DNA from: a virus
IMG/VR virus record: IMGVR_UViG_3300032293_000920
Coordinates: 1-37,250 of that record
Direction: 5' to 3' (one strand)
DNA length: 37,250 nt
The notes beneath the pieces were generated by a model. It was not told the origin of the DNA. It saw only the letters and a program-made list of their open reading frames with translations, and searched no databases. Position 1 is the first letter of the stretch. Every line of letters begins with the position of its first letter. Positions 1-37,250 of the stretch are shown piece after piece. The position numbers and the translations under genes were made by a program.

Positions 1-139
1 CAACACCGGCGGCGTCTCCGTATGGAACACCTACCCCAACACCGGCGGCGTCTCCGTATGGAACACCTACCCCAACACCGGCGGCGTCTCCGTATGGAAC
101 ACCTACCCCAACACCGGCGGCGTCTCCGTATGGAACACC
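1..139 (+). repeat. 36-bp tandem repeat inside the Pro/Thr-rich tail
   Basis: Three identical 36-base units lie at 1-36, 37-72 and 73-108, and a fourth copy from 109 diverges at about 140. Each unit encodes 12 residues ([12 protein letters not shown]) in the frame starting at base 3. Identity at the DNA level suggests recent expansion by slippage or recombination, and the array probably continues to the left of the window. Shorter 18-24 base Pro-Thr-Pro-Glu units follow from about 195 to 320. Confidence 0.9.
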
Positions 140-338
140 GGCACCGACCTCTACACCCGCCGCTTCTCCATATGGAACACCGGAACCAACTCCTCCAGGA
201 ACGCCGGAGCCTACTCCGGAACCAACGCCGGAGCCTACTCCGGAACCAACGCCAGAGCCTACTCCGGAACCAACGCCAGAGCCGACGCCAGATCCAACTC
301 CAGAGCCAGAGCCAACACCAACGCCGGGTCCATATTAA
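3..338 (+). CDS. C-terminal end of a Pro/Thr-rich phage protein (5' truncated)
   Basis: The frame beginning at base 3 is open from the window edge to TAA at 336-338 and encodes about 111 residues of low complexity. It starts with 12-residue repeats of the type [12 protein letters not shown] and continues with Thr-Pro-Glu-Pro repeats, ending in TPTPGPY. Such PT/PE-rich tails are extended linkers or stalk ends in surface or virion proteins. The start and any folded domain lie outside the window, so no function can be given. The segment is far richer in G and C than what follows, largely because Pro, Thr, Ala and Gly codons are GC-rich. Another frame of the same DNA is also open (Arg/His/Gln-rich), but this frame gives sensible composition. 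It ends about 40 bases before the first glycosyltransferase gene, so its Thr-rich tail is a conceivable glycan acceptor, which is inference only. Confidence 0.7.
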
Positions 339-352
339 AATGTTTTGACAAC

Positions 353-362
353 GTATATTTAT
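353..362 (+). promoter_or_regulatory. Candidate phage promoter motif before the glycosyltransferase block
   Basis: The sequence GTATATTTAT matches the recurrent motif (consensus about GTATATATTTATA) found in sense orientation upstream of many genes here. It lies after the stop of the Pro/Thr-rich gene and 17 bases before the ATG at 380. It is the only close match in the first 11 kb, so it may drive the carbohydrate operon. The promoter role is inferred from recurrence and placement. Confidence 0.45.
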
Positions 363-379
363 TGTCATATGGTTATATT

Positions 380-1546
380 ATGCGAATCGACATACCTTAC
401 AATCTTATAGGAAATTTAGAAGAAATAGATTTTATTGCATTTATTTTAGATAAAAATAATTCTGCTGTATATCGAACGGATATTAATCGAACGTTTAATG
501 AAAAAATTTTTCTCCAAAAAACAAAATATATAGAAGTGTCGGAACAACAATATAATGAGTGTGACACTATAATATTTTATCCATATAATAAAAAGGGTAC
601 GTGGGGAGAAAAAATTATAAGACGAAAAGATTCCGACCGCTTCTCAAAAAATGATACCGGTACCCATCTGGTAAAAAATAAAAAAAGTAAAGGTAACGTA
701 GATTTAGCAAAAAAGTGGATATTCGAGGGTGCGTCTATAGAAAAAGATAGCACAGTTGTTGGAGAAAAAAATCTAATATACTTCACGTTCTTCGGTGATA
801 AAACATATGCAAAACTGATGAAACTATTGCTTTCGACGCTTAAAAAGCAGCCATATAAAAATTTCGATCTATTGTTCATTACAGACAAGAAAACTTTACC
901 AGAAATAAAAAAAGCCAGAGAGTTAAAACATTTTAAGGTGGATTATCTTGTACGACCGACTATTAAAGATCCAGTCGATGCGTCTATGCAAAAACTTAAA
1001 ATATACGAGTATGGAAAAATAGACGACTATGGTCAGATATTATTTTTAGATTTGGATATACTTGCCGTTGGGGATTTATCAAAAATATTTGAGGAAAGAA
1101 CTAGACCAAATATTTTTTATTCTGGTGCGCATAGATGCAGTCACGGGATGCATAAGTCTATATATCACAGATTGATAGAGTATACTGGAAAGGAAATTGA
1201 ACGGCTTGAAAAGAGTAATACATTTCCATTCAATGCCGGTCAATTCTTTTTTAAAAACACGCCGACTATGCGTAGACACTTCGACAATATAAATAATTTT
1301 ATATCTGTGTGGGATGGGGAATATTTCTTTGAACAAAGTTTTTTGAATTGTTATTTTAACGTATTGGAAATGTCCAATGTATTTAAATTTAAAGAACAAT
1401 TTAGGTTCGTTTCTATTAACGAAAATGAATTATATAACAAATTTGACGAGGAAACGGTGTTTGTACATTTTATGGGCAGTGCTGCGGACGCAAAGGACAA
1501 GTTGTCGTTTATAAAAACTTATTATTCAAATTTATTGGATTTATGA
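380..1546 (+). CDS. GT8-like (GT-A fold) glycosyltransferase
   Basis: This 388-residue protein probably transfers a sugar from a nucleotide-sugar donor in the cytoplasm. Residues from about 130 resemble the GT8/glycogenin type. They begin with a beta strand (NLIYFTFFGDKTYA), a DxD metal-binding motif in ILFLDLDILAVGDL (near 224-226), an FNAGQFFF segment near 284, and a late VHFMG segment near 363, where the family has its C-terminal HxxG-type motif. The first 120 or so residues are a separate domain that I do not recognise. I chose the ATG at 380. A TTG at 362 in the same frame would add six residues but overlaps the promoter-like motif. It is the first gene of the carbohydrate block and is followed after 51 bases by a zinc-ribbon gene. 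The acceptor and the sugar are not visible from sequence. Confidence 0.75.
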   Translation: MRIDIPYNLIGNLEEIDFIAFILDKNNSAVYRTDINRTFNEKIFLQKTKYIEVSEQQYNECDTIIFYPYNKKGTWGEKIIRRKDSDRFSKNDTGTHLVKNKKSKGNVDLAKKWIFEGASIEKDSTVVGEKNLIYFTFFGDKTYAKLMKLLLSTLKKQPYKNFDLLFITDKKTLPEIKKARELKHFKVDYLVRPTIKDPVDASMQKLKIYEYGKIDDYGQILFLDLDILAVGDLSKIFEERTRPNIFYSGAHRCSHGMHKSIYHRLIEYTGKEIERLEKSNTFPFNAGQFFFKNTPTMRRHFDNINNFISVWDGEYFFEQSFLNCYFNVLEMSNVFKFKEQFRFVSINENELYNKFDEETVFVHFMGSAADAKDKLSFIKTYYSNLLDL

Positions 1547-1597
1547 GTAAGATAACCACATTTAACCATATATATAAGAAATAAAGGTTATACACTT

Positions 1598-2239
1598 ATG
1601 AAACGAGCCCAAGGAAAAAGTAATATAGATATCATAAAAGGTTATGTGGCGGGCGAACGCCCGTTCATACAAGTAGGATATACAGGAGACGCGGATAAGT
1701 ACATCATACGCAAAGAAGGCGAAACGTGGACCGACGCCAGTGGCAAACAGTGGATACAAAAAGCAAGTGGTCCACAAGCAGTTACTCGCGTTATGGATAT
1801 TATACGCGAAGAAATGAATGACAAATGTTCTTGCTGCGGACGAGAAATACGCTGGGGCACAAGACAGGATCGTAAAATGTATAATCGAACCGAGAGGTGT
1901 CTCGACTGTGTTGCCAAAGAAGAAACGGATCTGAGAATCAAGGGTCAGTTTAAGTTATACGAAACCAAGAAGTTGATAGAAAATGAACTATCATATTTGT
2001 TGGATATAAAGCAAAAATTACGTGAAAGTAAGGACTATCTCGAAAGCGACGACTCGAAGACACTTACTTGGGCAAATCAAACGGGTATGGTAGAAGAATG
2101 GAGCAACGAAGCGAGAGGTGAACTAAAAAAGAATATACAAAAAGACTGGGTGACTTGTCTTAAGAAAATTAAGTTGGCGGAAAAAGAATTAAAGAAAGTT
2201 AATACAGAAATTGATAAAGTATTAAATAAAAAAGATTGA
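1598..2239 (+). CDS. Zinc-ribbon plus coiled-coil protein of unknown function
   Basis: This 213-residue protein has three parts. An N-terminal region to about residue 70 includes a GETWTDASGKQWIQK strand pair. A probable zinc ribbon follows, with Cys77, Cys80, Cys101 and Cys104 (KCSCCGREIRWG...RCLDCV). The charged helical C-terminus, about 110-213, has Lys/Glu-rich heptads typical of a coiled coil. The arrangement resembles a conserved hypothetical family of T4-like marine phages that I recall, but I know no assigned function. It sits between glycosyltransferase genes without overlapping either, so it may not belong to the sugar pathway. The weak upstream sequence (ATATATAAG at about 1568) is only a loose match to the promoter motif. 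Confidence 0.7.
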   Translation: MKRAQGKSNIDIIKGYVAGERPFIQVGYTGDADKYIIRKEGETWTDASGKQWIQKASGPQAVTRVMDIIREEMNDKCSCCGREIRWGTRQDRKMYNRTERCLDCVAKEETDLRIKGQFKLYETKKLIENELSYLLDIKQKLRESKDYLESDDSKTLTWANQTGMVEEWSNEARGELKKNIQKDWVTCLKKIKLAEKELKKVNTEIDKVLNKKD

Positions 2240-2269
2240 CAGTAGCAATAAATGTTTTAATATACGGTT

Positions 2270-4882
2270 ATGAAGATTTTATACATTGCTCCGCATCTGT
2301 CAACGGGTGGGTCTCCTCAGTATCTACTTAAGAAGATACAAATCTTAGTAAAAGAGCACGAAGTATATTGCATAGAATATTCAAATCACGGCGGATTTAC
2401 CGTGCAAAGAAACCAAATCAAGGAAATACTAAAGGATAGATTCTTTGAGTTGGGTGAGAATAAGATGAAAGCAATGGACATCATAGACAAGATAAATCCA
2501 GAAGTTGTACATCTTGAAGAAATGCCGGAATATTTCATGGATGGTAATCTTGCCATTGAATTGTATTCAAAGGATAGAAAATATAAACTCATAGAAACTT
2601 CTCACGACAGCAGTTTTAATCCTCAAAGTAAAACAATGTTTCCAGATAAAATATTGTTTGTAAGCAAATATCAAATGGAAACTTTGAAATCTTTGGATGT
2701 ACCTATGGATGTATGTGAATATCCAATAGTAATAAATCCAAGAAAGCCGCGTGAAGAAGCATTAAAGGTGCTTGGTTTGGACCCAAATAAGAAACACGTT
2801 ATAAATGTCGGCTTATTTACGCCAAGAAAAAATCAGGCAGAGATAATAGAATATGCCAAGCAACTTCGCAATTATCCCATTCAGTTTCATTTTATCGGAA
2901 ACCAAGCAGATAATTTCAAGTTTTATTGGGAACCTTTGCGGAAAGATTTTCCTCCAAACTGTACGTGGTGGGATGAACGCAAAGATGTGCATAATTTTTA
3001 TCAGGCAGCAGACCTGTTTCTATTTACTTCTCGTGGCACAAACAATGATAAAGAAACCAGTCCGCTTGTAATACGCGAAGCAATATCATATAACATACCA
3101 TCGCTGATATACAACTTACCTGTGTATCTTGGTATGTATGACAAGTACGAAAATATACAGTACTTGGACCTTGATTCCAAAGAAAATAATATAAACAAAA
3201 TATTAAAAACGTTAAAAATTGATTATATGGAAAAAAAATTTTATACAATGAAAGGTGAAGAAGATCTCTCCTCATACAAATATCCAAACACGGCGATGGA
3301 AATACTACAAAAATATGGAGATGGGGCGTGTATGTACTGGAACAATTTTGTATACAAAGAACTTGAGCGCTTTGACGTAACGGTTGATGCCGGGGACGTA
3401 TTCGTGGATCTTGGAGCAAATATCGGAATGTCCGCAAGATATGCTTATGATAAAGGTGCGAGAGAAATATATTGCTTCGAACCTGATCCGAATATGGTTG
3501 AAATATTGAAGAAAAACGTTCCTTCGGCAAAAATATATCAAAACGCTATAGATAAAGACATAAAAGAAATAGAATTATATCATTGGCCGCATAATCCGGT
3601 TAATATTGGTCCAAAATATAAAACGTCCACGGTGAGAATCGAGGACGTGATAAATATGATAGGGAAGCCTATAGACTATCTAAAGGTGGACATAGAAGGA
3701 TTTGAAGACTCTGCGTTCGATGAACTATCTCAGTCGGATTTGTCGATGGTTAAAAAATTTTTTATAGAACACCATATTCCAGAAAAAGTTAATCAATTTT
3801 GTGAAAAATTAAAGTCAAAGGGGCTTGATGTAAAAATTGAATATGGCATGGGACAGAATTTTATATACGCAACATTGTCAAAATTAAATAAAACAAAATA
3901 CAATTTTACCGTCAATTGGGATTCGGGTGAACAAAAAGTAACATATTCGTGCGATAAAGACATAAACTTACCCATAAGTATTACTCTCAGAGAATATAAG
4001 TCAAACGCAGTATTATGGTCCGCAGAGTATGATCATATTCCCGCAAACTGTAATTACTGGATGATTCCCATCCCAAAGAGTATCTGCGACTATTCTACGT
4101 CGGAATTTATATCTGGTATAAAGTTTTGTGTGTATAACAGAAATACAGATGAACAAATTTACGAATATCCATTTTTTCATAAATTTGTAAATATCCCAAC
4201 AGTAACATTGAGTAATAAAGCCCCATATTTTATAAATTATCTAGAATATTTTGTCGAAAATAAATACGATTGTTGGTTTAAGACTGGAAAAAAATTTAAT
4301 ACCGCGATAGACGTGGGAGCAAACATAGGAATTTTTACGGAATTTCTTATTCAAAATAAACTTGCGAAAAAAATTCTAGCAGTTGAATGCGACGACCAAG
4401 CATTGTATGATTTGAAAAAAAACTACGAGTTAAATGATAACGTGAAAATCATACAAAAAGCACTCAGTTATAGCAATGAACCTATCACATTTTACAAATG
4501 TAAAGAAAATTCTATCATAAGTACAACGATACCCCCCGAAAAAATAGTGCATCACGGTGCAGGTTCTATTAACAAAATAAAAACTGTCGTTGATACCATT
4601 ACTATAGAAGAAATTGTCAAAGAATTCGATCACATAGATTTACTAAAAATAGATGTAGAGGGGGCAGAGTATTCAATATTTGAAAAATTAAACAGCAATA
4701 TATCAAAAAATATAGATCATATGTTTATAGAATGCCATTTCTTTGAATCAGACTGCATTGAAAAGTATGAAATGCTGAAACAAAAGGTGATATCTATGGG
4801 ATATGAAATAGATGATAAATTAATTACTCGGGCAAATTCCAAAATTGGATCCAGCGAATCAATTTTTTGCACCAGAAAATAA
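2270..4882 (+). CDS. Fusion protein: GT4 glycosyltransferase, FkbM methyltransferase, beta-domain, second FkbM methyltransferase
   Basis: This 870-residue protein joins three catalytic domains. Residues 1-340 are a GT-B, GT4-type glycosyltransferase: the start MKILYIAPHLSTGGSPQ is typical, and Glu262 and Glu270 form an EX7E pair in KETSPLVIREAISYNIP. Residues about 345-540 are an FkbM-type SAM-dependent methyltransferase with motif I VFVDLGANIG (378-387) and YLKVDIEGFED (470-480). Residues 543-635 are a beta-rich linker related in pattern to those in the genes at 4885 and 9589. Residues about 645-870 are a second FkbM domain, with AIDVGANIG (679-687) and LLKIDVEGAEY. FkbM enzymes usually O-methylate sugars or polyketides, so the protein could add a sugar and methylate it. 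The two FkbM copies are clearly diverged, so this is not a recent duplication. The gene is followed by the next glycosyltransferase after a two-base gap. Confidence 0.88.
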   Translation: MKILYIAPHLSTGGSPQYLLKKIQILVKEHEVYCIEYSNHGGFTVQRNQIKEILKDRFFELGENKMKAMDIIDKINPEVVHLEEMPEYFMDGNLAIELYSKDRKYKLIETSHDSSFNPQSKTMFPDKILFVSKYQMETLKSLDVPMDVCEYPIVINPRKPREEALKVLGLDPNKKHVINVGLFTPRKNQAEIIEYAKQLRNYPIQFHFIGNQADNFKFYWEPLRKDFPPNCTWWDERKDVHNFYQAADLFLFTSRGTNNDKETSPLVIREAISYNIPSLIYNLPVYLGMYDKYENIQYLDLDSKENNINKILKTLKIDYMEKKFYTMKGEEDLSSYKYPNTAMEILQKYGDGACMYWNNFVYKELERFDVTVDAGDVFVDLGANIGMSARYAYDKGAREIYCFEPDPNMVEILKKNVPSAKIYQNAIDKDIKEIELYHWPHNPVNIGPKYKTSTVRIEDVINMIGKPIDYLKVDIEGFEDSAFDELSQSDLSMVKKFFIEHHIPEKVNQFCEKLKSKGLDVKIEYGMGQNFIYATLSKLNKTKYNFTVNWDSGEQKVTYSCDKDINLPISITLREYKSNAVLWSAEYDHIPANCNYWMIPIPKSICDYSTSEFISGIKFCVYNRNTDEQIYEYPFFHKFVNIPTVTLSNKAPYFINYLEYFVENKYDCWFKTGKKFNTAIDVGANIGIFTEFLIQNKLAKKILAVECDDQALYDLKKNYELNDNVKIIQKALSYSNEPITFYKCKENSIISTTIPPEKIVHHGAGSINKIKTVVDTITIEEIVKEFDHIDLLKIDVEGAEYSIFEKLNSNISKNIDHMFIECHFFESDCIEKYEMLKQKVISMGYEIDDKLITRANSKIGSSESIFCTRK

Positions 4883-4884
4883 AT

Positions 4885-7422
4885 ATGGTAATAGTTTTAT
4901 ACAGCGACGCTAAGTACGAATATCAGGTAAAATTTTGCATAGACTCTTTGCAAAATAATTCAGCCGATTTAAAAATATTATATTTTACTTTAAATTTTGA
5001 CAGTAGCATAAATGCCAATAATATAAAAAAAGTAAGAATAGATACACACAATAAATTCCCGTGTTTTAATTTTTATAAAACCGAATTGTGTATTAAAGCG
5101 ATGGAAATATTTCCGGAAGAAGAAAATTTTATATATTCCGATTCGGACGTTATTTTTTCTTCTCGCTTTAATCCCCGCGATATAGTTTGTGACACCGATT
5201 ATCCATTGGCAAGTTTTGGACCACATGAACTTCCATTTACTTGGGAACAAGATCCCACATCAAACAAGAAAACAGAGTTTAACCATTATGCGTTGATGGA
5301 ATATTTTGGTATACAGAAAGAATCTCAACGATATGTTTGGTCGTGTTTTTATTCGTACAACCGGCGTTGTTTAAACTTTTTCACAGAATTGTTGGAAATT
5401 TATAATAACGCAGAATTGATGAGAAATAAGAAATATTATTTTCCATTCAACGATGAGACACCGTTTAATATCTGCTTATGGAAATACAGTGCTAAAAAAA
5501 ATCTAGGATTTGCGTTTGTAAATACGCATTTGTTAAGCACGGTTGTGGAAGTTGAAGGTAAAAAATCTCAAAAAAAACTGGTTGGGTCTGTTCGCGATGC
5601 GTATGGATATGCGTGGGAATATATCCACGATCCAGACAAAGTTATATTTTATCATGGATGCAAAGATGAAAAAAGTATTGCAGAAATTGTAGATTATATA
5701 AAACAGGAAAAAATAAATCGTATACGAAATATATACAAAAATGATCAATCTTCAAACGACAAAAAAATAGCAATTGTAACATTGTATGATAAAAACTATG
5801 AAGATTTTGCAAAATATTCTGTGCCGAATAAGCTTAGATACGCGAATATTCATAAATATGACTTGATTGTATTTAACGATTCCATCGACAAAACAAGACC
5901 CCCTCAATGGAGTAAAATAAAAGCAGTGCAATCAGTTCTAAGTGACTATGATTGGGTTTGGTGGATAGATATCGACAGCATGATAATGAACTTTGATATA
6001 AAACTGGAGTCAATCATAGATGATCAATACGAAATGATTTTCACATCAAACGCACATTCCTATCTTTCAAACGGATCTTCTTTTTATAAAAACACCGACA
6101 ATATACATAAATTTTTAGCCGAATGTTATGATTTGAATTTAGATTGTCTCAAAAATATAAATGTTCACGTATTCGACCACGAGCAACAGCCCATGAGAAT
6201 ATTGCTGCAATCGAACAGCGAATATAAATCAAAAACTAAATTTATAAATGAACGAAGTTGCAACAGTTTTTGTAAAACGAACAACCCGGACGTGTTGAAA
6301 TATTATCCAAACTGGAACTCAGAGGATAATTTGTATCAAACTGGAGATTTTGTGATACAATTTTGCGGAAGAACAATACCAGAAAGACTAGAGAGTATGT
6401 TTGAATATATTTTACCAACAAATATTTCAGTATCTTTGTTTTCGGATGACATTTCTATCTTAAAATCTCAGTTGGATTCTATAAAAGAATCAAAATACAA
6501 CATAGAGGTATTAATGCCAAGATTATACCAAAAATTTAACAGTTTTTCTCAACTAGTTAATTATTCGGTAAACGAAACTTCTCGGGAATTTATGATTTTT
6601 GTAAATCCCAAAACTATGGTCAATCGCGATGATATAGACCAAATAATAAAAAAATTACATTGCGGATATTGCTTCGTCGGACTGGTTGGATTTGGATTAT
6701 TTGGCTGTACCAAACAGTTATTCAGAGAAGTTGGATTATTAGATGAAAGATTCCTTGGAGGGGAATATGAAGATAATGATTTTGCATTACGTTTGAAATT
6801 ACTAAACAAAGCCGTTTATGCCGAGTTAAACTTTAATAAATATAATTACGCACAGGCATATTCAGAATATAATCCAGTTCGTTGTTCTGCAATGACTAAA
6901 TTCTATGATAAATGGAATTTGGACCATGCAAATAATACATATTATATTTCCGAACTAGACTTTAAATCTAACAAAATTTCATACAGACACGGAAATAATG
7001 ATAGTATAAAATATTCCTGGTATAGTTTTGACAAATCGACAATTTCTTCCGCGTATAATGTGTTTAACTTGGCAAATACTCATTCCGTGAAAATAGTTAA
7101 TGCTAATAAAGTCAAAAGACTAGTAAAAACTAGATTAAATATTCACTTTGATTCCGAAAAAAATTTATCAGTGAGATGCGACTCCGATCCTTTGGAGCAT
7201 AACCCAATATCTTGCCACGTAGTAGCCGCCCCAGATTCGAACCGTCACAATGTAATATATGAACAAATACTATGCGCTAATACTTGGTGCGCAATTAATT
7301 TAGCCGACAAAAAATGTGAACTTAGAATATTTCACGTCGGAAGTTGTTTATATAAAAATGTTTTAATAGAACCAATCAACATAACTTTGGATTTAAACCT
7401 GTCCATAAACGTATATGAATAA
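4885..7422 (+). CDS. Protein with three glycosyltransferase-like domains plus C-terminal beta-domain
   Basis: This 845-residue protein appears to carry three GT-A type domains. Domain 1 (about 1-270) has a DxD-like motif in FIYSDSDVIFSS (near 86-88). Domain 2 (about 290-505) resembles GT34/GMA12-MNN10 enzymes: KIAIVTLYD, PPQWSKIKAVQSVL, then the metal site WWIDIDSMIMN (near 362-364), and a late HDEQQ-like segment FDHEQQPM. Domain 3 (about 512-700) resembles GT2 enzymes with a DERFLGGEYEDNDFALRLK segment, but its nucleotide-binding half is short, so it may be degenerate. Residues about 730-845 form a beta-rich tail like those of the neighbouring fusions. ATG at 4885 lies two bases after the previous stop. 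An upstream TTG at 4867 would overlap the previous gene. Specificity is unknown; the stack suggests sequential addition of several sugars. Confidence 0.8.
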   Translation: MVIVLYSDAKYEYQVKFCIDSLQNNSADLKILYFTLNFDSSINANNIKKVRIDTHNKFPCFNFYKTELCIKAMEIFPEEENFIYSDSDVIFSSRFNPRDIVCDTDYPLASFGPHELPFTWEQDPTSNKKTEFNHYALMEYFGIQKESQRYVWSCFYSYNRRCLNFFTELLEIYNNAELMRNKKYYFPFNDETPFNICLWKYSAKKNLGFAFVNTHLLSTVVEVEGKKSQKKLVGSVRDAYGYAWEYIHDPDKVIFYHGCKDEKSIAEIVDYIKQEKINRIRNIYKNDQSSNDKKIAIVTLYDKNYEDFAKYSVPNKLRYANIHKYDLIVFNDSIDKTRPPQWSKIKAVQSVLSDYDWVWWIDIDSMIMNFDIKLESIIDDQYEMIFTSNAHSYLSNGSSFYKNTDNIHKFLAECYDLNLDCLKNINVHVFDHEQQPMRILLQSNSEYKSKTKFINERSCNSFCKTNNPDVLKYYPNWNSEDNLYQTGDFVIQFCGRTIPERLESMFEYILPTNISVSLFSDDISILKSQLDSIKESKYNIEVLMPRLYQKFNSFSQLVNYSVNETSREFMIFVNPKTMVNRDDIDQIIKKLHCGYCFVGLVGFGLFGCTKQLFREVGLLDERFLGGEYEDNDFALRLKLLNKAVYAELNFNKYNYAQAYSEYNPVRCSAMTKFYDKWNLDHANNTYYISELDFKSNKISYRHGNNDSIKYSWYSFDKSTISSAYNVFNLANTHSVKIVNANKVKRLVKTRLNIHFDSEKNLSVRCDSDPLEHNPISCHVVAAPDSNRHNVIYEQILCANTWCAINLADKKCELRIFHVGSCLYKNVLIEPINITLDLNLSINVYE

Positions 7423-8341
7423 TAAAAAAATATTTATAACCGGTGGAGCTGGGTTTTTGGGAAAAGCCCTCGTTAAGAGATACTACGAAAATAACGAGAT
7501 TACTATATACAGCAGAGACGAAGCAAAGCATTATTATTTAAAAAAGCAATTTCCAAAAATACGATGTGTCATCGGTGATATAAGAAATTATGACCTCATG
7601 CGCAGAGCGTCTGTCGGCCACGATATAGGAATATTCGCCGCCAGCCTTAAACAGATAGAAGCAGTTGATCAGAATGTGGAAGAAGCATTAGAAGTGATTG
7701 TAAGAGGCGCCATAAACAGTAGGCGAGTATCTGAAGAAAATTCGTTCAGCGCCGCGTGTTTTATTTCATCCGATAAAAGCAGGGCTGCTACAACGTTGTA
7801 TGGTTCTATGAAATTTGTCGCGGGTGAATCTTTTATTGTCAATCCTCCAAAAATTGGATGTAAGCTGAGTTCTGCAATATATGGTAATGTGTTGAATTCT
7901 ACGGGGAGCGTTATTCCACTTATTTGGAATGCTATATTTAACAAATATTCACTTACATTATATTCGCCGGAAATGACCAGATTTATGATCACTATAGAAC
8001 AGGCAATGGACCTGATCGAAGTCAGTCTTAATTATAATGGATATAATGTCATACCTAAGCTGAAAAGTTTTAGAATAAAAGATCTGTTCGAGATATATGC
8101 CGAAAAATTTGGTCTCAAATATGATATAGGCCAGCCTAGAATATCTGAAAAGATACACGAGATCATGATATCTTCCGAGGAAATGCCCAGAACAAATCAA
8201 GACGACAAGTATTTTTATATGCACTACAAGGATATTTTTAACTCGCAGTCAGAGTCGATTGACTATTCAAGTAAAGATCAAGTCGTCTCGAAGGAAGAAC
8301 TTGACGCAGTACTTAAACAATTAAACTACTATAAGACATGA
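7415..8341 (+). CDS. CapD/PseB-like extended SDR, probable nucleotide-sugar 4,6-dehydratase
   Basis: This 308-residue protein has an N-terminal Rossmann motif (KKIFITGGAGFLGKAL), a GDIRN segment after the second strand, and a YxxxK site in LYGSMK preceded by ISSDKSRAATT. That layout is typical of the polysaccharide biosynthesis CapD/PseB/FnlA group, which makes UDP-4-keto-6-deoxy-HexNAc sugars. The usual GAxxVP-type region appears as TGSVIPLIW, followed by TRFMITIEQAMDLI, which matches the family's TRF(W/M) segment. It lacks the long membrane-bound N-terminus of CapD and so is the soluble short form. The start overlaps the previous stop by eight bases, and the next gene overlaps its stop by four. 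Context with the RmlD-like reductase two genes downstream suggests a deoxyhexose precursor pathway. The substrate is inferred. Confidence 0.82.
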   Translation: MNNKKIFITGGAGFLGKALVKRYYENNEITIYSRDEAKHYYLKKQFPKIRCVIGDIRNYDLMRRASVGHDIGIFAASLKQIEAVDQNVEEALEVIVRGAINSRRVSEENSFSAACFISSDKSRAATTLYGSMKFVAGESFIVNPPKIGCKLSSAIYGNVLNSTGSVIPLIWNAIFNKYSLTLYSPEMTRFMITIEQAMDLIEVSLNYNGYNVIPKLKSFRIKDLFEIYAEKFGLKYDIGQPRISEKIHEIMISSEEMPRTNQDDKYFYMHYKDIFNSQSESIDYSSKDQVVSKEELDAVLKQLNYYKT

Positions 8342-8886
8342 AAGAAATACATCTGAGAAATGCGTGGCCACATGCCCATGAGCACGTAGAAGTGATCGAA
8401 CATATTGCAAAATGGCTTAAGCCAGAGAGATATTTGGAAATTGGCGTATTTCAGGGAAAATGTTTGAATAAAATTCAAACACATGCCAAAGAGTGTTATG
8501 CCGTGGATGTCAATTTCATGCGAAAGAATTTTGACAAAAATGTATTTTTATTTCAGATGACAAGTGATGCGTTTTTTAACACAATAACAAAAGACTTAAA
8601 GTTCGACATGGCGTTCATAGACGGTGATCACAACAAAGATCAAGTGTATAAGGATTTCATGAACGTAAAAGACAGAATTATAGACGACGGATTTGTGATA
8701 TTGCACGATTCATATCCAATAGATGAAGGAATGCTGTCCCCACATCTGTGCGAAAATTCGTGGGAGGCTGTCAGAGATATAAAGGCCCAGTTTCACACCG
8801 AATGGGAGATATTGACATTGCCATTCAATCCCGGATTGACTCTGATGAAAAAGATGAAGATAGAAAAACAAATACTATGGAAATAA
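8338..8886 (+). CDS. Small class I SAM-dependent methyltransferase (Methyltransf_24-like)
   Basis: This 182-residue protein has motif I in RYLEIGVFQGKCLNKI, an acidic strand end in CYAVDV, motif IV-like DMAFIDGDHNKDQV and the following DGFVILHDSYP. These features match class I methyltransferases of the Methyltransf_24 type found in sugar and cephalosporin-hydroxylase-like clusters. It probably transfers a methyl group to a small molecule or glycan in the cytoplasm. It overlaps the upstream dehydratase gene by ATGA and the downstream reductase by ten bases, which indicates translational coupling. It is much shorter than the FkbM domains of the fusion gene and not closely similar to them. The acceptor is not visible. 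Confidence 0.82.
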   Translation: MKEIHLRNAWPHAHEHVEVIEHIAKWLKPERYLEIGVFQGKCLNKIQTHAKECYAVDVNFMRKNFDKNVFLFQMTSDAFFNTITKDLKFDMAFIDGDHNKDQVYKDFMNVKDRIIDDGFVILHDSYPIDEGMLSPHLCENSWEAVRDIKAQFHTEWEILTLPFNPGLTLMKKMKIEKQILWK

Positions 8887-9602
8887 AAACCGTAATGATA
8901 CTCGGACATAGGGGAATGTTGGGCCATATGGTGGCGAAATATTTTACAGGAAAATACGCTTGTGCGTTTGTTGATGCGAGGTTTCCATCCGAAGAATTCA
9001 AAGATGCGGTTAAAAACTTCAAAGGGGATTATATCATAAACTGCATCGGTGCGATTCCACAAAAAACAAATACATTCGACATCAACTACGATCTTCCTGT
9101 TTGGCTGTCCGAAAATGCAACATGCAAAGTAATACATCCGGGAACAGACTGTGAGATGGACGATGATCCATACGGTGTATCGAAAAAACGCGCATCTGAC
9201 TATATCAAGGCTAAATCGGTGAACACAAAAATAATCAAGGCTTCAATCATAGGTCCAGAAGTCGAGACGGCGAAATCGTTATTGTACTGGTTTCTAAATA
9301 GCACAGGTGAGGTAAAAGGATATAAAAATGCGATGTGGAACGGAATAACCACCTTCGAGTGGGCGAAAATATGCCAAACGGTGATGTTGTACTGGCCAGT
9401 GTTCGAAAAAGAAACCATCGTACAAAGTGACTGTGTATCGAAATATGATATCTTGTGTTCCATAAAAGAAGTATATCAAAAAGATATTAATATAATTCCA
9501 TTTGAAAATAAAAGACTTGACAAATGTTTAAATGGTACTATATTAACTAAATCCATAAAAGAACAGTTGATCGAAATGAAATCGTATTATGAAGGTAATT
9601 AA
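8877..9602 (+). CDS. RmlD-like SDR, probable nucleotide-sugar reductase
   Basis: This 241-residue protein begins with a Rossmann motif (VMILGHRGMLGHMVAKYF) as in dTDP-4-dehydrorhamnose reductase (RmlD) and the FnlB/CapF reductases. A YxxxK catalytic pair is seen in DPYGVSKKRASDY, and NCIGAIPQ follows the strand where the family has NCAA. RmlD is usually about 290-300 residues, so this one is short. It would reduce the 4-keto sugar made by the dehydratase at 7415 with NAD(P)H. I chose ATG at 8877, just inside the preceding gene; the open frame continues upstream to 8748 but that extension lies wholly within the methyltransferase gene. The 3' end overlaps the next gene by 14 bases. Confidence 0.8.
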   Translation: MEIKTVMILGHRGMLGHMVAKYFTGKYACAFVDARFPSEEFKDAVKNFKGDYIINCIGAIPQKTNTFDINYDLPVWLSENATCKVIHPGTDCEMDDDPYGVSKKRASDYIKAKSVNTKIIKASIIGPEVETAKSLLYWFLNSTGEVKGYKNAMWNGITTFEWAKICQTVMLYWPVFEKETIVQSDCVSKYDILCSIKEVYQKDINIIPFENKRLDKCLNGTILTKSIKEQLIEMKSYYEGN

Positions 9603-11706
9603 TGTAAATCCTGGTTTGCTGCCCATTCCTCCGAATGGATGGGGTGCTGTAGAAAAAATCATATGGGACTATCATCAAGAGATGCTAAACATAGGCGTCC
9701 GAAGCGAAATTAGATACACCGATGATGTGACATACGACGATAGTACGATTGTGCATGTACACGTAGCAAATTTAGCAAACTTGCTGCACGGACGTGGTAT
9801 ACCATATATTTTCACTATTCACGATCATCATGCATATTTGTACGGCAAAGATTCCCAGTTATTCAAAGAAAATCTAAAAGCGATTGAGAACAGCGTGTTT
9901 TCACTTTCTCCGTGCAAGTATCTTGTGCCATACTTTGGTAGCAAGAAACTTAGATACTTTAGTCACGCGGTAAATACAGATATTTTTACATTCAATAATC
10001 GCCAGAGACACAAAAACTTGAAGTTGCTTTGTGTAGCGAACAACGGATATGCATATGACCAGAGCATAGATAGAAAAGGATTCAAGATTGCAATACAGGC
10101 AGCAAAGACGCTCGGCTTACCAATTACGATTGCTGGACCAAGAAACAATGACAATTTCTTCAAGACGCTTGAGCCAGAACTAAACGGTTATACTGGTCTT
10201 ACTAAGTTATACGATCTTGATGAAAAATGGCTGACTCATTTGTATAATGAAAATGATGCATTTCTTCACTTTTCTGAACTTGAAGCCGGTCATCCTAACC
10301 TTACATTACTTGAGGCTATGGCGAGTGGATTGCCAGTCATAGGCACATTTGAAGAAGATACATACAAAGGTATGGCAGTATGCAAACGAGATTTAGACGA
10401 GGCAATTGCTGCAATAAAGAACGTTGACGCTAACTATGATAAATTTAGAGAAGATGCACTCGCGAACGCAAAATCAAATTCATACAAAAACAGAGTTCAT
10501 GAATTGGTTGGGTTGTATAGTGAATATAGAGAACGTATTTTTGGAAATAAACTCATCGAGTGCTACTCAAACTGTGAAAAAGTAGTCAAGGACGCAAAAA
10601 ATAATATTTTGATCAATTTTCCACAAGGCCCAAAGGTAGAAATACTTGGACCAATAAGCAGAAAACATAAGATAAAGTTTATTGATACAGACAAAAATCA
10701 GATAGTATATGAAACAATCATCGGAAATAATATGTGGGCTACAAGTAGCATAAAATATTTCTGTAAATGGAAGATAGAAGTATACGAAATAGTTGGAGAA
10801 AACTGGGAGAGGTTGGTACACACTCACGTATATAATGCGGAAGGTAAAGACGTAAAAGTTATACTTGATACAGAAAGTGTGGGAGATCTTATTGCGTTTA
10901 TTGGGTCGGTTGAAGAGTTTAGAAAACAACATAAATGTAAAATGCATTGTGTTGTATTTTCTAAGCCTTTGCGCGAGTTATTTAAAAAGTCTTATTCAAA
11001 TATCAACTTCTTGGATAAAAACCCAAGCGATGATGCATATTATGCAACGTATAACATAGGATATTTTGAGGAATGGAAAGACCGGCTAATTACGAACCCG
11101 AAAAGATTATCGCTTTCACACATAGCATCACAAATACTTGGACTTGGAAACAAAGAGTTTAAACCAATACTACAGTATGATAAGCCTTCTCTATCAAAGA
11201 AAAAATATGTATGTATATTTACACAAAGTACCGCTCAGTCAAAATATTGGAATAATGAAGACGGATGGAAAACTGTAATAAATTATTTGAACAAAAAAGG
11301 ATATGAAGTATGGTGCATAGACAGATATAGTTCTTTTGGAACAAAAACAAAAATGAACTATATCCCACCCGGCGCAATCGATAAGACAGGCGATTATAGT
11401 CTTGAAGTAAGAATGCAGCAAATACACAACGCCGAATTCTGCATCGGATTGAGTTCTGGATTAAGTTGGCTTGCTTGGGGAGTAAATAAGCCTGTCATAC
11501 TTATTAGTGGATTTACAGAAGAATTTAATGAGTTTGAAACGCCATATAGAATAATCAACAAAAATGTATGTAATGGCTGTTGGAACGATATTGACTGTAA
11601 GTTTGACAAAGGCGACTGGATGTGGTGCCCGCGAAACAAGGATTTTGAATGCACCAAGAAGATATATCCGCAAGATGTTATAGATGTTATAAATAAAATA
11701 ATATAA
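9589..11706 (+). CDS. Fusion of GT4 glycosyltransferase and BAHT/TibC-like O-heptosyltransferase
   Basis: This 705-residue protein has three parts. Residues 1-320 are a GT4-like glycosyltransferase (NPGLLPIPPNGWGAVEKI at the start; GHPNLTLLEAMASGLPVIG near 234-252). Residues about 338-425 are a beta-domain (INFPQGPKVEILG). Residues about 425-705 match the autotransporter O-heptosyltransferase family (BAHT, TibC, Aah), with STAQSKYWNNEDGW, GYEVWCIDRY, GLSSGLSWLAWGVNKPVILISGF and a Cys cluster CNGCW...DC...WCP...FEC (Cys661, 664, 670, 680, 688). In characterised family members the Cys cluster binds iron and the enzyme transfers heptose to Ser residues of autotransporter repeats. The family assignment of the C-terminal part is strong, but donor and acceptor here are inferred. 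The GT4 first Glu of the EX7E pair is not in its usual place. It is the last gene of the overlapping block. Confidence 0.87.
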   Translation: MKVINVNPGLLPIPPNGWGAVEKIIWDYHQEMLNIGVRSEIRYTDDVTYDDSTIVHVHVANLANLLHGRGIPYIFTIHDHHAYLYGKDSQLFKENLKAIENSVFSLSPCKYLVPYFGSKKLRYFSHAVNTDIFTFNNRQRHKNLKLLCVANNGYAYDQSIDRKGFKIAIQAAKTLGLPITIAGPRNNDNFFKTLEPELNGYTGLTKLYDLDEKWLTHLYNENDAFLHFSELEAGHPNLTLLEAMASGLPVIGTFEEDTYKGMAVCKRDLDEAIAAIKNVDANYDKFREDALANAKSNSYKNRVHELVGLYSEYRERIFGNKLIECYSNCEKVVKDAKNNILINFPQGPKVEILGPISRKHKIKFIDTDKNQIVYETIIGNNMWATSSIKYFCKWKIEVYEIVGENWERLVHTHVYNAEGKDVKVILDTESVGDLIAFIGSVEEFRKQHKCKMHCVVFSKPLRELFKKSYSNINFLDKNPSDDAYYATYNIGYFEEWKDRLITNPKRLSLSHIASQILGLGNKEFKPILQYDKPSLSKKKYVCIFTQSTAQSKYWNNEDGWKTVINYLNKKGYEVWCIDRYSSFGTKTKMNYIPPGAIDKTGDYSLEVRMQQIHNAEFCIGLSSGLSWLAWGVNKPVILISGFTEEFNEFETPYRIINKNVCNGCWNDIDCKFDKGDWMWCPRNKDFECTKKIYPQDVIDVINKII

Positions 11707-11711
11707 CTTTC

Positions 11712-11723
11712 GTATATATATTA
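11712..11723 (+). promoter_or_regulatory. Candidate phage promoter motif
   Basis: The sequence GTATATATATTA resembles the recurrent motif GTATATATTTATA, with one T-to-A change in the core. It begins five bases after the stop of the heptosyltransferase fusion and ends three bases before the ATG at 11727. It would mark the start of the packaging and head region. Its role is inferred from position. Confidence 0.4.
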
Positions 11724-11726
11724 GAT

Positions 11727-12098
11727 ATGGACTTAGCCGGTGCTATATCACAAAATGACCTTATATCTGCTTTATGTATGCGAATACAGGGCAAATATCC
11801 AAGCAATCCACAAGGATATTGTGCTCCTATGACCAATGAACTGTGTAAAGAACTGTCCAAGTATGGTATAAAAAGTAGAAAAGTTGAAGGCTTGTTTTTG
11901 CTCGATGGTCCATATGCTGGTAAGTTTATTACACACTATGATGATGAATATGAAGTGCCGCACGATTGGCTAGAGCACGAAGGTAAAGTATTGGATATTT
12001 CTGCCAAGATGTTTCGTAAATATGTTGATGACCAAATACCAGACATTGTGTATATCAACCATACTTCGCCATTATACAACAGATACAAACATATCTAA
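11727..12098 (+). CDS. Small transglutaminase-like (Cys-His-Asp) protein
   Basis: This 123-residue protein is of unknown function, but the order of conserved-looking residues recalls the transglutaminase-like cysteine protease core. Cys sits at a helix start (PQGYCAPMTNELCKEL) and is followed by a strand (KYGIKSRKVEGLF). A His-Trp pair comes next (VPHDWLEHEGKVLDISA), where the family has H-x-W followed by D. In that fold these supply the Cys-His-Asp triad. It is only a minimal version and could be inactive or a false resemblance. It lies directly upstream of the large terminase with a three-base gap and is probably co-transcribed with it. It does not look like a small terminase, being too short and lacking an evident coiled coil. 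Confidence 0.6.
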   Translation: MDLAGAISQNDLISALCMRIQGKYPSNPQGYCAPMTNELCKELSKYGIKSRKVEGLFLLDGPYAGKFITHYDDEYEVPHDWLEHEGKVLDISAKMFRKYVDDQIPDIVYINHTSPLYNRYKHI

Positions 12099-12101
12099 AA
12101 T

Positions 12102-13751
12102 ATGGCAGCAACGCAAAATCTAAAAGATGTTATAAAGTTGGAATACGCCAAGTGTCTCAAAGACCCTGTGTATTTCATGAAGAAGTATGTAAAGATACAA
12201 CATCCTACACGGGGTACATTGCCATTTCTTACATATCCGTTTCAGGATGAAGCATTGGAAGACTTCGTAAAACACGACCAGAATATCATATTGAAGAGTC
12301 GCCAGATGGGTATTACAACTCTTGTATCTGGTTATGCGATTTGGCTAATGACGTTTCATACAGACAAGCAGATTTTGTGCTTGAGTATTACACAAGAAAC
12401 ATCCAAGGCGATTGTTACGAAAGTTAGATTCGCCAATGATAATCTACCAAGTTGGCTAAAAGTGCCTGCGGTAGAAGACAATAGATTGTCATTGAAACTA
12501 AGAAATGGCTCTGAAATCAAGGCGGCGAGCAGTGCGGGCACATCTGGTCGCTCAAGTGCGTTGTCATTGCTGGTGGTTGACGAAGCGGCGTTTATTGACA
12601 ATATTGAAGAAATATGGCTGTCTGCTCAATATACATTATCAACTGGTGGTAAAGCAATCATACTATCTACACCAAACGGCGTAGGCAACTGGTTCCATAA
12701 GATGTGGACAGAATCTGAAGCGGGTCAGAACAACATGAACCGCATCAGTTTGCCTTGGCATCTACATCCAGAACGAGACCAAAAATGGAGAGATGAGCAA
12801 ACAAAACTGTCTGGTGAAAGAGGTGCGGCTCAAGAATGTGATTGTGAATTTAGCACGTCTGGCAATACCGTCATAGATATTCCAACGCTACAATGGTATG
12901 AAAAAACACATGTATGTGAGCCGTTGGAAAAACGCGGAATAGACAAAGGTTATTGGATATTCAAGTATCCAGAAGCAGGTAAATCATATATGGTGTCTGC
13001 CGACGTTGCTCGTGGCGATGCCAGCGACTATAGTGCCGCTCAAATACTTGATATAGAAACAATGGAGCAGGTTGCTGAATATAAAGGTAAGTTGCCAACC
13101 AAGGAATATGCACGAGCACTAATGACAATGGCAACAGAATATAATAACGCATTGCTTGTTGTGGAAAATGCTAATGTTGGTTGGGCAGTAATACAAGAAG
13201 TACTTGATGCCAACTATCCAAATCTTTTCTATAGTTCCGCCGACCTACAATATGTTGATGTAGAAAATCAAATGACCAACAAGTTGAATAGAGAAGAACG
13301 TAAAATGACACCCGGCTTTACTACATCACATAAGTCTCGCCCGCTGCTAATATCAAAACTAGAAAGTTATTTCAGAAACAAAGAAGTTATTATACACAGC
13401 AAGCGGCTTATAGAAGAACTACAAGTTTTTATATGGAAAAGTGGAGCAGTATCTGCGAAAGCAGAAGCAATGGATGGATATAATGACGACCTTGTTATGG
13501 CAATGGGTATATCTTTATGGATAAGAGATGTAGCATTACGGCTTAGAAAAGAAGCAGATAGTGTTACACGCACAATAATAGACAGAATAGGAGTAGCGTC
13601 GCCAGAGCAAATGATAAACAATATGAAGACGCTAAATGGTGAAAAAAACGTAAATCCGTTCGGCGTATATAACAACCCGTGGCAAATGCACGTTGGTGGA
13701 CCTGGTATGCACGGTGCCAAACCAGAAGACCTAACTTGGCTGCTACGATAA
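12102..13751 (+). CDS. terL: Terminase large subunit (T4 gp17-like)
   Basis: This 549-residue protein is the DNA-packaging motor ATPase and nuclease, acting at the portal vertex of the prohead. The N-terminal ATPase has Walker A SRQMGITT (66-73), Walker B SLLVVDEAAF (155-164) and the coupling segment LSTPNG (188-193). The C-terminal RNase H-like nuclease begins at about 295 with SADVARGDASDYSA, whose first Asp (301) is a metal ligand. It continues with LLVVENANVGWAV and the late DGYNDDLVMAMGISLW. Length is slightly below T4 gp17 (610 residues). The start has no strong ribosome binding site. No small-terminase gene is evident nearby, and the next gene downstream is the portal, without the sheath and tube genes that lie between them in T4. 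Confidence 0.95.
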   Translation: MAATQNLKDVIKLEYAKCLKDPVYFMKKYVKIQHPTRGTLPFLTYPFQDEALEDFVKHDQNIILKSRQMGITTLVSGYAIWLMTFHTDKQILCLSITQETSKAIVTKVRFANDNLPSWLKVPAVEDNRLSLKLRNGSEIKAASSAGTSGRSSALSLLVVDEAAFIDNIEEIWLSAQYTLSTGGKAIILSTPNGVGNWFHKMWTESEAGQNNMNRISLPWHLHPERDQKWRDEQTKLSGERGAAQECDCEFSTSGNTVIDIPTLQWYEKTHVCEPLEKRGIDKGYWIFKYPEAGKSYMVSADVARGDASDYSAAQILDIETMEQVAEYKGKLPTKEYARALMTMATEYNNALLVVENANVGWAVIQEVLDANYPNLFYSSADLQYVDVENQMTNKLNREERKMTPGFTTSHKSRPLLISKLESYFRNKEVIIHSKRLIEELQVFIWKSGAVSAKAEAMDGYNDDLVMAMGISLWIRDVALRLRKEADSVTRTIIDRIGVASPEQMINNMKTLNGEKNVNPFGVYNNPWQMHVGGPGMHGAKPEDLTWLLR

Positions 13752-13774
13752 TATATTTTATAAAAATACTATAG

Positions 13775-13787
13775 GTATATATTTATA
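13775..13787 (+). promoter_or_regulatory. Candidate phage promoter motif upstream of the portal gene
   Basis: An exact copy of the consensus GTATATATTTATA lies in the 63-base gap between terminase and portal, 27 bases before the portal ATG. The portal leader also contains a second AT-rich run (CATATATATACAC) just before the start. Confidence 0.6.
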
Positions 13788-13814
13788 CTGTAGGCGCTCA
13801 TATATATACACACT

Positions 13815-15728
13815 ATGGCAGAAACAAAAGACTTATTTAGCAGACTAAAGAAAATGTTTTCTACGGACGTTATCGTTCGTAATGTGGGCGGCAAAAAACT
13901 AAAGATTGTTGACACAGATGAAATACAATATGCTACAGACAGAAATAGCCTAAGAGACCGTTTCAATCGTCTACGCAGCAGCACATTTAACTTACATAAT
14001 CGTGACATGAGTATGGCTTATCAAGCAAGCCGTCTTGAGTTGTTTAGAGATTATGACGTTATGGATATGGATCCTATTATCGCAAGTGCATTGGACATAT
14101 ACAGCGACGAATGTCTTGTGCCAAGCGAGTTTGGTAAAGTATTGACCATACGCAGCAAAAATGAAAACGTAAAAAAGATATTGGAAAATCTTTTCTATGA
14201 CATCTTGAATGTTGAGTTCAATATGTGGAGTTGGACACGCAATATGTGTAAGTATGGCGACTTTTTCCTACGTATGGAAATCTCGCCGGAATATGGCGTG
14301 TTTCTTGTTCATCCAATCAGCCCATATGAAATCACTCGTATAGAAGGCAGCGACCCGCAGAATATCAACTATGTAAAGTATCAGCACGATGGTATGGGCG
14401 GTGGTATGGAATATGAAAACTTTGAAATCGCACATTTTCGTTTATTGAGCGACAGCAACTTTTTGCCATATGGTAAGTCGATGATTGAACCGGCACGCCG
14501 TGTATGGAAGCAACTAAGTTTGATGGAAGACGCAATGCTTATTCATCGCATCATGCGTGCTCCCGAAAAGCGTATATTCAAGGTTGATGTAGGAAATATT
14601 CCTCCTGCCGATATTGATGCGGCCATGCAGAAGATTATCAGCCAAGTAAAGAAGGTTCCATATATCGACGAACGCACAGGTGATTATAACCTACGCTTCA
14701 ATTTGAATAATATGGTTGAAGATTTTTATCTACCAGTTCGTGGCAGCGATAGTGGCACAAACATAGATACATTGCCCGGAATGGATTTCACAGGCATTGA
14801 TGATTTGGAATATATTCGTAATAAGATGATGGCGGCACTCAAGATTCCAAAGGCATTTCTTGGATATGAAGAAGGATTGTCTGGTAAAGCAACTCTTGCC
14901 GCTGAAGATGTTAGATTTGCTAGAACAATAGGCAGAATACAGCGTATTATCATATCCGAACTAACCAAGATTGCGGTGGTTCATTTGTATGTTCAGGGTT
15001 ATCAAGACGCTACACTTGTTGATTTTGAACTTGAACTAAGCAACCCAAGCACCATCTTTGAACAAGAAAAGTTGGAAATCTGGTCTAACAAGATAAGCCT
15101 GGCGTCAGATATGATGGAAAGCACCATGTTCAGCAAGAAGTGGATATATAATCAAGTATTCAACTTGTCCGAAGATGAAATTGAGGAGATTGGCACTGAC
15201 GTGATAAAAGACAAAAAGCAGGTATGGCGTATGGAACAGATTACGTCCGAAGGCAATGATCCTGCTACAAGTAATCAAAAGATGAGTGATAAAGGGCCGG
15301 AAGATCTCGGGGGCGGCGGAGATTTGGGAGGCGACCTTGGTGGCGGAGGTGATTCCGGTGGAGGCGGTGAAGAATTGGGTGGCGGAGGGGGCGGAGAAGG
15401 GGAATTACCCGCACTTGAAGAAGAAACACGCAAAGACCGCGAACGTGGAAATAGAGACCAAACAGGAAACAAGGAAAAATATACATCATCACATACCAAG
15501 AACTTTGGCGAAGACCCCCTTGGCAACAAGGAAAATGAAGAAAAGTCTAAAACAGAACGTTCAACCCGCCATATATATAGAGGCGGAGCATTATCAATGG
15601 ACGAAGATTTGAAGAGTATAAAAACTGCCCTAAAAGCAAGATATAATAATAAGCACAAGCAGGTTATAACTGAAAAAAAATCTATATTAGATGAATCAAA
15701 CCTGATAGAAGAAGACAAACAACAGTAA
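13815..15728 (+). CDS. 20: Portal protein (T4 gp20-like)
   Basis: This 637-residue protein forms the dodecameric ring at the head vertex, through which DNA passes and to which terminase and neck bind. The long core (about 1-500) has the family's expected segments, for example MDMDPIIASALDIYSDECL near the N-terminus, PYEITRIEGSDP, MEDAMLIHRIMRAPEKRIF, PGMDFTGIDDLEYIRNKM and LKIPKAFLGYEEGLSGKATL. From about residue 497 a very Gly-rich acidic linker (GGGGDLGGDLGGGGDSGG) is followed by a charged tail of about 100 residues ending in NLIEEDKQQ. The tail is longer than in T4 gp20 (524 residues total). Its NLIEE fits the prohead-protease (I/L)-x-E rule, so the tail could be trimmed. Placement after the terminase and before the protease fits the function. 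Confidence 0.94.
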   Translation: MAETKDLFSRLKKMFSTDVIVRNVGGKKLKIVDTDEIQYATDRNSLRDRFNRLRSSTFNLHNRDMSMAYQASRLELFRDYDVMDMDPIIASALDIYSDECLVPSEFGKVLTIRSKNENVKKILENLFYDILNVEFNMWSWTRNMCKYGDFFLRMEISPEYGVFLVHPISPYEITRIEGSDPQNINYVKYQHDGMGGGMEYENFEIAHFRLLSDSNFLPYGKSMIEPARRVWKQLSLMEDAMLIHRIMRAPEKRIFKVDVGNIPPADIDAAMQKIISQVKKVPYIDERTGDYNLRFNLNNMVEDFYLPVRGSDSGTNIDTLPGMDFTGIDDLEYIRNKMMAALKIPKAFLGYEEGLSGKATLAAEDVRFARTIGRIQRIIISELTKIAVVHLYVQGYQDATLVDFELELSNPSTIFEQEKLEIWSNKISLASDMMESTMFSKKWIYNQVFNLSEDEIEEIGTDVIKDKKQVWRMEQITSEGNDPATSNQKMSDKGPEDLGGGGDLGGDLGGGGDSGGGGEELGGGGGGEGELPALEEETRKDRERGNRDQTGNKEKYTSSHTKNFGEDPLGNKENEEKSKTERSTRHIYRGGALSMDEDLKSIKTALKARYNNKHKQVITEKKSILDESNLIEEDKQQ

Positions 15729-15754
15729 AAATGGAGTTTTTATCACACAATAAC

Positions 15755-15767
15755 ATATTTATAAATA
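15755..15767 (+). promoter_or_regulatory. Candidate promoter: recurrent motif overlapping a T4-late-like TATAAATA
   Basis: ATATTTATA (15755-15763) matches the local motif, and TATAAATA (15760-15767) overlaps it in sense orientation. The latter equals the classical T4 late promoter -10 box. It lies 10 bases before the ATG at 15778. Confidence 0.5.
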
Positions 15768-15777
15768 ATAAAAATAT

Positions 15778-16656
15778 ATGAAGAAGCTTAAACACTCCAA
15801 GTATAAAAATGCGGGTATATTATTTGAACTACTTGTTCGTCAAGTCACCGCCGATATACTAAATGGAAAAGATGACTCAAAAGCGAACAATATGCTACGT
15901 AAGTATTTTTCGGAAAATACAGAACTAGGAAGAGAGAATGCGTTGTATAGAGTAATACTTGAAGAAAAAACAAAAGACCAAGTTTCTGCTGATAGATTAT
16001 TAGATACTGTATTGCGTACCCGAAAGAAGTTGAATGAGCGTTCATTGAATCTTCAGAAGTATGAACTTATCAAAGAAATCAAGCAACATTATCCACTTGA
16101 TGATTTTCTAAAGGGCAGTATATCAAACTACAAGTTGCTTGCTAGTATATACAAGGTTTTTGAAGATTGTGTCAATGAAGTTGAAAGCGACCCTCGTGAA
16201 ATGTTCAAAGCAAGAAATTGTATTGTTGAAAGCATTGCTGCGGCAAAGACGCCAACAAGAGTAATATCTGAAGAAGAAAAGAAAGACCTTGTCAAAGTAT
16301 ATCAACAGCAAAATGAAGATGTTCGTTTGCTTGCTTATAAGTTGCTGGTTGATTCATTCAATGAAAAATACAAAGGATTGGATGAAAAGCAAAAGATTCT
16401 TATTCGTGAATATATCAACAACATCAGCAATACCAACTCGCTTCGCCAATATATCAATGCCGAAGTTCCTGAAGTTAGAAAGCAAATCAGCGAACTAAAG
16501 AGTGTGGTGAATAATGAAGTGGTAAAAATTAAGATTGATGAAACGCTCAATCAACTTGATAAGATTACCAAAGGAACTCTAGTAAAGGAAAATCAAATCA
16601 TGGCTCTGATGTTGAGTTATGAACTTATCAAGGAACTGAATAACTTCAAACAATGA
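15778..16656 (+). CDS. Helical head-module protein of unknown function
   Basis: This 292-residue protein starts MKKLKHSKYKNAGILFELLVRQVTADIL. It is predicted almost wholly alpha-helical from its heptad-like Leu/Lys/Glu pattern, with no signal peptide or membrane segment. Similar proteins sit between portal and protease in marine T4-like phages, as far as I recall, but I know no function. A KNAGILFELL segment with a hydrophobic face near the N-terminus may be a docking helix. The gene ends with ATGA overlapping the next start, so the two are probably translated together. It is likely part of head assembly from position alone. Confidence 0.75.
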   Translation: MKKLKHSKYKNAGILFELLVRQVTADILNGKDDSKANNMLRKYFSENTELGRENALYRVILEEKTKDQVSADRLLDTVLRTRKKLNERSLNLQKYELIKEIKQHYPLDDFLKGSISNYKLLASIYKVFEDCVNEVESDPREMFKARNCIVESIAAAKTPTRVISEEEKKDLVKVYQQQNEDVRLLAYKLLVDSFNEKYKGLDEKQKILIREYINNISNTNSLRQYINAEVPEVRKQISELKSVVNNEVVKIKIDETLNQLDKITKGTLVKENQIMALMLSYELIKELNNFKQ

Positions 16657-17189
16657 AAGACGCCAAACAACTAATCCGCGAACTTGTTGAAGAAGTCATT
16701 GAAGAAATGACAGGAACAGCCGCCGTTGGAGGCAGTGCTGCGGATGTTGCGTCTGGTAAAAGTGCTGGACCAATTCGTACACCGGCAGCATTTCGCGGTT
16801 ATAAAAGCAAAAAGAAATCAACAGAAAAAAGTATGCCTGGTGGAAAAGTTGTTGGTAAAGAAGATACAGATGACACAACAATTGGTGAATCAGAAAATGA
16901 AAGTCTACCGACAGTGCGTCGTGATTTGAATATAATGGAATCTCGCAGCCGCTATAGAAATTTCAGGGATAGTGATATGATGAAAAATCACGCCAAGATT
17001 TCTTACGGAATACGTGAAGCCAAAAAGATGCTTGGTGAAGTTGAATATCTTGTAAGCATTTGCGAACGCCTAAAGACGGAATGCGGATATACCAACGAAA
17101 ACTTATGGGCAAGGACTCAGCCGGATATGAAGGAAATACATAACCGTTTAAAAGAGATTGCCAAAAGAATCAACAGAATGGGAAAATAA
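16653..17189 (+). CDS. Small head-module protein with a possible capsid-targeting N-terminus
   Basis: This 178-residue protein begins MKDAKQLIRELVEEVIEEM, an amphipathic acidic helix containing I-R-E. T4-type prohead protease cuts after (I/L)-x-E in the N-terminal targeting helices of internal head proteins. A Gly/Ala/Ser-rich linker follows (about 20-70), then a helical C-terminal half with ISYGIREAKKMLGEVEYLV and a Cys-containing LVSICERLKTECGY. It overlaps the previous stop by ATGA and precedes the next ATG by one base. It is a candidate internal or core protein. No enzymatic motif is seen. Confidence 0.7.
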   Translation: MKDAKQLIRELVEEVIEEMTGTAAVGGSAADVASGKSAGPIRTPAAFRGYKSKKKSTEKSMPGGKVVGKEDTDDTTIGESENESLPTVRRDLNIMESRSRYRNFRDSDMMKNHAKISYGIREAKKMLGEVEYLVSICERLKTECGYTNENLWARTQPDMKEIHNRLKEIAKRINRMGK

Positions 17190-17190
17190 T

Positions 17191-17730
17191 ATGAACCTAA
17201 CCAACATAGCAAAAAAAATATTAAAAGAAGATAGTTGGGGCACAAACCCATCTGCCGGTGGCGGCATGTCACCAGGTCGCGCTCCTACCGCTACTACTCC
17301 ACCTCCAGCACAAAGTGGCAATGTTGTTGACATTTCCCAATCATTCAGAAATTTCAAATTAGATCTAGAAAAAAACGAAGACGCTATCACAAAAAAATTT
17401 GTAGAAGAATTAAAAAAGCAATTTCTGAAAAAGACGGTGAGTGTAAACGCTTCAAAAGGAAGTGTCGGTCAGATTGAAAAAGAATATAGTATCAACGTTT
17501 CGGATGTAAAAATTTATTTTATCAAAGATAAATATTACGTCGTACTTGTTGGATCCGAACCGGACTCTACCGAATCTGAATATTATCTAAATGATTCTCA
17601 AATACAAGTAAATCCATCTACAACATCTTCTACACAACAGTCTGGTCTAAGAAATGTTGGCGGTATTGTACCGATGAAGCCAACACCGGCAGGATCGCCT
17701 GTCGCCAAGAATATACTTCCACAAGGATAA
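17191..17730 (+). CDS. Small head-module protein with a possible capsid-targeting N-terminus
   Basis: This 179-residue protein begins MNLTNIAKKILKEDSWG; its L-K-E fits the (I/L)-x-E cleavage rule. A Pro/Gly/Thr-rich linker follows (PSAGGGMSPGRAPTATTPPP). A small alpha/beta domain of about 90 residues comes next, with strands such as DVKIYFIKDKYYVVLVGS. The tail, about 45 residues, is Ser/Thr/Pro-rich. I chose ATG at 17191, one base after the previous stop; an upstream in-frame start at 17158 would overlap the preceding gene. Function is unknown. Position immediately before the protease suggests an internal head or core component. Confidence 0.7.
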   Translation: MNLTNIAKKILKEDSWGTNPSAGGGMSPGRAPTATTPPPAQSGNVVDISQSFRNFKLDLEKNEDAITKKFVEELKKQFLKKTVSVNASKGSVGQIEKEYSINVSDVKIYFIKDKYYVVLVGSEPDSTESEYYLNDSQIQVNPSTTSSTQQSGLRNVGGIVPMKPTPAGSPVAKNILPQG

Positions 17731-17733
17731 AAT

Positions 17734-18363
17734 ATGAGCAAGCAACTACTAGTAGATTTTATACCGTTTGACATCACCCCCCAGATGCTGACAGAAGCGC
17801 GAGCAAATCCAAACGCTCCGCTTGTATTATCTGGGCCATTGCAAAAAGCAGGAGAAAAAAATCACAACGGTCGTGTATATCCAAAAGAAGTGCTTGCTCG
17901 TGAAGTTGAAAAATATCAACAAATCATCAGCGAACGCAGAGCACTCGGTGAACTGGATCATCCAGATAGTTCCATCATTAACTTAAAGAACGTATCGCAC
18001 AATGTTGTAGAATGTCATTGGGAAGGTGATACTGTTGTTGGTAAGATTGAACTACTAACTACACCATCTGGTAATATTGCCCGCGAACTTATCAAGAACA
18101 ATGTCCGCCTCGGCATCAGCAGCCGTGGTCTAGGCAGTGTAAGACAGATGAATGAAAACACCGTAGAAGTTCAAGACGACTTTGAACTACTTTGTTTTGA
18201 TCTTGTAAGTTCGCCATCAACACGCGGTGCTTATATGTCGCCAGGTTCGATCAATGAAGGTGTAAATCGCAGTCAAGTCATTGCTTCAGTCGGAGCAAAT
18301 GACATCAACAAATATCTAAAGATAGAAAATATCATCCGAGATATTCTATCCGAAGTAAGGTAA
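17734..18363 (+). CDS. 21: Prohead core protease (T4 gp21-like serine protease)
   Basis: This 209-residue protein is the maturation protease that degrades the scaffold and trims capsid proteins inside the prohead. The U9/S77-type hallmarks are a catalytic His in LGELDHPDSS (His76), a Ser in RLGISSRGLGS (Ser129 or 130), and FELLCFDLVSSPSTRGAY, which supplies the third conserved acidic region (Asp156). NGRVYPKEVL near 45-54 is also typical. The C-terminus reads IIRDILSEVR; L-S-E fits the family's own cleavage specificity and may be a self-processing site. A ribosome binding sequence AAGGA lies a few bases before the ATG. Confidence 0.93.
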   Translation: MSKQLLVDFIPFDITPQMLTEARANPNAPLVLSGPLQKAGEKNHNGRVYPKEVLAREVEKYQQIISERRALGELDHPDSSIINLKNVSHNVVECHWEGDTVVGKIELLTTPSGNIARELIKNNVRLGISSRGLGSVRQMNENTVEVQDDFELLCFDLVSSPSTRGAYMSPGSINEGVNRSQVIASVGANDINKYLKIENIIRDILSEVR

Positions 18364-18377
18364 TTTTATAACAACAC

Positions 18378-18390
18378 GTATATATTTATA
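18378..18390 (+). promoter_or_regulatory. Candidate phage promoter motif abutting a start codon
   Basis: An exact GTATATATTTATA is followed by only four bases before ATG at 18395. If it is a -10-type element, transcription would start at or near the start codon and the mRNA would be nearly leaderless. No Shine-Dalgarno sequence is present. Confidence 0.6.
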
Positions 18391-18394
18391 ATAT

Positions 18395-19129
18395 ATGAAT
18401 AGTAAAATTACCAATCCATATCTCAAACAGATATTGTCTGAAATATCAAATAACGCCAGCAAGAATAGATTGAGTGATTTAACTTGGGAAACTATATACG
18501 AAGCAAGAAAGAAAAAAACTTTAAAAACTGAACAGGATAAACCACAAGAAGACACGGTGGACGATCTTCTTGGCGGAGATACACAAACTCCGAAAGCGGG
18601 AGGAACTCCAAATGAAGCCCCAAAAAATACTAACGCACAGCAGTCCCAAGCACCCCAAAATCCTGCGGCTAAGGCGGGCGGAGACCCTATGGCCCAAGGA
18701 GGCGATAGCCCTGAAGCGCAAGCGGGAGCATCTGCGGATGCGGGAGAAGGTTCTGGAGAAGACGTTGAAAAAGCAGAAGCGGACGCCGCAGAAGCAAAAG
18801 CGAAGTTAGAAAAAGCAAAAGCCGAAAAAGAAGAGGCCGAAAAAGAAATTGAAAAAAATCAATATGTAAAAATTGGATCTTCTGGCGCAACGCATTTTCT
18901 TTTCAAAAAAGTGCTAGACCATGCATTTAAAACAAATACTATAGATTCTCTTGCGAGCGAGATGGTTGACAAACTGAAGGTACAAACACCGGAGGATATG
19001 GATTCATTTACCGAAGATGTTGTTACGTATATGAATATACCCGGTATGTCTGATCTTATCTCTAGTATGAAAACTTTGGCAACAAAACAGCCAGAGCAAT
19101 CACCAAAGCAAGAAGAACCAGCCGCTTAA
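18395..19129 (+). CDS. Acidic low-complexity head protein with a possible capsid-targeting N-terminus
   Basis: This 244-residue protein begins MNSKITNPYLKQILSEISN, where L-S-E fits the prohead-protease rule. Residues about 45-125 are a disordered Gln/Pro/Ala/Gly/Asp-rich stretch. Residues 125-155 are a single charged helix (Ala/Glu/Lys heptads, ADAAEAKAKLEKAKAEKEEA). A folded helical domain follows (YVKIGSSGATHFLFKKVLDH onward). It resembles scaffold or internal core proteins in composition and lies between protease and scaffold. No enzymatic motif is seen. The base composition of the middle part follows Ala/Gly codons and gives no reason to suspect transfer. Confidence 0.7.
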   Translation: MNSKITNPYLKQILSEISNNASKNRLSDLTWETIYEARKKKTLKTEQDKPQEDTVDDLLGGDTQTPKAGGTPNEAPKNTNAQQSQAPQNPAAKAGGDPMAQGGDSPEAQAGASADAGEGSGEDVEKAEADAAEAKAKLEKAKAEKEEAEKEIEKNQYVKIGSSGATHFLFKKVLDHAFKTNTIDSLASEMVDKLKVQTPEDMDSFTEDVVTYMNIPGMSDLISSMKTLATKQPEQSPKQEEPAA

Positions 19130-19141
19130 AATATTAAAATT

Positions 19142-19606
19142 ATGAATGTACTAAAACTAAGAAATTTGATCGAAGGAATTGAAACCAAGACGGATGGAAA
19201 TGTTCATCAAGAAGCCGCTTGGTCTGTTGAAGAAAAGAAGGCGGCATTGGAAGCAATCGGTCGTTATAATGAATATGGTAAATTACTTGAACGCAAAGTA
19301 AGTTTGATGGAATTGGCACACAAACTTAATGAAGTTGCTGGGCACGCTCAGAAATTTTTGACAAACGAATTGTCTTCTCGTCAAAAAAATGAAGCAGACG
19401 CTTGGTTTGATAGAGTAATGCCAGAACGCAACATGAAAGAAATGGCAAAATGCAGCGAAGAATTCAGAAAGTATGCTATGGAAGCACACGTTCTAGAACA
19501 ACGTATGCAGGCTTTATACGAACAAATGGGAACTAATTTAAACAAATACTTCGAAATCAAGGATCTTACAGAAGGTGTTTCGGCAGCAGTTTCAAAGTTG
19601 AAATAA
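19142..19606 (+). CDS. Small helical head-module protein with a possible capsid-targeting N-terminus
   Basis: This 154-residue, almost entirely helical protein begins MNVLKLRNLIEGIETKTDG; L-I-E is a possible prohead-protease cleavage site. The rest has heptad-like spacing of Leu/Ala (LLERKVSLMELAHKLNEVAG) and no Cys pairs or catalytic motif. It follows the preceding gene after 12 bases and ends just before an AT-rich hairpin, so it is probably the last gene of that transcript. It is a candidate core or internal protein. Function is otherwise unknown. Confidence 0.68.
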   Translation: MNVLKLRNLIEGIETKTDGNVHQEAAWSVEEKKAALEAIGRYNEYGKLLERKVSLMELAHKLNEVAGHAQKFLTNELSSRQKNEADAWFDRVMPERNMKEMAKCSEEFRKYAMEAHVLEQRMQALYEQMGTNLNKYFEIKDLTEGVSAAVSKLK

Positions 19607-19638
19607 AATATAAAAAGTCAAAATATTTTATATTTTTT
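19606..19638 (+). terminator. Possible weak intrinsic terminator
   Basis: AAATATAAAA (19606-19615) pairs perfectly with TTTTATATTT (19626-19635) around a ten-base loop and is followed by further T residues. The stem holds only A-T pairs and so is weak. It sits immediately after a stop codon and before a promoter-like motif, which favours a boundary. Confidence 0.35.
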
Positions 19639-19646
19639 GTAAATAC

Positions 19647-19659
19647 GTATATATTTATT
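19647..19659 (+). promoter_or_regulatory. Candidate phage promoter motif upstream of the scaffold gene
   Basis: GTATATATTTATT differs from the consensus only in the last base. It lies 91 bases before the scaffold ATG, giving a true leader, unlike most other copies in the window. Confidence 0.55.
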
Positions 19660-19670
19660 TATTATAAAAT

Positions 19671-19727
19671 GCATCATTCTTTGATGCGAATACTAAAACA
19701 ACCATTTTGAAACTCTTAATAGTTTCA
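19671..19727 (+). other. Two short hairpins in the scaffold leader
   Basis: GCATCA (19671-19676) pairs with TGATGC (19682-19687) around a five-base loop. TGAAACT (19708-19714) pairs with AGTTTCA (19721-19727) around six bases. Both would lie in the untranslated leader between the promoter-like motif and ATG 19751. They could stabilise the mRNA or tune translation of an abundant protein. Short stems like these can also occur by chance. Confidence 0.35.
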
Positions 19728-19750
19728 TCAACAATAAAGATAAAACTATT

Positions 19751-21121
19751 ATGTCAGATCTACTAAAACAAGCTATCGCAGACGCAAAGGCTGTACGTGC
19801 TACCGCCCTTGCTAACGCCAAGGCCGCATTGGAAGAAGCGTTCACACCAAAAATCCAAAGCATGTTGGCTGAAAAACTAAAACAAGAAGTCGAAGGTGAA
19901 CAACTACCACCTCCCGAAGAAACTCCCGCTGCACCCGCTGCACCTGCTGCAACTGATGCACCTGCTGCAACTGATGCACCCGCTGCAACTGATGCACCCG
20001 CTGCACCCGCTGCACCGGTTGCACCTGCTGCACCTGCTGCACCCGTCGAAGAAATGAACATTGAAGAAGAACTTGAAGAAGTTCTTGGATATGGAAACCC
20101 AGACCCAGTGCATCAAACTCACGAATTGACAGAAGCCGGTAAATCTTCTGGAGATTATAAGAAGACCACAAAAGGTCACAAGACAGAAGATCCGGGTAAG
20201 AACATGGTTGTCAAAGGCACCAGCCTATCAACCAAGGGTTCACTTCCTGCTACAAAGGGAACAGACAATGCTTCCGATGATTATACCAAGACAACCGCAG
20301 GTCATAAAACAAAAGACCCGCAAGGTCCAGACAATGACCAAGTTGCTCTTGAAGAAAGCGAAGAAATCACAGAAGAATCTTTGGATGAAATTCTAAAAGA
20401 ACTTGAAGATAGCGTGAGCGGAATGCAGGCAGAATCAAATCCAATGGAAAACATGCCATTGGAAGGTCACGGCGACGCCACACAACAGAATCCAGAACAA
20501 ACCCAAGCCACCGGTGGATTGCCACTAGAAGAAGAAATGGTTGATCTGGAAGAACTTCTTTCTGAAGAAGATCCTGACACCGTTGCTGAAGGAGAAGTTC
20601 CTCCGCAATTGAAGCCTTACGTAAAAGGTAAAAAAGGCGAAGAAGGAGAAGACGATGAAGGCGAAGACGATGACAAAAAGAAAAAGACCGACGAAGCCAT
20701 CATCAAAGAAAACATTTCGTTGAAGAAGGAAAATGAAGAATACCGTAGCGCAGTCGTTTATCTACGGGACCGCATCAATGAAGTAAACCTGCTCAATGCC
20801 AAGTTGCTATATACGAACAAATTGTTCAAACAAGCAAACTTGAACAACGCGCAGAAATTGAAAGTAATCGAATCATTTGACCTCACGAAGTCTGTTCGTG
20901 AAGCCAAACTCGTTTACGCTACATTGGCTGAATCGTTTAGTTTCGGTGCCAAGAAGGAAGTTGCTCCTGCTGCAAAGAAGGTATCAACAACCGTCAAGAC
21001 TATCACCGAAGGTCTAGCCAGCAAACCGGTTGCATCAACCAAACCAACAAAACCAGCAGTTATCTCGGAAGGTGCCGAAATGGCAAACCGCTTCAAGAAG
21101 CTCGCAGGTATTCGTTCATAA
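19751..21121 (+). CDS. 22: Prohead scaffold / core protein (T4 gp22-like)
   Basis: This 456-residue, strongly acidic protein probably forms the internal core around which the capsid protein assembles and is later degraded. The N-terminal helix MSDLLKQAIADAKAVRATAL is followed by LEE and MLAE sites that fit (I/L)-x-E cleavage. Residues 58-97 are Ala/Pro-rich with three AATDAP repeats. Residues about 130-195 contain a duplicated segment (SGDYKKTTKGHKTEDP and SDDYTKTTAGHKTKDP). The C-terminal part resembles gp22 of T4-like phages most clearly: LRDRINEVNLLNAKLLYTNKLF, then KLKVIESFDLTKSVREAKLV and VYATLAESF. The gene sits directly before the capsid gene, as in T4. It is longer than T4 gp22 (269 residues) because of the low-complexity insertions. 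Confidence 0.88.
   Translation: MSDLLKQAIADAKAVRATALANAKAALEEAFTPKIQSMLAEKLKQEVEGEQLPPPEETPAAPAAPAATDAPAATDAPAATDAPAAPAAPVAPAAPAAPVEEMNIEEELEEVLGYGNPDPVHQTHELTEAGKSSGDYKKTTKGHKTEDPGKNMVVKGTSLSTKGSLPATKGTDNASDDYTKTTAGHKTKDPQGPDNDQVALEESEEITEESLDEILKELEDSVSGMQAESNPMENMPLEGHGDATQQNPEQTQATGGLPLEEEMVDLEELLSEEDPDTVAEGEVPPQLKPYVKGKKGEEGEDDEGEDDDKKKKTDEAIIKENISLKKENEEYRSAVVYLRDRINEVNLLNAKLLYTNKLFKQANLNNAQKLKVIESFDLTKSVREAKLVYATLAESFSFGAKKEVAPAAKKVSTTVKTITEGLASKPVASTKPTKPAVISEGAEMANRFKKLAGIRS
19946..19999 (+). repeat. Three tandem 18-bp repeats in the scaffold gene
   Basis: Units at 19946-19963, 19964-19981 and 19982-19999 are nearly identical (one T/C difference) and encode AATDAP each. They lie inside a longer Ala/Pro-rich stretch coded by GCTGCACC(C/T) units. 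The array probably arose by slippage and lengthens a flexible linker. Confidence 0.85.
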
Positions 21122-21152
21122 ATCAACAATCAAACCTTAATAAAGGAAAATT

Positions 21153-22760
21153 ATGTCAGATATTAAATCACTACTAACTGAGACAACCAATCCAATGGTT
21201 AAGCTCATGACCGAAACCCGTGGACTTGTTTCCAAATGGGAAAAAACTGGTCTTCTAGAAGGTATCAAGAGCGACATGGAAAAGTCACACATGTCCATTC
21301 TTCTGGAAAATCAGGCTAAACAACTAATCGACGAAGCTACCCGTACAGGAACTTCAAGCAACAGTGAACAGTGGGCAGGCGTTGCTCTACCATTGGTTCG
21401 CCGTGTTTTTGCTGAAATTGCTGCCAAGGAATTCGTAAGCGTTCAGCCAATGAACCTACCATCCGGTCTAGTATTCTATCTAGACTTCAAGTATGGCACC
21501 GATCAAGCCGGTAAGCCAGCGTTTAGCGGTAATTCGCTATTTGGCGGAACTGGTACAAAATTGGGTTCGACCGATAGCGCCGTTAATGGTCTATATGGTC
21601 AGGGTCGTTTTGGCTATACCATCAACGACCAGTCGTCAACAGAAACATCCGCAGTAACAACCGCTTCTTGGGCTGATACAAACTTCACCCCAGAACTGAG
21701 TGCTTCTGCTGCTGCTGGTTCTATCCGCAAAGTCCGCGTTGACTTGGCTGATACAAACTTTGACGCCAATGGTATTCGTGCATTCACCGTCTCTGGATCC
21801 GGAATCGTAGATTTCTATCCAGCATTCACAAGCACATCTGGAGATTACGTTTACTTCGTTGTTTCCGCATCTGCTCTGACCGCAACCGAATCCGTATTGG
21901 TAAAGTATCACAAGCAGCCAGCAGACACAAGTCGTGGCGACTTCGAAGACAACGCTGCTTCCGCAGGCGCTGGAACTTCCGGTCTATATGCCGATGTTGG
22001 TATTCCAGAAGTAAACCTAGAACTTAAGTCTGAAGCCATCGTTGCAAAGACCCGTAAGTTGAAGGCCGTCTGGACACCAGAATTGGCACAGGACTTGAAC
22101 GCATATCACTCAATCGACGCAGAAGCAGAACTTACTGCTCTATTGAGCGAATACGTTTCAATGGAAATCGATCTCGAAATCCTCGATATGTTGCTGGTCA
22201 ATGCTCCAGCAGTAACAACTGAATACTGGTCCGCTCGTATCGGTGCTGAATACAACGCCACAACTGGCTTGTTCGCAGACACCGCTGCTAACCGTACCGC
22301 CTATGTCAAGAGCACCTGGTTCCAGACATTGGGCAACAAGATTCAGAAGGTCAGCAACAAGATCCACCAGTTGACCCTGCGTGGTGGTGCAAACTTCCTA
22401 GTTTGCAGCCCAGACGTTGCTACCATCATCGAAAGCATCCCTGGCTTCACAACCAACACGGACGGCGATCAAGCCAAGTTCGCAATGGGTGTTGCCAAGG
22501 TTGGTTCCTTGAGCAATCGTTGGACCATCTACAAGAACCCATACATGACCGACAACGTCATGTTGGTTGGTTTCCGTGGAAGCAACTTCCTAGAAACCGG
22601 CGCAGTATATGCTCCATACATCCCACTGATTCAGACACCATTGGTGTACGACCCAGTGAACTTCACACCACGCCGTGGCGTGATGACACGTTATGCCAAG
22701 AAGATGATCCGTCCAGAGTTCTACGGAAAGATCATCATCGGCAACTTGAACGAAGTCTAA
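21153..22760 (+). CDS. 23: Major capsid protein (T4 gp23-like)
   Basis: This 535-residue protein builds the icosahedral shell (HK97 fold). The N-terminus MSDIKSLLTETTNPMVKLM leads to SILLENQAKQLIDEATR; cleavage after Glu52 (L-L-E) matches the T4 gp23 maturation site, followed as in T4 by Asn-Gln. PLVRRVFAEIAAKEF and VSVQPMNLPSGLVFYLDFKYG are gp23 hallmarks. Residues about 130-270 contain a variable insertion-type region (Ser/Thr/Ala-rich), followed by the conserved VAKTRKLKAVWTPELAQDL and DAEAELTALLSEYVSMEIDLEILD. The end has the typical TPRRGVMTRYAKKMIRPEFYG. The ribosome binding sequence AAAGGA (21142-21147) lies five bases before ATG. A strong terminator follows 34 bases after the stop. 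Codon use looks more GC-rich than the neighbours, consistent with high expression. Confidence 0.95.
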   Translation: MSDIKSLLTETTNPMVKLMTETRGLVSKWEKTGLLEGIKSDMEKSHMSILLENQAKQLIDEATRTGTSSNSEQWAGVALPLVRRVFAEIAAKEFVSVQPMNLPSGLVFYLDFKYGTDQAGKPAFSGNSLFGGTGTKLGSTDSAVNGLYGQGRFGYTINDQSSTETSAVTTASWADTNFTPELSASAAAGSIRKVRVDLADTNFDANGIRAFTVSGSGIVDFYPAFTSTSGDYVYFVVSASALTATESVLVKYHKQPADTSRGDFEDNAASAGAGTSGLYADVGIPEVNLELKSEAIVAKTRKLKAVWTPELAQDLNAYHSIDAEAELTALLSEYVSMEIDLEILDMLLVNAPAVTTEYWSARIGAEYNATTGLFADTAANRTAYVKSTWFQTLGNKIQKVSNKIHQLTLRGGANFLVCSPDVATIIESIPGFTTNTDGDQAKFAMGVAKVGSLSNRWTIYKNPYMTDNVMLVGFRGSNFLETGAVYAPYIPLIQTPLVYDPVNFTPRRGVMTRYAKKMIRPEFYGKIIIGNLNEV

Positions 22761-22794
22761 TCTTCTTCAAGAACGGGATAATCGTTCAAAACAG

Positions 22795-22823
22795 AAAGAC
22801 CCGCCGAAAGGCGGGTCTTTTTT
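22795..22823 (+). terminator. Strong intrinsic terminator after the capsid gene
   Basis: AAAGACCCGCC (22795-22805) and GGCGGGTCTTT (22810-22820) form a perfect 11-base stem with a GAAA tetraloop, followed by a T run. It lies between convergent genes, 34 bases after the capsid stop and 21 before the end of the minus-strand gene. On the minus strand it is followed by TCTGTTTTG, so it may work weakly in both directions. Confidence 0.93.
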
Positions 22824-22843
22824 ATTGCGATTCGGTTTAAATA

Positions 22844-23599
22844 TTATGCGTATTTTTTTAACACTTCTTTTATTTTAAAAGAAAAATCGCAAGCGTATTC
22901 CATACCCGCATCCGTGTGTAGATGTTTGCTCTCGTGCCATCTATATTCTTCATATGGTTTGTCGCAATTTATGTATATGTTTTTTTCGCCATCAAATGCG
23001 AGTGGAGATTTTTCTCCTACACCATTCACCATAACAAACTTATAGTTTATGTTACTAAATTTTGTATGTAATGTGGCTATCATTTTTTCAGCATTATTTA
23101 CAAGTTCTTCTCCGCGAGATTCATTTACATTTATAAAAAATAGCGAAGATTTTGTATAATATACGTCTTCATAAAAATTGGATATGCGACGAAGATATGT
23201 TATTCTAAACTTCGCCGCATCATTTTCTATCATATCGGACTCGTCGTGGGGATAAGATCCACCATATAATGTGTGAGTATTATTTTTTATAAATTCTGGA
23301 TCACAGAAGTGTTTAAAGTCGTTGTATATACAATCGGCAATGTTACTCAAACTATTTGCCGACAAATCAAATGGATGAGTTAATTCCCCATTTGCTTTTG
23401 ACGGTTTTATTCCCATCCATGTAAGCATTTGGCGAGTAAAGCAACAATCTCCAAGTGATATTATCTTATATTTTTTATCCGAAAGATCTCGTGCGTTATT
23501 TGCAGAAAATTTTCCAATAAAATCGGCAAGTTCTTCACTGCTCCATAATATGCCACCTTTTGGTGATTTGCCGCAAATATCAAGATTCTTATATAGCAT
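22844..23599 (-). CDS. DUF1796-like putative papain-like cysteine peptidase
   Basis: This 251-residue protein matches the DUF1796 pattern: KIISLGDCCFTRQML (Cys52 or Cys53 near the first strand) is followed by HPFDLSANSLSNIADCIYNDF (from residue 75). Later strands include SSLFFINVNESRG and YKFVMVNGVGE, and the end carries a conserved-looking His/Asp region (RWHESKHLHTDAGMEYACDF). The family is named a putative cysteine peptidase, but activity has not been shown as far as I know, and members often occur near glycan genes. It is the last gene of the three-gene minus-strand cassette, 20 bases after the lipoprotein. Its 3' end faces the capsid terminator. Its role in the phage is unknown. Confidence 0.8.
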   Translation of the reverse strand: MLYKNLDICGKSPKGGILWSSEELADFIGKFSANNARDLSDKKYKIISLGDCCFTRQMLTWMGIKPSKANGELTHPFDLSANSLSNIADCIYNDFKHFCDPEFIKNNTHTLYGGSYPHDESDMIENDAAKFRITYLRRISNFYEDVYYTKSSLFFINVNESRGEELVNNAEKMIATLHTKFSNINYKFVMVNGVGEKSPLAFDGEKNIYINCDKPYEEYRWHESKHLHTDAGMEYACDFSFKIKEVLKKYA

Positions 23600-23619
23600 A
23601 ACCTTTGTTGTATTTTATA

Positions 23620-23835
23620 TTATCTTCTCCATCTAGGATGATGGTGATGATAATGATGCCAGCCGCGACCAATATCAAACCGCCAATGAATATACATTGG
23701 AGTATAATATTCTGGATATACAACCACTACTCTTGGTGCAGAAGGTGGTGGTATTTCACGAACTTGACCCGTAGTGGCACAGCCGGTAAGCAATAGTGCC
23801 GATGCTAATATCAATAATCCTATTAGTTTTTTCAT
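23620..23835 (-). CDS. Small His-rich lipoprotein
   Basis: This 71-residue protein starts MKKLIGLLILASALLLTGCATTG, a signal peptide with the lipobox L-T-G-C. Cleavage before the Cys and lipidation by signal peptidase II would anchor it in a membrane. The mature part of about 53 residues is Pro/Tyr/Val-rich (REIPPPSAPRVVVVYPEYY) and ends in a Trp/His-rich tail, GRGWHHYHHHHPRWRR, which could bind metal. The Pro-rich lipoprotein form recalls outer-membrane spanins (Rz1-like), and it follows a lysozyme-like gene by seven bases. No inner-membrane spanin partner is seen. Superinfection exclusion by a phage lipoprotein is an alternative. Both roles are inference. Confidence 0.82.
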   Translation of the reverse strand: MKKLIGLLILASALLLTGCATTGQVREIPPPSAPRVVVVYPEYYTPMYIHWRFDIGRGWHHYHHHHPRWRR

Positions 23836-23842
23836 AGTTATT

Positions 23843-24592
23843 TTATTTTGTTGGCATTCCCATTATCCTTTTTACATTATTTTTCCAGTTTTTATTTCCG
23901 ACCGGATCGGCAGATATAGGACACCATCTATCCGCCATGAAATCAATGAAATTTTTTGATTTGTCTGTTTTTAACCATCTATTCCAATTATTTTTTATAG
24001 AAGTTATTGTTATTTTTCGTGCTTCTTCCTTTTTCGCCTCTGGCGTGGCTCCTTTTAATTTTATAGATAACACGCCATATGGAGATTTAGATTTTGCCCC
24101 TCCTTCTGCCCGATATATCGCATCTGCTAATTTATTTATAAATTCATCATTGAATACTATTTTGTTTGCGTCGATCTCTCTCTTTTTTACGTTTTGATTG
24201 TATGGAGCAGGAACCTTGTCACTTGCACCTTTATTATAAGCATGATTTTTATCGTATACATTGCTTGACGGTGGCATAACAAAACGCACCGGAGGAGTTT
24301 GTCCAGATTTTTCCTTGGAAAATATACTATGTATTTTTGATTGAATATCGTCGTCCGCACTCAAGTCATTGGCGGATATTCCCGCAGCAAGTAACATGGC
24401 AGCAATTTTTCTTAATATTCGCGGACTTTTTAAGATGTTCTCGTTGATTGGCTTATCCGAATATTCCGTTGCAGATATGGCAGTTTGAACTAGATCCGGG
24501 CGGTCGCTTAGTACTTGCATCAACGCATTTATTTCTTGTGCGTTTTCCTTAAGTATTTTGGTTTCTATTAGTATATCTTTTAATTTTATCAT
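23843..24592 (-). CDS. Lysozyme-like protein with a head-targeting-like N-terminus
   Basis: This 249-residue protein has two parts. The N-terminus MIKLKDILIETKILKENAQ contains L-I-E and L-K-E, both fitting the T4 prohead-protease rule, so it may be packaged inside the head and processed there. Residues about 145-249 resemble a lysozyme/transglycosylase-like domain: AIYRAEGGAKSKSPYGVLSI with Glu163 in the position of the catalytic Glu, then a helical stretch with NNWNRWL, FIDFMADRWCPISADP and NKNWKNNVKRIM. The middle (about 80-145) is a disordered linker. It could degrade peptidoglycan during entry if ejected with DNA, or act in lysis. No signal peptide is present. It is the first gene of the minus-strand cassette. 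Confidence 0.72.
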   Translation of the reverse strand: MIKLKDILIETKILKENAQEINALMQVLSDRPDLVQTAISATEYSDKPINENILKSPRILRKIAAMLLAAGISANDLSADDDIQSKIHSIFSKEKSGQTPPVRFVMPPSSNVYDKNHAYNKGASDKVPAPYNQNVKKREIDANKIVFNDEFINKLADAIYRAEGGAKSKSPYGVLSIKLKGATPEAKKEEARKITITSIKNNWNRWLKTDKSKNFIDFMADRWCPISADPVGNKNWKNNVKRIMGMPTK

Positions 24593-24594
24593 AC

Positions 24595-24607
24595 TATATA
24601 AATATAC
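24595..24607 (-). promoter_or_regulatory. Candidate phage promoter motif for the minus-strand cassette
   Basis: Read on the minus strand this is GTATATTTATATA, ending two bases before the ATG of the lysozyme-like gene. It has the same sense orientation relative to its gene as the plus-strand copies, which argues that the motif is directional and functional. Confidence 0.55.
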
Positions 24608-24623
24608 AATTTTTATCTAATTT

Positions 24624-24635
24624 ATATATATTTAT
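24624..24635 (+). promoter_or_regulatory. Candidate phage promoter motif, divergent partner
   Basis: ATATATATTTAT ends four bases before ATG at 24640. Together with the minus-strand copy at 24595-24607 it makes a divergent pair within 47 bases. Confidence 0.55.
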
Positions 24636-24639
24636 TGTT

Positions 24640-26109
24640 ATGCTATTAAAACGAATATTAGAATCAATATATTTGGAGAATGATGCTGAAGGCGGTGCTC
24701 TTCAGATTGACAAAAAAATGACAGAAAAAACGTTGGAAGATACGTTTGAAGTCAACGACGTTGGATTGAATTACATTAAGTCTGAATTGGAGAGATTAAA
24801 TAAAAAAGCGGCAAAACTTAAAACGGAGCCATTAACATTAAAGATAGTTGGAAAGAGAGAATCTAAAGATCCAAAGTCCGAATATAATGATATAATAGTA
24901 ATCTATTCTGTAAAAATTGAAGGTAAGTCCCCAATTATCGGCGGTTATGAATTTATAGCAAACATAGAACATAGCCCAGAGGGAAATATTATCAATATTT
25001 CTCCTGATATCGGCATAAAGAGTTTACCATCGGAATATCGCACTGCTGGTGCAACCTGTGATCATTGTCACACAAAGCGTGATAGAAATAACACGTTTGT
25101 ACTAAAAGATACAAAAACCGGCGAATTCAAGAGAGTCGGGAGAAACTGCTTAAAGAATTTCATGCCGGATGTTGATCCGAAAGAAATATTGAATTATGCA
25201 TCTATACTCGGAAAAGCCCTTAATATTGCGGTGGGTGCCGAAGATATGCACGATGGTGGCGGAATGGGTATGGGTGGAGGCAATTCAAAGTATTATAGTG
25301 CCAGCGATTTTTTGGTTTATATTTGTATCGCGTATTTTATGGAAGGAAAATATATTTCTGGTACAAAAGCGAGACAAAATATGGATAGCGGTGAAGGATC
25401 TAAAATTTCAACGGCAGACCTCGCCAAAAATATACGGTCTAACAGAGACAAAGATTTACAAAAAGAAGTAGATGCACTACGACCAAAAGCAACAGAGTTA
25501 GCAAAAAAAATTGAGGAATGGAAAGAAACGAAAGATTGGGATGCGCTCGCGGATCAAAAACCGGAATTGGCAAATTATTTTCAGAACATGAAAGTTATTG
25601 CTAATGCAAGTGCAATCCAGTATAAGAATGCTGGTTATCATGCCTCATTGCTTGGAATGTATCTTAGAGATCAAGCCAATGTAGAACGCGAAAGACAGAA
25701 CGCGGAAGATGCAAAGACTAAAACATACATCGGAAATGTTGGAGAAAAAATCACATTTGATGGTACAGTCAGAGTGTCAAAGCCATTCCAGTCTCAGTAT
25801 GGCGTGGGCTATATGTATGTTTTCAATGATCCGTCTGGTAACGAAGTTGTGTATTTTGCATCAAATGACATGGGGTTTGAAGTTGGAAAAACATATCAAT
25901 TGCAAGCAACTGTAAAGGCTCATCAACCAAGTAAGTATAACCAACAACCTCAGACTATTATTACTCGTGCGAAACTTGTTGGTAAAGATGCACCCGCAAA
26001 GGTTCCTAACTACGATCAATGGGGCTATGAAATCAATGGAAGAGGTAAGCGAATTGTCGGAGCGCCAAGGGCAGAATGGTCTAAAGATAAAACTCCTTGG
26101 GCTGGATAA
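24640..26109 (+). CDS. Zinc-finger protein with probable OB-like C-terminal domain
   Basis: This 489-residue protein begins MLLKRILESIYLENDAEGG, with I-L-E and L-E motifs that resemble a prohead-protease cleavage site. A central zinc finger has two Cys/His pairs in ATCDHCHTKRDRNNTFVL and then GEFKRVGRNCLKNFM. Related fingers are found in proteins of plasmids and phages of unknown function. A Gly/Met linker (DGGGMGMGGGNSKYY) follows, then a helical charged region. A C-terminal beta domain (about 365-460) has GEKITFDGTVRVSKPF, GYMYVFNDPSGNEVVYFAS and TYQLQATVKAHQ, which suggests an OB-like nucleic-acid-binding fold. It may be an internal DNA-associated protein, but this rests on motif resemblance only. 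Confidence 0.7.
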   Translation: MLLKRILESIYLENDAEGGALQIDKKMTEKTLEDTFEVNDVGLNYIKSELERLNKKAAKLKTEPLTLKIVGKRESKDPKSEYNDIIVIYSVKIEGKSPIIGGYEFIANIEHSPEGNIINISPDIGIKSLPSEYRTAGATCDHCHTKRDRNNTFVLKDTKTGEFKRVGRNCLKNFMPDVDPKEILNYASILGKALNIAVGAEDMHDGGGMGMGGGNSKYYSASDFLVYICIAYFMEGKYISGTKARQNMDSGEGSKISTADLAKNIRSNRDKDLQKEVDALRPKATELAKKIEEWKETKDWDALADQKPELANYFQNMKVIANASAIQYKNAGYHASLLGMYLRDQANVERERQNAEDAKTKTYIGNVGEKITFDGTVRVSKPFQSQYGVGYMYVFNDPSGNEVVYFASNDMGFEVGKTYQLQATVKAHQPSKYNQQPQTIITRAKLVGKDAPAKVPNYDQWGYEINGRGKRIVGAPRAEWSKDKTPWAG

Positions 26110-26151
26110 CATATTATAATTTATAACATACTGTCTCATTTAGAGCAGATG

Positions 26152-26163
26152 GATATATTTATA
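26152..26163 (+). promoter_or_regulatory. Candidate phage promoter motif upstream of the neck gene
   Basis: GATATATTTATA lies seven bases before ATG at 26171. It differs from the consensus mainly at its left end. Confidence 0.55.
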
Positions 26164-26170
26164 TAATAAT

Positions 26171-27463
26171 ATGGCAGACACAAGCATAAATTATACTATT
26201 GATCAGGATAGAGTTCGCTGGCCAGGGTCTGGTTCCGCTATAACCTCTGGCAGCGGACTTACACCATTTGGTTTCTTTGAAGCAGATCCGGTATTTCAAA
26301 CCGACGCACCTGCGGCAGCAAAATGGGCAGCAACAAGATTGGGCTATCCGATCACAGACATAGAAATGATTGATGTAAACTTCTATGCCTGCTTTGAAGA
26401 AGCGGTGTATGAGTATAGTGCTCAAGTAAATCAGTTTAATATTCGCAATAACATCGGAGTATTACAAGGTTCATCGACCAGTACAAATATTACACAAACA
26501 AATGTAGTTGGCAGTGGATTGCCAAACATGATAAAGATTGCTGAAGGATATGGAACTGAGTTTGGTGTTGGTGGAAATGTTGATTGGAAAAAAGGATATA
26601 TTGACGCCAAGCAGGGAACACAAACATACGATTTGCAGGCTTTGTGGGGAGATGTCAGTGAAAGTTTTAATCGCATAGAAATTCGTAGAATTTTTCACAG
26701 CGCTTCACCGGCTGCTGCTCGTATCTATGATCCATTTAGTATGACTGGTATGAGTTATAGCAATGTCTTAAACGAAATGGGATTTGCTGGTTATTCTCCT
26801 GCTACACAATTTTTGATGACTCCTATATTTGAAGATTTGCTGCGTATGCAGGCCATTGAGTTCAATGACCTTGTGCGTAAATCTGCTTGGAGCTTTGAAA
26901 TAATAAACAACAAACTGAAACTGTTTCCTATTCCAACTTACGATTTCAGAATGTATTTCCAATACTTAGTAAAAAATGAAAGAGATGCTCAAGGTATTAG
27001 CGGCTCGGGTTCTTATTACAACGCTTCTGGTTCTGCTGTATCTTCTCCTGTGATCGGAGATTACAGTAACGTTCCATATAATGTCATACCATATGGCAGC
27101 ATCAACAGCGTAGGTAGACAATGGATACGCAAATACTTCTTGGCATTATGCAAGGAAGTTCTTGGAGCAATACGCCAAAAGTATAGTAGCATACCTATTC
27201 CTGGTGCAGAAGTAACACTGGATGGAGCAGAACTTCGCTCAGAAGCAACTGCGGAAAAAACAGATCTTGTCACTCAACTCAGAGAAAACTTGGAGGCAAC
27301 CGGTAGAAAGGCTCAAATGGAAATGAGAGCAGAAGAAGCCGCTCGTCTGCAAGAAACTCTACAAAAAGTTCCTCTCGGAATTTATATAGGAGTTTTAATG
27401 GTTGGCTTTATATTTATTGGATATGCAAATAAATTCTTACATTGTATGTCCAGTCTGCTCTAA
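26171..27463 (+). CDS. 13: Neck protein (T4 gp13-like) with an abnormal C-terminal extension
   Basis: This 430-residue protein probably joins the portal to the tail. The C-terminal third carries the most recognisable family pattern: GRQWIRKYFLALCKEVLG, then IRQKYSSIPIPGAEVTLDG, AELRSEA, and charged helices ending in VPLGIYIG. In related phage proteins as I recall them the chain ends at or near that GIYIG. Here it continues for 23 hydrophobic residues (VLMVGFIFIGYANKFLHCM...) to a stop at 27461-27463, overlapping the start of the homing endonuclease gene. The extension looks like a membrane helix, but it is probably the translation of endonuclease-gene DNA in another frame, left by the insertion. 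The N-terminal part (about 1-200) has no motif that I can name. Confidence 0.78.
   Translation: MADTSINYTIDQDRVRWPGSGSAITSGSGLTPFGFFEADPVFQTDAPAAAKWAATRLGYPITDIEMIDVNFYACFEEAVYEYSAQVNQFNIRNNIGVLQGSSTSTNITQTNVVGSGLPNMIKIAEGYGTEFGVGGNVDWKKGYIDAKQGTQTYDLQALWGDVSESFNRIEIRRIFHSASPAAARIYDPFSMTGMSYSNVLNEMGFAGYSPATQFLMTPIFEDLLRMQAIEFNDLVRKSAWSFEIINNKLKLFPIPTYDFRMYFQYLVKNERDAQGISGSGSYYNASGSAVSSPVIGDYSNVPYNVIPYGSINSVGRQWIRKYFLALCKEVLGAIRQKYSSIPIPGAEVTLDGAELRSEATAEKTDLVTQLRENLEATGRKAQMEMRAEEAARLQETLQKVPLGIYIGVLMVGFIFIGYANKFLHCMSSLL
27407..27419 (+). promoter_or_regulatory. Candidate promoter motif at the left edge of the endonuclease insertion
   Basis: TTTATATTTATTG, a diverged match to the consensus, ends three bases before the chosen endonuclease ATG at 27423. 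A second match lies at the right edge of the same gene, at 28275. The two could descend from one promoter of the original neck-gene spacer. Confidence 0.35.
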
Positions 27464-28292
27464 ACAAGTAAAGGGTAGAATAAAAAAACACATAACAGAA
27501 CACGGTTATTTAGATGAAAAATCGTTTCTTTTAGATTATCCGGACTGTCCTCTGGAAACAGATGCCTGGCGTTTGGCAAAAATTAAAATGTCCGAAAAAG
27601 CGAGACAGAGATTTAAAAATCCAGAAGAAAGAATAAAAACCTCAATCGCCACAAAAAATGCTATGGCAAGACCGGAGGTTAGAAAAAAATTTGAAGACGC
27701 GGTTTGCAATAAACCTTTATCTGAGATTACAAAGAAAAAAATGTCAGCGAGTATCAGCAATGCACTAAAAAATCCAGAAGTTAAGAAAAAAATGTATACC
27801 CCAGAGCGTAATAAAAAAATTTCAGAAAGTAAAAAACTTTATTGGAAAAATAACGTTGATGCGAAAAAGAAGGTAGGTAATACTTGGAAAAAAGTAAAAC
27901 AAAATAATCCGGAAAAATGGAAAAAACATTTGCTTAATATATCTCACAAGGGATTTGAAGCGGCTTGGGGAAAAAAAGAAACTTCTCTGGAAACAAGGTA
28001 CTACAATATTCTATCTCAAGAGAATATTATATATATACCGCAATATGAACTTGGTGGAAAAATATATGATGCGTATCTACCAAAGGAAAATGTATTATTG
28101 GAATTTGACGGTAAATTTTGGCATCCCGCGTCAATCAAAGAGTGTCAATATAAATGGCAAATTGATAATTTTTATAATGATAGAGAAAAAGACCTCATAG
28201 CAGAAAAAAATAACATCAAAATTGTAAGAATTCGCGAAGAAACTCCGGTTATTTCAATAAAGCAACTGCTAAATGATATTTATAATATATAA
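27423..28292 (+). CDS. Free-standing Vsr-like (EDxHD-type) homing endonuclease
   Basis: This 289-residue protein has three parts. A zinc-finger-like N-terminus has Cys9, Cys12, His23 and His27 (VCPVCSKQVKG...HITEH). The middle, about 50-165, holds NUMOD3-like DNA-binding repeats, for example SEITKKKMSASISNALKNP and NKKISESKKLYWKNN. The C-terminal nuclease, about 188-289, resembles the very-short-patch-repair fold: TSLETRYYNIL (Glu190), KIYDAYLP (Asp216), VLLEFDGKFWHP (Glu227, Asp229, His234) and NDREKDLI (Asp253). Such enzymes cut intron-minus or insertion-minus alleles to spread their own gene. The ATG at 27423 is favoured; an in-frame TTG at 27402 would add seven residues. The gene lies between the gp13-like and gp14-like genes and overlaps the former by 41 bases. 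It is A-rich relative to its neighbours, suggesting separate origin. Confidence 0.85.
   Translation: MQINSYIVCPVCSKQVKGRIKKHITEHGYLDEKSFLLDYPDCPLETDAWRLAKIKMSEKARQRFKNPEERIKTSIATKNAMARPEVRKKFEDAVCNKPLSEITKKKMSASISNALKNPEVKKKMYTPERNKKISESKKLYWKNNVDAKKKVGNTWKKVKQNNPEKWKKHLLNISHKGFEAAWGKKETSLETRYYNILSQENIIYIPQYELGGKIYDAYLPKENVLLEFDGKFWHPASIKECQYKWQIDNFYNDREKDLIAEKNNIKIVRIREETPVISIKQLLNDIYNI
28275..28284 (+). promoter_or_regulatory. Candidate promoter motif inside the endonuclease 3' end
   Basis: GATATTTATA encodes the last Asp-Ile-Tyr of the endonuclease and is followed by AT-rich DNA to ATG 28301. It would let the gp14-like gene be transcribed independently of the insertion. Confidence 0.45.
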
Positions 28293-28300
28293 TATTATTT

Positions 28301-28774
28301 ATGGGACTACGAGGAAGATATTTTTCACAAAGAGATTTAAATCTGGTCAATTCATTAAATGCAGAATTGATGGGAGACATTGTTGAAGTTCTCATTCAAG
28401 TGTTCAAGATTTCTCCAACCGAAACAAAAACCAACATATATGGTGAAACTTCCGCAGAATCCGGAAAATGGTATATGCCAGCAATACAAATATCTTCGCT
28501 TGTTGAACGTGCAGATATGACCGCCGAATATGATGATTTTGGTCCAAGCAGAAATCAGGATTATGTCTTTAAGATGCGTGAAAAAATGCTAAAGCAAGTA
28601 AACTTTTATCCGGAAATTGGAGACATTGTATTGTTCAATGATCGTTATTATGAAATAGACAACGTTGTTCAAGAGCAGTTGCTCGGCGGACAGCCAGACA
28701 AGAGTCATAGCATAATATGCAACGGACATTATACAAAGATTACATCGTTGAATGTACTTGAAAGGAACGATTAA
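28301..28774 (+). CDS. Neck / head-closure protein (T4 gp14-like)
   Basis: This 157-residue protein has a segment, YPEIGDIVLFNDRYYEIDNV (from about residue 104), that follows the pattern of T4 gp14 (GDLIYFPMDNSLFEIN). It is followed by VVQEQLLGGQPDKSH, as in that family. T4 gp14 has 256 residues, so this is a shorter form lacking the C-terminal half. It probably forms a hexameric ring between gp13 and the tail, closing the filled head. Position directly after the gp13-like gene (interrupted only by the endonuclease) and before the gp15-like gene matches the T4 neck order 13-14-15. It precedes the next gene by six bases. Confidence 0.72.
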   Translation: MGLRGRYFSQRDLNLVNSLNAELMGDIVEVLIQVFKISPTETKTNIYGETSAESGKWYMPAIQISSLVERADMTAEYDDFGPSRNQDYVFKMREKMLKQVNFYPEIGDIVLFNDRYYEIDNVVQEQLLGGQPDKSHSIICNGHYTKITSLNVLERND

Positions 28775-28780
28775 TAATTT

Positions 28781-30208
28781 ATGGCCTGGCGCGGCAACAT
28801 TCCAAAACCAATAATCAATAGACCGCCAAATAATGTAAATAGCGGGCCAGAGATGTCTGGTATGAAAAAGGAAGCACCATCTATTGTTGGTCCTCCTGTG
28901 TTTGGTCCAGAAGCAAATCAAAACAGAGCATATAACATACGCAGAGACAACGACGATCAAAAAGATTTCAGCGTAAAACTTATTGACATAGACTCTACTA
29001 TATTGAGTTATATAGACACTGTTATAAGTCCAACTATTGTTGATTCTGGAAGACAGGTAAAAGTTCCTATCAACTATGCTTCTCCAGAAAGATGGAAAGC
29101 AATAAGACAAGATGGAGCATTGCGTGATAAAAATGGAAAAATGCAATGCCCAGCAATAGCATTTCGTCGCAGCACTGTACAAAGAAATGATAATCTAACC
29201 ACACTAAATCGCTATCTTCAATATCCGGTAATGAGGAAGTTTAGCGAAAAGAACAAGTATGACAAGTTTTCTATAATGACTGGATTTAGCAAGCGACAAG
29301 AAATGTATTCTGTGGCTATGCCCGATCATGTTATTGTAAATTATGAATTTATTATTTGGACAAATCTTGTAGAGCAATGCAACGAAATAGTGGAAGCAGT
29401 AAACTTTTCTACGGAAGATTATTGGGGCGACAAAAATAGATACAAGTTTAGAACAAGCATCAGTGATTATAATTTTGAAACTATGGTTGATGCGGGACAA
29501 GATAGAGCAGTAAAAGCAACATTTAGTTTGATGTGTTATGCGTATTTGCTTCCAGAAAAATTTGAGAATTATAAATCCACCGTAGAAAAAGCATTTACTA
29601 TTCGCAAAGTTGTTTTTGGTGTAAATGAATCGATGATTGATCTAAAAGACCTTAGTGCGACAGAACTTACAAAGAAAGCGGAAGAACTTGCAAAAGTTGG
29701 AGCAGTTACATTTGCACCGGATGTGCTTCCGCAAAAACCACAATTTGGAGGCATAGTGCAGAACGCAAATTATGCCATAAATGCAGGAAATTCTAATTAT
29801 GCAAATTATGCACTTACTGCAAGTTATGTTAACGTAAGTGGAATTGGTGGAACATTTAACAGCATTAATATTATTGGTGGCGGAACAACCGGTTCTTTCG
29901 CTACAAACATAATAAACGGAGTAAATCCAGATTCAGGTTCTGTTGCTATAGACACAATTCCGATAGGATCCGGCAATGCCGCAAGATGGCTAGTTTCCGT
30001 AAACGACGGTAATCTAAACTTTAAGACAACAGAAGTTGTGGCAAGTTGGAACAATTATGCAGTCAAGTTTAATAATACAGAAGTAAATCAGATTGGTTCT
30101 GTTCCAGTACATATGTCTGTATCAAACGTGATTTCTGGTTCTGTAAGCCTTGTTGCCACTCCGTTGTCCGGTACTTGGACGCTAAAGATGATCAGAATGA
30201 TGGTATAA
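28781..30208 (+). CDS. Tail terminator (T4 gp15-like) fused to a fibre-type C-terminal domain
   Basis: This 475-residue protein has two parts. Residues 64-290 resemble T4 gp15, the tail-sheath terminator: RQVKVPINYASPERWKA (T4 has RVPITYASKEHF), CPAIAFRRSTVQRNDNL, an HVIVNYEFIIWTNLVEQ strand pair and a late AVKATFSLMCYAYLLPE. T4 gp15 is 272 residues. The C-terminal half begins with an Asn/Ala/Tyr repeat region (ANYAINAGNSNYANYALTAS). It ends in a 92-residue domain (384-475) shared with the two following proteins: AARWLVSVNDG, FKTTEVVASWN and LVATPLSGTWTLKM. Tail connectors do not normally carry such a domain. It may display a decoration or binding module near the neck. The first 60 residues are Pro/Asn-rich and disordered. 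Confidence 0.7.
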   Translation: MAWRGNIPKPIINRPPNNVNSGPEMSGMKKEAPSIVGPPVFGPEANQNRAYNIRRDNDDQKDFSVKLIDIDSTILSYIDTVISPTIVDSGRQVKVPINYASPERWKAIRQDGALRDKNGKMQCPAIAFRRSTVQRNDNLTTLNRYLQYPVMRKFSEKNKYDKFSIMTGFSKRQEMYSVAMPDHVIVNYEFIIWTNLVEQCNEIVEAVNFSTEDYWGDKNRYKFRTSISDYNFETMVDAGQDRAVKATFSLMCYAYLLPEKFENYKSTVEKAFTIRKVVFGVNESMIDLKDLSATELTKKAEELAKVGAVTFAPDVLPQKPQFGGIVQNANYAINAGNSNYANYALTASYVNVSGIGGTFNSINIIGGGTTGSFATNIINGVNPDSGSVAIDTIPIGSGNAARWLVSVNDGNLNFKTTEVVASWNNYAVKFNNTEVNQIGSVPVHMSVSNVISGSVSLVATPLSGTWTLKMIRMMV

Positions 30209-30212
30209 TATT

Positions 30213-30632
30213 ATGGACAATTTTTTCATAGTTCAAAATGGGTTGGTGGTAAATGCAAGTCCATTTGCTACGGGCAGTGCTTCTGGATCATATCAGTTGT
30301 TGCTTACCAACAACACGATGGCGTATATGAATTGCAGTGTCGCTACAGCATCCGAAAACCAATCTACTGTCATCGACAGTTTTAGTAAAAGTTGGGGAAA
30401 TACAGCAAAATGGCTACTTTCTATAGGAAGTGGCTCTAATTTTAAAACTAGCGAACTTTTAGCCGTGTGGGATCCTAACACTAACAATACAAATCATGCC
30501 GAATATACAACAAATGCATTGGGTACAGTACCTTCGTTTATGTCCGTGAATATTAGTGGGGGTAATGTAAGATTGGTAGCATATCCTACCTCTGGATCTT
30601 GGACGGTAAAAATGCTACGTTTTGTTATATAA
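30213..30632 (+). CDS. Small structural protein with the shared C-terminal domain
   Basis: This 139-residue protein has a short leader beginning MDNFFIVQNGLVVNASPFATG, which resembles the starts of the next two genes (IV-x-NGL-x-V). It has a C-terminal domain, residues 45-139, shared with its neighbours: VIDSFSKSWGNTAKWLLSI, FKTSELLAVWD and VRLVAYPTSGSWTVKM. It looks like a free-standing copy of the domain with a minimal attachment leader. Function is unknown; fibre, whisker or decoration protein is likely from context. It starts four bases after the previous stop, so the two are probably translated together. Confidence 0.75.
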   Translation: MDNFFIVQNGLVVNASPFATGSASGSYQLLLTNNTMAYMNCSVATASENQSTVIDSFSKSWGNTAKWLLSIGSGSNFKTSELLAVWDPNTNNTNHAEYTTNALGTVPSFMSVNISGGNVRLVAYPTSGSWTVKMLRFVI

Positions 30633-30652
30633 AAACTACTTTCAAATCAACC

Positions 30653-30664
30653 GTTATATTTATA
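30653..30664 (+). promoter_or_regulatory. Candidate phage promoter motif
   Basis: GTTATATTTATA lies 21 bases before ATG at 30686. It is one base different from the consensus at position three. Confidence 0.55.
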
Positions 30665-30685
30665 ATATATAGAAAACCATAACCT

Positions 30686-32023
30686 ATGAGCAACGAACTT
30701 ATTGTAAGAAACGGATTGATTGTACGTGGCGACGCAACTGTACAAAACAATGGAATAGTGTCCGGCAGTTTAACCGTCGTCGGAGATATTACCGGCAGTT
30801 ATGCTTATTTAACATCAAGTTGGGCAATAACTGCTTCGCACGCATTAAGTGCGTCGTATGTAATTGGCCTTCCCGCAACATCATCTTGGGCATACAACGC
30901 ACAAACTGCCTCGTATGTTGCTTGGTCAAGCGTCGATGAAAGTTCTACCGATACATTTGCTGGCACTGCGTCATATGCAACACAAGCCAAAACTTCGTCA
31001 TATATTGACTGGGCCAATGTAAATGAGAGCAGTACAGACACGTTCGCCGGTACTGCGTCTTATGTCGCATGGGCAAATGTTGACGAATCTACTACAGACA
31101 CTTTTGCAGGTACTGCGTCATATGCATCTCTTGCAAAAACGTCTTCATATATTACTTGGGCCAATGTTGATGAATCAACGGCAGACACATTTGCTGGTAC
31201 TGCTTCGTATGCCAATTTCGCGATTACCTCGTCGTTCGCATTAAACGTTAACCCAAATGCGACGGCATCGTATGCAATCAACGCTAAAACGGCATCCTAT
31301 GTCGCGTGGGCAAATGTCGATGAATCAACCACCGATACATTTGCTGGTACTGCTTCTTACGCAGATACCGCTGGAGTTGCCCTGTCTGTTGCATATAGTA
31401 ATGTTACGGGAATAAATAGCACAAGTCAGTTTGCTGGCACTGCGTCTTATGCTATAAAAGCGGAAAGTCTATTAACCGGTGCAAGTATTAACGTAAATCA
31501 AATTACCGCGTCGGCAATTCAAGTAACAAACTTGAATGTGGTAACAGTAACATCTTCCGTTGTATATGCATCTGGCAGTAACATTTTTGGAAATAGTTTA
31601 ACAAACACCCAGCAATTTACTGGCAGTGTATCTATAACAGGATCTTTGAATGTTGATGGCCCAACCACAGTTGACTCATTAACTATCAATACTTCTGGAA
31701 CTCCTGCCACAGTAATTACAAATGAAATTACCGGCATAACTACCCCGACCGTAATTGATTCATTTGCCGATACTGCCGGGTATGCTGCAAAATGGTTTGT
31801 AAGTATAAGAGATGGTAGCGGAAATTATAGAGCAAGTGAAGTAATGGCCGCATGGAACAGTACAGGTAATGTCACTGTATTTACAGAATATTCAACAGTT
31901 GATATTGGTAACACCAACCCACTTGTGCTATCTGCTGCAATTGACGGTGGAAACAATGTAACTCTGGTGGCTACGCCAGCATCCGGAAACTGGTCCGTAA
32001 GAATAACAAGAATACTGATGTAA
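30686..32023 (+). CDS. Repetitive tail-fibre-like protein with shared C-terminal domain
   Basis: This 445-residue protein begins MSNELIVRNGLIVRGDATVQ, as the gene at 32151 does. Residues 40-260 are built from Thr-Ala-Ser-Tyr units and five copies of a DESTTDTFAGTASY module, spaced by about 20-50 residues, with one degenerate copy. Residues about 262-350 are beta-rich (SITGSLNVDGPTTVDSLTIN). Residues 352-445 are the C-terminal domain shared with the two upstream proteins: VIDSFADTAGYAAKWFVSI, EVMAAWNSTGNV and LVATPASGNWSVRI. Repeats of this kind form beta-helical or beta-prism shafts in phage fibres. Ser/Thr content is very high, which makes it a plausible glycan acceptor (inference). Confidence 0.8.
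   Translation: MSNELIVRNGLIVRGDATVQNNGIVSGSLTVVGDITGSYAYLTSSWAITASHALSASYVIGLPATSSWAYNAQTASYVAWSSVDESSTDTFAGTASYATQAKTSSYIDWANVNESSTDTFAGTASYVAWANVDESTTDTFAGTASYASLAKTSSYITWANVDESTADTFAGTASYANFAITSSFALNVNPNATASYAINAKTASYVAWANVDESTTDTFAGTASYADTAGVALSVAYSNVTGINSTSQFAGTASYAIKAESLLTGASINVNQITASAIQVTNLNVVTVTSSVVYASGSNIFGNSLTNTQQFTGSVSITGSLNVDGPTTVDSLTINTSGTPATVITNEITGITTPTVIDSFADTAGYAAKWFVSIRDGSGNYRASEVMAAWNSTGNVTVFTEYSTVDIGNTNPLVLSAAIDGGNNVTLVATPASGNWSVRITRILM
30914..31453 (+). repeat. Repeated DESTTDTFAGTASY modules
   Basis: Five clear copies start near residues 84, 113, 133, 162 and 212 of the fibre protein, plus one degenerate copy near 245. DNA copies differ by silent changes, so the modules are old duplications under protein-level selection, not fresh slippage. 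Confidence 0.8.
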
Positions 32024-32045
32024 ACATTAAATAAAGTTGCATCGG

Positions 32046-32134
32046 TTTTCTTGTGGATAGTGAAGCAAGAAAACATGAAAAACAATAAAATTTACAGTCA
32101 GTGTGTAGAGTGTGTTTCCATATTGATGGAAACA
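32046..32134 (+). promoter_or_regulatory. Two hairpins in a long leader before a fibre gene
   Basis: TTTTCTTG (32046-32053) pairs with CAAGAAAA (32066-32073) around 12 bases. TGTTTCCA (32113-32120) pairs with TGGAAACA (32127-32134) around six bases. Both are perfect eight-base stems in the 127-base gap before ATG 32151, which has no TATATTTATA-type motif. The second is only 16 bases from the start codon and could control translation or be an RNA-processing site. The first could be a weak terminator of the upstream gene, but lacks a T run. Confidence 0.4.
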
Positions 32135-32158
32135 AGAAAGGCGTGCTATTATGTCTAA
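32075..32158 (+). CDS. Possible 27-codon leader ORF overlapping the fibre start
   Basis: ATG at 32075 opens 27 codons (MKNNKIYSQCVECVSILM...) and stops at TAA 32156-32158, overlapping the ATG of the fibre gene at 32151 in another frame. It spans the second hairpin and contains a CxxC pair. Such an arrangement could couple translation. No good ribosome binding site precedes it, and an ORF this short may be chance. Confidence 0.2.
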   Translation: MKNNKIYSQCVECVSILMETRKACYYV

Positions 32159-33905
32159 CGAATTTGTAGCACGTAAGGGGCTAATTTCATTACAAACTTC
32201 CAGTTTTAAGGAAGATGTATATATTTCTGGCAGTTTACAGGTAGGCACATTTGTTACATCATCCAAACTTACAGTAAGTGGTTCTGCGTATATCTCCAAT
32301 GGATTGCACGTTGATGGCGGTTTAACTGCTTCGCAATTTACAGTAGCAAATCTTCATGTTACAGAAACGACCAGTCTTACTGGTTCTGTAAATATTAGCG
32401 GTAGTAAATCTCTAATTGGAACAGTAACAAACATCGGAAGTTTTACTCAGACTGGTTCATTTTCTGTTTCCGGTAGTACAACTCAAGTTGGAAATAATAC
32501 TTTGTTTGGTAATACAACATTAAGTGGAAGTTTGATTATTTCTGGCGCATATGGTACTAACAATCCAACTGTTAGAATATATGGCGATACAACACACGAT
32601 GGGTACATTCGCTTTAATTCAGTAAACACAAATATAAACCAAAATATCTCAGCGTCATACATTTATGTTTCTGGTAGTACCAACGATTTATATTTTACTC
32701 AAAATGGCGATGGATATAACAATACAACTCGCCTTCGTTGGTTAGAAGGTAATCTTTATACAGGATTGCTGCACGGTGGATTGATTACAACTCAATCATC
32801 AACAGTATACCAAATAGCAAGTGGTAGTGGTATTATTGTTAACCTAAATGCGTCGGTAAATGACGATCCATATCCAATTATACAATATATAAATTGGCCA
32901 GCTTTAAGTGCAAGTATTGCTCCAACAAGTGCATCGTATGACCAAACATTTGTTGCTATTACAAGCGCAGGTGGTATTTATGCACAGGGCGCACCATTTT
33001 ATGATGGAGAATTTGATACACTAATTCCAATTGGTTTAGTTTTGCATCAAAACCATTCAACCATCAATGGTACAAAAACACAACCAAGTGTCGCGTATGG
33101 GTTCAAACAACGGCAAAGTATTTTTACAAGAGCATTTGGTGCATTGAAATTGAGTGGATTTAATTTTGCACCAAGTGGATCATCGACAGGAAGTTTGGTT
33201 GTAAGTAGCGGAACAGCGTTTGCAGATGGTGCAAATTATACAATAGACCCAAATAACCCAAGCTATGCGACAGATAGCGGTACAACAGTATCAAAAATCT
33301 TCAGGTATCATCAAACCGGATCTTCGTGGGTATATAACACAAACAATGGTTTGGGATATGCGTCGATAGACCCAACTAAATATAGTAATAATGGAGTATT
33401 ATCACCGGTTACTGGTACAGGTTCTAATCGCAAGTGGAGCATACAAAGAGTATATTGGTTTCCAAATAGCGTAGCTAAAGCAATTGTTGTATATTATGGA
33501 AATGTGGAATATACAACTCAGGCAGATGCTATTGCAAATCTTAACATAGAAAGTTTTGTTGAAGCGCCTAATACTGCCGCGAATGCAGTTTATCTTGGTG
33601 CAATAATTGTAAGAAATAATGCAGATTTTACTGTTGCTACGTCTTTTAAGATTATTCCTGGTGGATTGTTTAGATCGGTAGGTGGTAGTGGCGGCGGTGG
33701 GTCGGTAATAACGCAAACATTGTCGGGATTAAGCGATGTACTCATCTCCGGTCCAACAGATGGTCAACCGTTGGTTTATGATAATACTTCACTTAAATGG
33801 GAAAATAAATCTACTCTGACTGCGACCTTAGTTGGAAATGCCAGCACAGCAACGACTGCTTCATATGCTTTTACGGCAAGTTATATAGACGGAGGTTTTT
33901 ATTGA
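32151..33905 (+). CDS. Tail fibre protein
   Basis: This 584-residue protein begins MSNEFVARKGLISLQTSSF, like the gene at 30686. Residues about 20-150 are short beta repeats of the type (V/L)SGS and GSLxV, expected to form a repetitive beta shaft. The middle (about 150-430) is a larger unrecognised domain with aromatic and Asn-rich segments, such as YINWPALSASIAP and RAFGALKLSGFNF. Residues about 430-525 contain PNTAANAVYLGAIIVRNNADF. This is followed by a GGSGGGGS linker, a short LSGLSDVLISGPTDGQPLVYDN segment, which resembles the LxDVxxxxPxxGQxLxYD motif of many phage fibres, and a TASYAFTASYIDGGFY end. It probably binds or reaches the host surface. The last residues lie just before a GGAGG ribosome binding sequence for the next gene. 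Confidence 0.82.
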   Translation: MSNEFVARKGLISLQTSSFKEDVYISGSLQVGTFVTSSKLTVSGSAYISNGLHVDGGLTASQFTVANLHVTETTSLTGSVNISGSKSLIGTVTNIGSFTQTGSFSVSGSTTQVGNNTLFGNTTLSGSLIISGAYGTNNPTVRIYGDTTHDGYIRFNSVNTNINQNISASYIYVSGSTNDLYFTQNGDGYNNTTRLRWLEGNLYTGLLHGGLITTQSSTVYQIASGSGIIVNLNASVNDDPYPIIQYINWPALSASIAPTSASYDQTFVAITSAGGIYAQGAPFYDGEFDTLIPIGLVLHQNHSTINGTKTQPSVAYGFKQRQSIFTRAFGALKLSGFNFAPSGSSTGSLVVSSGTAFADGANYTIDPNNPSYATDSGTTVSKIFRYHQTGSSWVYNTNNGLGYASIDPTKYSNNGVLSPVTGTGSNRKWSIQRVYWFPNSVAKAIVVYYGNVEYTTQADAIANLNIESFVEAPNTAANAVYLGAIIVRNNADFTVATSFKIIPGGLFRSVGGSGGGGSVITQTLSGLSDVLISGPTDGQPLVYDNTSLKWENKSTLTATLVGNASTATTASYAFTASYIDGGFY

Positions 33906-33906
33906 T

Positions 33907-34716
33907 ATGCCACTAACGTTACGTTCAAATACAAATGCTACAACGCTAAAGTTAAGAAATGTAAATAATGCTGGTAGTTTTTTTGTTAGAAAAGGCCCGC
34001 CAGATATTGTAAGAGATGGTCTTGTTATGCATCTTGATGCTGCTAATCCATATAGTTATGTTAGTGGCAGCAGTACTTGGTTTGATTTGAGTGGAAATAA
34101 TAACAGCGGTTCATTGTTCAATGGCCCAATTTACAGTAATAATAATGGCGGCAGTATTGTCTTTGACGGAGTCGATGACGTTGTTATTATAGGAAAATTT
34201 CCATATACTCTAAACAATATAGGAACAAATGATGTCACTGTAAATGTATGGTCAAAGATAAGTGTATCTGATGCAAATACCAGATATCAGATTGGCGTTT
34301 TTCCAAGAGTCGGTACGGCATTTCCTCTCGGTTACGTCAACGGTAAAATGCACGCATCGTTCTCTGGATATAATGACACCACATCGTATTTTTTTTCAGT
34401 TTATGGTACATCCACTACATTGCCATTAAATACGTGGATCATGACTACGTCGGTGATAGATAGAAGTTCAGATATAAAATTATATTTTAACGGAGAGACT
34501 GAACCAATAAGCGGATCGGCTAATATAAGTTCTGTTGATGGTGTAACTTTTAATCCATCGTCTGTATATCCAGTTTGTATTGGCGGTTCAGAGTTTCGTG
34601 GTCCGCAACGTCTACATCAAGGTAGCATATCAATCGCTCAACTATATTTCCGAGCACTTTCCGCAGCAGAAGTAAAACAAAATTATGACGCCATAAAAGG
34701 TAGATATGGCTTATAA
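33907..34716 (+). CDS. LamG / concanavalin A-like lectin-fold structural protein
   Basis: This 269-residue protein consists mainly of one concanavalin A-like (LamG type) beta-sandwich, about residues 34-265. Typical elements are DGLVMHLDAANPYSY, STWFDLSGNNNSGSLFNGP, GGSIVFDGVDDVVII, a central VTVNVWSKI strand and the closing FRALSAAEVKQNYDAIKGRYG. This domain binds carbohydrates or mediates protein contacts in phage adhesins. The short N-terminus (MPLTLRSNTNATTLKLRN) may attach it to the virion. Ribosome binding sequence GGAGG at 33891-33895 is encoded in the end of the previous gene, eleven bases before ATG. It belongs to the fibre operon and is a likely receptor-binding or glycan-binding component. 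Confidence 0.88.
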   Translation: MPLTLRSNTNATTLKLRNVNNAGSFFVRKGPPDIVRDGLVMHLDAANPYSYVSGSSTWFDLSGNNNSGSLFNGPIYSNNNGGSIVFDGVDDVVIIGKFPYTLNNIGTNDVTVNVWSKISVSDANTRYQIGVFPRVGTAFPLGYVNGKMHASFSGYNDTTSYFFSVYGTSTTLPLNTWIMTTSVIDRSSDIKLYFNGETEPISGSANISSVDGVTFNPSSVYPVCIGGSEFRGPQRLHQGSISIAQLYFRALSAAEVKQNYDAIKGRYGL

Positions 34717-34767
34717 TATATAAAATATATACTACAAAACATATACATACCTAAATACTTATAACAA

Positions 34768-37250
34768 ATGGCAGATAAAATCATACATTTACGCAGTTTA
34801 GCAACAGGTTCAATACCAACAACAGCATCATTGGGCGTTGGTCAGTTTGCTATAAACGTACCCGATGGTCGTATATTTTTAAGAAAATCTAGTAGTGCTG
34901 AAGACGTAATCATATCTGCGATTACTACAAACTCGGAAAATATAGGTGATGTATTTTTGACTGGAAGCTTAAATGTAAATGGTGGAATAACAGGTAGTGT
35001 ATATGGCACTTCAAGTTGGGCAGTTACTGCATCATATGCTTTGAATTTTAGTGGAACCTCTGGAACGTCTGGCACAGGTGGTTCATCTGGAACTAGCGGA
35101 TCTTCAGGTAGCAGTGGAACGAGTGGTTCTTCTGGTTCGTCCGGAACTGGTGGATCTTCAGGTAGCAGTGGAACGAGTGGTTCTTCTGGAACATCTGGTT
35201 CAACCGGGTCTTCTGGAACAAGCGGGTCAACAGGTTCAAGTGGAACCAGTGGGCAAAACGGGTCATCCGGTACAAGTGGATCCACAGGTTCTAGTGGAAC
35301 AAGTGGTTCTTCGGGATCTAGCGGTACATCCGGTTCAACTGGATCCAGTGGTACAAGTGGGCAGACCGGATCAAGCGGAACAAGTGGATATTCTGGGCTG
35401 ACTCCAAGTGAATATGTTGTACAAGGAAAATTGACCGCCAACCAGTCAATTCCAAGTAGTACAGATACTATTATTGATTTTGTAGATGATTTTGATCCAC
35501 AAAACTGGTGGAATACGACTACGGATAGATTTACACCAACTGTTGCGGGTTATTATATGATTGCCGCCGGAGCGTGGTTTGCCGATCCTGGATCAACAAA
35601 CAGTCAGATGAATCTACAGGCAAGAAAGAACGGATCTACTTTTGCCATTCATCAAACTCCTAATAATACTTCCGGAGAAGGGCAATGGCTTGGGTTTACA
35701 AAAATAGTTTATCTTAATGGAACAACAGATTATGTAGATTTTACTATTTATCAAAATACTGGCATTAGCAGAAATCTTCAATACGGCACTTCCGATGGTT
35801 CTGGAACTTGGTTTTCAGCCGCTTTGATGGTAGGAGGAAGTTCTTCTGGAACGGCTGGAAGTAGTGGTACAAGTGGTACAACCGGATCTAGTGGTACGAG
35901 CGGCGCTAATGGGTCAAGTGGTACAAGTGGTGCAAATGGGTCAAGCGGTACAAGCGGATCTACTGGGTCAAGTGGAACAAGTGGTTCTACGGGTTCAAGT
36001 GGAACTGCCGGTTCTTCTGGATCGAGTGGAGAAAATGGTTCAAGTGGAACAAGTGGTTCTACTGGTTCAAGTGGAACTTCTGGGTCGTCTGGATCAACTG
36101 GAACGAGTGGCTCTTCTGGATCAACTGGAACGAGTGGCTCAAGTGGGACATCTGGCACGAGTGGAACATCTGGAAGCAGTGGAACTAGTGGTACTTCCGG
36201 TTCATCTGGAACAAGTGGAAGCAGTGGAACATCTGGTAGCAGTGGTACTTCCGGTACATCGGGGTCATCCGGTACAAGTGGTACTTCTGGATATACTCCA
36301 GAAAACATGGTCACCAGTTCATTTCAACTCAGCAATGGAGGCGGAGTAGCATTTAGCAGTGCCAATAATGTAACTTTTGGACAGATTACTGCTTCAAACA
36401 TAACAGTAACGAATTTGTATGTTCAGTATGTTTCAAGTTCTATCGATTATGTTTCTGGTAGTGTTTATATCACCGGTTCGCTGACAGTATCCGGCTCTAC
36501 AAATTTAATTAGCCCAACGGGTCAAACAGTATTATCAACTAATGCGGATGTTATAGAATTTACCGGTTCCTTGTTTGCTTCAGCCTCGATGATTGTTACT
36601 GGAAGTGTTTCTATACAGGGAGGACTTACTGCTTCTTTGTATGGTACGTCTAGTTGGGCGGTTACTGCATCGTATGCATTGAGTTATTCCGGAACTAGCG
36701 GAACCTCGGGCGAAAACGGGAGCAGTGGAACGAGTGGGTCTTCTGGAACAAGCGGATCTTCCGGTACGTCGGGAACAGATGGAACCAGCGGTTCGTCTGG
36801 TACATCTGGTAGCAGCGGCACAAGTGGATCAACTGGTTCGTCTGGTACTTCTGGCACATCTGGTAGCAGTGGCACAAGTGGATCGACTGGTTCGTCTGGT
36901 ACAAGTGGATCGACTGGTTCGTCTGGTACAAGTGGATCGACTGGTTCGTCTGGTACAAGTGGATCAACTGGTTCGTCTGGTACAAGTGGATCGACTGGTT
37001 CGTCCGGTACAAGTGGATCGACTGGTTCGTCTGGTACTTCTGGCACATCTGGTAGCAGTGGCACAAGTGGATCAACTGGTTCGTCTGGTACAAGTGGATC
37101 GACTGGTTCGTCCGGTACTTCTGGCACATCTGGTAGCAGTGGCACAAGTGGATCAACTGGTTCGTCTGGTACAAGTGGATCGACTGGTTCGTCTGGTACT
37201 TCTGGCACATCTGGTAGCAGTGGCACAAGTGGATCAACTGGTTCGTCTGG
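34768..37250 (+). CDS. Giant collagen-like fibre protein with C1q-like domain (3' truncated)
   Basis: The frame from ATG 34768 is open for 827 codons to the window end. The N-terminus MADKIIHLRSLATGSIPTTA, to about residue 95, is a head domain ending in GTSSWAVTASYALNF. Residues 96-210 are 38 Gly-X-Y triplets with X and Y almost always Ser or Thr. Residues 212-357 form a globular domain with the C1q/TNF-like jelly-roll pattern (RFTPTVAGYYMIAAGAWF, NLQARKNGSTFAI, a late WFSAALMVGG). Residues 361-508 are 49 further triplets in the same phase. A beta segment (512-640) repeats the GTSSWAVTASYAL motif, and a third Gly-X-Y stretch runs from 642 to the edge. This matches the plan of collagen-like trimeric fibres, but the triplets lack Pro. 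It would make a long flexible fibre with a globular head. Confidence 0.88.
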   Translation, partial: MADKIIHLRSLATGSIPTTASLGVGQFAINVPDGRIFLRKSSSAEDVIISAITTNSENIGDVFLTGSLNVNGGITGSVYGTSSWAVTASYALNFSGTSGTSGTGGSSGTSGSSGSSGTSGSSGSSGTGGSSGSSGTSGSSGTSGSTGSSGTSGSTGSSGTSGQNGSSGTSGSTGSSGTSGSSGSSGTSGSTGSSGTSGQTGSSGTSGYSGLTPSEYVVQGKLTANQSIPSSTDTIIDFVDDFDPQNWWNTTTDRFTPTVAGYYMIAAGAWFADPGSTNSQMNLQARKNGSTFAIHQTPNNTSGEGQWLGFTKIVYLNGTTDYVDFTIYQNTGISRNLQYGTSDGSGTWFSAALMVGGSSSGTAGSSGTSGTTGSSGTSGANGSSGTSGANGSSGTSGSTGSSGTSGSTGSSGTAGSSGSSGENGSSGTSGSTGSSGTSGSSGSTGTSGSSGSTGTSGSSGTSGTSGTSGSSGTSGTSGSSGTSGSSGTSGSSGTSGTSGSSGTSGTSGYTPENMVTSSFQLSNGGGVAFSSANNVTFGQITASNITVTNLYVQYVSSSIDYVSGSVYITGSLTVSGSTNLISPTGQTVLSTNADVIEFTGSLFASASMIVTGSVSIQGGLTASLYGTSSWAVTASYALSYSGTSGTSGENGSSGTSGSSGTSGSSGTSGTDGTSGSSGTSGSSGTSGSTGSSGTSGTSGSSGTSGSTGSSGTSGSTGSSGTSGSTGSSGTSGSTGSSGTSGSTGSSGTSGSTGSSGTSGTSGSSGTSGSTGSSGTSGSTGSSGTSGTSGSSGTSGSTGSSGTSGSTGSSGTSGTSGSSGTSGSTGSS
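35053..35397 (+). repeat. First collagen-like Gly-X-Y stretch
   Basis: Every third codon is Gly from residue 96 to 210 of the fibre. X and Y are mostly Ser/Thr, with rare Gly, Asn, Gln, Tyr. The DNA copies vary silently. Confidence 0.92.
35848..36291 (+). repeat. Second collagen-like Gly-X-Y stretch
   Basis: Gly recurs every three residues from 361 to 508 without a phase break. Ala, Glu and Asn occur occasionally in the X or Y positions. Confidence 0.92.
36691..37250 (+). repeat. Third collagen-like stretch with 27-bp and 81-bp DNA repeats
   Basis: Gly-X-Y continues from residue 642 to the window end. Unlike the first two stretches it is nearly identical at the DNA level: a 27-base unit (encoding TSGSTGSSG) repeats from about 36865, and a higher-order 81-base period is seen at 37036, 37117 and 37198, with an earlier related copy at 36847. 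The array is unfinished at the edge. Confidence 0.92.

Follow-up and report, generated by a model that had tools for sequence, protein, structure and literature searches.

The stretch of viral DNA analyzed here (the window; 37,250 bases of an IMG/VR record of the linear class, which is probably a fragment) carries a sugar operon at 1-11.7 kb, with enzyme genes spanning 362-11706, a T4-type major capsid gene and, at its right end, a gene for a collagen-like fibre (Table 1). The operon had been mentioned in passing in a reading of the sequence alone (the sequence-only reading), and it is indeed present. The nearest relatives of the capsid protein are found in Microcystis phage Mel-JY01 (57%) and in Flavobacterium immuto phages (56%). 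The neighbor of the fibre gene encodes a laminin-G/ConA-like lectin protein, which from its family match is likely another adsorption protein.

Table 1. Features of the window, in order of position.
Feature	Coordinates	Strand	Basis or remark
36-bp tandem repeat at left contig edge	3-338	+	frame 3 gives a Thr/Pro/Ala-rich tail, later PEPTPEPT; possible further O-glycan acceptor
GT8-like glycosyltransferase	362..1546	+	Pfam PF01501 above cut-off
GT4 plus FkbM methyltransferase	2270..4882	+	Pfam/NCBIfam profiles
GT34-like glycosyltransferase	4867..7422	+	PF05637 E 2e-17
Nucleotide-sugar dehydratase, PseB/FnlA-related	7415..8341	+	PF02719 E 3e-40
Methyltransferase	8338..8886	+	PF13578 E 5e-12
GT4-TibC fusion	9589..11706	+	aa 1-330 GT4-like; aa 332-704 bacterial autotransporter heptosyltransferase (BAHT)
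T4-type major capsid protein	21153..22760	+	
Two genes opposite to the surrounding late operon	22844-24592	-	without family match
HNH/homing endonuclease-like ORF	27402-28292		overlaps end of head-tail adaptor-like gene
Adjoining structural proteins with TASYA/FAGTASYA repeats	28781-33905		common C-terminal module; 147-bp tandem at 30905-31211
Laminin-G/ConA-like lectin protein	33907..34716	+	PF13385 E 1.5e-11
Fibre gene	34768..37250	+	ORF 34768-37248; ATG start, 827 codons, 3' end missing
N-terminal domain, aa 1-94	34768..35049	+	phage fibre N-terminus-like
First GTSSWAVTASYAL module, aa 80-92	35005..35043	+	directly before run 1
Gly-X-Y run 1, aa 96-212	35053..35403	+	39 triplets
C1q/TNF-like head, aa 212-357 (predicted)	35401..35838	+	
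Gly-X-Y run 2, aa 361-510	35848..36297	+	50 triplets
Second non-collagen linker, aa 511-641	36298..36690	+	ends in second GTSSWAVTASYAL module
Second GTSSWAVTASYAL module, aa 626-638	36643-36681	+	directly before run 3
Gly-X-Y run 3, aa 642-827	36691..37248	+	at least 62 triplets, cut by contig end

The fibre ORF has no stop codon before the contig end, which falls within a repeat. Its product matches tail fibre and collagen-like minor tail families in PHROGs (E down to 3e-62) as well as Pfam Collagen (E 5e-61), and its N-terminal domain matches PHROG 29752 (E 2e-6) and, at weaker E-values, tail-fibre PHROGs. This domain is kept at 67-72% identity in two viral records (L054 and L056), both of which hold Ser/Thr (S/T) Gly-X-Y repeats. 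The three runs together comprise 151 triplets with the Gly phase unbroken within each run, and when the same residues were shuffled 2000 times, the longest stretch with Gly at every third residue was 11 triplets. The X and Y positions (n = 302) are 94% Ser/Thr, with Ser outnumbering Thr in the repeats (192:91), and contain no Pro, no Lys, 2 Glu and 1 Asp. These counts bear out the sequence-only reading in its claims of more than 140 triplets with almost no Pro, Lys or Glu, and of a duplicated module ahead of two of the stretches; its description of the triplets as Ser/Thr-only holds for the bulk of the positions but not for the few occupied by N, A, Q, Y, E, L or D. The linker between runs 2 and 3 gave no family match in Pfam and PHROGs profile searches.

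Repeats of this kind could be DNA slippage products without selected function, and run 3, with 81% self-identity at 81 bp and a TRF score of 463, points to a more recent tandem amplification than runs 1 and 2. However, the Gly codons in the runs are invariant (GG) at positions 1 and 2 and nearly free at position 3 (1.60-1.71 bits), Ser is encoded by both TCN and AGY, and the DNA self-identity of runs 1 and 2 is only about 53-69%. Because of this third-base freedom, the use of both Ser codon groups and the low self-identity, selection is likely to act at the protein level, and from the codons the Gly-X-Y pattern looks conserved rather than recently generated by slippage. Slippage without selection was rejected on this evidence of constraint in runs 1 and 2; with the same pattern present in many unrelated phages, we regard it as highly improbable.

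As in the sequence-only reading, the globular domain lies between runs, here 1 and 2, and is not terminal. The head alone had no match in Pfam, and a phmmer search of the PDB returned a weak chance match only. An alignment of 29 heads, with relatives gathered from viral contigs, shows the conserved motifs F-x-P-x-x-x-GYY, RKNG, LNG-T-DY-VDF and FSAALM; Pfam C1q matches 13 of the 29 members weakly (best E 9e-4), and a profile built from all of them retrieved only C1q family chains from the PDB at E<=1. The AlphaFold model of residues 212-357 as a monomer has a pLDDT of 93.3, and Foldseek places C1QL3 (E 4e-10), C1QL1, C1q and Caprin-2 C1q domains as its best non-phage structures (TM 0.74-0.82 by target), in a top group that also includes the central spike of phage phi812. 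The best matches in BFVD are phage proteins that already carry C1q domains in their names. The model and the profile support a predicted jelly roll of the C1q/TNF type, the outcome of the structure prediction against C1q that had been proposed for this domain, and the resemblance to C1q noted at the outset was right. Its nearest relative (71% identical) is found within a Pro-rich collagen fibre (L002) and others occur in Gly-X-Gln or non-collagen proteins, so that the head, judged by its relatives, is modular. The idea of a phage counterpart to the collagen-C1q plan is supported by the runs and the head but is not new: the databases contain phage proteins named for C1q domains and, in some cases, for collagen repeats, and marine phages have been known to carry C1q domains since 2014 (PMC3909814).

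The fibre has the long uninterrupted Gly-X-Y of collagen-type proteins, and its 151 triplets contain neither the imino acids nor the charge pairs in X and Y that are usual, if not strictly defining, for that type. Triplets of Ser and Thr have a low triple-helix propensity. The stretches might be flexible or mucin-like linkers, or resemble polyglycine II, rather than triple helices, and the trimer would then be in contact only through its C1q-like and beta modules; besides the composition of the runs, the tolerance of relatives for aromatic X (GYSGIS, GWSGTS) over hundreds of triplets, unusual for collagen, speaks for such an arrangement. A mere linker would nevertheless have no need of a Gly phase kept over 39, 50 and 62 triplets or of the observed freedom at the third codon position, and in related fibres, such as L002, S/T and Pro-rich Gly-X-Y freely replace one another flanking the same head. 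We consider the linker reading possible, at somewhat less than even odds; as it is compatible with glycosylation, it overlaps with the explanation that we prefer.

That explanation involves the sugar operon. A reading of the operon as generic glycosyltransferases only was replaced after the match of the fusion enzyme to NCBIfam TIGR04414 (TibC; autotransporter O-heptosyltransferases), in which the C-terminal half scores 353.7 bits (E 1e-105) against a curated cut-off of 200; by Pfam alone, TibC falls below threshold. The dehydratase in the same operon matches TIGR03589 (E 2e-49, below the equivalog cut-off). The TibC half aligns end to end with the PDB structures of TibC (4RB4/4RAP, E about 1e-71 to 1e-72) and has the equivalents of Asp110, Thr226, Lys230, Arg286 and Trp305, as well as the four-Cys iron finger (Cys339/342/358/370). 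Asp110, Lys230, Trp305, Arg286 and the iron-finger Cys residues are needed for TibC activity (PMC4358343). Residue 300 is Ser, as in AAH, an enzyme that accepts both heptose donors (PMC4358343). Among 53 sequences (the window enzyme and its viral relatives), the equivalents of Asp110, Lys230 and Trp305 are present in all and the four Cys in 51, whereas Arg286, kept in the window enzyme, occurs in only 24. A GT4 domain precedes TibC in 10 of 10 full-length genes examined, the tenth identified by its GT4 domain and TIGR04414 match. On this sequence evidence, the C-terminal half belongs fully to the BAHT family.

BAHT enzymes O-glycosylate Ser in repetitive bacterial surface proteins; TibC itself modifies Ser, not Thr, and forms a ring around a rod-shaped substrate (PMC4358343). 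By analogy, a Ser-rich rod is a plausible TibC-type acceptor, although in the known BAHT acceptor the repeats are strand-loop-strand units of a beta-helix and not Gly-X-Y (PMC4358343). Family scans showed no autotransporter among the window genes covered. The enzyme gene lies 23 kb from the fibre gene in the window contig.

Among 50 relatives of the fibre, TIGR04414 occurs only with those whose Gly-X-Y is S/T-richest, namely L043 (0.93), L039 (0.86), L052 (0.79) and L009/L014 (0.77), with L052 matching strongly (E 2e-53) though short of the curated cut-off. It is absent from the likewise S/T-rich L054 (0.87), L011 (0.77) and L051 (0.75); in L054, where the N-terminus has its best relative, S/T repeats are present yet 96.7 kb contain no TibC. 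As TibC was restricted to the S/T-richest of these relatives, a co-occurrence test was designed on IMG/VR. The S/T set came from a DNA-pattern scan for ten S/T triplets, after which compositions were read and 47 contigs of >=20 kb were picked before TIGR04414 was searched; a matching scan for Gly-Pro-X repeats gave 45 control contigs. Both sets were taken from among the scan matches listed and are arbitrary, not random, with lineages that are shared and thus not phylogenetically independent.

TIGR04414 is found above cut-off in 22 of the 47 S/T-pure Gly-X-Y contigs and in 2 of the 45 Pro-collagen contigs, both of which (L148, L207) also hold S/T runs from the first scan, leaving 0 of 43 Pro-only contigs (Fisher p 3e-8 for 22/47 against 0/43, uncorrected for kinship among contigs). 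In contigs of >=60 kb, a split set after the data were seen, the enzyme is present in 14 of 17 S/T contigs as against 0 of 14 Pro-only contigs and 0 of 12 with proline-free hydrophobic G-x-S repeats. The generic GT2 family (PF00535) shows no such bias (11/47 S/T versus 15/45 Pro-collagen contigs), which speaks against a general enrichment of glycosyltransferases as the cause. Clustering of the 22 TibC enzymes gives 21 groups at 70% identity and 7 at 50%.

The reverse association, from TibC to S/T repeats, is weak: a strict S/T Gly-X-Y run was present in 1 of 12 TibC contigs of >=20 kb, so that either the enzyme has other acceptors too or these contigs are too short or fragments. In four contigs (L090, L095, L096, L097) Gly-(A/N/T)-Gln collagens that include short GTS pieces are encoded no more than about 10 kb from the TibC gene, and Gln/Asn-rich collagens may be a second class of TibC acceptor. 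Separately, six records (L004, L029, L048, L061, L075, L072) represent a large class of Gly-X-Ser repeats that are free of proline and have an aromatic or hydrophobic residue at X (e.g. GYSGIS, GWSGTS, GLSGIS, GCSGFS), in up to about 1000 triplets per protein; these are chemically odd for collagen, and TibC is absent from those of the records that were tested.

Named phages also carry the enzyme. A tblastn search with the TibC domain matched 4 of 50,697 phage records, and of the three distinct genomes with TibC in the phage database, two also have S/T Gly-X-Y repeats near the enzyme. In Mel-JY01 (PP395634), the reading frame at 2-3049 holds 203 S/T-rich Gly-X-Y triplets of the GTSGSSGTSGTRG type, the enzyme gene (WWT39291, annotated as methyltransferase FkbM) lies 1.7 kb downstream, and a second S/T stretch is present at 9143-9983. 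The fibre gene of this phage (PP395634, 1-3052; L405) is mis-annotated, with CDS WWT39287 called inside it on the minus strand. In the 735-kb genome LR756501 and its equal-length companion LR756503, about 5 kb separate S/T repeats from the enzyme, and LR756501 has 1277 S/T repeat matches genome-wide. LR756504 has the enzyme and no S/T Gly-X-Y run in the record. An immuto phage, whose capsid protein is about as close to that of the window as the one of Mel-JY01, has no S/T repeats and is not among the TibC tblastn matches.

These associations could still arise if the glycosyltransferase operon, including its TibC half, acted elsewhere, on a host surface polysaccharide or on some other protein of the phage, and if S/T repeats went with it through shared lineages or habitats. 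Phage glycosyltransferases are usually read as modifiers of host LPS (PMC7029224), many TibC contigs are without S/T Gly-X-Y, and the window offers other possible acceptors, for example in its TASYA repeat proteins and in the Thr/Pro-rich tail at its left edge. Against this, TIGR04414 is a family of protein-Ser glycosyltransferases (PMC4358343), the bias is specific, with none for GT2 or for Pro-rich or hydrophobic collagens, and the S/T-linked TibC enzymes are diverse. We consider action on another target unlikely.

Our preferred reading, to which we assign a probability of roughly 0.6, is that the gene encodes an adsorption fibre whose S/T rod is hyper-O-glycosylated by the GT4-TibC enzyme. 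From the repeats, the fold of the head, the complete set of BAHT residues and the co-occurrence, all of them observed, we infer a trimer, its glycosylation, the kind of sugar and its role as follows. The product would be a long phage adsorption fibre, its three chains joined through trimeric C1q-like and beta-rich modules and its rod made up of the long proline-free G-[ST]-[ST] stretches. Such triplets being intrinsically weak collagen, the rod is most likely coated with sugars by the phage. Ser residues of the repeats would receive a heptose-like sugar from the BAHT (TibC-type) half of the fusion, and its GT4 half, together with the neighboring GT8, GT4-FkbM and GT34 enzymes, may extend or methylate this sugar. 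The glycan would stiffen, hydrate and protect the rod, whether this is a triple helix as in collagen or an extended trimer of the mucin type, and host contact would be made by the C1q-like head or heads and the C-terminus beyond the contig end. Glycosylated Ser/Thr as a source of stability, as first suggested from the sequence, thus has a specific candidate enzyme and a controlled co-occurrence in its favor.

A broader proposal, that many phages have proline-free collagen-type rods stable only through a phage-encoded GT4-TibC that O-heptosylates Ser in Gly-[ST]-[ST], is put forward tentatively, being in our judgment more doubtful than the reading of this fibre. If true, it would describe a self-contained system of virion glycosylation with sugars in place of proline, provide a concrete enzyme and acceptor for glycosylation of phage tail fibre proteins, and add a new class of acceptor to the TibC family. 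It would also be nature's own test of whether a sugar can take the place of proline in collagen, and would open another way to read some of the phage glycosyltransferase clusters that are currently annotated as modifiers of host LPS. As Mel-JY01 is an isolate, the idea is directly testable. The sugar side is the new part, C1q-type domains of phage fibres being already known, and the open-access literature searched held no paper linking TibC to S/T Gly-X-Y fibres.

Several known systems share parts of this arrangement. Phage C1q-domain proteins, from marine metaviromic islands (PMC3909814), MW202796, Synechococcus phages and BFVD, likewise have a C1q/TNF-like jelly roll in a structural protein, and are thought to recognize the host. 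In contrast to these, the head in the window lies between proline-free S/T runs, with a protein O-glycosyltransferase alongside. The EPclA/EPclB side-tail collagens of E. coli O157:H7 prophages have a Gly-X-Y stalk with globular ends, in a trimeric fibre; EPclA is Pro-rich in X, has many charged residues and is unglycosylated, unlike the proline-free stalk of the window (PMC3368898). Glycosylation of threonine is a known way to stabilize collagen, and is absent in EPclA (PMC3368898).

A Gly-X-Y stalk with a C1q/TNF-like domain is also found in BclA of Bacillus spores and in complement C1q and adiponectin, which are trimeric. The stalks of BclA and C1q contain Pro and their heads are terminal, and BclA comes from spores and its sugar enzymes are different ones. 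BclA is glycosylated (reviewed in PMC8968730).

Like the pelagimyophage host-recognition clusters (PMC7029224), the window comes from a T4-like phage with tail fibres, collagen repeats and many glycosyltransferases; these enzymes are read there as modifiers of host O-chains, and the accessible part of that study proposes no link to fibre glycosylation. With TibC and AAH (PMC4358343) the window enzyme shares a score above the family cut-off, the catalytic Asp and Lys, the Trp and the four iron-finger Cys; it differs from them in being phage-encoded and fused to GT4, with no autotransporter seen, and in its proposed Gly-X-Y acceptor.
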